Source of the DNA: Thermodesulfovibrionales bacterium
GTDB taxonomy: Bacteria > Nitrospirota > Thermodesulfovibrionia > Thermodesulfovibrionales > JdFR-86
NCBI GenBank assembly: GCA_030682405.1
Contig: JAUXOF010000057.1
Coordinates: 1-51,536, forward strand
Reading direction: 5' to 3'
Length of the DNA: 51,536 nucleotides
The position numbers were made by a program, and so were the translations under genes. The notes below the pieces were generated by a model. That model worked only from the letters and a program-made list of their open reading frames with translations. It had not been told where the DNA came from and ran no database searches. Shown one piece after another: positions 1 through 51,536 of the stretch (position 1 is its first letter; every line of letters starts with the position of its first letter).

Positions 1-2
1 GA

Positions 3-221
3 CCTCCTTTTGATTTGGTTTCAGTGAATCATTTTAATCGGGGGTCGCTTCCTACTTCAACAACTTACAGGGACATCATCACTGAGAAAAGAGCCTTGGT
101 CATTGAACACGCTAAATTAGAAGGTTGCTGGGCTAATAATGAGATAAAAGAGGATTTAGAAAAGAAATTACATGAAGTTGGTAATAAAATAGAGAAAATG
201 AAAGACCCACTAAAGAAGTAG
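3..221 (+). CDS. Hypothetical protein, probably 5'-truncated by window edge
   Basis: The reading frame is open from the first bases of the window to a TAG at 219-221. A TTG at 15 is the first possible start inside the window, but it has no convincing ribosome binding site, so the gene probably begins upstream. The visible part is hydrophilic, with a lysine/glutamate-rich helical C-terminal half likely to form a short coiled coil. No family recognised. Confidence 0.45.
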   Translation, partial: PPFDLVSVNHFNRGSLPTSTTYRDIITEKRALVIEHAKLEGCWANNEIKEDLEKKLHEVGNKIEKMKDPLKK

Positions 222-280
222 CGCTACCTGAAAGTGACCTAAGCATTTCCGATGCACACCTGAAAGGAGGTGATTACAAA

Positions 281-415
281 ATGTCAACAATAATACAATA
301 CACATGTTATTCCTGTCATAGAATATGGATGTTAGACAGTTACGCCACTTCCAACCAGTGTCCTTATTGTGGTTCGGGTAACACCACTTATAAGGTAATT
401 GACAATAATTTGTAA
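281..415 (+). CDS. Small zinc-ribbon protein (44 aa)
   Basis: A short ORF starts at ATG 281 behind a strong ribosome binding site (AAAGGAGGTGA, 263-273) and ends at TAA 413-415. The 44-residue product carries CYSC (residues 9-12) and CPYC (residues 27-30), a four-cysteine zinc-ribbon arrangement with a 14-residue spacer. Such rubredoxin-like or rubrerythrin-like knuckles often occur in small metal-binding proteins. No precise function can be given. It follows the preceding ORF after 59 bp and may share its transcript. Confidence 0.6.
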   Translation: MSTIIQYTCYSCHRIWMLDSYATSNQCPYCGSGNTTYKVIDNNL

Positions 416-914
416 GGCGTATGCGCGTACAGCATCCCTGTGACCTTCCCTGCCGTGTCTGTGGCAGTAGCCTACTGTCCTGAATATGACGGGTGATGCA
501 AGGGGATCAAAGGGCGGTGTATCCTTTCAAGTTGAGATCAATCAATAACCTTAAGGAGGCCTCATCTCAGGGAGGCCAAGGGCTTCGAGAGCAAAGTCCT
601 CCCGTTGTTTAAGAGGAGGAAAGGATGGCCGCCTGACGCGGTGACCCTCACTCAGAATTTTACCCCGTATTATCTGGCGAGAACAAAAAATGGGGTCAGG
701 TCTTGAAATATCAGTTTATTATCCATAGGCTTTCTCTACCTTGCTATGAAATCTTTTTCATCCCACTGAAACGGCACAGCAAAAGTGTTTGAATATGCAA
801 GAAGTCCGAGAAGGGCTATGAGGATAAGGTGAAAGGGGGTTTTGTTCAAAAACCTTGAGGCCATGTAATATTTTAGCACTTATATTCTGATAATGCGTTC
901 CAAATCCTTCCGCC
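416..914. other. Intergenic stretch without a supported gene
   Basis: About 500 bp with no ORF that has both a start and a ribosome binding site. It holds short inverted repeats such as GGCCTCATCTCAGGGAGGCC near 558. A segment at about 688-710 resembles sequence often found near IS200/REP-associated transposases, but no transposase is present. I see no tRNA or recognisable riboswitch. Confidence 0.5.
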
Positions 915-935
915 GGGGTTCGCAACCCCTTTTTT
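915..935 (+). terminator. Rho-independent terminator
   Basis: GGGGTT-CGC-AACCCC is a perfect 6-bp stem with a 3-nt loop, followed by six T. It lies between the small upstream ORFs and mobA, so it would end upstream transcription. Confidence 0.7.
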
Positions 936-970
936 CTTGTAATATAACGGTTTTTTTAATAAACTAATGC

Positions 971-1543
971 ATGATTGCTGCTATCATCTCTGGCGGGGAG
1001 AACAGGAGGATGCCTGTCATAAAGGGGTTCATCGAGATAAACGGGAAAAAAATCATAGAATCCCAGCTTGAACTCCTTAGTGGACTCTTTGACAGGGTTG
1101 TCATAAGCTCAAATGCGCCTGAGCTTTACTTCAGCTTAGGAGTGCCGGTGATAGGCGATGTCCTGAGCCAAAGAGGGCCTCTGACAGGCATCCTCTCCGT
1201 GCTTTTAAGCACTGGGGAAGAAGAGGTCTTTTGCGTTGCATGTGATATGCCGTTTATCAGCCCTGAGCTTATAGGGCATATTACCCGGGAAAAAGGCGGG
1301 GATGCCACAGTCCCTGTATTTTGCGGCAGGCCGGAGCCGCTTTTATCCGTATATTCAAAAGGTATAATAGAAGCCGGCCTAAGACGGCTGGCCGAGGGGA
1401 AGGCAAGCCTCACAGGAATTTTGGATGAGATTGACGTGCGCTACATAAAAGAAGACGATGTCAGGGCAATAGACCCTGACGGCAGGTCCTTTAGGAACAT
1501 CAACACGCCGGAGGACCTGAACCTGCTAAACCGGAAAAACTAA
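971..1543 (+). CDS. mobA: Molybdenum cofactor guanylyltransferase
   Basis: MobA transfers GMP from GTP to molybdopterin, giving the MGD cofactor of DMSO-reductase-type enzymes in the cytoplasm. The 190-residue length matches the family. The N-terminal nucleotide-binding loop ISGGENRRM (residues 6-14) followed by K18 corresponds to the family pattern GGxSRRMGxxK, with Ser replaced by Asn and Gly by Pro. The metal-binding Asp is in ACDMPF (D92). The C-terminal NINTPEDL is typical of MobA. It is the first gene of a co-directional cluster with tatA and alr. A Mo-enzyme substrate of the Tat pathway would fit the pairing with tatA, but that is inference. Confidence 0.88.
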   Translation: MIAAIISGGENRRMPVIKGFIEINGKKIIESQLELLSGLFDRVVISSNAPELYFSLGVPVIGDVLSQRGPLTGILSVLLSTGEEEVFCVACDMPFISPELIGHITREKGGDATVPVFCGRPEPLLSVYSKGIIEAGLRRLAEGKASLTGILDEIDVRYIKEDDVRAIDPDGRSFRNINTPEDLNLLNRKN

Positions 1544-1561
1544 GCTCAGGAGGAGGATTTC

Positions 1562-1783
1562 ATGTTTGGATTAGGGGCGCAGGAACTGATTATCATATTG
1601 ATAATCGTTTTTCTTATCTTTGGGGCATCGAGGCTGCCGGAGTTGGGCAAGGGCATAGGCCAGGCGATAAGGAACTTCAAAAAATCCGTATCCGAGCCTG
1701 ACGAGATAGACGTCACACCGAAAAAGGGCGTAGAAAAGGAAGAGAAAAAAGAGAAAGAGAAAGAAAAAGACAAGAGTGAATAG
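1562..1783 (+). CDS. tatA: Sec-independent translocase subunit TatA/E
   Basis: TatA oligomers form the protein-conducting element of the twin-arginine export system in the inner membrane. The 73-residue protein starts with the canonical [21 protein letters not shown] transmembrane segment, in which the Glu in QEL is a conserved family residue. It continues with the amphipathic helix [19 protein letters not shown] and ends in a highly charged Lys/Glu tail. The ribosome binding site AGGAGG lies just upstream. The stop overlaps the GTG start of alr, which suggests translational coupling. Confidence 0.92.
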
Positions 1784-2861
1784 GGGCGCTCAGGCAGAGA
1801 TAGACCTTGCCGCTCTATCATCCAATCTCAGCAAGGCAAAAAAGATAACCGGAGGCCTGCCGGTAATAGCGGTCGTTAAGGCAGACGCCTACGGACACGG
1901 CGCTGTAGAGGTATCCCGGAGGCTTCTGAAGGAAGGCATCCGCAGCCTTGCAGTGGCTTTTATAGAGGAGGCCGCAGAACTCAGGGAGGCCGGCATCAAT
2001 GCCCCCATCCTCGTGCTTTTTGACAGGTCTGACATCGGAACCTGCTTTGACCTCAACCTTACCCCGGTTGTGCATGACATTAAATCCGCAAAGGCGTTCT
2101 CAAAGGAGGCAAGGAAAAGAGGCTGTGTCATTGACGTCCATATAAAGGCGGATACAGGCATGGGCCGCATGGGGTTCGGCTCTATAGAGGAGATTACGGA
2201 TGCGGCGGAACTTCCGAACCTCAGGATTGCAGGGCTCATGAGCCACTTCTCGGAATCCGACCCCTCTGAAACAGAGTACGCAAACCTCCAGTTAAAAAAG
2301 TTCCTTGAGATAAAAACCGCACTTTCGGATAGGGGCTTTAAAAAACCCCTTTGCCACATGGCAAACAGCGCCTCCATGCTGAATTTCAAGGATTCGCATC
2401 TTGATGCCGTAAGGCCCGGGCTTTTTCTTTACCTTGGGGCACACTCAGGGGGCGCAACCCCGGTCATGAGGGTCAGCACAACAGTTCTTGCCTTAAGGAA
2501 ACTGAAAAAGGGCTGCCCGGTAAGCTACGGGAGGACGTTTATCACCACGCGCGCGACCATTGCCGCGGTGCTGCCTGTAGGCTATGCCGACGGGTACATG
2601 AGGACGCTTTCAAATAAATCCTGTGTTATCCTCAAGGGCAGGCGCGCGCCTGTCATAGGCAGGGTGTGCATGGACCTTACGATGGTTGATGTCACGGACA
2701 TAAAGGGAGTCAAAGAAGGCCAGAGGGTTACGCTCATAGGCTCCGAAGGCGGCGAGACGATAACAGCCGGGGAACTCGGCGGATGGGCGTCCACCATCCC
2801 CTATGAAATATTGACCTCGCTTGGGAGCAGGTCTAAGAGGGTTTATACCGGCAGGGCATAA
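1776..2861 (+). CDS. alr: Alanine racemase
   Basis: A PLP-dependent enzyme that converts L-alanine to D-alanine for peptidoglycan. The cofactor lysine is K35 in [11 protein letters not shown]. The C-terminal domain has the GYADGY motif (catalytic tyrosine region) and [12 protein letters not shown]. At 361 residues it has the usual family length. The GTG start at 1776 overlaps the end of tatA by 8 bp and is chosen because the conserved N-terminal strand (AEIDLAAL) begins straight after it. Confidence 0.95.
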
Positions 2862-3634
2862 TGGTTAAATTCATAGGATATATAGGCAGGCTGTCCATAA
2901 ATTTCACAACCGAGACCGGCAATATATTCCTCCTTTTATGCGCGACCCTCAAGCAGATGGCAGTGCCTCCTTACGAGATACGGAACACGTTTAAGCAGAT
3001 GCTTGAGATAGGTGTAAAGTCCGTGCCCGTGGTTCTGATAACCGCCATATTCACGGGCATGGTGCTTGCGCTTCAGACATACACCGGGTTTAAGAGGTTC
3101 GGGGCCGAGTCCCTTGTGGGCACAGTGGTCGCCCTTTCCATGGTGCGGGAGATGGGCCCGGTGCTTACCGGCCTGATAGTCGCCGGCAGGGCCGGGGCCG
3201 CAATTGCAGCCGAATTGGGCACGATGAGGGTCACCGAGCAGATAGATGCGCTCGAGACCCTTGCCACTAATCCGGTAAAGTATCTCATAGTGCCGAGGTT
3301 CATATCGGGCATCATAATGCTGCCGGCCCTTACAATCCTTGCGGACATAATAGGAATCATCGGCGGGTATCTGATAACCGTGGGAATATTCGGCGTAAGC
3401 TCCACAAGCTACTGGAGAAGGACATGGGACTTTCTTGAGACCGAAGACATCTATAACGGGCTCATAAAGGCGTGCTTCTTCGGCGCAAGCATCACCCTTA
3501 TAAGCTGCTACAAGGGCTTCTACACGTCAGGCGGCGCCGAAGGCGTGGGCAAGGCGACCACTGGAGCGGTTGTGCTTTCGTTCATGACGGTGCTGGTGTC
3601 AAACTATTTTCTTGCTTCGTGGTTGTACAGATGA
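2861..3634 (+). CDS. mlaE: MlaE family ABC transporter permease
   Basis: Inner-membrane permease of the Mla phospholipid transport system, which moves lipids between inner and outer membranes. The 257-residue protein has several hydrophobic segments and the typical MlaE stretch with ALxMVREMGPVLTGLIVAGR in the middle, followed by GTMRVTEQIDAL. Its ATG shares one base with the alr stop. Its own stop overlaps the mlaF start (ATGA). mlaF and mlaD follow directly, which supports the assignment. Confidence 0.93.
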   Translation: MVKFIGYIGRLSINFTTETGNIFLLLCATLKQMAVPPYEIRNTFKQMLEIGVKSVPVVLITAIFTGMVLALQTYTGFKRFGAESLVGTVVALSMVREMGPVLTGLIVAGRAGAAIAAELGTMRVTEQIDALETLATNPVKYLIVPRFISGIIMLPALTILADIIGIIGGYLITVGIFGVSSTSYWRRTWDFLETEDIYNGLIKACFFGASITLISCYKGFYTSGGAEGVGKATTGAVVLSFMTVLVSNYFLASWLYR

Positions 3635-4389
3635 TAGAGATTAAGGAACTTTATAAGTCATTCGGAACCAAGCAGGTGCTTAGGGGACTTAGCCTTAAAG
3701 TGGAAAAAGGCGAAAGCATGGTCGTGATAGGAGGCAGCGGCTCGGGCAAGAGCGTCCTTATAAAGCATATAATAGGCATCCTTAAGCCCGATAAGGGAGA
3801 CATATTTGTGGACGGGGTGAATGTGGTAGGACTCAGGGAGAACGCGCTTTATGAACTGAGGAAAAAATTCGGCATGCTCTTTCAGGGAGCGGCCCTCTTC
3901 GATTCCATGACAGTATGGGAGAACGTAGGGTTTGCCCTTCTCGGAAATAAAGCCTACGGCGAGAAAAAGGTGAAGGAGATAGCCGTAGAGCAGCTTAGGC
4001 TCGTGGGACTTGTCGGCGTGGAGGACCTTATGCCCTCCGAGCTTTCCGGCGGAATGAAAAAAAGGGTCGGGCTTGCAAGGGCCATCGCGCACGGCCCTGA
4101 AATAATCCTTTACGACGAGCCGACTACCGGCCTTGACCCCATAATGGCCGATGCCATAAACGACCTGATTATAGAGATGCAGAAAAAACTGAACGTCTCA
4201 TCTGTTACAATTACGCACGACATGATGAGCGCTTATAAGATAGCCGACAGGATAGCGATGCTCTATGACGGGAAGATTCTGGAGACCGGCACGCCGGATG
4301 AAATCAGGCATTCTGAAAATCCCTTTGTAAGGCAGTTCATAACCGGAAGCGCCGCCGGTCCGATACAGCTTGAAGGGGTTGCCCGATGA
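3631..4389 (+). CDS. mlaF: MlaF-like ABC transporter ATP-binding protein
   Basis: Cytoplasmic ATPase partner of MlaE. Walker A is GGSGSGKS (residues 34-41), the signature is LSGGMKKRVGLARA, Walker B is ILYDEPTTGLDP and the switch histidine is in ITHD. The ATG at 3631 is preferred over an upstream in-frame start because it overlaps the mlaE stop as ATGA and gives the normal length (252 aa) with the standard N-terminus MIEIKELYKSFG. Confidence 0.94.
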   Translation: MIEIKELYKSFGTKQVLRGLSLKVEKGESMVVIGGSGSGKSVLIKHIIGILKPDKGDIFVDGVNVVGLRENALYELRKKFGMLFQGAALFDSMTVWENVGFALLGNKAYGEKKVKEIAVEQLRLVGLVGVEDLMPSELSGGMKKRVGLARAIAHGPEIILYDEPTTGLDPIMADAINDLIIEMQKKLNVSSVTITHDMMSAYKIADRIAMLYDGKILETGTPDEIRHSENPFVRQFITGSAAGPIQLEGVAR

Positions 4390-5882
4390 AACGCATACAG
4401 ACCGAAATCGGAGTCGGGATTTTTGTGATAATCGTATTTGCCGTGCTGGCCTTCATGACCTTCAAGGTTGCGGACATCCAATGGGGAAAGAAAGAGGGCT
4501 ATAGAGTACACGCATATTTCAAGAACCTATCCGGCCTTGACAAGAAGACCAAGCTAAAGGTCGCGGGCGTGGACGCCGGCGTCATAGAGAATATTGAACT
4601 CATAGACGGCAGGGCGCGGCTTACCCTGAGGATATATCCTTCGGTCAAGCTCTACTCCGACGCCGAGGCATCTATAAGGGCAAGCGGCCTTCTGGGAGAC
4701 AAATACCTGCATATACAAACCGGAGAAAAGTCCCCTCTTCTTAATGACGGAGATACCATAGAAAACATCCGTGAGGTCGTTGACATAGACGACCTCATAG
4801 CCACCTTTTCAACGGTTTCCGAGAATATCAACAAGCTCTTAACACAGGTCACCAATGTTGTCGAGGACGATGAAGTCAAAAACGACATAAAAGAGACCGT
4901 AAAGAACCTCAGGGACCTGACAGCAGACCTCAAGGAAACCGTCGGGGACAACAAGGAGAAGTTCACTTCCGTCATCAACAGGGTAGATTCACTCGTCGCC
5001 TCGCTTGATGACCTGATAAAAGCAACGGAGAAGCCGCTAACGAACACCGTGACAAACCTCGGCGAATTCACGCAGACGCTGAAGACCGACGGCCCGGAAC
5101 TCGTGGGAAACCTGAACAAGGCAATGGAAAATCTCAAGGAAATGCTCGAGGAAAACAGGCCGGCTATGAAGTCCATAGCAGACAGGGCCGAGACCGCAAT
5201 GGGATCCATAAGCAACATAACCGGACAGATAGAGCGGGGAGAAGGCACCATAGGGAAGCTCTTGAAGGACGAACGCCTGTACGCCTCCCTCAGCAATGCG
5301 GTGGAGGGGGTGGACAAAACCCTGTCTGCTGTCACAAGATTCAGGACATTCCTCACCTTTCAGGGAGAATACCTCTTCGGAGAGAAGGACGGTAAAGGGT
5401 ATTTTTATGTAACCCTCCAGCCCAGGAAGGACAAGTACTACATCCTCGGCATCAACAGCGACCCACTGGGCAACATGGAAATTACCGAGACCACGACAAA
5501 CGGGGTCATATCAAGGGAAGAAAAGAGAGAGGCTAAGCTTGAGTTAACGGCCCAGATAGTAAAAAGGTTCGGCAACTCCGCCCTCAGGATAGGCATTACT
5601 GAAAACACATTCGGCCTCGGCGCCGACTATTTCCTGCTTAACGACAAAGTGAAGTTTTCGGTTGACGCATGGGACTTCTCAGAAGACGAGTATCAGGCAG
5701 AAAACCCCCATGTAAAGGCCGGAGCCGACTATTTCGTGTTCAAGCACATATTCATCTCAGGCGGGGTGAATAATATTTTCAACAAAAAACAGCGCGCTGT
5801 TTATGCCGGGGCAGGAATCAAGTTCGAGGACGAGGACTTCAAATATCTCTTTGGAAGCATGCCTAAAATACCAGGCCAGTAG
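4386..5882 (+). CDS. mlaD: MlaD-like MCE domain protein
   Basis: Periplasmic lipid-binding subunit of the Mla transporter, anchored by one N-terminal transmembrane helix (about residues 9-28). The MCE domain follows (about 37-115), with the characteristic FKNLSGLDKKTKLKVAGVDAG segment. A long helical, probably coiled-coil region covers roughly residues 130-320. The C-terminal third (about 330-498) is rich in alternating aromatic/charged strands and resembles a small beta-barrel-like or outer-membrane-associated domain. At 498 residues it is longer than E. coli MlaD. Longer versions are common outside the enterobacteria. The start overlaps mlaF by 4 bp. Confidence 0.9.
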   Translation: MKRIQTEIGVGIFVIIVFAVLAFMTFKVADIQWGKKEGYRVHAYFKNLSGLDKKTKLKVAGVDAGVIENIELIDGRARLTLRIYPSVKLYSDAEASIRASGLLGDKYLHIQTGEKSPLLNDGDTIENIREVVDIDDLIATFSTVSENINKLLTQVTNVVEDDEVKNDIKETVKNLRDLTADLKETVGDNKEKFTSVINRVDSLVASLDDLIKATEKPLTNTVTNLGEFTQTLKTDGPELVGNLNKAMENLKEMLEENRPAMKSIADRAETAMGSISNITGQIERGEGTIGKLLKDERLYASLSNAVEGVDKTLSAVTRFRTFLTFQGEYLFGEKDGKGYFYVTLQPRKDKYYILGINSDPLGNMEITETTTNGVISREEKREAKLELTAQIVKRFGNSALRIGITENTFGLGADYFLLNDKVKFSVDAWDFSEDEYQAENPHVKAGADYFVFKHIFISGGVNNIFNKKQRAVYAGAGIKFEDEDFKYLFGSMPKIPGQ

Positions 5883-5937
5883 GGGGCACAGCCCCTGCGG
5901 TACCGGCAAAGCCGCTACATTAGTGTTGCACTATACC

Positions 5938-7200
5938 CTACGGCGGGTCAACACTCAAGAAATCTAAATGCCTGCCCCGGCCTTTGCCCTCTGATGCCCT
6001 TGCAAACCAGATTCCGTCTGAGCCGGAGCCGTTGTAATAGACCCTTCTTGTCATATTGCCGTTTGCATCGTAGGTGAGGGTGGAATAGTTGTAAACCACA
6101 TCGTTCGAGGTGAACCATACACCGTCCGAGCCGGAGCCGTTATAAGAAACATATCTTGTCATATTGCCGTTTGCATCGTAGGTGTAGGTGTCATAGCTGT
6201 AAACCACATCGTCCGAGGTGAACCATACACCGTCCGCACCGGAGCCTTTATAATAGACCCATCTTGTCCTTTTGCCGTTTGCATCGTAGGTGTAGGTGTC
6301 ATAGCTGTAAACCACATCGTCCGAGGTAAACCATACACCGTCCGCGCCGGAGCCGGTATAATAGACCCATCTTGTCATATTGCCGTTTGCATCGTAGGTG
6401 TAGGTGTCATAGCTGTAAACCGCATCGTCCAAGGTAAACCATACACCGTCCGCGCCGGAGCCGGTATACAAAACATCTCTTGTCATCTTGCGGTTTGCAT
6501 TGTAGTTAGGGGTGGAATAGCTGTAAACCATGTCGTCGGTTGCCGTTACCATTACCATTACCGTTACGGTATCCGCCGCACTGTCCAGCGTGCCGTCGTT
6601 GACCACAAGGCTTGCCACATATGAGCCGTCCTTATCAGCAGTAAAGGTCGGCTTGGCAACTGTTGTGGAAGATAGGACTGCCGTGCTCCCTGAAGGCATA
6701 GATGTTATAGACCACTTATAAGTCAGCGTATCCCCGTTGGCATCGCTGCTTCCGCTTCCGTCAAGGGTTACAACCGAGCCGGTTGCTACATTCTGGTCAA
6801 GCCCTGCATTGGCAACAGGGGCGCTGTTTGGAGCCGCCGCCGTTGCCATTACTGTTACGGTATCAGCCGCGCTGTCCACCTTGCCGTCGTTGACCACAAG
6901 GATTGCCGCATATGAGCCGTCCATATCAGCCGTAAAGGTCGGCTTGGCAGCTGTTGAAGATGATAGGACTGCCGTGCTTCCTGAAGGCGTGAATGTAATC
7001 GTCCACTTATAGGTCAGCGCGTTCCCATCCGCATCACTGCTTCCGCTTCCGTCAAGCGTTACAACCGAGCCGGTTGCTACATTCTGGTCAGGCCCTGCAT
7101 TGGCAACAGGGGCGCTGTTTAAGAAGTCTCCACATCCGGCCATAATGAACGCCATCAGAATTAATGATAAAAATACCGGAAACTTATTTGCCTTAAACAT
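5938..7200 (-). CDS. Lipoprotein with two PKD domains and five 36-residue YD-like repeats
   Basis: Reverse-strand gene for a 420-residue cell-surface lipoprotein. The N-terminus has a signal peptide ending in a lipobox (IMAGC). Two near-identical PKD/Ig-like domains of about 95 residues follow (PVANAGPDQNVATGSVVTLD and a second copy). The C-terminal half is five copies of a 36-residue unit with the core YTYDANGNMTR..Y.GSGADGVWF, similar to RHS/YD repeats. The last 20 residues (EGKGRGRHLDFLS) do not fit the repeat and may come from read-through into non-native sequence. Function unknown; a surface adhesive or structural role is an inference from the domains. Confidence 0.8.
   Translation of the reverse strand: MFKANKFPVFLSLILMAFIMAGCGDFLNSAPVANAGPDQNVATGSVVTLDGSGSSDADGNALTYKWTITFTPSGSTAVLSSSTAAKPTFTADMDGSYAAILVVNDGKVDSAADTVTVMATAAAPNSAPVANAGLDQNVATGSVVTLDGSGSSDANGDTLTYKWSITSMPSGSTAVLSSTTVAKPTFTADKDGSYVASLVVNDGTLDSAADTVTVMVMVTATDDMVYSYSTPNYNANRKMTRDVLYTGSGADGVWFTLDDAVYSYDTYTYDANGNMTRWVYYTGSGADGVWFTSDDVVYSYDTYTYDANGKRTRWVYYKGSGADGVWFTSDDVVYSYDTYTYDANGNMTRYVSYNGSGSDGVWFTSNDVVYNYSTLTYDANGNMTRRVYYNGSGSDGIWFARASEGKGRGRHLDFLSVDPP
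6000..6530 (-). repeat. Five tandem 108-bp repeats inside the lipoprotein gene
   Basis: The marker GC(C/G)GTTTGCAT recurs at 6058, 6166, 6274, 6382 and 6490, exactly every 108 bp. Each unit encodes 36 residues. The central units differ by only a few bases, so the array is young or kept uniform by recombination. Copy number is likely to vary between strains. Confidence 0.9.
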
Positions 7201-7397
7201 GGGTATGCCTCCCCAATTGAAAGTTGAAAGCTTTAGTATATTACCCCCTATATTACCCCCCCTTCCCCCCCGCTTTCAAGCTAAATTGCGGAGGGGGAGA
7301 ACAAAATCGCTTGCAAAACCTGCCGTGCCTGATAAAATTCCATGAAAGGGCGGGGTTCGGTAAGAGGCAAATGAACCGGATGAAAAGGGGGTTTATC

Positions 7398-9020
7398 ATG
7401 TGCAGAAAGTTTTCACTGTTTGTTATGCTTGCTTTGGGAATTGCGTTTCTTTTCGGGCTTGGCACTGCCGGAGCCGCAAACAAGGCTCAGGGAATTAACG
7501 CCAATAAGTGCTACGCCTGCCATGAGAACATCAGGGATTTCCATTCAAACGGAAAGCACGCAAGGGTGGACTGCTCACGGTGCCATGAAGAAACCAACGC
7601 CCATCTGAAGGATGCCTCGGTTAAGCCTGTTACAAAGATGGAGCACGAGGTATGCGGAGGGTGCCATAAGGATGAGTACATGTCGCTTGTCTCCATGAAC
7701 CTTGAGTCAAAGGCAAAGGTGGAGAAGTCGGCATTCAAAGGCCGTTCCCCTCTCTTTGACAAGCTCATTATGCCTCACGGGTTCTCAAAGGAGCATGACG
7801 AGCCGAGAAGCCATGTATTCATGCTCGTTGACCACCTGATAGTGGATAGGGGATACGGGGGAAGGTTCAGCCTCAAGGACTGGAAAAAGATAACAGACGC
7901 AAAGGCTGCCGAGAAAGATGCATGGAGCATTCTTACGGACAAGGAACCCTCCACAGGCAACCAGAATAAATTCATACCGCAGTCGGCGACAGCGGCAAAT
8001 CCCGTCTGCTTTCAGTGCAAGACGCAGGACCAGATACTCAAGTGGAAGTACATGGGAGACCCGGACCCGGCGGCAAAATGGGACAGGACCTCCAATGTAG
8101 TAGAACTGGCCCGCAACCTTAAGCATCCCCTAAACTGTTTTACCTGCCACGACCCGCATTCAGCCGGGCCGCGCGTCGTCCGGGACGCCCTCATAGAGGC
8201 AGTGGTTGACAAAGGCGGCGGCACATACCCGTATGATATGGAAAAGAGCAAAAAAACCACCATGACAAAGATAACATTCAGGGACTTCAGGGCCATCGGG
8301 ATCCTGAGCAGGCCGGATTCCAACATCCTGTGCGCCCAGTGCCACGTGGAGTATAACTGCAACCCCGGCCTTGACCCCAAGACAGGCGACAAAATCGGCA
8401 TGAACGACAGGAGGTCCAACTTCTTCCCGTGGACGAATGTCTTTGACCTGAAAAAGAAATATCAGGAGGCCGGGTTTAAGGACTTCAGGCATGAGGTCAC
8501 AGGAGCGGCCCTGACAAAAATCCAGCACCCTGAGGCAGAGACCTTCTGGGGGAGCAAACACGAACGGGCAGGGGTTGAATGCAAGGACTGCCATATGCCC
8601 AAGGTCAAGGGCAGGTCAGGCAAAATCTTCACATGGCACGGCCAGAAAAGCGCAAGGTACATGAAAAAGACGACCTGCCTCAGGTGCCATTCCCTCTGGA
8701 GCGAACAGGAAGCCGAATACCAGATGGATGCGATTCAGAATTACATCAGGGGCAAGATTACAAAGGCGGAATTCTGGCTCGGCCTGCTCATAGACAAATA
8801 CTACGAGGCAAAAACATCGGGCGTTCCTGAGGAGACACTCAGGCAGGCAAGGAACTTCCACGACACGGCCCATACGCTCTGGGAGTGGTGGACTGCGGAG
8901 AACTCCGACGGGTTCCATAACCCCGAGGCGGCAAGGGAATCACTTGCGCAATCCATCACAGCCTCGCAGGATGGGATAAAACTTCTTGATAAGGCATTGG
9001 CTGATATGAAAGGAAAATAA
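7398..9020 (+). CDS. Octaheme cytochrome c nitrite reductase (NrfA-related)
   Basis: Periplasmic multiheme enzyme of the octaheme nitrite reductase type, which reduces nitrite to ammonium. An N-terminal signal peptide (residues 1-26) is followed by eight heme motifs: CYACH (38), CSRCH (59), CGGCH (86), the lysine-ligated CFQCK (204), CFTCH (247), CAQCH (312), CKDCH (395) and CLRCH (427). The CxxCK as the fourth motif, after three extra N-terminal hemes, is diagnostic of the octaheme family as opposed to pentaheme NrfA. HVEYNC (residues 316-321) has Tyr and Cys two apart, as in the Tyr-Cys crosslinked Thioalkalivibrio enzyme. H377 in QHPEAE matches the NrfA active-site histidine. ATG 7398 is chosen because AAAGGGGG precedes it and the signal peptide starts there; it gives 540 aa. 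Confidence 0.9.
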   Translation: MCRKFSLFVMLALGIAFLFGLGTAGAANKAQGINANKCYACHENIRDFHSNGKHARVDCSRCHEETNAHLKDASVKPVTKMEHEVCGGCHKDEYMSLVSMNLESKAKVEKSAFKGRSPLFDKLIMPHGFSKEHDEPRSHVFMLVDHLIVDRGYGGRFSLKDWKKITDAKAAEKDAWSILTDKEPSTGNQNKFIPQSATAANPVCFQCKTQDQILKWKYMGDPDPAAKWDRTSNVVELARNLKHPLNCFTCHDPHSAGPRVVRDALIEAVVDKGGGTYPYDMEKSKKTTMTKITFRDFRAIGILSRPDSNILCAQCHVEYNCNPGLDPKTGDKIGMNDRRSNFFPWTNVFDLKKKYQEAGFKDFRHEVTGAALTKIQHPEAETFWGSKHERAGVECKDCHMPKVKGRSGKIFTWHGQKSARYMKKTTCLRCHSLWSEQEAEYQMDAIQNYIRGKITKAEFWLGLLIDKYYEAKTSGVPEETLRQARNFHDTAHTLWEWWTAENSDGFHNPEAARESLAQSITASQDGIKLLDKALADMKGK

Positions 9021-9058
9021 GCGGAAAGGATGTAGTCAGTCTGTAGTCATTTTGGCCG

Positions 9059-9100
9059 AAAAAAAGGGTTTGCGGAATCACCCGCAAACCCTTGATTTTT
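9059..9100. terminator. Bidirectional rho-independent terminator
   Basis: A 12-bp perfect stem (AAGGGTTTGCGG / CCGCAAACCCTT, 9064-9075 and 9082-9093) has a 6-nt loop. It is flanked by a run of A on the left and GATTTTT on the right, so it can terminate both the nitrite reductase transcript (+) and the tRNA cluster (-). Confidence 0.85.
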
Positions 9101-9105
9101 CAAAG

Positions 9106-9178
<73 letters not shown>

Positions 9179-9247
9179 TGAAGCTGAAAGCTTTATAGAA
9201 CTTTCATATTTTAACTCAATTCCCATAGACAGGAAAAGTTAAAAATC

Positions 9248-9323
9248 TGGCGCGCCTGAGAGGATTCGAACCTCCGACCCTCGGCTCCGGAGGCCGATGC
9301 TCTATCCACTGAGCTACAGGCGC
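9248..9323 (-). tRNA. tRNA-Arg (anticodon CCG)
   Basis: The reverse complement has a perfect 7-bp acceptor stem GCGCCTG/CAGGCGC. The anticodon loop CTCCGGA has anticodon CCG, the T-loop is TTCGAAT, and CCA is encoded (9248-9250). Confidence 0.97.
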
Positions 9324-9359
9324 TGGAATTACAACCTCGTTTCCGAGTCATTTTTATGG

Positions 9360-9433
9360 GGTGGGCGAGGGGATTTGAACCCCCAACCCCTGGAGCCACA
9401 GTCCAGTGCTCTGACCGTTGAGCTACGCCCACC
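9360..9433 (-). tRNA. tRNA-His (anticodon GTG)
   Basis: The reverse complement has acceptor stem GTGGGCG/CGCCCAC, anticodon GTG in loop CTGTGGC, and the extra 5' G (position -1, base 9433) pairing with the discriminator C73, as required for histidyl-tRNA synthetase. Confidence 0.96.
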
Positions 9434-9508
9434 GCTTGCCGCACAGGGCATCAGGTAAATATTATAACAATATTTACGGTTTTTATCCCGCCTGCCGGGA
9501 TTTTAAAG

Positions 9509-9550
9509 CGCGCCTGACAGGACTCGAACCTGTGGCCTACTGCTTAGAAG
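9509..9550 (-). other. 3' half of tRNA-Arg(TCT), prophage attachment site (attL)
   Basis: The reverse complement reads as the 3' half of a tRNA from the anticodon loop CTTCTAA onward: anticodon TCT, right anticodon arm GCAGT, T-arm with TTCGAGT, and right acceptor strand CAGGCGC. The 5' half is missing: bases beyond 9550 do not pair with the anticodon arm or acceptor strand. The integrase gene starts to be read about 100 bp away. This is the pattern left when a tyrosine integrase inserts a phage into a tRNA anticodon loop. The phage would supply a replacement 3' half at its other end, outside this window. Confidence 0.8.
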
Positions 9551-9657
9551 GTATCTAACTTTTTCCGAGACCTTTTGTTTTAGCCACTTTGAAGGCTTTT
9601 AAAAAGGCTGCTGTGGTCAGTGGGTTACCTCTCAGGCATCGCCGTAAAGACATTATA

Positions 9658-10677
9658 TCATGCCTTCCGGTTGTTTCTCTTTTCTTTTAACCGCTCGATG
9701 TATTCATGCGTCTGGGTCATGCCGAGCCGTTTTCTGTGCGTTGATATCTGGGTGTATATCGTAGTCGAGGAGATGCTCTTGTGGCCGAGCAGCTCTTGCA
9801 CGAGCCTCAGGTTATCCGTGGCCTCGAGGGCGTATGTCCCGAAGGCGTGCCTAAGCTTGTGCGGGCTAAACCGATGAATCCCCGCTCGCTTACAGGCGCT
9901 CCTAAAGAGGGTCTTCAGGCTTTTTACCGGCTTCCCTGTCCGCTTGCTCTCAAAGACATACCCGCTTTCCTGCCTGAGAGGCTGAAGGAGGCGTTTGACG
10001 TCCTCTGGCAGTATGCAGATGCGGGGCACATCGCCCTTCGTCTCGGTGAGGTTCACCGTGTCGCTGTCCCATTCTATTTTTTCCCATCGGATGTTCCGGG
10101 CATCCTCGAACCTCAGGCCGGCCTGATACATCAGAAGGACGAGGGCCTTCTTGAGCGGGTCGTTTATCTCCGCGATAAACTTCTCGATATCGGCAGGGTG
10201 TGGCACCTGCGGAAGCGGAGCCTTGTATCTTAGGTGCTGAATCTTAAACGGCAGCGGGTTTGCGTAGTTATGCTCGACCATCCATCTGATAATCGCTCTC
10301 ATGTAGTTCAATTCCTTGATGCACGCCCTCGGAGTCCCCGCCCTCGCCTTCTGGTATTGGGTGATGATGGTCGGCATAATCCGAGAGACGGGCAGCTTCC
10401 CGAAATGCGGGACGAGGAACTTTAGGGCGCTTTTATAGTCCGTTATTGTTTTTGGCGCCCTGTGGAGCGTCATCCAGTCTTTATATTCCGGCAGGACATC
10501 CATTATCTTCGGGTTTGTGGGGTTCGGAAGCCCTGCGTTATTCCGCCTAAGTTCAAGCTCCAACGCCCTTGCCTCGCCCTCAGGCCCCTCGTAGACCGTG
10601 CGGATGCGCTTGCCCTTCCGGCCCTGAGGGTAATAGTCCATGATATATTTCCCTTTATCGAGCTTTCGGACCGACAT
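9658..10677 (-). CDS. int: Phage tyrosine integrase
   Basis: Site-specific recombinase, 339 residues from the ATG at 10677 (further in-frame starts exist to 10776 but run over the next gene). It has an N-terminal arm-binding-like domain (about 1-60), a core-binding domain (about 60-150) and a catalytic domain with R189 (AGLRFED), K214 (TETKGD), H273/R276 (HKLRH), H299 (LLGHKS) and the nucleophile Y308 (TIYTQ). It lies next to the broken tRNA-Arg, which it presumably targets. Confidence 0.93.
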   Translation of the reverse strand: MSVRKLDKGKYIMDYYPQGRKGKRIRTVYEGPEGEARALELELRRNNAGLPNPTNPKIMDVLPEYKDWMTLHRAPKTITDYKSALKFLVPHFGKLPVSRIMPTIITQYQKARAGTPRACIKELNYMRAIIRWMVEHNYANPLPFKIQHLRYKAPLPQVPHPADIEKFIAEINDPLKKALVLLMYQAGLRFEDARNIRWEKIEWDSDTVNLTETKGDVPRICILPEDVKRLLQPLRQESGYVFESKRTGKPVKSLKTLFRSACKRAGIHRFSPHKLRHAFGTYALEATDNLRLVQELLGHKSISSTTIYTQISTHRKRLGMTQTHEYIERLKEKRNNRKA

Positions 10678-11095
10678 GTTCCATCCAGTCGAATTTCCCG
10701 ACGCCCTGATAGCCCTGTCCCTCAAGCCACGAGCGCATGGTCTTATTGACCGATGTCCCGTTTGTGAGCGAGACATCGCAGAGAAGTCGTCCGTATTTAT
10801 CCCTGCCCCCGGTCCGCACCCTCACCTTTTTATAGGCAACAAGGTCTATCAGCTTTCGTTTAGCCTTTTTGCCTGCGGGCTTTTCCTTGCCGTGAAGCTC
10901 AGGTGCGTTATAGTGGAGCATCCGGCAGGTCTCCTCGATGCGGATGTTGCGTACGCGCTGTTCGATTTTGATTGTGTCCCCGTCCGTGACCCAGTAGACG
11001 CGGGCGTTGAACTCCCCGTGCGCGGGGCTGTTCGCCACCTCCGCAAAGGCGGGGGTGAGAAGGACGAAAAGAAGGATGAGAGCCGAGGCTTTTAT
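10655..11095 (-). CDS. Secreted thermonuclease-like (SNase) protein, start codon probably mutated to ATA
   Basis: The core is a staphylococcal-nuclease-like OB domain: WVTDGDTIKI, then YNAPELHGKEKP, then GGRDKYGRLLCDV. The frame continues upstream of the first ordinary start (GTG 11038) through a classic signal peptide (KASALILLFVLLTPAFA). The only codon in the right place after the GAGGAG ribosome binding site is ATA at 11095, directly overlapping the stop of the upstream gene. A single G-to-A change from an ATGA overlap would explain it. Whether it is translated is uncertain; a GTG 11038 start would remove the signal peptide. It overlaps the integrase start by 23 bp. Confidence 0.72.
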   Translation of the reverse strand: MKASALILLFVLLTPAFAEVANSPAHGEFNARVYWVTDGDTIKIEQRVRNIRIEETCRMLHYNAPELHGKEKPAGKKAKRKLIDLVAYKKVRVRTGGRDKYGRLLCDVSLTNGTSVNKTMRSWLEGQGYQGVGKFDWMEHVGPKAR

Positions 11096-11631
11096 TGCGG
11101 AAGCTCCTCGGGTTTAATACCAAGCTCAGAACCTGCCCCCATAATGCTTGCCAGCCCCATAATAAGCCGCGCCTGATATTTTTCAGCATTATCCTTCATC
11201 TCTGCCGCCTTTAGAAGTAGAGAGGAAGGCTCTTTTGTAAATTCAAGGTAACTCGCCACAACGCCGATTTTATTGTAATATCCCGCATCAAGAAGCTCCT
11301 TACCGTCTTTTAAAGCCTTCTTTGCCTTCTCGTTATTCAGGGTCGGCACTGTTAACTTGGCAAATTCATACCAATGTGTATCGAGTTGGGTTTTTATTCG
11401 TTTTCCGGCAACCGTTGCCTCGAACATGTCTTTCTTTTCCATGGCCTCACCGAAAGGACGATATGTTTCATCTATGGCCGCGGACTTCTGGAGGACATCT
11501 CTGTAAAAACTTAAAAATAATTCTCTATCGGAAGGTTTGGGTGTAGATTCCATGACGATGCGTGACAGTAAAAAAAGCCCACCGAAAATAGAGGCAAGCA
11601 CAATTAAGAGCTTCCGTTCCCTTGGCGTCAT
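11092..11631 (-). CDS. Hypothetical membrane-anchored protein
   Basis: 179 residues with one N-terminal transmembrane helix (LLIVLASIFGGLFLL) preceded by positive charges, so the mostly helical remainder is probably periplasmic. The family is not recognised. It sits between a YHYH-type small secreted protein and the SNase-like gene on the same strand. All four reverse genes here look like lysogeny-expressed cargo. Its stop overlaps the presumed SNase start, and its start overlaps the previous gene's stop. Confidence 0.7.
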   Translation of the reverse strand: MTPRERKLLIVLASIFGGLFLLSRIVMESTPKPSDRELFLSFYRDVLQKSAAIDETYRPFGEAMEKKDMFEATVAGKRIKTQLDTHWYEFAKLTVPTLNNEKAKKALKDGKELLDAGYYNKIGVVASYLEFTKEPSSLLLKAAEMKDNAEKYQARLIMGLASIMGAGSELGIKPEELPQ

Positions 11632-11861
11632 TATTGTTTCCTCTGTTTTTTCTTTGCAGGCGTTTTAACCTCGCCGTCTTTTTTGCATTCAGGCTCATCC
11701 GGGTAGCAGGTGCAGTACTTCGAGAAATTATGGATGTGGTATCCCCCGCGCTTGCGGTCGTTGTGCCCGCCGCAGGAGTCGGTCCTTCCGCTGTGAGCAA
11801 ATACGGTTGATACAGTGAAAATGCAGAAGAAAATAGATGCCGCGAGAAATGTTCTCTTCAT
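11631..11861 (-). CDS. Small secreted YHYH-like domain protein
   Basis: A 76-residue protein with a signal peptide (to about residue 22, VFA) followed by HSGRTDSCGGHNDRKRGGYH, IH. This is the HSGRTD..GGH....G.YHxH motif seen next to SNase-like domains in bacterial and phage proteins. Three further cysteines and a Lys-rich tail follow. The ribosome binding site TAGGAGGG precedes the ATG. The motif is probably metal-binding, by analogy; the exact function is unknown. Confidence 0.72.
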   Translation of the reverse strand: MKRTFLAASIFFCIFTVSTVFAHSGRTDSCGGHNDRKRGGYHIHNFSKYCTCYPDEPECKKDGEVKTPAKKKQRKQ

Positions 11862-11870
11862 TCTGCCCTC

Positions 11871-12335
11871 CTATTCTTTAATACCGCCAGCCTTATAATC
11901 GTACATGGTGACATCTGCTTCTTGTCTCTTCTCGTCTTTATTTAGAACCAATTCCGTCTCCCCGCGTTGCCATACATACTGATAGACGCCCTTAAGAAGC
12001 TGTTTTTTAGTTGTAGGTCTCCCGTATTTTTGTTCGAGAGAAGCGTTGACGGTATTGAAATCCGCTGGTCTAAAGCCGATGAAAATTATATAGAGAAGGT
12101 CATTCTTATAGCCAAGCTCAACCTTTGACGGCTGAACACCGAACACCTTTCCGGGGTTGTTTTTCGTACATATCTTTTGGTCTTTAGGGTCAAAGCGCAT
12201 GGGGGCGCATTGAAAAGCACCCTTTGGCAAAGATGAAAGTTTAGAGCCGGTCTTCACGCCCTCGTAGTCAAAGGCATAACAAGATACAGCCCCAGTTAAA
12301 AATATAGCTATTAAAAAAATCCTCAGCCCCATCAT
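11871..12335 (-). CDS. Hypothetical secreted protein
   Basis: 154 residues with an N-terminal signal peptide (about 1-21) and a mainly beta/alpha mature part with two cysteines (QCAP, KICTKN) that could form a disulfide. No family recognised. The start is ATG 12335 or the adjacent ATG 12332, both behind AAGGGGG. It lies directly downstream of the repressor gene on the same strand, so it is likely expressed in the lysogen. Confidence 0.68.
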   Translation of the reverse strand: MMGLRIFLIAIFLTGAVSCYAFDYEGVKTGSKLSSLPKGAFQCAPMRFDPKDQKICTKNNPGKVFGVQPSKVELGYKNDLLYIIFIGFRPADFNTVNASLEQKYGRPTTKKQLLKGVYQYVWQRGETELVLNKDEKRQEADVTMYDYKAGGIKE

Positions 12336-12348
12336 ACCCCCTTAATGC

Positions 12349-12951
12349 TTAGTGTTCTTTCACCCGCACGCTCTTGATGACCTTGCCGATAATCCGGTAG
12401 TGTTTGTTCGGTTTGAACGTCGGATACTCCGGGTTGTCGCTTTCGAGGAGTGGCTTGCCGTCCTTGACCCTGAACCTTTTGACCATCGCCTCCCCGTATT
12501 CGTTGGCCACGATTACGATGTCGCCGTTTTTCACGTCCTTCGTGGGCAGGAACAGGGCATAGTCCCCGTCCCGGATTTCCGGCATCATGCTGTCGCCCTT
12601 GATGATGACCGAGAATGTGCCTTTAGGGACAGTAGGAAGGCTCAGGTGCTCTATTATGTCTTCGTCGGGCGTATCCTTCGGGAAGCCCGCCGGCACGCGA
12701 GCGAGGACAGGCACGGAGACTGCGGGCTTTACGCCGAGCGGGAGATAGAACGCATCAGCAGTAACATCAAGCACATTACAGAATTTGGGTAAGAGGTTTT
12801 TCCCGATGCCCCTTTTCCCTTTTATTATTGAATTTATATAAGGGGGCTGAATTCCAAGCATTACGGCCAGTTTATTCTGAGATATCCCCCGTTCGTTTAG
12901 AAGTCTTTGAAGGTTCTGGCCTACGATGTTACTCACCTCCTTTTTCGTCAT
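12349..12951 (-). CDS. CI/LexA-like phage repressor (HTH plus S24 peptidase)
   Basis: Lysogeny repressor. The N-terminal HTH (about residues 10-60, with ISQNKLAVMLGI) is followed by an autocleavage domain. The Ala-Gly cleavage site is A88-G89 (VPAGFPK), the nucleophile is S121 (GDSMMP) and the general base is K158 (AMVKRF), so RecA-triggered self-cleavage is expected. ATG 12951 gives 200 aa; a TTG start at 12969 is also possible. An AAGGAGGTG sequence lies just inside the coding region, which leaves the exact start open. It is transcribed away from the early genes, as expected for a CI-type switch. Confidence 0.88.
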   Translation of the reverse strand: MTKKEVSNIVGQNLQRLLNERGISQNKLAVMLGIQPPYINSIIKGKRGIGKNLLPKFCNVLDVTADAFYLPLGVKPAVSVPVLARVPAGFPKDTPDEDIIEHLSLPTVPKGTFSVIIKGDSMMPEIRDGDYALFLPTKDVKNGDIVIVANEYGEAMVKRFRVKDGKPLLESDNPEYPTFKPNKHYRIIGKVIKSVRVKEH

Positions 12952-13069
12952 GGCATCACAATAAAACAAATGAAGCGTTTTGCCTATTTCCCTAAAAGAG
13001 CAATCATTTAAATATTAATAAACCTTATAAGGCAATTAGAAAGAAAAATACTCTTAATGCTTTTTTTAC

Positions 13070-13098
13070 TTGACACAGATTAATCTTTTTGATTAACC
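13070..13098 (+). promoter_or_regulatory. Rightward early promoter with repressor operator
   Basis: TTGACA (13070-13075) is followed by a dyad TTAATC-TTTTT-GATTAA (13080-13096) that would cover the promoter. The -10 is less clear: TTAACC (13093-13098) has 17-bp spacing. A second small palindrome, CCTTATAAGG, is at 13023. The site lies in the divergent gap between repressor and early genes, so it is a good operator candidate. Confidence 0.5.
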
Positions 13099-13104
13099 TT
13101 TTCT

Positions 13105-13547
13105 ATGCTTACTCGCAATCAACATTCAACCTCCAAGCGCCAAAAAGCTTCCCGCCGCGTCTTTAGGGTCACCTCTTTTCGTCGCGGACGGGAAAAGACT
13201 CCGCCCCGGTCCCTTATCGCGAGTAAGCAAGGCCGGGGCGCGAGGTCTATAATTTTCGCTTCCATGCCTCAATTATCCACAGGCCCCGAGGGCCTTTCAA
13301 GCTTGTTTGTTTCGGGCGGAAATATCAGGTTGCGAAAAAAGAATCCCACGCAAGGGGCACAAATCCGACAGGAGTGCAGAGCGAATGAGCCGAGGGAATC
13401 GCTCCACGTATATGCGAAGCTCGGTGCGGATGCCCCACATAACAGTAATCCCTCCCTACGCGACACCTGCAGGGGAGCGGATTTAGCCCGTAATGGCGAA
13501 AGTGGTGTGGCGGCCCGGAGAGACGGGCCATTTAAGGAATTTCTACA
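13105..13547 (+). other. Early leader region without a confident gene
   Basis: About 440 bp between the early promoter and the first convincing gene. ORFs are open on both strands, but their products are arginine-rich, lack ribosome binding sites and resemble no family. Two GC-rich perfect hairpins are visible: AGGCCC-CGA-GGGCCT (13281-13295) and GGCCCG-GAGAGA-CGGGCC (13512-13529), the latter just before the next gene. An untranslated regulatory leader is possible. Confidence 0.4.
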
Positions 13548-14018
13548 GTGAAAAAGACTGTCGAAATCTCGGACCTCGGGGACATCCCTTTCGCTCAGGC
13601 CCTTGAAATCGCACGGGGCCTTTCGGGCCTCACATACGAGGAAATCGCCGAGCGGATGGGTAAGGGCTATACGACCATTCAGCGATATTTCACAGACCCG
13701 AATTACAACCCTCCCACGCACCTAATCCCCAAGCTCTGTTCCGTCCTCAAAAACAACATCCTCATAGAGTGGCAGGTTGTCCGCATCGGCGGGCATCTCG
13801 TCTTTATAGAGGCTGAGGCCTCGGACGGAGACCTCCACGCCAAGATAGCCGAGCTTACGAAGGAGTTTTCGGACGTGCTCAGGGAGGACGGCAATGCCAT
13901 GCTCGACTTGGCCTATGGCGTCAAAGAGCTTGCGAGGATGGAGAAGGAGCTTACCGACCTTGCAAGGCAGGCGGAGGCCGTCAGAAGGCTCGTGAAGGCG
14001 AGACGGGGGCATAAATGA
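13548..14018 (+). CDS. Phage HTH regulator (CII-like)
   Basis: 156-residue DNA-binding protein, start GTG 13548. A helix-turn-helix lies around residues 25-50 (GLTYEEIAERMGKGYTTIQR), and the C-terminal part is a long helix with alternating charge, likely for oligomerisation. Size, domain order and first position in the rightward early operon resemble phage CII-type regulators. The exact family is not proven. The next gene overlaps by ATGA. Confidence 0.65.
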   Translation: MKKTVEISDLGDIPFAQALEIARGLSGLTYEEIAERMGKGYTTIQRYFTDPNYNPPTHLIPKLCSVLKNNILIEWQVVRIGGHLVFIEAEASDGDLHAKIAELTKEFSDVLREDGNAMLDLAYGVKELARMEKELTDLARQAEAVRRLVKARRGHK

Positions 14019-14206
14019 GCGTCGCCACGCTTGAGCGCCGCGTGGAGACCCTCGAAAAAGAGGTCGCCGAGTTGCAGGCGGTATCCGCTCAGGCGGAACG
14101 GCAGGCGTACATCAAGGAGCTTGCGAGGCAAATATCATCCGGCAACAGGCAGGCCCTCAAGGAGCATAACCGGAGGGCGAGAGAGGAAAGGAGGAAGGAA
14201 TCATGA
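14015..14206 (+). CDS. Small coiled-coil phage protein
   Basis: 63 residues, almost entirely a charged helix with heptad leucines (LERRVETLEKEVAELQAV). The start overlaps the previous stop (ATGA), and it is coupled to the next small gene in the same way. Function unknown. Confidence 0.6.
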   Translation: MSVATLERRVETLEKEVAELQAVSAQAERQAYIKELARQISSGNRQALKEHNRRAREERRKES

Positions 14207-14328
14207 TAACTGAGCTTTGGCTTCATGCGGTTGTAACCGGCATCTCGGCGGGGATAACCGCCGTCGCTGGTGGCGCTGCCCTGATATGGATTGCTTCCTA
14301 TTTTGAAAGGAGGAGGCTGAGGAGATGA
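14203..14328 (+). CDS. 41-residue single-pass membrane protein
   Basis: A short ORF coupled on both sides by ATGA overlaps. It begins MITELWLHAV and contains one transmembrane helix (about residues 9-32, Gly/Ala/Ile-rich) followed by a basic end (ERRRLRR). GGAGGAAGG is a good ribosome binding site. Function unknown; the setting shows it is a real gene despite its size. Confidence 0.6.
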   Translation: MITELWLHAVVTGISAGITAVAGGAALIWIASYFERRRLRR

Positions 14329-14591
14329 AGGCAAAGTTCACAATCGCTGTAATCCTTTCAACCGTTCTTTTTGCTGTTCCTGCTTATTTTTATGGCGAGT
14401 TCAGGGGCTTCGTGAAGGGGATTGACGAATGTTATTCCTGTCACGCTCCTCACAAGCCCATAGTGCTCAAAGCAAAGAAGCCGCTTCGCATCGCCGGCGT
14501 TGGCGGATGGGGACGGATTATAGAGGACGGAAGCAAGGCAAGCTCTGCCTCTAAAGTGAGCGGGTCGTCTGAGACGGCATCACGGCGATAA
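14325..14591 (+). CDS. Small exported protein with one CxxCH motif
   Basis: 88 residues with an N-terminal signal or anchor segment (FTIAVILSTVLFAVPAYFYG) followed by CYSCH (residues 36-40), the covalent heme c attachment motif, in an exported context. No other heme ligand is obvious; H43 (APHKP) could be an axial ligand. The C-terminus is Ser/Lys-rich. A c-type heme protein would be unusual for a phage early operon. A non-heme use of CxxCH, for example zinc binding, cannot be excluded. Confidence 0.6.
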   Translation: MKAKFTIAVILSTVLFAVPAYFYGEFRGFVKGIDECYSCHAPHKPIVLKAKKPLRIAGVGGWGRIIEDGSKASSASKVSGSSETASRR

Positions 14592-14597
14592 CGCCGC

Positions 14598-14652
14598 ACG
14601 GCGGGGATAGGGACTTAAGCCCGAAAAGCTGAGCCTCGGCTTTCCCCGCCGT
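14598..14652 (+). ncRNA. Candidate three-way-junction RNA
   Basis: A 10-bp perfect closing stem (ACGGCGGGGA 14598-14607 with TCCCCGCCGT 14643-14652) encloses two hairpins: GGG-acttaag-CCC, and AAGCTGA-gcc-TCGGCTT (one G-T pair), separated by GAAA. No run of T follows, so it is not a simple terminator. It lies in the 104-bp gap before the second recombinase gene. Confidence 0.4.
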
Positions 14653-14669
14653 AACCAGAGGCAATGACA

Positions 14670-14682
14670 GGGTCAATGACCC
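14670..14682. promoter_or_regulatory. 13-bp palindrome before recombinase gene
   Basis: GGGTCA-A-TGACCC is a perfect dyad placed just upstream of the AAGGAGG ribosome binding site of the recombinase gene. It could be an operator, or an mRNA hairpin controlling translation. Confidence 0.4.
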
Positions 14683-14695
14683 CAAGGAGGCAGTC

Positions 14696-15313
14696 ATGAA
14701 GCTTTTCAGGGCGGAGAGCAAGGCAGGCGTTAATTATTTGACCGAACGGGAGGAAAAAATCCTATTCTCTTTCCTCAAAAACCGCAAAGACAAGCAGGCC
14801 GAGCGGGATTACGTCCTTCTCAGGCTGTGCCGGGCAACAGGGCTGAGGCGAGGCGAGGCCCTCGCCCTAAATGTGGGAGACGTGCTCGGCAAGGACAGAA
14901 TCGCCGTAGACGAGCGCATCGCCGAGAAGGGGGCTATCGGGGAGGTCTACCTGCCTAAGGACCTTCAGGAGGTGCTCAGGGGCTTGCTGAGGCTTAAAAG
15001 GAACGCAGGGGAGAGCCTTGAGGACAAAGCCCCGCTTTTCGTCTCCCGAAAGGGGCACAGGCTCAGCCTGAGGGCATTTAACGACCTGATGGACAAGTGG
15101 TGCGCCCTCGCCGGCCTTCCACGTTACACGCCCCACGCCCTCCGTCACACGAAAGCGCAGAGGATTATGGCGGACGTCCGGGTGCTCACGGACGAGGAAA
15201 GGAGGAAGGCCCTCTTGCTTGCGAACCGCCAGTTAAGGCATAAGTCCCTTAACTCGACAAGCATCTACCTCCAGCCCACCAAAGAGGAGATGGTAAAGGT
15301 GGGGGCGATATGA
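14696..15313 (+). CDS. Minimal tyrosine recombinase
   Basis: 205 residues that are essentially only the catalytic domain: R51 (TGLRRGE), H147/R150 (PHALRH), H182 (LRHKS) and Y191 (SIYLQ), with K78 a possible beta-hairpin lysine. There is no N-terminal core-binding domain, as in the FimB/FimE group of inversion switches. ATG 14696 has a good AAGGAGG site. It is the second of three tyrosine recombinases in this prophage and is not next to an att site. A role in DNA inversion or replicon resolution is possible but unproven. Confidence 0.85.
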   Translation: MKLFRAESKAGVNYLTEREEKILFSFLKNRKDKQAERDYVLLRLCRATGLRRGEALALNVGDVLGKDRIAVDERIAEKGAIGEVYLPKDLQEVLRGLLRLKRNAGESLEDKAPLFVSRKGHRLSLRAFNDLMDKWCALAGLPRYTPHALRHTKAQRIMADVRVLTDEERRKALLLANRQLRHKSLNSTSIYLQPTKEEMVKVGAI

Positions 15314-15573
15314 AAATCATTGTGGTCAAAGGTTCTCATAACACAGGGAAGACGGAAGTTAGCCATCTTTTAAGCGGAGCATTATATCACCAGGGAGTCA
15401 CGGTAACTATTTTGGACAACAATCTCTGGACTAACACACAAGTTGAAGCCGTGAAAAAGGTTAAAACCGATTACTTAATTTTTACGGCCCTTGACTTCGA
15501 CCCTAAATGCTTTCCGTATCCCGTTTTCCAGATTATCTCACTGCAAAAGCCCGGTGGAGAGGTGGAGGCTTGA
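15310..15573 (+). CDS. Short P-loop protein
   Basis: 87 residues starting with a beta strand and P-loop (GSHNTGKT, residues 8-15), then a predicted alternation of helix and strand. It lacks an obvious Walker B acidic pair and is far shorter than ordinary kinases. It may be a minimal nucleotide-binding protein or a truncated one. The start overlaps the recombinase stop (ATGA), and the stop overlaps the next start (TGATG). Confidence 0.55.
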   Translation: MKIIVVKGSHNTGKTEVSHLLSGALYHQGVTVTILDNNLWTNTQVEAVKKVKTDYLIFTALDFDPKCFPYPVFQIISLQKPGGEVEA

Positions 15574-16268
15574 TGGCAGAGCTTAAGCAGTGTGCCTGCG
15601 GAAATAAGACGCATGACCCTGCAGGTGTTTGCGCTACTTGCAGATTCCGGCTCAAGGGCGCAGGGCCGACGCCGACCGAGAAGGTCAAGAAGATGCCGGG
15701 GCCGAAGTCCAAATATTCAGTCTGCCCGGAATGCGGGAAGAAATTTAGCGATGAATCATGGCTTTCGGCTCATAGAAAAAAAGAACATTCAGGCGAGGCC
15801 CCTGACGCCGAGCGAAGGCGGGAGGCGCAAAAGCGCTATTTAGCGAGAAAAAAAGAACATTCCCTAAAGGCGGAAATAGCCAAGAGAGATTCCGGTCAAG
15901 CCGGAATGACAAAGGAAAAGGAGGACACTATGGCAAAGTGCAAGATTGACGGGTGCGAAAAGTATGTTGTCAAAAAGGGGATGTGCACGAGGCATTTCAA
16001 GGAGTCGATGGGGCTCCACGTAGGCAGAAAGAAAAAGAGCAAGCCTGAAAAGGACGATATAAGCAGAACAAGGAAGAGGCTCCTGAAGGAGATTATCCTC
16101 CCACCGGATTTCGGCAGGATACAGAGCGGAGATGGCCACTTGACGCTTGACCTGAGCGCATACCCGAAAACCTTTAAGACCCTCACGTCCTTTGCGCCCA
16201 AAGACCCGGGGGGGCTACTTGCCTTCCTGCTCAAGGACGACCTCGCCCGGTTGGAGGCGAATCTATGA
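15573..16268 (+). CDS. Zinc-finger phage protein
   Basis: 231 residues from ATG 15573, chosen because it overlaps the previous stop (TGATG) and follows GGTGGAGG. Three cysteine clusters are visible: CACG..CATC near the N-terminus, a C2H2-type finger CPECGKKF...HRKKEH (about residues 52-72), and CKIDGC...CTRH around residue 125. The last fits a small zinc knuckle. A probable nucleic-acid-binding protein. A short palindromic repeat (15889-15910) is embedded in the coding frame between the second and third clusters. Confidence 0.65.
   Translation: MAELKQCACGNKTHDPAGVCATCRFRLKGAGPTPTEKVKKMPGPKSKYSVCPECGKKFSDESWLSAHRKKEHSGEAPDAERRREAQKRYLARKKEHSLKAEIAKRDSGQAGMTKEKEDTMAKCKIDGCEKYVVKKGMCTRHFKESMGLHVGRKKKSKPEKDDISRTRKRLLKEIILPPDFGRIQSGDGHLTLDLSAYPKTFKTLTSFAPKDPGGLLAFLLKDDLARLEANL
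15889..15910. repeat. REP-like palindromic element in coding frame
   Basis: ATTCCGG-TCAAG-CCGGAAT followed by GAC, read in frame as DSGQAGMT. It resembles dispersed bacterial palindromes whose translations have this signature. Possibly related to the second element at 26901. Confidence 0.5.
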
Positions 16269-16375
16269 GCCGAAGCTTTATCGCTTACAGCTACATAGTC
16301 TCGGTGAAAATCTATAAATCCTTGTCCGGGCGCTTTGAACTCATTTTTATAACCGAACCTCAGGGGGTGAACTGA
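16265..16375 (+). CDS. Very small ORF (36 aa) coupled to the SSB-like gene
   Basis: ATG 16265 overlaps the previous stop, and the TGA at 16373-16375 overlaps the ATG of the next gene (TGATG). The product MSRSFIAYSYIVSVKIYKSL and 16 more residues has no known domain. Its tight coupling on both sides is the only support; it may serve mainly to carry ribosomes to the next gene. Confidence 0.4.
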   Translation: MSRSFIAYSYIVSVKIYKSLSGRFELIFITEPQGVN

Positions 16376-16998
16376 TGAAGCATTTCAATCTTGGCAATGT
16401 CTGGGGGCGGGTTGCTTCTGTTGAACTGAAGAAGTCCGAGGGCAAAGGCACGCCCTACATCCAGATACAGGTGGAATGCCCGAACGACCTGCACGGAAAC
16501 ATCAAAACCTACGGACGGCTCTGGGGACAGGGAAAGATAGACGCATTTATGGACTTCCATAAAAAGCACCCCGGCTCGGCGTTCCGCTTCAGGGGGTTCT
16601 TTTCGCAGTATGACGGCGAGGAAGGCATGAGGCTCAGCAACTATACTTTCTTTGAATGGGCCGCATCCGAGGCGAAGGAGTTTCGGGCGACGTTCATTTT
16701 GAAGGGGGAAGTAACCGGCACGGAGTCCCCGCGCGGTGAGGGGAAGCTCTTATTGCATCTTGTGCGGGAGGGGCAGAACGGCCACGCGGACACTATTGAA
16801 GACTTCGTTGTTTATACGGCGACGGCTGAGGAGCTTGACGGCATCGAGGCCGGTCAGATTGTGGAGGTCAAGGGCGTCATCAGGCCCAAGGACAGAGAGG
16901 ATTATTTCGGCGACACCCGAAGCCCGATTAAGCCGTACCTCAAGGAGCTTAAAATTTTAACCGAGACGGCTGAGGAAGCGGTCACAGACCCGTTTTAA
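16375..16998 (+). CDS. SSB-like OB-fold phage protein
   Basis: 207 residues that look like two OB-fold units in a row (about 1-95 and 100-200). Each has a beta-rich pattern such as NVWGRVASVELKKS..TPYIQIQVEC and TFILKGEVTGTE..LLLHLVRE. The acidic C-terminus ending in DPF recalls the acidic protein-interaction tips of single-strand binding proteins. It stands upstream of the primase-helicase, in line with a replication role. This is an inference from pattern and context. Confidence 0.55.
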   Translation: MKHFNLGNVWGRVASVELKKSEGKGTPYIQIQVECPNDLHGNIKTYGRLWGQGKIDAFMDFHKKHPGSAFRFRGFFSQYDGEEGMRLSNYTFFEWAASEAKEFRATFILKGEVTGTESPRGEGKLLLHLVREGQNGHADTIEDFVVYTATAEELDGIEAGQIVEVKGVIRPKDREDYFGDTRSPIKPYLKELKILTETAEEAVTDPF

Positions 16999-17007
16999 GG
17001 AGACACA

Positions 17008-17178
17008 GTGGGCAAATATATCGGTAAGAAAGTATCAATTACATGGCGGTGGCCGGGGTGCTTCCTGACGAGAGATGGCTTTGTCTGGCGGGTAACATGC
17101 GGGGTCTTAATCCTGCAGGCGGACAGCCTTTACGCCATTAAAGAAGAATATATCCTCTCGATACAGGAGGTAGGTTGA
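17008..17178 (+). CDS. Small hypothetical protein (56 aa)
   Basis: GTG 17008 follows TAAGGAGA, and the stop abuts the next ATG at 17179. The product is rich in Trp and beta-branched residues (ITWRWPGCFL, FVWRVTCGVLIL), compatible with a small beta-barrel. No family recognised. Confidence 0.55.
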   Translation: MGKYIGKKVSITWRWPGCFLTRDGFVWRVTCGVLILQADSLYAIKEEYILSIQEVG

Positions 17179-17670
17179 ATGGCTTATTCATGGCATAAGG
17201 AATATCTTGACACGATGCTCCAGCCCGCCCTCGATGCCTGCCCTGTCGGGCTTGAAGAGCTTTGGGAGGCCGTGGGGCCTAAGCACCCGGAGGCCCACAA
17301 GAAATACCTCTCAGCCTCGGAAAAGCTCGATGCCCTCTTTGGGGACTCCACGCCGGAGGGCATGGAGGAGTTCAAGACGGCGGTGAAGGTCAAGCGTGAC
17401 GCCATACTTTGGGCGGTGGAAAAATACACGGAGCTTGAGGCTGAAAAGCTCCCTGTGGCCGTGAAGCTCCACTCGAAGCTTCTTGGTAAGGATGTTTGGT
17501 TGAGGCTCAACACGCCTCTTAGCCCACTTCCAGAGGATGGAATCGTTGTTTATACGCAGGCGGAGGTCACGGAGCTTATGAAACTCGGGCGCGAGGGCGT
17601 CCCTGTTATTCATCGGGTCAAGGAAATCTTTGAGGGAAGCCAAGTCATTGAGGTGAATGTTGGGGCTTGA
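17179..17670 (+). CDS. Hypothetical phage protein
   Basis: 163 residues. The N-terminal two thirds is helical (about 1-95) and the C-terminal third is mixed, with TPLSPLPEDGIVVYTQAEVTEL. No catalytic motif or known family seen. The GGAGGT ribosome binding site precedes ATG 17179 directly after the stop of the previous small gene. Confidence 0.6.
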   Translation: MAYSWHKEYLDTMLQPALDACPVGLEELWEAVGPKHPEAHKKYLSASEKLDALFGDSTPEGMEEFKTAVKVKRDAILWAVEKYTELEAEKLPVAVKLHSKLLGKDVWLRLNTPLSPLPEDGIVVYTQAEVTELMKLGREGVPVIHRVKEIFEGSQVIEVNVGA

Positions 17671-17794
17671 AATTATCTTTGAATATACCTGCCCCGGTTG
17701 CGGGGCGCTTGTCAGGACGAACACAATGGTAGGGCACGTCCGGCTCTCGGACGTGGTTTTCACATGCCATGAATGTGCGAAGGAGGCAACTTGA
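17657..17794 (+). CDS. Small zinc-ribbon protein (45 aa)
   Basis: Overlaps the end of the preceding gene. CPGC (residues 12-15) and CHEC (residues 37-40) form a four-cysteine zinc ribbon. It ends in AAGGAGGCAACTTGA, which at the same time provides the ribosome binding site and TTG start of the next gene. Confidence 0.6.
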   Translation: MLGLEIIFEYTCPGCGALVRTNTMVGHVRLSDVVFTCHECAKEAT

Positions 17795-17985
17795 GAATAG
17801 AGGTAAATTGTTCTCGCAGTCCCGATGGACATCAATTGGAAGAGCGTTCACAGAAACGGCAAACCCCCGAACAGCTTTGGTGCGGCGTGTGGAAGGACTG
17901 CGTTTTCGGTTGCGGTTATTCCGTGCTTGAGCCAAGCGAAGCACTCAAAGAGCAGATAGGTTTAAAGGAGGAATCATGCTCATAA
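17791..17985 (+). CDS. Small cysteine-containing hypothetical protein
   Basis: 64 residues from TTG 17791, preferred over ATG 17773 because AAGGAGG stands at the right distance. Cys at CSRS, WCGVW, DCVFGCGY and the C-terminal SCS suggest metal binding or disulfides. The family is unknown. The 3' end carries the AAAGGAGG site for the kinase gene that overlaps it. Confidence 0.5.
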   Translation: MRIEVNCSRSPDGHQLEERSQKRQTPEQLWCGVWKDCVFGCGYSVLEPSEALKEQIGLKEESCS

Positions 17986-18542
17986 TCGGATTAGCAGGCA
18001 GGGCCGGCAGCGGGAAGACCGCTGCGGCGAAGCACCTTGAGGAAAAGTTCGGGTTCAGGCGGGTCTCAATAGCCATGCCCATAAAGGAGGCGGCCATACA
18101 GTTTTTCGGATGCACACACGAGGAGGTCTACGAGACTAAGCCTCCCCATGTGCGGACGATTATGCAGGGTCTCGGAATGTTCGTGCGAGAATTAAAGCGG
18201 AGTTTTTGGCTTGAGAGACTTCCTTTTTATAATGAACGCCTAAAAAAGAGGAGACTTCCATTTAACGTCAATTGGGTGATAGACGATTTGAGGCTCAAGG
18301 ACGAGGCACAGGTTTTGAAAACAGATTACGATGCCATCCTTGTCAAAATCATATGCCCGGACGCTCCGGTTGACCACATGCTCACCGATGAGCAGAAGGC
18401 GCACCCCACGGAGGCCGAGGTTGACAGCATCGAGGCGGACTATATCATCAACCTGCCTTACGGCAACGTGGGGAGGCTTAAGGAGGAGATAGAGGCGATT
18501 GCCTCCAAACACATCCCCCGGCCTATGGGGGTGAAGGAATGA
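17976..18542 (+). CDS. P-loop nucleotide kinase, likely deoxynucleoside monophosphate kinase
   Basis: 188 residues with the P-loop LAGRAGSGKT (residues 6-15) and an early RVSIAMPIKEAA segment. WVIDDLRLKDEAQVL, an Asp-Arg region seen in phage dNMP kinases and related P-loop kinases, follows in the middle. The product would phosphorylate dNMPs for phage DNA synthesis. The assignment rests on motif pattern and phage context, not on a unique signature. Overlaps its neighbours by short ATGA-type junctions. Confidence 0.7.
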   Translation: MLIIGLAGRAGSGKTAAAKHLEEKFGFRRVSIAMPIKEAAIQFFGCTHEEVYETKPPHVRTIMQGLGMFVRELKRSFWLERLPFYNERLKKRRLPFNVNWVIDDLRLKDEAQVLKTDYDAILVKIICPDAPVDHMLTDEQKAHPTEAEVDSIEADYIINLPYGNVGRLKEEIEAIASKHIPRPMGVKE

Positions 18543-19003
18543 GGACTTATCTAAAGTATTTCGTCTATGTTGTGCGGCACAAGCTCTGGGTGCTTATCGA
18601 GTGCTGGAAGGTCGGTCTTTTCTGGCAAGGTATTACTCATGATTTAAGCAAGTTTCTACCGAGTGAATTTTTCCCTTATGCTCGGTATTTTTATGGCTTC
18701 AAGATTGTAGCAGTAAAAACCAAGAATGATTTTAACCGTGCTTGGGGTTTTCATCAAGAACGCAATCCCCACCATTGGGAGTATTGGACTGGGCAAAACG
18801 TAGACGGTGGAGCAACTCTCGAAATGCACCATAAATATATCAAGGAAATGATTGCCGATTGGAGGGGTGCGGGAATGGCTATCCACGGAAAAGACGATTC
18901 GCTTGAGTTTTATATGAAAAATAAAAAGAGAATTATTTTGGGAGACCTCACACGTCGGCACGTTGAGAGATTACTGGGTGTTCACGAAGAGGGGGAAGCA
19001 TGA
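18539..19003 (+). CDS. DUF5662-like phage protein
   Basis: 154 residues with HDLSKFLPSEFFPYARYF in the first third and HQERNPHHWEYW plus EMHHKYIKEMIADW later. This His/Asp-rich pattern is typical of the DUF5662 phage family and could bind metal in an HD-like manner. Base composition is clearly more AT-rich than the neighbouring genes, suggesting separate acquisition. Function unknown. Confidence 0.68.
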   Translation: MRTYLKYFVYVVRHKLWVLIECWKVGLFWQGITHDLSKFLPSEFFPYARYFYGFKIVAVKTKNDFNRAWGFHQERNPHHWEYWTGQNVDGGATLEMHHKYIKEMIADWRGAGMAIHGKDDSLEFYMKNKKRIILGDLTRRHVERLLGVHEEGEA

Positions 19004-19072
19004 AGAACGCACACATCCTAAGCCTCCGCTTGGCAAGGTGCAGGGCGAGATTTGGCACACTTTAGCGAATAA

Positions 19073-19198
19073 GACTACAAGCCATGGATTATCTCAGTGC
19101 ATACGGAGGGCGAACGAATATTTATTGTCGATTCTGTTTCGCTTAAAGAAGTCGAGTTGACAGAAGACGTTTTAAGGCGTCTTTCGGGGGATAGGTAG
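19073..19198 (+). pseudogene. Coding-like stretch without start, probably frame-broken small gene
   Basis: The frame from 19073 reads DYKPWIISVHTEGERIFIVD and continues through a charged helix to TAG at 19196-19198. It looks like real protein, but it begins immediately after a stop and has no good start. A different frame upstream (PPLGKVQGEIWHTLANK) runs into it. A one-base slip near 19070 would join the two. Either a decayed gene or a sequence error. Confidence 0.35.
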
Positions 19199-19200
19199 GT

Positions 19201-19437
19201 ATGGGACAGGGCGAGAAAACGTCAATACGGGCTTCCGGTGAGGCCGATTTGTGTCTGCCGAAAAATAAAGAGGGCACATGCTCGCATTTATGGGGGATGG
19301 AGGATGTCTGCAAGCGGAAATGCTGCCTCGGTTGCGACAATCTCCCTTGCGGTATCGGTAATGGCTGTAATAGCCGATGCTCAACGGCGGCGGAGAAGCT
19401 TTTGGCCCTGACAGCCGAGAAACTTATAAGGAGATGA
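19201..19437 (+). CDS. Cysteine-rich small protein
   Basis: 78 residues with nine cysteines, eight of them between residues 27 and 60 (CSHLWGMEDVCKRKCCLGCD, then C..C..C). A compact zinc-binding fold is likely. Its stop (TGA) overlaps the ribosome binding site and abuts the TTG start of the primase gene, so the two are probably coupled. No family recognised. Confidence 0.6.
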   Translation: MGQGEKTSIRASGEADLCLPKNKEGTCSHLWGMEDVCKRKCCLGCDNLPCGIGNGCNSRCSTAAEKLLALTAEKLIRR

Positions 19438-22400
19438 TTGACTAACGATTTCGAGAGGGTGAAAGAGGCGTTGCCGGAGCTGAGGCTCATCATCGAGCGT
19501 GAGACCGGGCTTAAGATGAAGGGGCCGCACCTCGAGGCCTGCCCGTTCTGCGGCCACAAGGACTGTTTTTCTATTCATGAGCAGGGCTATAAGTGCTTCT
19601 CCTGCGACGCCCACGGCGACGCCTTCACATTCATCGAGACATACCGCAAGGTGGACAAGGCCGAGGCCCTGAAGGTCTGCGCGGAGGTGGCGGGGATTGA
19701 GCTGGCGCCTCGCAAGGACATGCCCGAAAGGCAGGAGAGCCTTCAGGAGCGGATTTACCGCCTCGCCTCGGTCTACTACCATGAGCGAATGCTCGCCAGC
19801 GACATCGGTAGGGAATGGTTCATCAAACAGCGCGGTCACTCCCTTGACACCCTCAAGAAGCTCCGGGCGGGATGGGCGGACGGGGGACTTCTCGCTCATT
19901 TCAAGGAGCAGGGCATCGAAGCCGCGGACGTCCTCAAGTACGGCCTTGCCAATGAAAAAGGCAATGATTATTTCTGGAAAAAAGACGTGGCTGTTTTCCC
20001 TGTGCTCGACCATGCCGGCACGGTAATTTCTTTCACGGCCAAAGACCCGATAAAGGAGATGAAAAATACTCAGCTAAAAGGTCAGAAAAAGAAATGGTTC
20101 CTCAATTATAAGGCTCTCGGCAAGTATCAGGAGCTGTTCGTCGTGGAGGGGGAAAACGACGTGGCAAGCCTCTTTGACGTCGGGCATGAGAACGTCGTGG
20201 GCACAGCGGGGGCTCCGGGAGCCGAGCAGCCCACGCTCATAAAAAACTTCTGCTCTGGCCAGACGGTTTATTTGTGGTTCGACAGGGACAAGCAGAAAAA
20301 GCCCTTTGACCCTGAGCATCTTAACGGGGACGGAGGGCCGCACCACATCCGTTTTATTCTTCGGCATCTTGGCGAAAGCAACGTCACGGCGAAGGTCATC
20401 ACGCATCCGGGAGAGGCAAAGGACCCTGACGAGTTCATTCAGGGACTCCTGAGGGGCGGCATGACGCCTCAGGCCGTGCGCCAGAAGCTGAAGGAGCTTA
20501 AAGGAGAGGCCCTGACGCCGCTTGAATGGGAGATAGAGGAGCTTAAGGCCATACCGGAGACGAAAGACCGGCTCTCGGCGTTTAAGGCCCGGAAACTGCA
20601 CGTGGCGATACAGGCGGTCACGTCCACCGCCGACCAAGAGGTTTACACTGACCTTGCGGCCAAGGCTATAGGAGTGAGCGTAAAGGCCGTTGAGGAGCTT
20701 ATATCAAGCGCTGTTGACCTTTATGGAAACTTGCTTGAAATCTACAGAGACGAAGGCGGGCTAAAAAAAGCAGAGCCTTACAGCCTCGCAAAACACATTT
20801 ACGGCTGGTTCACAAACGGGGCGAGCGCAAAGTTCTTTAAAACGCCGGACAAGAAGTGCTGGCTTTTCTACCAAAGAAAAAACGTCCAAATCGGGAATAA
20901 CTTAGACTTCAACACCCTGATGCTCAGGCTCACACCGCCGCTAAACGCCATTGAGAAGCCCGGCTCCACCGTCTGGTACTACCTTGAGCACCTTTGCAAT
21001 CTGCACGGCGAGCCGGTGGACCTGATGAGCTGGCTATACACCGACCGCGAGAAGGACATCATCTATATAAATCTTAATTCCGGCCATAATAAAATCCTTC
21101 GCATCGCGCCCGACGAGCCGCCGCAGATGATTGACAACGGCACGAACGAACACGCCGTGCTTTTAAGCTCCTCGCCTCAAATCCGCTCGTTCGAGTATTT
21201 AAACCAGCAAGGCGAAGGCGAAGCCGAAGGCTTTCGCGCTATGAAATCGCTCCTCATGGACACCTCGCCATGCGAAGGGCCGCAAAGGTACTTCCTATTG
21301 TGCTGGACAATCTCCACGTTCCTCATGAACTATCAAACCGACCGGGGGCTGCTACAAATCATCGGGTCCTCGAGCACGGGAAAGTCGAAGGTGGCCGAGC
21401 GCATCTCACAGTTGCTTTACGGCGAGAGCTTCATCGGGAAAGGCACGGGCGCGGCTGAGACGAGAGTGGCCGTGAGCAACCCGGTCCTATTCCTCGACAA
21501 CTTAGAAAACAGAAACCTCACACAGGGCACGGTGGATTTCCTTCTGTTCGTGGCCAACAGCGCCCACAAACCGAAGGCAAAAAGCGGCTCTGACACTGAC
21601 GTTCTCTATCAGAAGCTTAATACGATGGGGGTCATCACCTCTATCGAGGAGTTCCCGGGCCGGCTGCCGGAACTAATCAACAGGACATTCCCTCTCATTT
21701 TGGAAACTCAATACAAGCAGACCGGCTACATGCATGACGAGACGATGAGGGCGATTCTGAAAAAGCGAAACGCCATGCTCTCGGCGATTTTCGGGATGCT
21801 CGCAAAGGACACCCTGCCGCGGCTGGCCGAAAGGGCCGACTGGTCTAAGTTCCTCTCGACCCGTTTTCCGGGACATAACAAGGAAAGGAACAACGAGCAT
21901 ATCTGCACGATGCTCCTAATCTTAGAGGGGCTGCTCAAGCACCTGCCGTTTCACGCCAAGGGCGGGGCCGTGCCCGTTAAGAAACAGGCCGAGGAAATCC
22001 TTGAGCACTGGATACGGTATCAGGAAGAGCATGCCCGGCAAACGGCCTTAAGCTCGAACACGCTCCTTACCCTGCTTGACGGGCTGGCCAGAGAGGTGTG
22101 CGTGAAAATCAGGGGCATCCCGAGGGAGAAGGCGCTTGAGTATCAGGACCACCCTGAGTTCAGCCCGCACCCTGAGATGAAAGAGGAGGTAAGGGTTAAG
22201 GTCTACGACGACCCCGAGTACATGGAGAGGTTCTTCCTCTCTGAGCCGAAGGACGAGGTAAGCGAGGACGAGGACGAGTTCAGCGAGAGCATCCAGAGGT
22301 TTGAGTTCATAGCGACGGCCGCCGAGCTGCACACCCTCCTGAACCGCTACTGCGCGGCCCAGCACACACGGAACCCATATGAAAACCCTAACGCCTTGGG

Positions 22401-22542
22401 CGCGAGGATGTCGAACGACAGGGATGTCCTTGAAAAGGGAGGCTGGAGCTTTATCAATAGAAAAGACGGCCAGGCATTCTATAAAAAAGTAGGGGGACAC
22501 CGGTACTGGCGGCTCTCAAAGAAGATGAGGGCGGGACGATGA
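19438..22542 (+). CDS. Primase-helicase fusion protein
   Basis: 1034-residue replication protein with TTG start behind ATAAGGAG. The N-terminal CHC2-type zinc-binding primase domain has CPFC (35-38) and CFSC (53-56). A TOPRIM catalytic domain follows (about 230-330) with E238 in FVVEGENDVAS and the acidic DRD at 282-284. The C-terminal half is a P-loop ATPase with Walker A GSSSTGKS at about 641-649 and a Walker B-like VLFLDNLENRN at about 684-690. This is a compact phage priming and unwinding machine. No separate DNA polymerase or MuA/MuB is present in the window, so host replication enzymes are probably recruited. Confidence 0.85.
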   Translation: MTNDFERVKEALPELRLIIERETGLKMKGPHLEACPFCGHKDCFSIHEQGYKCFSCDAHGDAFTFIETYRKVDKAEALKVCAEVAGIELAPRKDMPERQESLQERIYRLASVYYHERMLASDIGREWFIKQRGHSLDTLKKLRAGWADGGLLAHFKEQGIEAADVLKYGLANEKGNDYFWKKDVAVFPVLDHAGTVISFTAKDPIKEMKNTQLKGQKKKWFLNYKALGKYQELFVVEGENDVASLFDVGHENVVGTAGAPGAEQPTLIKNFCSGQTVYLWFDRDKQKKPFDPEHLNGDGGPHHIRFILRHLGESNVTAKVITHPGEAKDPDEFIQGLLRGGMTPQAVRQKLKELKGEALTPLEWEIEELKAIPETKDRLSAFKARKLHVAIQAVTSTADQEVYTDLAAKAIGVSVKAVEELISSAVDLYGNLLEIYRDEGGLKKAEPYSLAKHIYGWFTNGASAKFFKTPDKKCWLFYQRKNVQIGNNLDFNTLMLRLTPPLNAIEKPGSTVWYYLEHLCNLHGEPVDLMSWLYTDREKDIIYINLNSGHNKILRIAPDEPPQMIDNGTNEHAVLLSSSPQIRSFEYLNQQGEGEAEGFRAMKSLLMDTSPCEGPQRYFLLCWTISTFLMNYQTDRGLLQIIGSSSTGKSKVAERISQLLYGESFIGKGTGAAETRVAVSNPVLFLDNLENRNLTQGTVDFLLFVANSAHKPKAKSGSDTDVLYQKLNTMGVITSIEEFPGRLPELINRTFPLILETQYKQTGYMHDETMRAILKKRNAMLSAIFGMLAKDTLPRLAERADWSKFLSTRFPGHNKERNNEHICTMLLILEGLLKHLPFHAKGGAVPVKKQAEEILEHWIRYQEEHARQTALSSNTLLTLLDGLAREVCVKIRGIPREKALEYQDHPEFSPHPEMKEEVRVKVYDDPEYMERFFLSEPKDEVSEDEDEFSESIQRFEFIATAAELHTLLNRYCAAQHTRNPYENPNALGARMSNDRDVLEKGGWSFINRKDGQAFYKKVGGHRYWRLSKKMRAGR

Positions 22543-22718
22543 AGTGTGCGGTAAAAAAGGCCCTAAAAACGGCATATTCTGTAATTATATCAGTAAGTTA
22601 TGCTCTTTTTTTGTTTTTAGGAGACCGATTTAGGATGACCGTAAATTCTACAATGAAGTGCCCAAGTGCCCCTAAAAGATATAACTATATAATTTTAAAG
22701 GTTAATTTATGTATTTAG
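22539..22718 (+). CDS. Doubtful 59-residue ORF after the primase gene
   Basis: Starts at ATG 22539 overlapping the primase stop (ATGA) and contains a hydrophobic stretch (AYSVIISVSYALFLFLG). No independent ribosome binding site, and part of it runs across the iteron repeats. Kept at low confidence because coupling by ATGA is common in this operon. Confidence 0.25.
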   Translation: MKCAVKKALKTAYSVIISVSYALFLFLGDRFRMTVNSTMKCPSAPKRYNYIILKVNLCI

Positions 22719-22860
22719 TTAGGGGCACTATGGGGGGCACTGTGGGGGCACTATGGGGCACTATAGGGGCACTTGAAGTGGGTGTGATTTGTAGTGCCCC
22801 TAAGGTCAAGCCCTCGTTTTTAAAAGGGAAAGCAGGGGTTAGGGGCACTTGGCACTTAGG
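22657..22860. repeat. Iteron-like GGGGCACT array, candidate replication origin
   Basis: The octamer GGGGCACT occurs at 22722, 22734, 22745, 22755, 22766 and 22842. The inverse AGTGCCC(C) is at 22657, 22665 and 22793, and a partial copy is at 22851. The central five are spaced 12, 11, 10 and 11 bp, about one helical turn, so a protein could bind them on one face of the DNA. The array follows the primase-helicase gene directly. Confidence 0.6.
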
Positions 22861-23352
22861 GGCAGGCCTTTTTACCCTCCTGAAATCGGGGAAGGCGGGA
22901 TTACGGCCTGTTGACCGTGAAAAAAAAGACTTGTCTTTAGCTTTAGTTAGGAAAGAAGAAAGGTTGAAGGAAGGATTAAGAGCAAGGGTTTGTGTAAAGG
23001 CTGTGGCAAGTCTCTATCGGGTCTTTTCTTTCATGTGGCTTGGAGCGGACGGAAAAAAGCGGAATGTTAGTAAGTTTCTTACCGCAGGTTGTTATAGAAA
23101 GTGCGGTAAGGGGTCTTTAGGTTCTAAAGGAATCAAGGGGTTAGAAGGGATAGGGTTTATGAATAGTGCGGTAAGGATTGAGACGGACAGGGTTTTAGGG
23201 TGTCTGAGGACTGGTCAGGGAACCCCCCCCTTGAAAAATATGGGAGGTTTTGAGCGGTTTGTTCCCCTATCACCATCTATAATTTGGTCTATATTCCAAG
23301 GCGTTTTTGAAGCTTTTAAGGGTTCTTTTGGCAGTCTGAGGCTTTTCGAAAA
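22861..23352. other. Repeat-bearing stretch without a confident gene
   Basis: An ORF is open across 22709-23377, but its product is a low-complexity Gly/Ser/Lys sequence whose start lies in the iterons, so I do not call it. The nonamer TGCGGTAAG occurs at 23102 and 23167, with the inverse CTTACCGCA at 23078 and a near copy at 22547. The region is richer in A+T than its neighbours, compatible with an origin. Confidence 0.4.
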
Positions 23353-24291
23353 GTGGGGGGGCCGGGGGGAGTGCTGACCACAGGGCATATGTGTTGCGGC
23401 GCCGGGGGTGATGTCCTCGGCGCGTCCCTCGCCGGCGCGAAACCTCTTTGGGCGTTCGACCTTAATTTTGCCGCCTTCAAAACCGCGTGGGCCAATTTTC
23501 CGGGCATCCCTTTTCAGGCAGATATCAGGGGTTTCTCTCCGCCGTGTTATGTAGATGTTGTTGTCTGCGGCATCCCTTGCCAGCCGTTCACGCGACTCGG
23601 CAAGCGCATGAAGGAAAACGACGAGCGCGACATCTCGGTCGCCGTCGCGTCAGCGGTCAGAAAAGTAAATCCTGCGTGGATTATTTTCGAAAATGTGACC
23701 GAGTATCGAAAAAGCCAAGGCTTTCAAATTCTCAATTCAGAGTTGTCCGCATATAAAATCAACTGGCAAATTCTCAATTTCGCCGATTACGGCATCCCGA
23801 CGACCCGCCGCAGGCTGATAGGCATTGCAAGCAAAGACACCCTGTTAGAATTTCCAGAACCAACGCACACATCGGCTCACGGGCTTTTTGACCAAAAGGC
23901 CCCGTGGGAAAAGTTCAAACACATAAGGAATGGTGACGGCATGAAGCCGGTCTCCTCAAACATTCTGAAGGGAAAATTCAATCGGTCTCGCAGATACGCC
24001 GAAAAAGGGTATGGATTTTCAATGCAGCTTATAGATGACGAGGATGTTATGCCGACGATACTTGGTGTCTTCTGTAATGGGAGTGGTTCAAAGAGCAATG
24101 CGGTTTTCATATATGACAAAGGCGCTTTACGGCATATTTCTTTCAAGGAGGCATACAGGGCTCAAGGGTTTCCCGATGAGTATATTTTCCTCGGCACCGT
24201 GGCGCAAAAATGGCAAATGGTGGCCAACGCTCTCCCCCCGGCAATGGCGCGCGTTCTAATCCAGCATATATCGAGGTCGTCCTCATGTTGA
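23353..24291 (+). CDS. C5 cytosine-specific DNA methyltransferase
   Basis: Transfers methyl groups to cytosine C5, probably protecting phage DNA from restriction. Motif I CCGAGGDVLGA (14-24), catalytic PCQ (75-77) in CGIPCQPF, motif VI ENV (113-115), motif VIII-type YGIPTTRRR (about 146-154), motif IX/X with ISFKEAYRAQGFP and QMVANALPPAMA. The whole set in 312 residues suggests an intact enzyme. Start uncertain: GTG 23353, GTG 23371 or ATG 23389. No partner endonuclease is adjacent, so it is an orphan methyltransferase. Confidence 0.9.
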   Translation: MGGPGGVLTTGHMCCGAGGDVLGASLAGAKPLWAFDLNFAAFKTAWANFPGIPFQADIRGFSPPCYVDVVVCGIPCQPFTRLGKRMKENDERDISVAVASAVRKVNPAWIIFENVTEYRKSQGFQILNSELSAYKINWQILNFADYGIPTTRRRLIGIASKDTLLEFPEPTHTSAHGLFDQKAPWEKFKHIRNGDGMKPVSSNILKGKFNRSRRYAEKGYGFSMQLIDDEDVMPTILGVFCNGSGSKSNAVFIYDKGALRHISFKEAYRAQGFPDEYIFLGTVAQKWQMVANALPPAMARVLIQHISRSSSC

Positions 24292-25274
24292 CCCACCTTC
24301 CCGCATTCGAGCGCCATCTTCGGGTGCTGAAGGCACTGTCCGAGGCTTCAGTCTCGGCCTACTCCGCCAAAGTCCGTGAGTTCGCCGGATGGCTTGCCGG
24401 TAACGCCCTGCCCGCCGAGCCCGGCTCCGTCGCCCGGCAAACCGTGGAGAAATATTTTGAATGGTGTTTCTACAGGGGCAACTCAAGCCCCACGCGCCTA
24501 ACAAAACTCATTGCCCTCCAGAGCTTCTTTCGCTATCTTGTCTATGCAGGCGTCATAGAGCGCGACCCGACCGCGGACATCCCCCGCCCCCGTCTCACCC
24601 GGAAGTTCGTCCAGAAGTTCACGCGTGAGGATATCCTCTCAATGTTCCGGCAGTGCGACATCACCTGCGAGAAGGGCCTCAGGGACGCCTGCATCCTCGT
24701 CATGGGGGCCATGATGGGCTTCAGGGCATCCGAGATTAGCTCCCTCTGCTTAAATGACCTCGTGGACGACGGCAAAAACTTAGACGTCCTCATCACGGAG
24801 ACGAAACACCACGCCTCGCGCACGGTCTACCTCTGGAAGGCCCCTGCCCGGCTTCTGAGGCAATACTATCTCGTCCGCCTCGGTCACGGTGCCAAGGGAA
24901 GCGACCCTTTTCTCGTGTCATACAACCACAGCCGCCCGAAAGGGAACCGCCTCACTCATGCCGCGCTTGACGGTCTCCTGAAGGGGCTTGCCAAGAAGGC
25001 CGGCCTCAGGAAATCCACAATTAAACTGCACATGCTCCGTGCGACCCACGCCTCGGACCTCAGGCACATCCGGGGCTACGATACCCCTGCGATTTGCGAG
25101 CGCATGGGCTGGAGTTCTTTAAGCTCCGCCGAGCCGTATTTTCCCGTCCGCGAGCGCGTCCACAAGCAATACAATTCCCTTCACGAGTACTGGATTGATT
25201 TTATAAAAACTTGGAACAAGGAGGCTGAAAATAATGATGACGACGGAGGTGGCGGCGATGGGCAGACGGTCTGA
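24285..25274 (+). CDS. Tyrosine recombinase (XerC/D-like)
   Basis: 329 residues from ATG 24285, which overlaps the methyltransferase stop by 7 bp. It has an N-terminal SAM-like core-binding domain (about 10-95) and a catalytic domain with R147 (MGFRASE), K174 (TETKHH), H249/R252 (HMLRATH), W276 in place of the second histidine (MGWSS) and Y285 (AEPYFPV). The C-terminal tail is acidic/Gly-rich. It is the third tyrosine recombinase of the prophage. It may resolve dimers, invert a segment, or belong to an older mobile element. Confidence 0.87.
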   Translation: MLTHLPAFERHLRVLKALSEASVSAYSAKVREFAGWLAGNALPAEPGSVARQTVEKYFEWCFYRGNSSPTRLTKLIALQSFFRYLVYAGVIERDPTADIPRPRLTRKFVQKFTREDILSMFRQCDITCEKGLRDACILVMGAMMGFRASEISSLCLNDLVDDGKNLDVLITETKHHASRTVYLWKAPARLLRQYYLVRLGHGAKGSDPFLVSYNHSRPKGNRLTHAALDGLLKGLAKKAGLRKSTIKLHMLRATHASDLRHIRGYDTPAICERMGWSSLSSAEPYFPVRERVHKQYNSLHEYWIDFIKTWNKEAENNDDDGGGGDGQTV

Positions 25275-25533
25275 CAATCAGGTGTTCGTCAAGAGCCTTT
25301 TCACACGGCTTATCGGGGAGTATGGCTCTGAGACGGGTGAGCGGCTTGTCCGGCTCATAGCGGAGGAATTGGGCGGCCTCACCGTCTACATCCCCTCCGT
25401 CCGCCATCTGGAGCGCGAGACCGTCCGTGCCGAAGTTCGCCGCCTTTTCCGTGGCGATAACCACCGTGAGCTTGCCATTCGGTTCGGCATCTCCGAAGCC
25501 TCAGTCAGAAGAATCTTAAAGGAAAGGAGGTGA
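25234..25533 (+). CDS. Mor-like transcription activator
   Basis: 99 residues matching the Mor/C activator fold of Mu-like phages: an N-terminal dimerisation half with LTVYIPSVRHLERETVRAEV, and a C-terminal helix-turn-helix HRELAIRFGISEASVRRIL (about 79-97). Mu Mor binds a dyad upstream of a promoter lacking a -35 box. The three late-type promoters at 31263, 36104 and 50605 have such a layout and are natural targets. Starts inside the end of the recombinase gene. Confidence 0.8.
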   Translation: MMTTEVAAMGRRSDNQVFVKSLFTRLIGEYGSETGERLVRLIAEELGGLTVYIPSVRHLERETVRAEVRRLFRGDNHRELAIRFGISEASVRRILKERR

Positions 25534-25537
25534 TGAA

Positions 25538-25786
25538 ATGTCGCAGGTAGATTATCGTATTTCCGAGACAGAAACACGTCCGGCAGTAATCGTGAAGGAG
25601 CACGACGAGAATTGCGTGAACCTTCAGGTCTTCGTTGACGGTTCAAGCGACTCAGGTATTTTCACGCCGGAGCAATGCGCGTGCGGTCTGGCTTGGCGGA
25701 CTTCTGTCGTCCGAGGCGACGGCATCGGACAGTGGCAACCGCCGCCCGAGCCGCCCCCGGACGAAGACGACAAGAAAAAGAAGTAG
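25538..25786 (+). CDS. Hypothetical phage protein with acidic tail
   Basis: 82 residues with a strong AAAGGAGGTGATGAA ribosome binding site. The first 60 residues are beta-rich (AVIVKEHDENCVNLQVFVDG); the end is proline/acid-rich (PPPEPPPDEDDKKKK). No family recognised. It lies between the Mor-like gene and a structured element. Confidence 0.55.
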   Translation: MSQVDYRISETETRPAVIVKEHDENCVNLQVFVDGSSDSGIFTPEQCACGLAWRTSVVRGDGIGQWQPPPEPPPDEDDKKKK

Positions 25787-25795
25787 TTAAAGCAA

Positions 25796-25817
25796 CGCCC
25801 TCATATTTTTGAGGGCG
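25796..25817 (+). promoter_or_regulatory. Hairpin overlapping the 5' side of the structured element
   Basis: CGCCCTCA-TATTTT-TGAGGGCG is a perfect 8-bp stem whose right arm is also the left arm of the main stem of the 25811-25891 element. The two pairings exclude each other, an arrangement typical of attenuators and riboswitches. Confidence 0.45.
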
Positions 25818-25891
25818 CAGGTGCCCCGCTACCAACGGGGTTAACCGAACCATGCCAGAAACATGGCCCAAGGGTTTGCCTCTGCGCCCCC
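25811..25891. ncRNA. Structured element, copy A
   Basis: A closing stem GGGCGCAG (from 25813) with CTGCGCCC (to 25890) encloses a hairpin CCCCG-CTACCAA-CGGGG, a helix formed by AACC with GGTT, and a hairpin CCATG-CCAGAAA-CATGG. The core TAACCGAACCATGCC and GGTTTGCCTCTGCGCCCC recur in copy B at 50444-50584. It lies upstream of the antirestriction methyltransferase gene. The coding strand is not known. Confidence 0.5.
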
Positions 25892-25952
25892 GACCGCTTC
25901 AGTCACGGTAAGGGGATTATAGCAATGGCAGGCCGGAAAGGTCATTTCTGGC

Positions 25953-27302
25953 ATGGCTTTCATCGGCGCAATCAACGACCGTCTCAGGAAGTATTTCCAC
26001 ACCCGAGCCCCGCTCCTTGAGGGCCGGAAAATCTTCATAGGCTGCTCAGGCAACTTCACTGTAGAGCAGCTGCTTTCCCGCCGCCTCAAATCCGCCGAGC
26101 TTTTTTCAAACGACGTCTCCCTGTATTCGTCCGTCATCGGCCACGCTGTCATGGGCCGCACATTGCCTTTTGATGTCGTAAACGAAGACCTCCGCTTTGT
26201 CATGGATTACGCCCGCCGCGGCCCTGCGGAGTCCGTTGCCTCGGTGCTCATTGTCCTTGAGATGTTGAAATACGAAAAGCGCAAAAACGCTTACGCCGTG
26301 AGGATGTGGAACCATTACCTTTCCGCCTGGGACGGCCTCTTTGAAAAGACCCTCGCCAAAGTGAACAAGGCCCTTGCCTCAATCCGCATTGCCGATTACA
26401 CGATGCTCGATGTCCACGACTATTACCCACGGGACGGCGTGTCCATCGGCTTTCTGCCGACCTATGTCGGAGGGTATGAGAAGCTTTTTAAACGCCTTGA
26501 GGAATCCGTAAAGTGGGACACCCCTGCCTATGAGATGCTCACCGAGGAGCGCAGGGAGGAGACCGTGCGCCGGATGACCGCAGGGGAATACATCCTCTAC
26601 GACGACAGGGAGCGGGACTTGCCCTGCGCGGCCCGTGTGGATTTGTTCGGCCATAGGACGGTTTTTATTTACTCAAACCTCGGCATGAAGGCGGGAGTGT
26701 TCAAGAGGAGGATAAACGAGCGGGTCCCGAAATACCGGCTTCTCATGCCTGAGGATGGGATATCCCCGGAAGCGGAAATAAAAGTTATCGAGGCCGACCT
26801 GCCCACAATAAACCATTACAGGAATATGTATCTCAGCAAAAAGATAGAACCGGGAAGCGGCGGCCCCTGCTACATGGTTTTTGCAACGCCTCCGCCCGCC
26901 TGTCATTCCCGCGAAGGCGGGAATCCATCTCCGCGCCTTTTCGGCTTCCTCATTTTTCAATCCTATTCCCAAAGGGGAGGCAAGGCCGACGAAATTTACC
27001 TGCTTTCGGACTTCGTTGTGCCGTCAGCAAGGCACAGGAGGCTTGCCAAGCTCCTTTTGATGGCCCTCAAGTGCCGGGAGGTCAGGGAGGAGCTTGAGGC
27101 CCGGACGGTGCGGAGATACCGGAGCATCCTCACGACCGCGTTCACGGACAAGCCGGTCTCGATGAAATACCGCGGCCTGTTCGAGCTTGTAAAACGCGGC
27201 ACAGGCGCCGCCGGGCAGTTCCTCAATTACAGGGCCGAGTTCGAAAACACATCTCTAAAGGAGGTAGTTGCGCTATGGACGAAAAAATACGGGAAAAAAT
27301 AG
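25953..27302 (+). CDS. Putative antirestriction adenine methyltransferase fused to GNAT-like domain
   Basis: 449 residues. The N-terminal half (about 25-190) has IFIGCSGNFTVEQLLSRR and SNDVSLYSSVIG, a pattern I associate with phage antirestriction adenine methyltransferases. The C-terminal half has DEIYLLSDFVVPSARHRRLA followed by KLLLMAL and TTAFTDKPVSMKYRG, resembling GNAT or Mom-like DNA modification enzymes. Together with the ParB-like gene that overlaps its end, it is likely to modify phage DNA against restriction. A REP-like palindrome is inserted in frame at about residue 316. Family names are from memory and should be treated as probable. Confidence 0.62.
   Translation: MAFIGAINDRLRKYFHTRAPLLEGRKIFIGCSGNFTVEQLLSRRLKSAELFSNDVSLYSSVIGHAVMGRTLPFDVVNEDLRFVMDYARRGPAESVASVLIVLEMLKYEKRKNAYAVRMWNHYLSAWDGLFEKTLAKVNKALASIRIADYTMLDVHDYYPRDGVSIGFLPTYVGGYEKLFKRLEESVKWDTPAYEMLTEERREETVRRMTAGEYILYDDRERDLPCAARVDLFGHRTVFIYSNLGMKAGVFKRRINERVPKYRLLMPEDGISPEAEIKVIEADLPTINHYRNMYLSKKIEPGSGGPCYMVFATPPPACHSREGGNPSPRLFGFLIFQSYSQRGGKADEIYLLSDFVVPSARHRRLAKLLLMALKCREVREELEARTVRRYRSILTTAFTDKPVSMKYRGLFELVKRGTGAAGQFLNYRAEFENTSLKEVVALWTKKYGKK
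26901..26930. repeat. REP/MITE-type palindrome inserted in the methyltransferase gene
   Basis: TGTC then ATTCCCGC-GAAG-GCGGGAAT (26905-26924) then CCATCT. This is the well-known dispersed palindrome whose + frame here reads CHSREGGNPS and whose opposite frame reads IPAFAGMT. It adds about 12-20 codons without breaking the frame. Confidence 0.8.
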
Positions 27303-28036
27303 ACGAGTTAAACGCTGTTATGAAGGGCTTGCCTTACGGTCTCGCCCTTGTGGACCCTAAGGAGGTCAAGCTCTTGGACAAAAACGCCCGGTACATGTCC
27401 GCCGATATGTTCAAAAGCCTCGTGGAGAACGTCCGGCGTGACGGCGGCCTCACTTCCCTGCCCCTGCTCTGGAAGCGTGAGGACGGCTCACTTTTGGCCC
27501 TGTCGGGAAATCACAGGGTTCAGGCGGCGGTGCATGCCGGGGTGGAGAGCATCCTTGCCCTGGTTTTAGACCGGCCCCTGAGCCGCGAGGAACAGGTGGC
27601 AATCCAGCTTTCTCATAACGCCATCGAGGGCAAGGACGACCCGGTTGTCCTTAAAGACCTTTGGGACGAGATAGAGGACATAGACCTCAAGCTCTATGCC
27701 GGGCTGGACTCCGAGCTTTTAAAAGAGCTTGAGAAGATGGAGTTTGACTCCATTGCCGAGGCCCGGCTGGACTTCCGGCAGGTGATGCTTCTTTTCCTTC
27801 CAGAGGAGGCCGGGGAGCTTAAGCGGGTCATGGAGGATGCGGACAACATCTTTTCCGGGGACGAAAATTATATCCTGAGCCGGAAGCACTTCAATGAGGT
27901 CTTCGCCCTGCTTGCGGACGTCAAGGAGCAGTTCGGCATCGTGAACAACCCCACGGCCATGATGAAGCTCGTGGAGCTTGCAAGGGAGAAGATGGAAGAA
28001 TATAATAGAGCCAATCTTATTAACGAAGGAGGCTGA
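27275..28036 (+). CDS. ParB-like nuclease domain protein
   Basis: 253 residues. The N-terminal ParB/sulfiredoxin-like domain (about 20-115) includes LALVDPKEVKLLDKNARYMS, GNHR (78-81), a variant of the ParB GERR/GxRR box, and HAGVESILALVLD. The C-terminal part is helical. In phages this domain is often encoded beside DNA methyltransferases, as here, and may regulate or take part in DNA modification. It is not a chromosome-partitioning ParB, since the HTH part is absent. Confidence 0.75.
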   Translation: MDEKIREKIDELNAVMKGLPYGLALVDPKEVKLLDKNARYMSADMFKSLVENVRRDGGLTSLPLLWKREDGSLLALSGNHRVQAAVHAGVESILALVLDRPLSREEQVAIQLSHNAIEGKDDPVVLKDLWDEIEDIDLKLYAGLDSELLKELEKMEFDSIAEARLDFRQVMLLFLPEEAGELKRVMEDADNIFSGDENYILSRKHFNEVFALLADVKEQFGIVNNPTAMMKLVELAREKMEEYNRANLINEGG

Positions 28037-28041
28037 CGCTT

Positions 28042-28197
28042 ATGAAGAAGGAAGACTTAGCGCCAATGATGAGTGCTATCTTAGAGAAAGTGGAAGGTTT
28101 GAACCCACCAAAGGAGAGAAAAGAGGTAGAAGACCTTATTAGAAACACTTTTAAAAAAATTACTGAAGAATGGCCAGGTGTAATATTTGGTAGTTAA
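28042..28197 (+). CDS. Small helical hypothetical protein (51 aa)
   Basis: ATG 28042 with GAAGGAGG upstream. The product is one or two charged helices (MKKEDLAPMMSAILEKVEG and on) ending in GVIFGS. AT-rich relative to the genes before it. Function unknown. Confidence 0.55.
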   Translation: MKKEDLAPMMSAILEKVEGLNPPKERKEVEDLIRNTFKKITEEWPGVIFGS

Positions 28198-28625
28198 TAT
28201 CAAAACCATGCCACCCTCGGAGGGGCAAAACCAATAAAATCAATCACTTAGAGTGGGGCGTATTTCAGCGTAAAGGGGGTAAATATCTTTTCGGATATAA
28301 AACTACTGCCCCCTTTGCTTCGCCCCGTAACCTCTTAATTTATATAGTTTCATTTTTCGCTCTTAGCCCCCGCCATGAGGCGTGTAAATCATGCCAGTTT
28401 TGCGTTGCTTTCTGGCACGATATTTTCTTTGTTATTTTATAAATTATTCTTATAAGCCCATAAAAATATTTGTCGACTTTTTTGTTAACTTTTGCTTGAT
28501 TTCGCTTGACTGCCCCTTGCTATTTTTGCTCTATAGAAGATAATCTAAGCATGATGATACATGCGTGGGTAATTCCATTTATGGAATTAAGTATCATTCC
28601 CCCCAAAATAAGATAGGAGGCTGAG
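28198..28625. other. AT-rich gap with structured segments and hicBA control region
   Basis: No gene seen in about 430 bp. Nested inverted repeats at 28255-28326: GGGGCG with CGCCCC, AAAGGGGG with CCCCCTTT, and ATATC with GATAT around a TTTTCG loop. A further stem TGCCAG/CTGGCA is near 28392-28415. The right end holds the operator-like palindrome before hicB. Confidence 0.5.
28571..28588. promoter_or_regulatory. 18-bp palindrome upstream of hicB-like gene
   Basis: AATTCCAT-TT-ATGGAATT is a perfect dyad, bracketed by ATGATAC and GTATCAT which extend it to a larger imperfect palindrome (about 28553-28597). Position about 40 bp before hicB fits an autoregulatory operator. Confidence 0.55.
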
Positions 28626-28958
28626 ATGAAGCTTGCCCTCAAAAGATTTATAGGGCGTAAACCGACCTTTACTCTGCACGTCTTGATTTATGAAGAGGAC
28701 GGCGTTTGGGTAGCGCATTGTTTGGAGATGGATATTATCGCTTCAGACCCCGCTCAGGGCAAAGTCGAGAAGGATATTATCGACCTTATTCGCGCTCAGC
28801 TTGTATTTGCTCATGAGCACGGCAATATGGAAAACATTTTCACGCCCGCGCCACCTGAGGACTGGGCAAAACTCTTTAATGCCTCGCGGTCATGCAATCT
28901 TAAGAAGCTTAATAAAGAAACCTCTCCCTTTAAGGGGGTCGAGCTCTGCTTTGCCTAA
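28626..28958 (+). CDS. hicB: HicB-like antitoxin
   Basis: 110 residues with the HicB partial RNase H-like fold pattern: FTLHVLIYEEDGVWVAHCLE followed by MDIIASDPAQGKVEKDIIDL. The C-terminal part shows no clear ribbon-helix-helix or HTH, so DNA binding is not evident from sequence. Good AGGAGG site. The next gene encodes the HicA-like partner. The order (antitoxin first) is the reverse of the commonest hicAB order. Confidence 0.7.
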   Translation: MKLALKRFIGRKPTFTLHVLIYEEDGVWVAHCLEMDIIASDPAQGKVEKDIIDLIRAQLVFAHEHGNMENIFTPAPPEDWAKLFNASRSCNLKKLNKETSPFKGVELCFA

Positions 28959-29232
28959 GATACAACCTTGTCCACTGAAATATAAAGAGCTTATGGAGAG
29001 GTTGCGCCCCTTTGGAGTAATTGAACATCCTAATCCGACGCGCGGTAAGGGCAGTGAAAAAATCCTCATCTTAAAGTCTGGCCTTGATAAAAATGGGAAA
29101 TATCATGGCCCGCAATATCCAGTTAAGCACCACGGCGAAGGTACCGAAATTTATAAACCAGTCATTACGAATATTTTGAAGAGATTCAACATTACGCCAG
29201 CAGAATTCTGGTCACCTCACGGCTTCGCTTAA
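28951..29232 (+). CDS. hicA: HicA-like toxin with altered active-site motif
   Basis: 93 residues from TTG 28951, overlapping the hicB stop by 8 bp. It has the HicA layout MERLRPFGV...GKGSEKILIL...YKPVITNILKRFNI, a double-stranded-RNA-binding-like fold. In classical HicA the motif is G-S-H with the catalytic histidine; here it is G-S-E. Conserved histidines remain at YPVKHHGEG. It may be a distinct subfamily or an inactive toxin. Confidence 0.62.
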   Translation: MPKIQPCPLKYKELMERLRPFGVIEHPNPTRGKGSEKILILKSGLDKNGKYHGPQYPVKHHGEGTEIYKPVITNILKRFNITPAEFWSPHGFA

Positions 29233-29389
29233 GCATTCCTAAGCATTCTCCCGTTTTTCCAAGCGTCCCCTCGTAAACCCTTGCGTATCAAGCCTCCGCA
29301 CCGTGTATCGCCCTTGCCTTAGGTAGGTAATCTGGTAGGATAAAAGTATCAAAAGTTATTGATTTCTTAACAGAAAGGAGGTGAGAGCG

Positions 29390-29497
29390 ATGGAAGGTTT
29401 GGCTTTCATGCCGGATATGGAGGACGAGTACGAAGGAGCGGGTTTCCCGCTCAATAAGAAGGGGCAGTCCCGGACAGGAACGATGCCCCTTTTTTAA
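29390..29497 (+). CDS. 35-residue ORF ending in a terminator hairpin
   Basis: ATG 29390 has an excellent ribosome binding site (GAAAGGAGGTGA). The product MEGLAFMPDMEDEYEGAGFP and a basic end has no known family. The last codons form the terminator described next. Confidence 0.5.
   Translation: MEGLAFMPDMEDEYEGAGFPLNKKGQSRTGTMPLF
29459..29495 (+). terminator. Hairpin with T-run inside the small ORF
   Basis: AAGGGGCA (29459-29466) pairs with TGCCCCTT (29484-29491), followed by TTTT: a rho-independent terminator shape that overlaps the 3' end of the 35-residue ORF. Confidence 0.55.
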
Positions 29498-29521
29498 GAC
29501 CCCCACGAAGGAGGTAATGTC

Positions 29522-30019
29522 ATGAGTGTAGCAGTCGCAAAGAAAAAGGTCAAGGCCGACGGCTTTTCGGTAACGGATGTGCTTGCTACGGCATCCGCTC
29601 CGGCGAAGAAGGAGTCCGGCTCAAAAGCGCCGGTGCTCATGGTGGGTGAGGATGTTAAGAAGCTCGCCTCAAAGGTCAGGGAGCTTAAGGCGGAGCTTGA
29701 CAGCATCGAGGCAATGTATGAGGCCCGAGCTGCGGAGCTAATCGAGAAGGTGGCCTCTCAGCGCGAGGCCCTGTGTAAAAGCGGGTATGTCTCGGCAGTC
29801 AGGGTGCCGGACTCAGGTGGCCTTTCGGTCGGCGTCTCATGGTCAAGCAATTACTCTAAGGTCGGCATGGAGAATGCCGATACCCTCAAGGGCATAGCGG
29901 GCAAGGGGTTTGAGGATTACTTCACCACGGAGATGAGCATCTCGGTGAAGGACGTCTCAGAGGATGCCCTTTCGGAGCTTATCCTCCTTGAATTTTTATG
30001 TGGTTTTCGATTCTCTTGA
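29522..30019 (+). pseudogene. Phage protein, 5' part of a gene interrupted by a 346-bp insertion
   Basis: ATG 29522 with AAGGAGG upstream. The first about 158 residues look native: a coiled-coil segment (KKLASKVRELKAELDSIEAM) and an alpha/beta part (SVGVSWSSNYSKVG). The last nine residues (FLCGFRFS) are read from inserted DNA. Joining the two copies of TGAATTT (29989-29995 and 30335-30341) continues the frame into the segment at 30336-30749 and gives a single 293-residue protein. As it stands, translation stops at 30019. Function unknown. Confidence 0.65.
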
Positions 30020-30329
30020 CCTTGAGCCAAAAGGGGTTTTGAGGACACCGGCTATCCGAGACAAGATACTTTGAGTCGAGCTTTTTAAGCACGATGCCCT
30101 CGTTCTCCCCTTCAATGGACTCGTAAAACAGCTTCCTTTTTCCGACCCTCACCTGCCGGGCAATCTCGATAAAGGGATATCCGGGAAGGTAATCCCTGAC
30201 CGCAAGCTCAAGCAGTCCCCGCCTGTTTGAAAGCGGAAGGCCCGCGAGCAAATCCCCTTTGAGGTAAACGTCTTTTTTGAAAAGGACTTTGTCTCGGTCA
30301 ATCAGCGTTGCGAAATCCACACCCTTCAT
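29979..30329 (-). pseudogene. Fragment of an ATP-dependent DNA ligase (antisense insertion)
   Basis: The reverse strand encodes about 110 residues of the second half of a ligase adenylation domain: LLAGLPLSNRRGLLELAV, motif IV EGIVLKKLDSKY and motif V FWLKVKR. The catalytic KxDG motif and the OB domain are absent, so it cannot be a working ligase alone. It lies in opposite orientation to all neighbouring phage genes and coincides with the 346-bp segment between two TGAATTT repeats. Confidence 0.7.
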
Positions 30330-30341
30330 GCCGATGAATTT
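29989..30341. repeat. 7-bp direct repeats bounding the insertion
   Basis: TGAATTT at 29989-29995 and again at 30335-30341, exactly 346 bp apart. Collapsing them to one copy restores the plus-strand reading frame through the gene. They resemble a target-site duplication or micro-homology used in the insertion. Confidence 0.6.
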
Positions 30342-30749
30342 CCCAAGCTCCCTGAGGAGCCGGGGGCAGAGGTCAGGGTGGAGGGCCTCATCGAGAAGCT
30401 GAGAAGGGTCGTCGTGGCCGCCGCTGAGTCGGACACGCGGTATGCCTTAAACGGTGTGCTCTTTGATTTAGACGGCCTCATAGCCCTTGAAAGGCAGGAA
30501 AACATCTTCGAGCTACAATACCTCTCGGAGGAAGAAACGAAGTCTGTAACGGACTTTGACGCCCTCCTGCGCTCGGTCGAGAGGTTTCTCGTGGCCGTGG
30601 ACGGGGAGAAAAGGCTCAAGCATCTTGAGAAGGCCGTCTTCGGCGGCGTGTCCGTCGAGAGGATAGACTTTATTATCCGCGGCCTCCAGAAGGTGAGGAA
30701 AACCGTCTTCAAAGGCGAAGGCGCCAAGGAGGCCCTCGAAGCGGCATAG
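30336..30749 (+). pseudogene. 3' part of the interrupted phage gene
   Basis: Reads EFPKLPEEPGAEVRVEGLIEK, then a helical protein with FELQYLSEEETKSVTDFDAL to a TAG at 30747-30749. The only start inside is GTG 30378 with a weak ribosome binding site, so a separate product is doubtful. In the joined frame it forms residues about 157-293 of the restored protein. If GTG 30378 is used, a 123-residue protein would result. Confidence 0.6.
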
Positions 30750-30946
30750 ATTTAAGGGGCGGTGGGAAACCCTACCCCCCTTTTTTTTACTGGTATTTTT
30801 CTTGCAGGTAAAGTTATGAAAGGAAAAATCTTAAGACTCTTATACTATGCGCCATACAAATATGGGAAAAATGATTGAGGCAAAAACCACAATGGTGGGT
30901 GAAAACGCACACATGATGGTGATCGCCCCGAAAGGGGGTGAAAGAA
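30750..30946. other. Intergenic region with possible promoter
   Basis: A poly-T tract at 30783 follows ACCCTACCCCCC. TATACT at 30842 could be a -10 box, with TTGCAGG about 33 bp upstream as in the late promoter modules. A competing small ORF from ATG 30847 has no ribosome binding site and is not called. Confidence 0.3.
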
Positions 30947-31201
30947 ATGTCCAAACGACACCGATACCGCAAGAAATCCGACCCTGCTTACCACTGGAAA
31001 TGCTGCGTTTTAGCAGAAGGTTGTCATCGAGAACAAAGAGACAATTTAACGACAGCCATCGTCGGATTTATAGATTGGGTCAAAAACCCCTTAATTTTAA
31101 TATTTGGAGGGATTCTAATCGGGATGAGCCTCTCAGGGCTGAGTCTTTCAGAGCCATTAATATTAGTTTGGAAAGCTTTCAGTTATTTTAATTTGTTTTA
31201 A
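30947..31201 (+). CDS. Small membrane protein
   Basis: 84 residues from ATG 30947, which has AAGGGGGTGAAAGAA in front. A basic, Cys/His-bearing N-terminus (YHWKCCVLAEGCHRE) is followed by one or two hydrophobic segments (NPLILIFGGILIGMSLSGL and a C-terminal one). Position just before the packaging operon; possibly a membrane regulator or superinfection protein. No family recognised. Confidence 0.55.
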   Translation: MSKRHRYRKKSDPAYHWKCCVLAEGCHREQRDNLTTAIVGFIDWVKNPLILIFGGILIGMSLSGLSLSEPLILVWKAFSYFNLF

Positions 31202-31222
31202 GTCTAAGAAAAAGAGAATATC

Positions 31223-31246
31223 AAGCCCCGCCTAGGCGGGGCTTTT
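31223..31246 (+). terminator. Rho-independent terminator
   Basis: AAGCCCCGCC-TA-GGCGGGGCTT is a 10-bp perfect stem followed by TT and AATT. It separates the middle genes from the late promoter that starts 17 bp later. Confidence 0.8.
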
Positions 31247-31262
31247 AATTTATAGCCGCCTG

Positions 31263-31372
31263 AAAATAGTTGCAGGTTTCTTAGGAAATGACACGAGAAG
31301 TCTGATATAAAAGCCCAAAGGCCTTAATGAGGCCGGAGGGCTTTTATATTGGCGGATGAAGAGAAAAAGACA
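31263..31372 (+). promoter_or_regulatory. Late promoter and hairpin leader, copy 1 (packaging operon)
   Basis: The conserved upstream block starting AAAATAGTTGCAGG includes the dyad TTTC-TTAG-GAAA. It is followed by an extended -10 (TGATATAAA) without a -35 box, as expected for an activator-dependent promoter. Downstream, ATATAAAAGCCC pairs with GGGCTTTTATAT around an inner stem GGCCT-taatg-AGGCC. The right arm contains the GGAGGG ribosome binding site of the TTG start at 31349. The first eight codons are shared with copy 3 at 50605. Confidence 0.7.
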
Positions 31373-32209
31373 GGCGAGATAGCAACCGAGCGGCTTCTTT
31401 CCGTCGCCAAAAAGAATATCGTAAACCGCCTCAACTCCGGCAAAGACATCCCTGTCAGAGACCTTGAATACCTCGTAGAGCTTGAAAAGCGTCTCAAAGA
31501 TATAAAATCCCCCCCTCATGAAAAGACCGCGCCTTTAGGGGATGCCGAAGCCGGGGATACTGGCATCCCCGCCCGCCTCCGCATCCCGCGCTATACGCTC
31601 TCCGCCGCCGCGCTCGGCCAGAGAAAAAAGGCCGCGAAGAGCGACAAGAAGTCCGAGGCCATGAAGGGCAACAAGAACTCGTGGAAACACGGCAAATATG
31701 CCAAAGGCTTTATAGAGCGTTTCATTCGTCCTTGCAAGTCCACCTGCAAATCCTACCCCTGCGAGTTGATAGAGAGCGGGGAGGCCAAGCCCGGCGGTGC
31801 CTGTCTCGATAAGACCGAAATGCTCACCACCTTTGCGGCCCTCAAAAAGGCCCTCACAGAAAAAAAGAATCCGGAACGTTACGACGACATAAATGAAATC
31901 ATTTCCATGAAGGTGGCCGGAGCCATGCAGGTTGTTGAGATGCTCATCGAGGACGTCATCACGGACAACACCATTGTGAAGAGCGAGAAGTTTGACAGCG
32001 AGGGTAAGGTCATCGGCTACGAAATCAAACCCCACCCTTCCCTTTTCAGCCTAAGTAAGCTCCTGCACGACCTCGGCATCACGCTTCACGACCTGCATAT
32101 CACGCCTAAGGCGCTCGCTAAGTCCGGCGAAGTCGAGGAGGCCGGTGAGACCTTTGCAAAAATCATTGCCGCGGCCGGTAAAATGAGAGGCAAAAGTGCA
32201 GGCGATTGA
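31349..32209 (+). CDS. Terminase small subunit-like protein
   Basis: 286 residues from TTG 31349. The centre has MKGNKNSWKHGKYAKGFIER, a GN.N..KHG motif common in phage small terminases, with a Cys cluster nearby (CKSTCKSYPCELI) that may bind zinc. It would recognise phage DNA for packaging. The large terminase gene overlaps its 3' end by 14 bp, which supports the call. The length is greater than average for the family. Confidence 0.72.
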   Translation: MADEEKKTGEIATERLLSVAKKNIVNRLNSGKDIPVRDLEYLVELEKRLKDIKSPPHEKTAPLGDAEAGDTGIPARLRIPRYTLSAAALGQRKKAAKSDKKSEAMKGNKNSWKHGKYAKGFIERFIRPCKSTCKSYPCELIESGEAKPGGACLDKTEMLTTFAALKKALTEKKNPERYDDINEIISMKVAGAMQVVEMLIEDVITDNTIVKSEKFDSEGKVIGYEIKPHPSLFSLSKLLHDLGITLHDLHITPKALAKSGEVEEAGETFAKIIAAAGKMRGKSAGD

Positions 32210-33986
32210 GCCGATTGAGCGCATAGAAGACCTCAAGAAGGGCATCCTCATCCCGCAGTTCGCATTCGAGCAATGGCTTGAACGTCATGACTGGACGTGG
32301 CATCAGTTAGCCCGTGGCGAGTTCCCACCCGGATATACGAGCCTTGATGTCTTTCAGCTTGCCTGCCTCTGCGATGACCCTATTCTCTTTTGCCGGGCGT
32401 TTTTGCGCGACCCGGACGACCCTAAAACACCGTGGGAGTTCTGGGATTATCAGACTGAATCCGTCCGGCAACGCGGCAACACTATTCACGAATGCGGGGC
32501 CGAGGTCGGAAAGACGCGGGAAATCATAGCGTATTCGCTCTGGAAGGCATTCACTACCGAGCGCGGAAGCGGGCTTATAACGGCCCCGATGCTCACGCAC
32601 CTCATGGAAATAATAGATGCGCTCACCGAACAGCTCTCTAATCCTCTTTTTAAAGGTTCGCTTATCCTTCACAGAAAATATCCGCACAACCACATGAAGT
32701 TTTCTAATGGGTTCACGATAGACTTCCGTCCCGCCGGCTTCGACGGCGAGGCCTTGAGAGCCGTCCACGTCAAGACCTTTGCGATTATGGACGAGGCGAC
32801 CAAGGCGAAGAACCCCGCCATCTTCAAAGAATTCTGGCGCGCGACGAAGCCGGGTGCCGAGCACAAACTATATTCGACCCCAGACGGGGATCGCTCTTGT
32901 GTTTTTTATCGCCTCTGCCAAAAGGCGGAGGGAAAGCTTAAGGAAGAGGAAAACGACCTCTTGACCGGCAAAGAGTTATCATTTAAAAAATTCCACTGGT
33001 CCAAAACGCTAATGCCCGTTCCGTTCTGGACTCCGGAGCGTCGTCGGTTCTATGTCGAACAATACGGCGGAGAGGACTCGCCCGGGTACCAGCAGAATGT
33101 CCTCGGTAACTGGGGCGACCCTGAAAACTCGGTCTTCCCGTGGTACCAGTTCGCGCGACTTCTGAAAGACATCCCGGAATATCGTCGTCTGAAAATCCTC
33201 GTTGACGACTCTCAGGGCGAGGTCTCGCTTTTCGGCACGCGCTATGCCCTGCCGGAGACTACCGAGGGAGACGCGAGGCCTCAGGAGCAAATCCTCTGCG
33301 ACCGGCGCATCCGAAGGGCGGACTTCGACATCCGCTCTGAGGTAAAGTCCTTCTTCTCTAATCTGCCCGGCCTCAAGTTCGCCGGCGCGGACTTAGGCTT
33401 CTCGCAAGACCCGACAGAAATTTATATCAAGCTTGTCATGGGCAGGACGCACAGGCTGATTGCGCGGCTTCAACTGAAGGGCGTCTCATACGACCAGCAG
33501 GCCGAGGCCATAGACGCGTTTGACGATATTTATGACGGCGGGTCAATGACCCTCGGCTGGGGCATTGACTTCGGTAACGCCGGAAGCGCGGTTGTGCATG
33601 TCCTCCAGAATCAGGAGAGGTACTCCGCGAAAAAATACGAGGACCGTCTCACCGGCTACCAGTTCGGCGCGACTTACGACGCTGTGGACGAGGAAGGCGA
33701 GGTCATCATGGACCGGCACACGAAGAAGCCGGTCAAGCTCACCGCCAAGGAGCTTGCCACGGAATTAATGACGAAGAAGATGCAGAGGCAGGAGCTTGAG
33801 TATCCCTATGACCCGGACCTCATTCTTTTTTACCCGAACCACACATACCGCGAGGGAGAGAAGCACCGCATCTACCGGAAGGACGACGACCATGTGATAG
33901 ACGCCGACCGCGTTCTCACCCTCCGGGTCATCCTGCCCGGCGAGGGCGCAGCGGACTACTTTGCATCAGGGAGTAATATCAGATGA
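32196..33986 (+). CDS. Terminase large subunit
   Basis: Packaging motor ATPase and nuclease, 596 residues, GTG start. Walker A-like GAEVGKT (101-107), Walker B FAIMDE (195-200), and an RNase H-type nuclease domain beginning with FAGADLGFSQDPTEI (about residue 397). Q86 (WDYQTESV) fits the adenine-binding Q motif region. Standard position between small terminase and portal. Confidence 0.88.
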   Translation: MQAIEPIERIEDLKKGILIPQFAFEQWLERHDWTWHQLARGEFPPGYTSLDVFQLACLCDDPILFCRAFLRDPDDPKTPWEFWDYQTESVRQRGNTIHECGAEVGKTREIIAYSLWKAFTTERGSGLITAPMLTHLMEIIDALTEQLSNPLFKGSLILHRKYPHNHMKFSNGFTIDFRPAGFDGEALRAVHVKTFAIMDEATKAKNPAIFKEFWRATKPGAEHKLYSTPDGDRSCVFYRLCQKAEGKLKEEENDLLTGKELSFKKFHWSKTLMPVPFWTPERRRFYVEQYGGEDSPGYQQNVLGNWGDPENSVFPWYQFARLLKDIPEYRRLKILVDDSQGEVSLFGTRYALPETTEGDARPQEQILCDRRIRRADFDIRSEVKSFFSNLPGLKFAGADLGFSQDPTEIYIKLVMGRTHRLIARLQLKGVSYDQQAEAIDAFDDIYDGGSMTLGWGIDFGNAGSAVVHVLQNQERYSAKKYEDRLTGYQFGATYDAVDEEGEVIMDRHTKKPVKLTAKELATELMTKKMQRQELEYPYDPDLILFYPNHTYREGEKHRIYRKDDDHVIDADRVLTLRVILPGEGAADYFASGSNIR

Positions 33987-36103
33987 AGATATTAGGATTT
34001 GAAATCAAGAAGGCGGCGGCGGAGGTCTCATCGGGAGCACAGATAACCGCTATTAACCCGCAGGGCCCCATGACCTCGGTCTTTCAGGATTACGTCCGGC
34101 GAAAAGTCTCAGGGGACTTTTACGAAAAGCTTCGTGAGGGCATCCCGATAATAGATGCGGCAATCAGGCGTTTAATTTCTTTAAACGGGACTATAAAAAT
34201 CATCGGCGACAACGCCCCCATAGTTCGGGAACTTGAAGACTTCTGCCTCGATGTGCCTGTGAACGACACGCAGAAGGGCATCCATGCTTTTTTGGAGAAT
34301 GCATCGAATGAGACGTTTGAGCAAGGGTTCTGCATGGCCGAGTTCGTGGCAACGAAAGACCTGAAGGACATCGAATGCCTCAGGGTGGCAGACTCAAAAA
34401 ATATCGTCTTTCGCAGAAACAAAGACGGCAAGGCCGAGCCGTGGTATCGCTATCCTTCCAGTTTTCAGAGTTCCTATTCCATGCCCAGCAAGGTCATCGA
34501 GCAGATTCTGACCGCCCAATACGGCCAGACCTTGAGTATCGGCGGGATAGATGAGGTCAAGCTCAATCCAGAAAATAAACTTTACTTTTCTATAAATAAT
34601 GAAAACTCCGACCCTTATGGCGTTTCCATGATGCGCTCGATGGAGTTCGTCTCTCAAATCCTCGTCACGCTTCAGAATTCCATGAAAAATGTCGGCGAGC
34701 GTTTCGGCGACCCCTCTTTTCATATGCACATCAAAACGAAGGCAGGCTCTCCGGATGCCCTTAAAGCTCTCATTGACGCAACAAAAATAGACCTGACAGC
34801 CGTCGTTGCGACCAAGCGCGCCGGTGGAAGCGCGGACATGGTTACCGCAGGGAGCCTCGACGGGGATGTGGCAATTAAGATTATCGGTCACGACGGGCAG
34901 GTGATGTCTTACGACATTCCTCTCCGGCACGTGCTTGAGCAGATAGTTTCCAAGACAAACCTGCCAGCGTGGATGCTCGGCATCTACTGGTCTACAACCG
35001 AGCGCATGGCCACCTTGGAGGTCGAGAGCGCACTTCAGGACGCAAAGATTCGCCAGTTGATGATGTTTCCTGAGTTTATCCGTCTCTTTTCGAGTTTCCT
35101 CAAGCTCAGGGGGCGGAAGTGGAGCAGGGTCACGACATCGCTGGACAAGCCCGGTGACTGGGGCATTATCTTTGAGACCCCGAACCTCAGAGACCTCGTC
35201 GCGCAGGCACAGGCCCGCTTCTTAAACGCGCAGGCGGACATGATGGGCTCCGCTCCCCCGGCGCAGACGAATATCACCCTCGGAAGCGCAAGCGCCGAAA
35301 TCAGGGGCATGAAGTTCCCCCTGCTTCTGCCGGTGCAAAAATCCGCTCAGAAGGAAACTCAGCGTCCCATCCAGTGGCCGGAACTCGATAAAGTGGAGGC
35401 GGATTACGAGGCCGAGCTTAAATTCGACTGGGAAGATTTGAAGGGGCGCGTTCTAACCATACTGAAGCTCAATGACCGGAACCCCCTTGGCAAGGGACAG
35501 AAAGAGGATATCCCGTCCATCGAGTCCTTTATTTTTTCCGAGGAGCAGAGAGCGGCGGTGCTCAAGTCCCTTGAAAACTACATAGGGGAATACGACTGGA
35601 GAGACGCAAACTCAGCCGTCAGGTGGTATTACGGTCAGTCATATTCTCTCGGTCTCATTCAGGCCGCTCATCTCCTCGGCAAGGACAGGCCGATTCTTGA
35701 CATCATCAAAAACCGCGAGGTCTACGAGGAGCTTTGTAAATCGGGTTTTGAGTTTGTCAAGGACAACGCGACAAAGGCGATAGTGGGGAAAATCATCCCT
35801 GAGATGGAGGCCCAGATGCTTGCAGGGAGCAACCCGCGGCATGTGGCCTCAAGGCTTGAGAAACTTTTTACGGACCAGAACGCCGACTGGGAGCGGCTTG
35901 CAAGGACGGAGATGACTATGGCTGCGGAGGCCGCAAAGAAGGACGAATGGAAAGCGTGGGATGTGAAGAAGCAGGGTTTCCGCCCCGCGCCTGACGCTTG
36001 CCCGCTCTGCGCGTCTCTGTCCGGCGATTATCCGATTGACGACTGCCCCGTGCCGGCAAGGGACACTCACCCCCGGTGCAGGTGCACCACGGTGCCGGTA
36101 TGA
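33983..36103 (+). CDS. Portal protein fused to MuF-like minor head domain
   Basis: 706 residues. The N-terminal about 450 residues match Mu gp29/DUF935-type portals (REGIPIIDAAIRRLISLNGT near the start, then a long portal core with MLGIYWSTTERMATLEVESA). The C-terminal part is a MuF/gp30-like domain with LARTEMTMAAEAAKKDEW and, at 666-706, FRPAPDACPLC...DTHPRCRC, a Cys/His metal-binding end. In Mu these are two proteins, so this is a fusion. The start overlaps the terminase stop by ATGA. Confidence 0.82.
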   Translation: MKILGFEIKKAAAEVSSGAQITAINPQGPMTSVFQDYVRRKVSGDFYEKLREGIPIIDAAIRRLISLNGTIKIIGDNAPIVRELEDFCLDVPVNDTQKGIHAFLENASNETFEQGFCMAEFVATKDLKDIECLRVADSKNIVFRRNKDGKAEPWYRYPSSFQSSYSMPSKVIEQILTAQYGQTLSIGGIDEVKLNPENKLYFSINNENSDPYGVSMMRSMEFVSQILVTLQNSMKNVGERFGDPSFHMHIKTKAGSPDALKALIDATKIDLTAVVATKRAGGSADMVTAGSLDGDVAIKIIGHDGQVMSYDIPLRHVLEQIVSKTNLPAWMLGIYWSTTERMATLEVESALQDAKIRQLMMFPEFIRLFSSFLKLRGRKWSRVTTSLDKPGDWGIIFETPNLRDLVAQAQARFLNAQADMMGSAPPAQTNITLGSASAEIRGMKFPLLLPVQKSAQKETQRPIQWPELDKVEADYEAELKFDWEDLKGRVLTILKLNDRNPLGKGQKEDIPSIESFIFSEEQRAAVLKSLENYIGEYDWRDANSAVRWYYGQSYSLGLIQAAHLLGKDRPILDIIKNREVYEELCKSGFEFVKDNATKAIVGKIIPEMEAQMLAGSNPRHVASRLEKLFTDQNADWERLARTEMTMAAEAAKKDEWKAWDVKKQGFRPAPDACPLCASLSGDYPIDDCPVPARDTHPRCRCTTVPV

Positions 36104-36150
36104 AAAATAGTTGCAGGTTTCTTAGGAAATGAAAAGGCTTTTCTGATATG
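36104..36150 (+). promoter_or_regulatory. Late promoter, copy 2 (head operon), hairpin leader absent
   Basis: Repeats the AAAATAGTTGCAGG block and the TTTC-TTAG-GAAA dyad, with TGATATGAA as extended -10, but diverges after it and lacks the leader hairpin. It lies directly after the portal stop and before the protease gene. Confidence 0.6.
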
Positions 36151-36162
36151 AATGGAGGAGCG

Positions 36163-37266
36163 ATGAAGATTTCAAAGACATTCGGCTTGAAGGGCCTCGG
36201 CACGGGAAAGCCCGTCACGCCGGAGCAGCTTGCAAAAATCAACAGCTATGCCCTTGTGCCCCTCACAGCGGAGCAGGTTCACGTCCGCCGGTATTTGATG
36301 GCGCACAATTTCATAGACAGGGATAATGAGCGGTTTCATGAAGACCTTCTTTCACAGTTTGCCGCCACGCTTCCCGGCAAAGGCTTCTTCGTAGAGGGAC
36401 ATCCGGGTTATGCCGGAGGTCTTGGCCCTGGCGAGGGAAGGTTCTTTGACGCATCAACCGAGGAGATGACGCCGGAGAGATTCAAGGAGCTTACAGGCGA
36501 GAGTGCAAAGCTTCCCGCCGGTGTGAGCATGGTCAAGGCGCTCTTTGGCGATGTGTATGTTCTTAAGCTTGAGAGCAACGCAGACACGCTCGCAAAAATA
36601 GACGCCGGAATCTATAACCATATTTCAATAGGATTTGACGCCCCGTTTCTTTCCGTTACGGATGAAAGGGGCAATCACATATATGGCGAGTACCGTCCGA
36701 ACGGCGAGGCCCTCGAGGGGTCGTTAGTCTGGCTCGGGGCTCAGCCGGGGGCAAGCGCCCAGAAATCCGCGGGCATCGCGGGACAAAAAACCGATGGGGG
36801 ACATCCCCCTGATAAAGGAGGAATCATGAAGGAATTGCTTGAGAGGCTTTCCAAGGTGTTTGGGAAAGTCTTCACAGAGACGGGCATTGTCGATGAGGTC
36901 AAGGTATTTCTCGGCGAGAAGGACGCAAAGATATCAGAGCTGATGCCCCTTGCCGAGGATGGCAGGGCATACAGGAAGGGCCTCGTGGACGATGCGCTCA
37001 AATTCGGGACGCTCATAGGCGAGTATTCCACGGACGGCTCGGCTCAGGAGGCCGAGGGTAAGTTCCTTGCGACCCTGCCCATAGACCGCCTGAAGGCCAT
37101 GAGGGACAAGTTCGAGCTGGCGGCGCGGGTGCAATTCCCTTATGCAGACTTCAAGGGCAAGGACGAGACCGACCGGGGAGCGGCTCAGCAGCCGGGTGCA
37201 AGCGGCGGAGAAGGCCCGCTTGTCAAGGACGCAAAGGCAAGGGCGGAAGCCGCCCAGAAGAAATAA
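36163..37266 (+). CDS. Prohead protease with scaffold tail (Mu gpI-like)
   Basis: 367 residues from ATG 36163 (GGAGG at the proper distance; ATG 36148 is also in frame). The N-terminal about 200 residues form the protease-like part (AHNFIDRDNERFHEDLLSQF, FFVEGHPGY, and NHISIGFDA). The C-terminal third is a charged helical scaffold (KELLERLSKVFGKVFTE). Layout and position after the portal equal Mu gpI, which matures the prohead. No single catalytic residue can be named with certainty. Confidence 0.72.
   Translation: MKISKTFGLKGLGTGKPVTPEQLAKINSYALVPLTAEQVHVRRYLMAHNFIDRDNERFHEDLLSQFAATLPGKGFFVEGHPGYAGGLGPGEGRFFDASTEEMTPERFKELTGESAKLPAGVSMVKALFGDVYVLKLESNADTLAKIDAGIYNHISIGFDAPFLSVTDERGNHIYGEYRPNGEALEGSLVWLGAQPGASAQKSAGIAGQKTDGGHPPDKGGIMKELLERLSKVFGKVFTETGIVDEVKVFLGEKDAKISELMPLAEDGRAYRKGLVDDALKFGTLIGEYSTDGSAQEAEGKFLATLPIDRLKAMRDKFELAARVQFPYADFKGKDETDRGAAQQPGASGGEGPLVKDAKARAEAAQKK
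36826..37266 (+). CDS. Nested scaffold protein (Mu gpZ-like), in-frame internal start
   Basis: ATG 36826 has a full AAAGGAGGAATC ribosome binding site inside the protease gene and the same frame and stop. It gives a 146-residue product that is only the scaffold part. Mu gpI/gpZ and lambda C/Nu3 use this arrangement. Confidence 0.65.
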   Translation: MKELLERLSKVFGKVFTETGIVDEVKVFLGEKDAKISELMPLAEDGRAYRKGLVDDALKFGTLIGEYSTDGSAQEAEGKFLATLPIDRLKAMRDKFELAARVQFPYADFKGKDETDRGAAQQPGASGGEGPLVKDAKARAEAAQKK

Positions 37267-37281
37267 GCCTGAAATCAGGCT
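37266..37281 (+). promoter_or_regulatory. Small hairpin between protease and decoration genes
   Basis: AGCCTGA-AA-TCAGGCT is a perfect 7-bp stem immediately after the protease stop; no T-run follows, so it may act in mRNA stability or processing rather than termination. Confidence 0.4.
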
Positions 37282-37300
37282 CGAAAAGGAGGAAATAAAG

Positions 37301-38383
37301 ATGGAGATGTTCAAAGGATTAGGGAAAGCGGGGCTTCTGGTTGTTGCCCTGCTTCTTTTCGTGGGGCTTCTGGCGCTTGCGTCCGTAAGTCCTATGGCCG
37401 CAAGCATAGGCTCTTTTATGCTCATCGGTCTCGGCACGGTTTACACCGAGTCGGCACGTCCGAGCGACGTGCTTTTCTATGAGGCCGACAGAAACGCTTC
37501 GAGGGAAGCGGTTACGGTGCTTTCGGGGCAGAATTTATTGCTCGGCACTGTGCTCGGAAAGATTTCAAAGTCATGTCCCACGACCGGCACGGCGGACGGG
37601 GGCAACACCGGTAACGGCACATGCACCGGCGTTACGGTCAGTGCAAGGGCCAAAATCGGGACTTTAGTTTTGAAGATTTTGAAGGCCTCTGATGAGAAGG
37701 GTTCGACGGCCACCCCCGCGGCAATCGCAGGGAATACGGGCGACGGGACGCTCGCGTCAGCAACTGTCGGCGCAAACGCCCTGCCCGGCGTCTACAAGGC
37801 CATCTGCATCGAGCCTGCAACTAACGCAGGGAAGTTTCAGGTGGAAGACCCTAATGGCGTAATAATCGGAGTCGCCACGGTTGCGGTAGCGTTTTCAACT
37901 GGCGGACATCTCACATTCACCATCGCCGACGGCGCGACCGACTTCGCATCCGGCGACGGCTTCACAATCACCGTTTCGGCCTCCGGCGCTGGCGGAGAAA
38001 TCGAGGTCACGGACCCGGATGGCAACAAACTCCCCTCGGCCAAAATCGGCACGGCCTATACGTCCGAGCAGGTTAATTTCACCGTCAACGACGGCTCGAC
38101 GGACTTCATCGTGGGGGACAAGTTCACCATCGCCATAGTCGCAGGGAGCGGCAAGGTGAAGATTCTCACCCCCGCCGCTGTTGACGGCACGCAGAACGCA
38201 TACGGCATCATCATCGGTGCTGTGGACGCCTCAGGGGGCGACTTGGCCGGAGTTGCAGTCGTGAGGGACGCAGTCCTCAAGGACGCGGGCATGGTCTGGC
38301 CCGGCGGCATCACCGCTGGACAGAAAACCACGGCCTTGGCCGAGCTTGACGCAAGGCACGTAACCGTCCGGACGGCTCAGTAG
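37301..38383 (+). CDS. Head decoration protein with repeated beta domains
   Basis: 360 residues from ATG 37301 with AAAAGGAGG. An N-terminal hydrophobic segment (GLLVVALLLFVGLLALASV) is unusual for a virion protein. It is followed by a lambda gpD-like decoration core (VTVLSGQNLLLGTVLGKI and the end VRDAVLKDAGMVWPGG). Between them lie beta modules with two similar runs, TFTIADGATDFASGDGFTIT and NFTVNDGSTDFIVGDKFTIA. Directly upstream of the capsid gene, as in lambda D-E. Confidence 0.72.
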   Translation: MEMFKGLGKAGLLVVALLLFVGLLALASVSPMAASIGSFMLIGLGTVYTESARPSDVLFYEADRNASREAVTVLSGQNLLLGTVLGKISKSCPTTGTADGGNTGNGTCTGVTVSARAKIGTLVLKILKASDEKGSTATPAAIAGNTGDGTLASATVGANALPGVYKAICIEPATNAGKFQVEDPNGVIIGVATVAVAFSTGGHLTFTIADGATDFASGDGFTITVSASGAGGEIEVTDPDGNKLPSAKIGTAYTSEQVNFTVNDGSTDFIVGDKFTIAIVAGSGKVKILTPAAVDGTQNAYGIIIGAVDASGGDLAGVAVVRDAVLKDAGMVWPGGITAGQKTTALAELDARHVTVRTAQ

Positions 38384-38416
38384 CCGGACGATAAAAAGAA
38401 AAGGAGGAATAAAGAT

Positions 38417-39430
38417 ATGTTTCCAAATCTCGTAAACGACCCCGCGTTCAACGTTGCATCGTTGAGCGCGGCCATAAACATCCTGCCGAACAATTACGGC
38501 AGAGTTATAAAAAGCGGGCTTTTCCCCATCAAGGGCATCATCACGAGAGCGGTTGTCGTTGAGGAGTATGCGGGCGTCCTCACGATTTTGCCCACGAAGC
38601 CCCTCGGCTCGCCCGGCACAACCGGAAAGACCGGCAAGCGGAAGGTCAGGACCTTCAACGTCCCGCACATCCCGCATGACGATGTCCTGCTTGCGGCGGA
38701 TATAGCGGGCAAGCGCGCTTTCGGTTCCCAGACGGAGCTTGAGAGCATGAACACCGTTCTCCTCGACCGCCTTCAGGCGATGAAGAACAAGCACATGATA
38801 ACCCTTGAGCACCTTTCAATGGGCGCTCTGAAGGGCATCATCCTCGATGCCGATGCCTCGATACTCTATAACCTCTATACGGAGTTCGAGATAAGCCAGA
38901 AGGAGGTGGACTTCCTTCTCGGCACGGCAGGAACGGAAGTGGCGAACAAATGCAGGGAGGTCGTCAGGCACATAGAGGCGAACCTTCAGGGCGAAGTGAT
39001 GTCGAGCATCCGCGCCCTCGTCTCGCAGGAGTTCTACGACAAGCTCATTGTCCACGTAAAGGTGGAGAAGGCGTATGCAAATTATGCGGCGGCTCAGGAC
39101 CGCATCGGCGGAGACCTCCGGAAGGGCTTCACTTTCGGCGGTCTCACTTTCGAGGAGTATGTCGGCTCGGCACCGGACGGCGCGGGCAACACCCGCAGGT
39201 TCATCGCGGCAAGCGAAGGCCACGCATATCCCGAAGGCACGAACGACACATTTGCTACGCATTGCGCACCGGCGGATTTCGTCGAGGCCGTCAACACGAT
39301 AGGCCAGCACCTCTACGCCAAGGCTGCGCTGATGAAGTTCGACAGGGGCTACGAGCTACACACGCAGAGCAATCCGCTTCCGCTCTGCCACAGGCCGGCG
39401 GTGCTCGTGAAAGTGAAAACGAGCACCTAA
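38417..39430 (+). CDS. Major capsid protein (lambda gpE-like)
   Basis: 337 residues, usual for the lambda E family. Matching segments include FNVPHIPHDDVLLAADIAGK, QAMKNKHMITLEHLSMGALK and GHAYPEGTNDTFATHCAPAD near the C-terminus. Good GGAGG site. The pairing with a D-like decoration protein supports a lambda-type shell. Confidence 0.85.
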   Translation: MFPNLVNDPAFNVASLSAAINILPNNYGRVIKSGLFPIKGIITRAVVVEEYAGVLTILPTKPLGSPGTTGKTGKRKVRTFNVPHIPHDDVLLAADIAGKRAFGSQTELESMNTVLLDRLQAMKNKHMITLEHLSMGALKGIILDADASILYNLYTEFEISQKEVDFLLGTAGTEVANKCREVVRHIEANLQGEVMSSIRALVSQEFYDKLIVHVKVEKAYANYAAAQDRIGGDLRKGFTFGGLTFEEYVGSAPDGAGNTRRFIAASEGHAYPEGTNDTFATHCAPADFVEAVNTIGQHLYAKAALMKFDRGYELHTQSNPLPLCHRPAVLVKVKTST

Positions 39431-39835
39431 ATGCCTTACTGCACGCTCGAGGACCTGAAAAAGGCTCTGCCCGAAGAGCACGTCCGGGAGATGACGGACG
39501 ATGACGGCCTCGGAGAAATCCCCGGGGCCGTTGTCTCCGAACTCATCGCTCAGGCGGATGCGGAGATAGACCTGTATCTTGGGCGGTATTCCGTCCCTCT
39601 TTCTTCCGTACCGGACGTCATTAAGCGGTGCTCATTGGATATCACGACATATAGGATGTACGCTCGGCGTTTTGAGGAAGTCCCTGACACCCGCCGGGCA
39701 GGATACAAGGATGCAATCAGAACTCTTGAAGATATCAGGGATGGGAAAATGCTTTTGTCTTTAGTCTCGACTGCGTTTTGGGACTTTGCAACCGGCGTTA
39801 TTGAAACCAACCATTTCGGAGGCGACAGTGCTTAA
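39431..39835 (+). CDS. Mu gp36-like (DUF1320) head-tail protein
   Basis: 134 residues starting MPYCTLEDLKKALPEE, then VVSELIAQADAEIDLYLGRY and RCSLDITTYRMYARR. These are characteristic of the gp36/DUF1320 family, which joins head to tail. Follows the capsid gene as in Mu-like phages. Confidence 0.82.
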   Translation: MPYCTLEDLKKALPEEHVREMTDDDGLGEIPGAVVSELIAQADAEIDLYLGRYSVPLSSVPDVIKRCSLDITTYRMYARRFEEVPDTRRAGYKDAIRTLEDIRDGKMLLSLVSTAFWDFATGVIETNHFGGDSA

Positions 39836-40340
39836 CTTGCAGGTAACAATAATCGGGGACAAGGTCGTAATTGCCGGGCTTGAAAAGGCCATGAAGGAAG
39901 TCCCCGTGGCCGTCAGGGAGGGGCTTGAGGAGGCCGCAAGGGCAATCCTTCAGGAGGCAGATAAAAACCTAAGCGGCGCTGGCTCGAAAGGCACATCGGA
40001 ATGGCGGACAAGCAAGAAGTCCGGGAAGAAATACATGAAGTGGACAAAGAGAAAAGAACCTATTCCTGCAGGCGGTTATCCCGTGCCGGTCCGCACAGGC
40101 CATTTACAGAAGTGGGGGAATTATGCAAAGCCCGGTGAATCAAAGACCTCAAACGGTATTACCTTCAAGGCGGGAAGCAACGAGGCGATAGTCTATAACG
40201 CCGCAGAATATGCGCGGGTTATCCATGAGGGCAAAGGCTCTTCTGCAAAATACGGCCCCCGGCCATTCATTACGGATGCCGTGGGCAAGGTGGACATTGC
40301 GGGGATAATTGAGAAAAAGCTTGCGGGGGTAATGCCATGA
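39828..40340 (+). CDS. HK97 gp10-like head-tail joining protein
   Basis: 170 residues from GTG 39828, which has GGAGGCGACA in front and overlaps the gp36 stop; a longer in-frame start at 39786 is less likely. ARAILQEADKNL, PVPVRTGHLQKW and the C-terminal YARVIHEGKGSSAKYGPRPF are typical of gp10-type tail-completion proteins. Confidence 0.72.
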   Translation: MLNLQVTIIGDKVVIAGLEKAMKEVPVAVREGLEEAARAILQEADKNLSGAGSKGTSEWRTSKKSGKKYMKWTKRKEPIPAGGYPVPVRTGHLQKWGNYAKPGESKTSNGITFKAGSNEAIVYNAAEYARVIHEGKGSSAKYGPRPFITDAVGKVDIAGIIEKKLAGVMP

Positions 40341-40879
40341 AAAAAATCCTCTTAGACGCTGGTCACGGAGGGACAGACCCCGGTGCTGTTTATGGCGGCA
40401 TAAGCGAGGAGGACATAACGCTCGATGTTGTTCTCAGGCTCGGCGAGAGGCTGAGGGAGAACGGGCACAATGTGCTTTATACCCGCGACCGTGACACTAA
40501 CCTAATGCCGTCCGACCGGCTGAAAATGATTCAGGAATATAAGCCTGATGCCTTTATCTCGGTTCATTGTAACGCCGCTACGAACCCGCAGGCGCATGGC
40601 GTTGAGACTATCTACCGAGACGACTATGATTACCCACTGGCATGTGAGGTTCATAAGGCCCTTCTCGCTACAACCGAGATGCGGGACAGAAAAGTCAAAC
40701 ATGATTCCGAGACTCCACATAAGAGGCTCGCAGTACTCGGAGACTTGAAAACTCCGGCCTGTTTGGTGGAAATCGGCTTTATGAGCAACGACGACGACCG
40801 CAAAGTGATGATTGAAGAGCGGGAACTGATTGTAGAAGCCATGCTTGACGGCATCAATAACTGGGCGAGGTTAAAATGA
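40337..40879 (+). CDS. Endolysin, N-acetylmuramoyl-L-alanine amidase (Amidase_3)
   Basis: 180 residues that cleave the amide bond between MurNAc and L-Ala in peptidoglycan. Zinc site and catalysis: H10 (DAGHGG), E24/E25 region, H77 (SVHCNA) and catalytic E145 (VEIGFMSN). No signal peptide, so release depends on the holin encoded downstream. Start overlaps the previous stop (ATGA). Confidence 0.92.
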   Translation: MKKILLDAGHGGTDPGAVYGGISEEDITLDVVLRLGERLRENGHNVLYTRDRDTNLMPSDRLKMIQEYKPDAFISVHCNAATNPQAHGVETIYRDDYDYPLACEVHKALLATTEMRDRKVKHDSETPHKRLAVLGDLKTPACLVEIGFMSNDDDRKVMIEERELIVEAMLDGINNWARLK

Positions 40880-41112
40880 CACATGATGAAATGAAGGCTG
40901 CCGTCCGTGAGGCTATGGACGAAAAACTCGGAGAATTTTTTGTCGCACGTGAAGAACATTATCAGCATCATCAGTTTGTCAAGGAGTTAATTCATTGGAC
41001 GGAAACCGCTAAGGGGACCGCCTGTTCAACAATATCCAGAGGATTGGTTGTAGTATTTTTTTCTCTTGTTATTTTAGGCTTTATTTTCTGGGGAAAGGGG
41101 CATTTTAAATGA
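40876..41112 (+). CDS. Small single-pass membrane protein of the lysis cassette
   Basis: 78 residues: a charged N-terminal helix (DEMKAAVREAMDEKL), a His-rich piece, and one C-terminal transmembrane helix (VVVFFSLVILGFIFW). Size, topology and place between amidase and holin fit an XhlA-like haemolysin or an antiholin. ATGA overlaps at both ends. Confidence 0.6.
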   Translation: MTHDEMKAAVREAMDEKLGEFFVAREEHYQHHQFVKELIHWTETAKGTACSTISRGLVVVFFSLVILGFIFWGKGHFK

Positions 41113-41552
41113 GCTTCATAGGCGATATTTTTTCAGGTGGCGCAAAAGGGTTAATGGAGGGTGCAGGGACACTCGCTAAGGACATCCGCTCGGCGATTAC
41201 AGGGGAGATTTCTCCTGAGAAGAAGGCTGAGATTGAGCAAAAACTTCTTGAGCTTGAGTTTGCAGCTCAGAGCGCTCAAACGGTGATAAATCTTGAGGAG
41301 GCAAAGCACGCTTCAATCTTTGTCTCTGGATGGAGGCCATTCATAGGATGGGTTTGTGGTGCTGGTATCTGTTATCAATTCATTCTTCACCCTATCTTAT
41401 TGTGGGCTGTATCGGTTGCCGTGTCATACGGGCTTGAACCGGTTACGCCTCCAGTGCTTGATACAGAGAGTCTCATGGGTCTTGTTTTTGGAATGCTCGG
41501 CATGGGCGGCCTTCGGACATTTGAGAAAATTAAAGGGGCGGCAAGAAAGTGA
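41109..41552 (+). CDS. Three-TM holin (GTA holin-like)
   Basis: 147 residues. The N-terminal part is FIGDIFSGGAKGLMEGAGTL, followed by an amphipathic helix. WRPFIGWVCGAGICYQFILH, a marker of the 3TM holin family, starts the membrane part, which continues with a second helix and MGLVFGMLGMGGLRTFEK. It would form the membrane lesion that releases the amidase. Confidence 0.8.
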   Translation: MSFIGDIFSGGAKGLMEGAGTLAKDIRSAITGEISPEKKAEIEQKLLELEFAAQSAQTVINLEEAKHASIFVSGWRPFIGWVCGAGICYQFILHPILLWAVSVAVSYGLEPVTPPVLDTESLMGLVFGMLGMGGLRTFEKIKGAARK

Positions 41553-41764
41553 AAATCTATCTTGAAATAACAGAGCTTTTAAGCGAGGCAGACTCTCTAA
41601 TTCTACAGCCCTTGTCTATGAGAGTAGAAGTCATTGACAGGGACGATGCGCTGGCCAAGCTCCTTATTCTTGAGCCGTTTTTCGCAGGCAGGATATATAA
41701 GAAACAGTTGCATTTTTGCGGTCATGCCGAGGGTCTTCCCTGCACTACCGAGGAGGTTTTGTAG
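41549..41764 (+). CDS. Small hypothetical protein
   Basis: 71 residues, GTG start overlapping the holin stop. No known domain; a cysteine pair (FCGHAEGLPC) near the C-terminus. The coupling to the lysis genes suggests a role in late functions. Confidence 0.5.
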   Translation: MKIYLEITELLSEADSLILQPLSMRVEVIDRDDALAKLLILEPFFAGRIYKKQLHFCGHAEGLPCTTEEVL

Positions 41765-42454
41765 GTGAGTCTCTTGACGAACCTCAGGGCGCTCTGGCAC
41801 ATGAATAATAACTGGCAGTGCAGCGCCGGCGGATACCACGGGACTGCTTACGGCGCCACATTTGGCACACCGAAACTCGGTGCGGCGTCGGGAAGTTTTG
41901 ACGGGGTTGATGATTATGTGGCAATCCCGCCGTTTGATGTCGGCAATATTCATACTCTTGCATTTTGGGGTTTATGTCGCGATGCGTCGTATCTTAAAGA
42001 TTCGCAGGCGATGGGGAAAGAAGCACGCTTTTCTGTTTATTTTACTACTGGACTACCTATTAAATTTATTTCTGGCAATGGGGCTGGTTGGAGTGGAGGT
42101 TGGAAGTCTGCCAACACTATTATAACTGCAAACACTTTTCACCTCGGTATCATTGTCGTTAACGGGTCAACTGAAAATGTTAGTTTCTATCTCAACGGTG
42201 CTCCTAATGGTTCTGTTTTCTGTCCTAACATCGCATTAAATACTACTTTTTGGCTTGGTGGGCGGGAAGGAGCATCAGCAGGCTATCGGCTCAACGGACT
42301 CCTCGACGAAGTCGCTTTTTGGAATCGTGCTCTTACGGCTGAAGAAGCTTTAGAACTATATAATGGCGGAGCAGGTATTGAGCTTGGTGGTGGTGCCGCG
42401 GTCTCTGGTCGCCGCAGGAGGATGATGGCGATGAGGGAGGCAATGTATGTTTAG
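41765..42454 (+). CDS. LamG/concanavalin-like domain protein
   Basis: 229 residues, GTG start. The LamG-type lectin fold is clear from NLRALWHMNNN, GAASGSFDGVDDYVAIPPFD, FYLNGAPNG and LNGLLDEVAFWNRALTAEEA. Probably a virion surface protein that binds carbohydrate. The Arg/Met-rich end (GRRRRMMAMREAM) overlaps the next start. Confidence 0.78.
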   Translation: MSLLTNLRALWHMNNNWQCSAGGYHGTAYGATFGTPKLGAASGSFDGVDDYVAIPPFDVGNIHTLAFWGLCRDASYLKDSQAMGKEARFSVYFTTGLPIKFISGNGAGWSGGWKSANTIITANTFHLGIIVVNGSTENVSFYLNGAPNGSVFCPNIALNTTFWLGGREGASAGYRLNGLLDEVAFWNRALTAEEALELYNGGAGIELGGGAAVSGRRRRMMAMREAMYV

Positions 42455-43445
42455 GAAATTGCAGGCAACCGCCGACATCGTGGTAGCCATCCCTCTCATA
42501 AAAAAAGACGGCTCGCAGGCCACGGGTCTCACGCTCTCGACTCTTTCCACGAAAATCATCAAGCCGGATGGCACGGCTTTGACAGGGTATACCGAGGCGA
42601 CATTTACGGAGCCTAACAGCGACGGGGTTTACGTTTGTAAATTTCCGGCGAATGCGGCCACGAAGGCTTTCACGCTCGAAGACCAGCCGAACCCCTATAC
42701 GTTGACGCTCGACAGCTCCACGGCAGACGTAGAGCCGACATCTGTCTCCGTGTGGATTGTTTCGAAATATCCGTGGGAGCTTGCGCTTGAAGCGACCCTG
42801 ACAGCGATAAAGGGAGCAGGGTGGACGACAGAGACGCTGAAGGCTATTAAAGAGTTCGTGGACGGCCTGCCCGCCGACCCAGCATCCAATACTCAGGTGG
42901 CTACGAGGGCGTCTCAAACAAGCGTCAACGCCATACCTCAACAGGTGTGGGGATATGCTGAAAGGACGCTCACGTCCATTGCCGCCGTCGCAGCTGATGT
43001 TTGGAGCTATGCCACGCGGAAGCTCACGAGCCGGAACATCTCAGCCGGAGAGGATATCGCCTGCGAGCAGACGATACTTTCAAGCATTGCGACGGGTACG
43101 CTTCAGAGCCGGATTGCGACAACGGGCGCGGAGATGAGAATCAAGCGGGGGGACACCAAGACACTGACCCTTTCGCTTTCTACGGACTGGAACCTTCAGT
43201 CCCCCGCCGACCAGAAGGTCTATCTCTGCCTGAAGGCGGACCCGAAGGCGGCAAACTCAACGGCAATCGTGAACAGGACGGCCACTGTCACCGGCCCGCA
43301 GACCGCAGAGATAACTCTCACCTCGATAGAGACGGCCACGGTCGGGAAGTATGACGCGGAATGGGAAGTCAGGAAGTCGGACGACACAGAGCCTCAGACA
43401 GCGCAACATTTCACTCTCGTTATCGAGCAGGACGTGAGGCAATAG
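42447..43445 (+). CDS. Tail or baseplate fibre-like protein
   Basis: 332 residues: an N-terminal Ig-like part (about 1-100), a middle with the VWGYAERTLTS and VWSYATRKLTS repeats that mark many phage fibre stalks, and a C-terminal BppU-like beta domain (MRIKRGDTKTLTLSLS to the end). The exact virion position is unknown. Confidence 0.6.
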   Translation: MFRKLQATADIVVAIPLIKKDGSQATGLTLSTLSTKIIKPDGTALTGYTEATFTEPNSDGVYVCKFPANAATKAFTLEDQPNPYTLTLDSSTADVEPTSVSVWIVSKYPWELALEATLTAIKGAGWTTETLKAIKEFVDGLPADPASNTQVATRASQTSVNAIPQQVWGYAERTLTSIAAVAADVWSYATRKLTSRNISAGEDIACEQTILSSIATGTLQSRIATTGAEMRIKRGDTKTLTLSLSTDWNLQSPADQKVYLCLKADPKAANSTAIVNRTATVTGPQTAEITLTSIETATVGKYDAEWEVRKSDDTEPQTAQHFTLVIEQDVRQ

Positions 43446-43446
43446 G

Positions 43447-43959
43447 ATGCTTGCAAAAATCGAACAGGCGATACTTGACAGGCTAAAAGAGAAAAAGCTT
43501 GAGGTCCTAAAGTTCGAAATAAAGAAAGAGCCGTCCGGGTATATCACCCCGTCCGTGTCGGTCGCGATAGAAGGGGCGGATTTTAAGAGGGTTACAGTGC
43601 AGAGCTTCAAGCAGGTCGTGGATATTTTCGTGACGGTCATGTTTAAGCACATGGGCGTGGACGGGGAAAGAAGGAAAGGGATATATCCCATCATTCAGGG
43701 TATCGTTGATATTCTCACCTTGCAAAAACTTGGCCTTCAAATTGACCCCCTCGTGCCTGAGGGTTTTAGGAATGTTACGAGCGAAGAGAACGCCCAGTCC
43801 GGGTATCTCTTTTTTCAACTACGGTTTAAAACGGGTTTTATAGTCGAGCCGGTTGAGGACGAGGTTGCAGGAGAGCTGCTGAAAATCGGCCTTGATTATT
43901 ACCTCAAGCCCGGAGACGACATAAAGGATGCGTCCGACGAAGTGACGCTCAGAACTTAG
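43447..43959 (+). CDS. Mu gp37-like (DUF1834) tail protein
   Basis: 170 residues with LAKIEQAILDRLKEKKL at the N-terminus, VDIFVTVMFKHMGVDGERRK in the middle and GFRNVTSEENAQSGYLFFQL. This matches DUF1834/gp37, which sits just before gp38 and the sheath in Mu-like phages, as here. Confidence 0.75.
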   Translation: MLAKIEQAILDRLKEKKLEVLKFEIKKEPSGYITPSVSVAIEGADFKRVTVQSFKQVVDIFVTVMFKHMGVDGERRKGIYPIIQGIVDILTLQKLGLQIDPLVPEGFRNVTSEENAQSGYLFFQLRFKTGFIVEPVEDEVAGELLKIGLDYYLKPGDDIKDASDEVTLRT

Positions 43960-43971
43960 AAAGGAGGGTTT

Positions 43972-44151
43972 ATGCTGGTTATATCGAAACAGGGCGCTCA
44001 GTGCCCGAAGGAAGGAAAGCCGAGGGATTACATTACGGACTCCGAGCCGGTTGAAGTGCCGGAGACGTGCTATTACAAGAGGCTCCTCGATGACGGCTCG
44101 CTGGAGATAGTCGAGGCTCCGAAAATAAAGGAAGGGGGTAATAAGAAATGA
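43972..44151 (+). CDS. Mu gp38-like (DUF2635) small protein
   Basis: 59 residues, ATG 43972 after AAAGGAGGG. VPETCYYKRLLDDGSLEIV corresponds to the Y-x-R-R-L-x-D-G-x-V end of DUF2635. Its stop overlaps the sheath start (ATGA), the standard Mu order. Confidence 0.72.
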   Translation: MLVISKQGAQCPKEGKPRDYITDSEPVEVPETCYYKRLLDDGSLEIVEAPKIKEGGNKK

Positions 44152-45578
44152 GCATTCAGTTTAGCGGGATTCCGTCTTCCATCAGGAAGCCGGGGAAGTA
44201 TTTCGAGTTCAACACCGCCCTCGCCGTGAGGACGCTGCCGGCGAACAAGCAGAAACTGCTGATAGTCGGGCAGAAGACATCTTCAGGCACTGTGGCGCAG
44301 AAGGTCCCGACAAAGGTATTCAGCGACAAGACCGCAGAAACATATTTCGGGGCAGGCTCGCTCTGCCATCTGATGGCGAGAGCCGCGATTAAAAGCAATC
44401 CGTATCTTGACCTTACGGTCATCGGGCTTGACGACGCGGGAGCGGGCGTTGCGGCAACGGGCACGGTCACGTTCACAGGCCCCGCGACTTCGGCAGGGGT
44501 GCTGACGCTTTACATCGGCAATCAGAAGGTCGAAATCGCCATAGCCAAAGACGACACGGCCACGGTCATAGGGGCCGCCCTCGTCGCCCAGATAGCCAAA
44601 CAGCCTGACTTACCGGTGACCTCCGCTGCCGCGCTCGGTGTGGTCACGCTTACCGCCAAAAACAAGGGCATTTGCGGCAACCAGATAGGGCTCGGCTACG
44701 ACCTCACCAATGCCGCCGGTGTAACCGTGGCAATCGTGGCAATGGCAAGCGGCGCAACAAACCCCACGCTTCAGGATGCCCTGACAGTGGTATTCGCGGG
44801 CGACTATAACATCGTAGTGACGCCGTTTAACAACCAGACGGACCTCGGCACGCTGAAGACGCATCTTGACAGCGTATCAGGCCCTATGGAGCAAAGGCCG
44901 GGCATCGGGGTCTACGGCATGAACGGGGCGCTGGCGGACGCCACAACGCTTGCGGGACAGGTCAATTCGGGCAGGATGTTGGGCGCATATGTCCGCTGCA
45001 CATCAGCCACGAAGCGCAGGAGCATGCCCTATGAGATAGCCTCTGCAAAAGCCGCCCTGCTCGCTTATGAGGAAGACCCTGCAAGGCCGCTTAACGGCCT
45101 TGAGCTTTCGAGCATCGCTGTGCCGGACATCTCGGACAGGCTTTCACGGACGGAGCAGGAGACATGCCTTTCAAACGGCGTAGCGCCCCTTGAAGTCGGC
45201 CCGGGCGAGAAGGTTCAGGTGGTGCGGGCGATAAGCACGTATCTTAAAGATGCTCAGGGCGTGGACGACATCTCGCTGTTTGATATCACGACCATCCGCA
45301 CGCTGGACTATTTGCGGAAGGCGTGCAGGGAGAGGGTTGCGCTCAGGTTTCCGAGGGAAAAGCTCTCCTCGAAAACGCCCCCGAAGGTGAGAGCCGAGCT
45401 TCTCGATGTCCTAATGAAGCTCGAGGAGCTTGAAATCGTCGAGGAAGTGGCCGCTAACAAAGCCGGCCTCATCGTTGAGCGAAGCGTTCAGGACCCAAAC
45501 AGGCTGGACGCACAAATCCCGTCTGACATCGTAAACGGTCTCCACGTCCTTGCGGCGCGGATAGAACTGTATCTTTAA
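44148..45578 (+). CDS. Contractile tail sheath protein (Mu gpL-like)
   Basis: 476 residues beginning with FSGIPSSIRKPGKYFEFNTA, the gpL N-terminus, and containing the ETYFGAGSLCHLMARAAIKS segment. The C-terminal part has DISLFDITTIRTLDYLRKAC and PSDIVNGLHVLAARIELYL. It shows that the phage is a contractile-tailed myovirus. Confidence 0.9.
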   Translation: MSIQFSGIPSSIRKPGKYFEFNTALAVRTLPANKQKLLIVGQKTSSGTVAQKVPTKVFSDKTAETYFGAGSLCHLMARAAIKSNPYLDLTVIGLDDAGAGVAATGTVTFTGPATSAGVLTLYIGNQKVEIAIAKDDTATVIGAALVAQIAKQPDLPVTSAAALGVVTLTAKNKGICGNQIGLGYDLTNAAGVTVAIVAMASGATNPTLQDALTVVFAGDYNIVVTPFNNQTDLGTLKTHLDSVSGPMEQRPGIGVYGMNGALADATTLAGQVNSGRMLGAYVRCTSATKRRSMPYEIASAKAALLAYEEDPARPLNGLELSSIAVPDISDRLSRTEQETCLSNGVAPLEVGPGEKVQVVRAISTYLKDAQGVDDISLFDITTIRTLDYLRKACRERVALRFPREKLSSKTPPKVRAELLDVLMKLEELEIVEEVAANKAGLIVERSVQDPNRLDAQIPSDIVNGLHVLAARIELYL

Positions 45579-45594
45579 AAAGGAGGCTTGAGCC

Positions 45595-45948
45595 ATGAAA
45601 TACGTAAGCAAGGTTACACTGAGCGTAAACGGGGCTGAGGTGACGGACTTCAAGTCATTTACTGTAAAAGAGAAGGAGCCGCGGAAACAGATCAACCTCA
45701 TGAACAAGACCGGGCATATCAAAATGATGGTCCGGCATTCCTTCTCGCTCGACTATGTCGTGCCTTCAGGCACAAAGTTCAACTTTGAAGACGTCGAGGA
45801 CGGCACTGTACTTGTGGAGCGCGAGGACGGCTCGAAGATTATCTTCGGCGGAGTCGCCACGCTCAAGGTCGGTGAGGAAAAATACGACGGCGAAAACGAG
45901 GTCGTGCAGACCATCGAGTTCGGCGCGGAAAAGAGGGTTGACGAATGA
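45595..45948 (+). CDS. Tail tube protein (Mu gpM-like)
   Basis: 117 residues, AAGGAGGC before the ATG. A compact beta protein with KVTLSVNGAEVTDFKSFTVK and the central MVRHSFSLDYVVPSG. Follows the sheath gene directly, as in Mu. Confidence 0.82.
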   Translation: MKYVSKVTLSVNGAEVTDFKSFTVKEKEPRKQINLMNKTGHIKMMVRHSFSLDYVVPSGTKFNFEDVEDGTVLVEREDGSKIIFGGVATLKVGEEKYDGENEVVQTIEFGAEKRVDE

Positions 45949-46460
45949 GCCTGCTTGAGAAACTGAAGGCCGGAATGAGGAACGAACGGACAATAAAGTT
46001 CCCCGGCACCGAGCAGGAAATTGTCCTTCGAATCTTGAGCGAAGCCGGGCGGCAGGCTGCGGCCTTTGACACGGAATATTTTTTCAAGAAGAAGGGCATC
46101 GAGTACTCGGCAGCCACGGTTGAAGCGTATGAAGGCGACAGGACGATACGTCTCATTTTCAGCGCGTTCAGGGACGCCGAAGGTAATCCTCTCGCAAAGA
46201 CGGTGGATGAGTTAAAGGCCCTGCTCACTATGGCCGAAAAGGACATTCTTGTCGAGGAATATCTGTCTTTCGAGCGGGAGTGCTCGTCGAACTTGTCAGA
46301 TATGTCAGCTGAGGAAATAGATACCCTCCTCGATGTCCTAAAAAAAAATCCGCTGGAGACGATTTTGAACGGTTTAAATATCGTCACTGCGAGAAAGCTT
46401 ATTCTTTCTTTGGCGTCCCGGCTTGCGAACTTACAGACGGACAATGGCTCTACATCATGA
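45945..46460 (+). CDS. Tail assembly chaperone, zero-frame product
   Basis: 171 residues ending at 46460 if no frameshift occurs. Helical protein located between tube and tape measure, the normal place of the G-type chaperone. A nine-A run (46340-46348) in frame as A AAA AAA forms a slippery site. From it the -1 frame is open to 46522 and looks coding, while the last part of the zero frame (ANLQTDNGSTS) does not. Confidence 0.78.
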   Translation: MSLLEKLKAGMRNERTIKFPGTEQEIVLRILSEAGRQAAAFDTEYFFKKKGIEYSAATVEAYEGDRTIRLIFSAFRDAEGNPLAKTVDELKALLTMAEKDILVEEYLSFERECSSNLSDMSAEEIDTLLDVLKKNPLETILNGLNIVTARKLILSLASRLANLQTDNGSTS

Positions 46461-46522
46461 GCATGGAGATGTCGTTGAGGCCGCCCGGCGGTAAGACTTA
46501 CAAGGTGAAGCGTGGAGAATAA
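46346..46522 (+). CDS. Minus-one frameshift extension of the tail chaperone
   Basis: From the slippery heptamer (46340-46346) the -1 frame adds 58 residues, including CELTDGQWLYIMSMEMSLRP and a basic end, and stops at TAA 46520-46522. The combined product would have about 192 residues. G/GT-type frameshifting at this position is established for lambda and for many Mu-like and other tailed phages. Confidence 0.7.
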   Translation, partial: KSAGDDFERFKYRHCEKAYSFFGVPACELTDGQWLYIMSMEMSLRPPGGKTYKVKRGE

Positions 46523-48293
46523 AACCTTACTCGTAAGGCTGCTTGGGGACAATAGGAATCTCAACGAGGCCATTAACAAGGGTGCGCGAAACATACAGGG
46601 CTTCGGCCAGAAGACTATCTCCGTATTCGGTCGAGCCAGTAAAGCCATGGCAGGGATGCTCACGCCTCTAACTGCCATTGGCGGCGGCGCGGCCATCATG
46701 ATGGCCGCAAAGGGCGTCATTGACTTCGACGCCCGGCTTGCAAGGCTGGCGATATCGAGCGGCAAAACAGGCAAGGAATTTTTTAAGCTCAAGGACGAGT
46801 TGTTCGCCATGGCCGAGGCCACGCATCAGACGCCTGGGGCGCTTCTTGAAGGCATCAGCGCCATTGTGGAAAAGACAGGGGATTACGACTTCGCTATCAA
46901 GTCCCTGCGTTCCATGGGCATAGTGGCCTCCGCCACAAACACTTCTATGGAGGACATCGGCGCGACGACGGCGGGTCTCATGCAGAAAATGGGCATCTCG
47001 TCGGGGCAGGTTTTTGAGGTTCTTGATGTCCTCCATGTCCAGGCCAAGTCCGGGGCGGTTGAGTTCAGGAATTTCGCAGGGTTGATAGATAACCTGACAT
47101 CTGCCACAGGTCGGTTCAATCTCAAAGGCGTGGAGGGCGTGCGCGTTATGGGGGCGTGGGTTCAATCGGGCAAGCTCGGCGCCGGAAGCGCCGAGCAGAC
47201 AGTGACCGGCATCGAAATGGCCATAGCCGAAATGCTCGACATGAAGAATATTAAAAAGATGCGGAAGTGGGGCTTTAACCCTATCGACGAGAAAGCAACA
47301 AAAAAGTCAGGCGTGACCGTCATGAAACCTCTTCAGGACATTTTGAAAGGCGTTATTAAAGCCACAAAGGGTGACGAAATAAAACTCGGCGAAGTTTTCG
47401 GTCAGCGGTCCATACGTGTTATGTCCAGACTCGCGGCCCAATTTCGCTTGACCGGAGGGTTCGAGGAATTCGACAATTTTATAAATCAGGGCGGAAGTGG
47501 AGTAGAGACGCTCAAGGATTTTGCCTTTTGGGCGGACACGACTAAGGCCAAAATCGGCGACCTCATGACGCAGTTCTCTAAATTTTCAAATGAAAACCTT
47601 GCAGCCCCGATAGAGCTTTTAAATAAAGCGCTCACAATACTAAATAAGCATCCTATTCTGACAAAGAGTGCTTTATGGGCAGTTTTGGGCGTTCTCGGCA
47701 TTGGTGGAGCAAAAACAATAGGCGGTCTCTTTAAACCCGCTGGTGGGACAAAAGGCATTGGTGGAGTCTTAGGAGGCCTTGGCCGTGGGCCTCTGCCGGT
47801 ATATGTTGTGAACAAGCACCTCTCTATGCTTCCCGGTCAAGGATGGGGATTTCCGGGGGAGGGAGGCGGTGTCCCCGGAAGCGGTGTCCCCGGAAAGGGA
47901 AGAAAACTTTTTGGCATGAACACAGGGCCTAATATCGGCTTCGGTGTGGCCATGGCGAACTTGCCATTAATTACGGCGGCGGCAGCGGCAGGGTATGGAA
48001 TAGGGACTTTTTTAAATGAATATATGGCGAATCAATTAGGTATAAAACACGAAGGAGGGGCTGCTGGTTACGCCGGGGAAAAGCTATATGACAAAATGCC
48101 GAACTTTCTTTGGGCTAAAGACTTTGTTAATTTTACGGCTGGCGTTTCGGAATTAAATGAGCAGACCAAAAAACAAGAAATTAAAAACGACATCGTTATC
48201 AATCTTCAGGTGGACGAAAAAGGCAAGGTCATCTCCGATACAGACGATATGAATACAAAAGTCAAACTAAATCGGGGCAATCTGGTGAAATAA
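46512..48293 (+). CDS. Tape measure protein
   Basis: 593 residues, GTG start inside the end of the frameshift product. The first 100 residues include NEAINKGARNIQGFGQKTIS, followed by a hydrophobic helix, then a TMP core with ATHQTPGALLEGISAIVEKT. The middle has Gly-rich hydrophobic segments (about 395-500). It sets tail length and is placed as expected between chaperone and protein N. Confidence 0.85.
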   Translation: MENKTLLVRLLGDNRNLNEAINKGARNIQGFGQKTISVFGRASKAMAGMLTPLTAIGGGAAIMMAAKGVIDFDARLARLAISSGKTGKEFFKLKDELFAMAEATHQTPGALLEGISAIVEKTGDYDFAIKSLRSMGIVASATNTSMEDIGATTAGLMQKMGISSGQVFEVLDVLHVQAKSGAVEFRNFAGLIDNLTSATGRFNLKGVEGVRVMGAWVQSGKLGAGSAEQTVTGIEMAIAEMLDMKNIKKMRKWGFNPIDEKATKKSGVTVMKPLQDILKGVIKATKGDEIKLGEVFGQRSIRVMSRLAAQFRLTGGFEEFDNFINQGGSGVETLKDFAFWADTTKAKIGDLMTQFSKFSNENLAAPIELLNKALTILNKHPILTKSALWAVLGVLGIGGAKTIGGLFKPAGGTKGIGGVLGGLGRGPLPVYVVNKHLSMLPGQGWGFPGEGGGVPGSGVPGKGRKLFGMNTGPNIGFGVAMANLPLITAAAAAGYGIGTFLNEYMANQLGIKHEGGAAGYAGEKLYDKMPNFLWAKDFVNFTAGVSELNEQTKKQEIKNDIVINLQVDEKGKVISDTDDMNTKVKLNRGNLVK

Positions 48294-48295
48294 TC

Positions 48296-48327
48296 GTTTT
48301 AATTTTCCCTGTTGTTTTAATTTTCCC
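48296..48327. repeat. Two 14-bp direct repeats upstream of the membrane-MuF gene
   Basis: GTTTTAATTTTCCC at 48296-48309 and 48314-48327, period 18 bp, followed by TTGACA at 48329. Spacing to a good -10 is poor, so an operator or UP-element is only a possibility. Confidence 0.45.
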
Positions 48328-48381
48328 CTTGACATCTCCGGCTTTATGATAAACTTCAGAAAAACTAAAAGGAGGTCGTTT

Positions 48382-49029
48382 ATGGCATGGTTAGTTTTTC
48401 TGTTGTTTATAATGGGTGGTATTTATCTTCTTATAAAGGCACAAAGGAAAAAGCCAAAAATGACTGAGGTAGAAAGGATAAAAGAGCCTCCTCAGAGTAT
48501 CGTTACGGGCATGACCGAAGAGCATATTGTCAGGCTTGCGGGCATGTTAGACCCTGCCATTTGGAAGAACCCGCCCCTGACAGTTCGTTTTGCCCTTGAC
48601 TGGTTCAGGGGCAATTACAGAGCGTTCGAACTTGAGGATGGGCGTGCGATTCCAGTGCCTCCTGATTACAGGGATGTTGCTAAAATCATCCTCCGTTCAG
48701 GCACTGAGCTTACAAAAGAACAAAAAAGAGGATACGGTATCCACCTCAATGCAAAGGTTTCAACAAGCGCCATCGAACACCTTACTCAGCAAGGTCTTAG
48801 GGATTGCGTTCAGGAGGCTCAAACCCTTGCCCTCGCCATCGGCGCAATTGAACATTCCCTTATTAATCTCCATGACTGGAAGGAGTGGGGAGAAAAGAAG
48901 GTCGGGTTCAGCCCCGCCCCGGACGCTTGTCCGCAGTGCAAAAAACTAAAGAAGACCTATGCCATAGATAAAACTCCTATCCCAGTTCTTGATACACATC
49001 TCGGTTGCCGATGTTGTCTTGTTCCCTGA
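48382..49029 (+). CDS. Membrane-anchored protein with a MuF-like C-terminal tail
   Basis: 215 residues from ATG 48382 (AAAAGGAGG in front; the ATG at 48346 lacks a site). One N-terminal transmembrane helix (LVFLLFIMGGIYLLI), a helical middle, and at 176-215 a Cys-rich end, FSPAPDACPQC...DTHLGCRC, nearly the same as the end of the portal-MuF protein (666-706). A prophage protein in the host membrane that imitates a head protein tail could interfere with infection by related phages, but this is speculation. Confidence 0.65.
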   Translation: MAWLVFLLFIMGGIYLLIKAQRKKPKMTEVERIKEPPQSIVTGMTEEHIVRLAGMLDPAIWKNPPLTVRFALDWFRGNYRAFELEDGRAIPVPPDYRDVAKIILRSGTELTKEQKRGYGIHLNAKVSTSAIEHLTQQGLRDCVQEAQTLALAIGAIEHSLINLHDWKEWGEKKVGFSPAPDACPQCKKLKKTYAIDKTPIPVLDTHLGCRCCLVP

Positions 49030-49047
49030 AAGGAGACAAAAAAATAC

Positions 49048-49077
49048 TTGACATCCTCCCCGTCCTTCTGATAGTCT
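49048..49077 (+). promoter_or_regulatory. Possible sigma70-type promoter
   Basis: TTGACA at 49048-49053 and TAGTCT at 49072-49077 with an 18-bp spacer and a TGA just before the -10. It would read through the hairpin region into the genes at 49269 and 49466. Confidence 0.4.
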
Positions 49078-49163
49078 TGAAATTGTAAAGACTTTGAGGG
49101 CCTGCCTCGGCCTCCGCAGGGATGCGGAAAGGGGTGTTTTAGTTTTAGGGGCGTTTCTATCAG

Positions 49164-49230
49164 CCCGAGTGTCCCGCCAACCGTGAGGCGCGGGCGGCTC
49201 TCAAAGGCCGTTACGACACTCGGGTTTTTT
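49164..49230 (+). terminator. Long hairpin with T-run
   Basis: CCCGAGTGTC (49164-49173) pairs with GACACTCGGG (49215-49224), followed by TTTTTT. The 41-nt interior can form CCGCC/GGCGG. A branched terminator, or the end of a small RNA starting near 49080. Confidence 0.65.
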
Positions 49231-49268
49231 ATTTGCCCGGTAAAGTAAAAACTTTGAGGAGGTGCAGC

Positions 49269-49466
49269 ATGGCACAGTTAAAGCCGTATCTTCTTCCCGA
49301 TAACCCTTCCCTGCACACGGCCATCGCAAGGATTCTCTGCGTCAGCCATTTAGGTTCAGCCAAAGAACGACGGGCAATGGATGCCTGCATAGAGCATATC
49401 TACCGCCACGTAGAGGCGGGAATATTAAAATCAGGAGCAAGAAAGAACTCAACAGGAGGCATTTAA
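49269..49466 (+). CDS. Small hypothetical protein (65 aa)
   Basis: ATG 49269 behind GAGGAGGTGC. Helical and basic, MAQLKPYLLPDNPSLHTAIA at the start and ACIEHIYRHVEAGILKSG later. No family recognised. Its stop overlaps the next ATG (TAATG), so it is coupled to the antirepressor-like gene. Confidence 0.6.
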   Translation: MAQLKPYLLPDNPSLHTAIARILCVSHLGSAKERRAMDACIEHIYRHVEAGILKSGARKNSTGGI

Positions 49467-50434
49467 TGGAAAAGGCCCTCACAATCAACAGCATTGGGGA
49501 CTTGCAGTTGGCCCTCATAGAAAACAACAATGGGGCCATCAAAGACTACATCGAAAGGCTTGACCGTGAGACCTCAAATGAGGTCATGGCCCGTGCCGGG
49601 GAGTATTTCGGCTTCCCCACAGTTGAAATAGAGGGGGTAATTCGCGCCTCCGCAGGGCATTTGGCGAGGGTTTTTGGGTATAAAAGGACTCAAGCGTTCA
49701 TAGAATTGCTTGAAAGGAGGGGTATTTCGGGCATAAAAGTGGCAGGCTTCACGCATAATACGTTAAGCATCATCCGTGAAAAACTTGGCCTTGGGGACAA
49801 GGATTTCTCCGCCGTCCTTTACGACTGGCCCGCCTTCCTCATCGGCGGGATGAACAGCACGAACACCGAGGCGCAGGTTGTTCAGGCATACCTTCTCAGG
49901 ATGGAGAAGGTGGCAAGGGTGGGCATTGTGGCCGTCCGGCAGGGCCAGCTTACGGCTAACTTCCCGGAAGCCGCCCACGGCATCGTCATGTCAAAGCTCT
50001 GCAAGGAGGCATGGCGGGGCAACCCCCTTGCCTCCTACATCTTAGAACGGTTTTACGATGTCCCGGTAAAGCAACTCCTCCACAGGACAGACCCGGAGCT
50101 TTCAGAGGTTGCCGGGACAATCTCTCAGTTCCTGCACTTCATTGCGGAGGACAGGCTCACGGCCCACGGCCTGAAGGTGACGAAGACCGCCGAGGGCTGG
50201 AAGGTTGATGGAGTGCCTGAAATGCTCTATAAGAGCTTCATCGAGACCGCCCGGCGGCATCACCTGACCCAGTTCTTCGGCTCGGTCGCCAGCCTCGGAG
50301 CTATTTTAGGCAGGGAGGCCGACGCCCTTGAAATGCTCGGTTGGAGGCGGAGCGTTAGGAGGATTCAGGGCTGCAACCATTACACTTACGAGTATTTGCC
50401 CGTGGCTGAAATCAAAGAGATTTCGTTGAATTAG
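49466..50434 (+). CDS. Putative phage antirepressor/regulatory protein
   Basis: 322 residues. The central part (FLIGGMNSTNTEAQVVQAYL, LRMEKVAR) resembles the GM..S..A..VQ.YL..ME motif of phage antirepressor and Rha/KilA-type regulators. The N-terminal part may be the DNA-binding half (VIRASAGHLARVFGYKRTQA). The C-terminal about 110 residues form a separate alpha/beta domain. Located inside the tail region as a regulatory island together with the small gene before it. The family assignment is tentative. Confidence 0.5.
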   Translation: MEKALTINSIGDLQLALIENNNGAIKDYIERLDRETSNEVMARAGEYFGFPTVEIEGVIRASAGHLARVFGYKRTQAFIELLERRGISGIKVAGFTHNTLSIIREKLGLGDKDFSAVLYDWPAFLIGGMNSTNTEAQVVQAYLLRMEKVARVGIVAVRQGQLTANFPEAAHGIVMSKLCKEAWRGNPLASYILERFYDVPVKQLLHRTDPELSEVAGTISQFLHFIAEDRLTAHGLKVTKTAEGWKVDGVPEMLYKSFIETARRHHLTQFFGSVASLGAILGREADALEMLGWRRSVRRIQGCNHYTYEYLPVAEIKEISLN

Positions 50435-50443
50435 CCGGTCTTC

Positions 50444-50584
50444 GGGGGCGTAGGTGTCCCGTTGGTGGCGAGATAACCGAACCATGCCGGAACATGGCCC
50501 AAGTTTCATGGGAAGCGACGGACTCGCAGGCGTTTGAGATGAGCAGGGTCTCACCCAACCAGAAAGGTTTGCCTCTGCGCCCCC
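50444..50584. ncRNA. Structured element, copy B
   Basis: Same design as copy A (25811-25891): closing stem GGGGGCGTAG with CTGCGCCCCC, the core TAACCGAACCATGCC, hairpin CCATG-CCGGAA-CATGG and the right flank GGTTTGCCTCTGCGCCCC. It carries about 60 extra nt before the right flank, with two further hairpins (GCGA-cggac-TCGC and GAGA...TCTC). In the first hairpin the loop reads GTTGGTGG, the reverse complement sense of copy A's CTACCAAC. Confidence 0.5.
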
Positions 50585-50604
50585 GAATTTTAGGGGCAGG
50601 CTCC

Positions 50605-50713
50605 AAAATAGTTGCAGGTTTCTTAGGAAATGACACGAGAAATCTGATATAAAAGCCCAAAGACTCGTAAGAGTCGGAGGGCTTTTATATTGGCGGATGA
50701 AGAGAAAAAGACA
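50605..50713 (+). promoter_or_regulatory. Late promoter and hairpin leader, copy 3 (tail end operon)
   Basis: Nearly identical to copy 1 at 31263: same AAAATAGTTGCAGG block, TTTC-TTAG-GAAA dyad, TGATATAAA box and outer stem ATATAAAAGCCC/GGGCTTTTATAT. The inner stem is GACTC-gtaa-GAGTC instead of GGCCT/AGGCC, so pairing is kept while the bases differ. The ribosome binding site GGAGGG lies in the stem and the TTG start follows. Confidence 0.7.
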
Positions 50714-51536
50714 AGCACCGAAGACGCTTTCATAGACGACTTCGCCCTTGAGATACAGGACATCGATGACGCCTTTGAAAAGTCCATAGCACAATACGAG
50801 TTTCCGTACCGGGACGGGGCCAAGTTAGAGGACATGGGACTGAAGGCCCGGAAGGTCAGGTTCAAGTGCTTCTTCTTCGGCAAGCGGTATGATGAGCACA
50901 AGCTCTTTCTTGAGCATATTAAGGGGAACAAAGGCCTCTTTGATTTCACCCATCCAAAATACGGCCTCCTGCATGGCTCCGTGGAGTCCGCCTCAGTCCG
51001 CCATGACGACAGGCTTGAGACGGCTGAGATAGACATATCATTTGTTGAGGAGTTCGCAGGGGAAATAGAGATTCCCGCTGTGTCGGTGGACGGCGTTTTT
51101 GAGCAGGGTCAGGCAGAGCAAATTGCGGAGTTTGAAAAAGACGTAAAAGATGAACTCGGAGCGGAGGCCGCGGAGATTCTCGGCAAGGAGCTTGACCCCA
51201 CGAAGGGGATATTGGAGCAGTTCACCGGCCTTACCGCCACGGCAAGGGCATACGTTAAGCAGATAGACGGCTACGTCTCAAAGCTGGAGGCCACGCTTAC
51301 GAGCATCGCAAACCCTGCAAACAGCCTGCTTGCGACAATCGATTACGGAGTGAACCTTCCGGGCCGGGTGATAGGCTCCGTGTCAAGGACGGTTGAGAGG
51401 TATGCGCTCCTTGCGGAATCGCTTAAGACCGCGCCCTCTCGGTTCGCCCAGAGCATGAAAAACGGTATGAAGGAGCTTGAGAGCGCACTCGGTGGGTTCT
51501 CAAAGCATATTCACCTCGCCGGCTCGCAGAGGACGG
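50690..51536 (+). CDS. Mu gpN-like DNA circulation/tail protein (3' end beyond window)
   Basis: Open from TTG 50690 to the end of the window (282 codons so far). After a leader shared with the terminase gene (MADEEKKT), the DNA-circulation N domain appears: GLKARKVRFKCFFFGKRYDE, then FDFTHPKYGLLHGSVESASV. A helical part with VKQIDGYVSKLEATLTSIAN follows. In Mu, gpN is a baseplate/tail protein that also enters the host and circularises or protects phage DNA. Position after the tape measure agrees. Confidence 0.8.
   Translation, partial: MADEEKKTSTEDAFIDDFALEIQDIDDAFEKSIAQYEFPYRDGAKLEDMGLKARKVRFKCFFFGKRYDEHKLFLEHIKGNKGLFDFTHPKYGLLHGSVESASVRHDDRLETAEIDISFVEEFAGEIEIPAVSVDGVFEQGQAEQIAEFEKDVKDELGAEAAEILGKELDPTKGILEQFTGLTATARAYVKQIDGYVSKLEATLTSIANPANSLLATIDYGVNLPGRVIGSVSRTVERYALLAESLKTAPSRFAQSMKNGMKELESALGGFSKHIHLAGSQRT

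Follow-up and report, generated by a model that had tools for sequence, protein, structure and literature searches.

A 3' half of a tRNA-Arg(TCT) gene beside a phage-type integrase gene raises the question of what became of the tRNA gene. The window analysed here (51,536 nucleotides) is the entire contig C17 of a Thermodesulfovibrionales genome of 2.03 Mb in 87 contigs, so that the far end of the prophage was invisible to the initial annotation, which had predicted that the tRNA would be restored there. In the reading that we consider very probable, the host's single tRNA-Arg(TCT) gene is interrupted in its anticodon loop by a temperate, ~46.6-kb phage with a contractile tail, and the tRNA is rebuilt at the far end of the prophage, on a second contig, C80. 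The features around the insertion in the window are as follows:

9105 to 9178, minus strand: tRNA-Lys(CTT) of the host cluster (ARAGORN/Rfam)
9248 to 9323, minus strand: tRNA-Arg(CCG) of the host cluster (ARAGORN/Rfam)
9357 to 9432, minus strand: tRNA-His(GTG) of the host cluster (ARAGORN/Rfam)
9509 to 9551, minus strand: displaced tRNA-Arg(TCT) 3' half, which begins in the anticodon loop and ends at the discriminator base (agrees with the complete C80 tRNA at 40 of 46 bases)
9534 to 9551, minus strand: 18-bp att common core covering the anticodon loop (identical in the rebuilt tRNA, C80 4207–4224)
9552 to 9657, no strand: phage-side att flank from the core to the integrase stop codon, with an octamer one mismatch from TGACTACA at 9612–9619
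9658 to 10776, minus strand: tyrosine integrase whose stop codon is on the side of the tRNA fragment (PF00589, 1.3e-28; phrog_1 integrase, 2.8e-52)

The fragment covers tRNA positions of about 31–74, bearing out the earlier description of a 3' half, from anticodon loop to acceptor, next to an integrase gene, whose stop codon is 107 bp away. On the same strand it is followed by tRNA-His, tRNA-Arg(CCG) and tRNA-Lys(CTT), being located 5' of all three. The interval originally cited (9509–9657) holds the tRNA fragment in its first 43 bases; the remainder (9552–9657) is spacer on the phage side of the att site, extending to the integrase stop codon, and the octamer at 9612–9619 within it would be an arm site. 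ARAGORN and Rfam call only the Lys, Arg(CCG) and His genes in the window, where a complete tRNA-Arg(TCT) is absent. A search with a 32-base piece of the fragment found its own site alone (shuffle expectation, 0.00); this result and the 40-of-46 match to C80 show that the fragment did not arise by chance. A stretch near 9640, whose complement by eye slightly resembles a tRNA 5' end, was dropped, as it contains no 5' half at up to three mismatches. Left of the tRNA cluster, the host side (1–9020) includes MlaE and MlaD transport genes and genes for a PKD-domain protein and a multihaem cytochrome c552-like protein, with tandem 108-base repeats (6005–6544) in the gene region of the PKD-domain protein.

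Elsewhere in the genome, the fragment region has a single match, which is a complete tRNA-Arg(TCT) at C80:4176–4250. This tRNA scores 71.0 bits on the tRNA model and folds into a cloverleaf. Host genes lie on its 5' side (Ppx/GppA, two 2-oxoacid oxidoreductase subunits and a GNAT acetyltransferase), and on its 3' side are phage genes pointing toward the tRNA, which encode a tail-fibre-like protein, baseplate wedge proteins and baseplate hub proteins. A search for a complete tRNA-Arg(TCT) at the other end of the prophage, as had been proposed, is thus answered on C80. At up to three mismatches, the only 5' half of tRNA-Arg(TCT) in the genome is the one on C80, and no second tRNA-Arg(TCT) is found among the loci of the genome's 41 tRNA matches. 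The 18-bp core begins at tRNA position 31–32 or thereabouts, which places the site in the anticodon-loop (A) class of att sites; the crossover would have occurred within the core, in its anticodon-loop part. In 30 GNAT loci (the own locus and those of 29 other genomes), a tRNA is nearby only at the own locus; the upstream host neighborhood of the C80 tRNA is not conserved, which counts against the preferred reading.

The two contigs are linked by a single tail gene, phrog_184, which is split between their right ends, indicating that the contigs adjoin and tying the complete tRNA to the prophage whose restoring role had been predicted. The two matches of phrog_184 in the genome correspond to profile positions 17–213 (right end of C17) and 306–407 (right end of C80), and are oriented as expected for an end-to-end join. 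The unmatched end bases (196 + 73) amount to about 89 codons, compared with 92 missing profile positions, and we estimate that the gap is close to nil. As the contig ends have no sequence overlap, the join in this 87-contig assembly rests on one split gene and the gene order, which continues from C17 onto C80. The prophage would thereby comprise about 42.0 kb of the window and 4.6 kb of C80, with the complete tRNA and the displaced fragment pointing the same way at its two ends. In draft genomes, tRNA fragments are usable in this manner for pairing contigs and locating the far end of a prophage. The phage genes recognized in the window are:

12349 to 12969, minus strand: phage repressor of the CI/LexA-like kind (phrog_4, 7.2e-37)
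19438 to 22542, plus strand: phage DNA primase (phrog_47)
24210 to 25274, plus strand: second tyrosine recombinase in the prophage (phrog_1, 1.3e-24)
32196 to 33986, plus strand: terminase large subunit (phrog_2)
33983 to 36103, plus strand: portal/minor head protein (profile match)
38417 to 39430, plus strand: major head protein (phrog_29)
40337 to 40879, plus strand: endolysin (phrog_435)
44148 to 45578, plus strand: tail sheath protein (phrog_165)
46512 to 48293, plus strand: tape measure protein (phrog_973)
50690 to 51536, plus strand: N-terminal portion of the baseplate-hub gene, which is truncated where the contig stops (phrog_184; C-terminal part on C80)

The order on C17 is repressor, primase, terminase, portal, major head, lysin, sheath, tube, tape measure and hub-gene start, and a phage structural gene set is present between the two ends. 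The second recombinase gene adjoins a DNA methyltransferase gene and has relatives in elements of two other genomes, G204 (33%) and G164 (47%). An intergenic repeat beginning AAAATAGTTGCAGGTTTCTTAGGAAATGA occurs at 31263–31375, 36104–36161 and 50605–50716 of the window; the sequences at 31263 and 50605 agree at 98% and run into the starts of two different genes. This repeat is possibly a phage promoter or regulatory element.

Integration would have proceeded as follows. The target tRNA-Arg(TCT) gene would originally have been located directly before tRNA-His, tRNA-Arg(CCG) and tRNA-Lys, and the tyrosine integrase would insert the phage into its anticodon loop, with the phage att site bringing its own tRNA 3' half. 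The host 5' half and the phage 3' half would be joined at the end away from the integrase (C80), producing a complete tRNA behind a host-side promoter-like sequence, and the host 3' half would be left as a dead fragment beside the integrase in the window. The fragment, the complete tRNA, the 18-bp core, the phage genes on both contigs, the split gene and the restored gene order, all legible in the DNA itself, form the basis of this model.

When the host flanks are joined at the core, the order Arg(TCT)-His-Arg(CCG)-Lys is obtained, as in relatives, whose clusters comprise all or part of Pro-Arg(TCT)-His-Arg(CCG)-Lys. The tRNA-Arg(TCT) of the joined flanks is identical at 72 of 74 positions to an uninterrupted copy of a relative, the nearest of 28 distinct 74-base tRNA-Arg(TCT) sequences, a set that includes the own C80 copy. 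Comparison with genomes lacking the prophage, which the initial annotation had recommended, reveals the uninterrupted site with Arg(TCT) beside His in 17 of 29 other-genome loci (L006–L034), mostly followed by Arg(CCG) and Lys. The remaining 12 loci are without Arg(TCT) beside His within the stretch read, and in some of these genomes Arg(TCT) and His are kilobases apart or on different contigs, suggesting that the site may be a hotspot. In G031, G049, G008 and G050, the distance from tRNA-Arg(TCT) to tRNA-His is 2–6 kb, compared with the usual ~100 bases, and in G049 an extra partial match lies between the two genes. Within this order, the position has the appearance of a hotspot for insertions.

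The 3' half supplied by the phage was expected to be identical to the displaced one, which is not the case: the whole T-stem is replaced, a difference that weighs against the preferred reading. The stem is GCCCG/CGGGC in the phage half versus ACAGG/CCTGT in the displaced half, and both are fully paired. Only two of the 28 sequences have the GCCCG T-stem, i.e., the own C80 copy and the tRNA of G172, positions 1–72 of which are 100% identical to the C80 copy. The locus thus provides a clean two-ended case in which a bacterium's sole tRNA-Arg(UCU) has had its 3' half, entire T-stem included, exchanged by a prophage. A narrow and small literature search found no paper on T-stem swaps or on integrases at the fragment end, and absence from print is not claimed. 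In a related genome, G173, a second tRNA-Arg(TCT) gene breaks off after its position 39 (L129:9229–9267), with a distant tyrosine recombinase beyond; no rebuilt tRNA is present at that junction, and a complete copy is retained in the tRNA cluster.

The G172 tRNA lies outside the usual cluster, and G173 has a cluster copy in addition to its broken second copy; both would fit a situation in which the window fragment and the C80 tRNA come from different elements, with C80 carrying one end of a different prophage next to an additional tRNA-Arg(TCT) gene. The split of the phrog_184 tail gene between C17 and C80, with no second copy in the genome, and the single 5' half in the genome make such an origin very improbable. 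Slightly less probable still is tRNA-dependent lysogeny, in which the host tRNA would have been destroyed and replaced by a complete phage-encoded tRNA-Arg(TCT) on C80. Such phages exist (PMC10865867), and the foreign T-stem of the C80 tRNA, followed by phage DNA, is as this would predict. However, a separate host 5' half is then expected, whereas the sole 5' half in the genome is that of the C80 tRNA itself, and host genes and the promoter-like site lie directly 5' of that tRNA. Also, the core here is 18 bp and is followed by a pairing-competent 3' half, compared with a short core of ~10 bp in those phages (PMC10865867). We rejected this alternative because there is only one 5' half and the complete tRNA is at the junction.

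Group I introns of tRNAs sit in the anticodon loop. A self-splicing intron would therefore match the position of the break, but is extremely improbable, as no Rfam intron family matches anywhere in the window, the window contains no 5' exon (the sole 5' half being on C80), and the neighbor is an integrase followed by a phage. The two outcomes that the initial annotation had named as fatal to its proposal, i.e., lack of a reconstituted tRNA and an intron with a 5' exon nearby, are therefore both contradicted by the data, and integration with rebuilding of the tRNA on C80 is retained below.

Upstream of the rebuilt C80 tRNA, there is a promoter-like site (11/12) with TG before the second hexamer. 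On the other side of the insertion, TTATAATATTTA precedes tRNA-His both here and in G002 (by eye), which suggests that the downstream tRNA genes may have their own promoter at this sequence; a consensus promoter scan on the strand of tRNA-His found no promoter. The rebuilt tRNA is also followed by a segment that is repeated behind the host cluster in the window:

9031 to 9095, minus strand: host repeat R after tRNA-Lys, with an intrinsic terminator (9064–9093) and paired TGACTACA (9042–9049 and 9031–9038); 94% identity over 65 bases to C80 4259–4323

In the window, this segment is located between tRNA-Lys and the stop codon of a cytochrome gene, and on C80 between the rebuilt tRNA and the stop codon of the tail-fibre-like gene. 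It occurs at only these two places genome-wide; a third weak row (E 0.013) is the hairpin of the window copy on the other strand. The terminator hairpins of the two copies have stabilities of -19.8 and -21.8 kcal/mol, and none of 200 shuffles was as stable; the phage terminator occupies C80 4261–4290. Each copy has two TGACTACA 11 bases apart, which in the window are the only exact occurrences on either strand. In G204, TGACTACA occurs twice, in opposite orientations, between the integrase and the core. The paired octamers would be arm-type sites of this integrase group, and the phage-borne terminator would stop host tRNA transcription before the convergent tail genes.

Behind tRNA-Lys in G173, G009 and G001, a terminator is followed by other paired short repeats, which could be scars of elements at tRNA-Lys; no integrase was recognized beside these repeats (read by eye). 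tRNA-Lys is targeted by integrases of this group (L144, L145 and L152). In exact-pattern scans of viral contigs, the phage 3' half, the octamer pair and the terminator each had 0 matches. A bolder and distinctly tentative proposal, which we hold to be rather doubtful, is that the att end of the phage acts as a portable cassette for a tRNA. It would combine a T-arm and acceptor of foreign origin with a terminator of its own and arm sites for the integrase, and would restore the host's sole tRNA-Arg(UCU) in chimeric form, with a transcription stop private to it. The terminator and octamers behind tRNA-Lys, nearly the same in sequence, would then be the scar of a sister element that formerly used tRNA-Lys. 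The repeated segment provides a testable idea on how such phages keep tRNA transcription orderly.

The integrase is located at the end with the displaced fragment, not at that with the rebuilt tRNA. Loci of the own integrase and 29 relatives were compared (11 of the 41 listed matches had no locus). A 3' tRNA fragment lies past the integrase stop codon, on the same strand as the integrase, in 9 of the 30 loci including the own one, and in all nine the match starts at tRNA position 29–33. A complete tRNA is on the opposite strand in 13 loci, an opposite-strand tRNA is cut by the contig end in one (L155), an opposite-strand 3' half without a complete tRNA is present in two (L147 and L165), and five have no tRNA or fragment there. 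In G030, both ends are on one contig: a complete tRNA-Thr is followed, after ~10.7 kb, by the integrase and the 3' fragment. The layout is thus a recurrent variant. The target tRNAs of relatives vary (Arg, Lys, Thr, Pro, Val, Ala and Leu), indicating that the fragment-bearing loci have the anticodon-loop site, not tRNA identity, in common. On a tree of 28 of the 30 integrases (L150 and L154, shorter than 290 aa, were dropped), the placement label changes four times, versus a shuffled mean of about 7.2; integrase placement is clustered but not of single origin.

L141 has an additional 5' tRNA fragment, and L165 (G098) has a perfect 3' half of tRNA-Ala(GGC) 9 bp from the integrase, on the opposite strand and without a 5' half; this locus may represent either a phage that is not integrated or a gene that has been disrupted. 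A search with the integrase as query for related loci in genome contigs and viral contigs gave pattern matches, of which 0 were confirmed. In tblastn against named phages, all 284 records had <60% identity, with 23.5–28.9% for the ten listed.

Integration into tRNA genes prefers three sublocations, which PMC8371274 attributes to Williams 2002. Insertion in the anticodon loop had been taken to define a specific integrase class, but it is common: among 3919 islands of Islander, 3' fragments are present in 3760 and anticodon-centred sites in 2083 (PMC4383910). Like the Islander 'A' class, the present prophage has a complete tRNA at one end, a displaced 3' fragment at the other and a tyrosine integrase inside. 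Set against that class are the fragment-end integrase, the different T-stem in the phage half and the terminator-plus-octamer segment after the rebuilt tRNA.

In mycobacteriophage Boilgate (attB-4, tRNA-Lys), the phage 3' half differs from that of the host at five bases and the tRNA still folds (PMC10865867). An altered phage 3' half with folding kept is also seen here, but the Boilgate target is Lys(TTT) in Mycobacterium, and the change here is a whole compensatory T-stem. In Fionnbharth, which shows tRNA-dependent lysogeny, a single-copy tRNA is likewise disrupted by the integrase; however, Fionnbharth makes up for the loss with a separate tRNA gene of its own and leaves the broken one unrestored, whereas in the present prophage the junction restores the tRNA.

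The nearest integrase relative (37%) is in the prophage-like element of G204, from another order of the same class. Its repressor, primase, second recombinase, terminase and portal are related to those described here, and it has a 3' half of tRNA-Arg(TCT) beside the integrase, followed by tRNA-His. On the same contig, the later head and tail proteins have no matches, and the complete tRNA-Arg(TCT) of G204 is followed by tRNA-Arg(CCG) with no visible phage genes, unlike C80. Overall, the present prophage is a well-documented case of an already known strategy, resolved at both ends.
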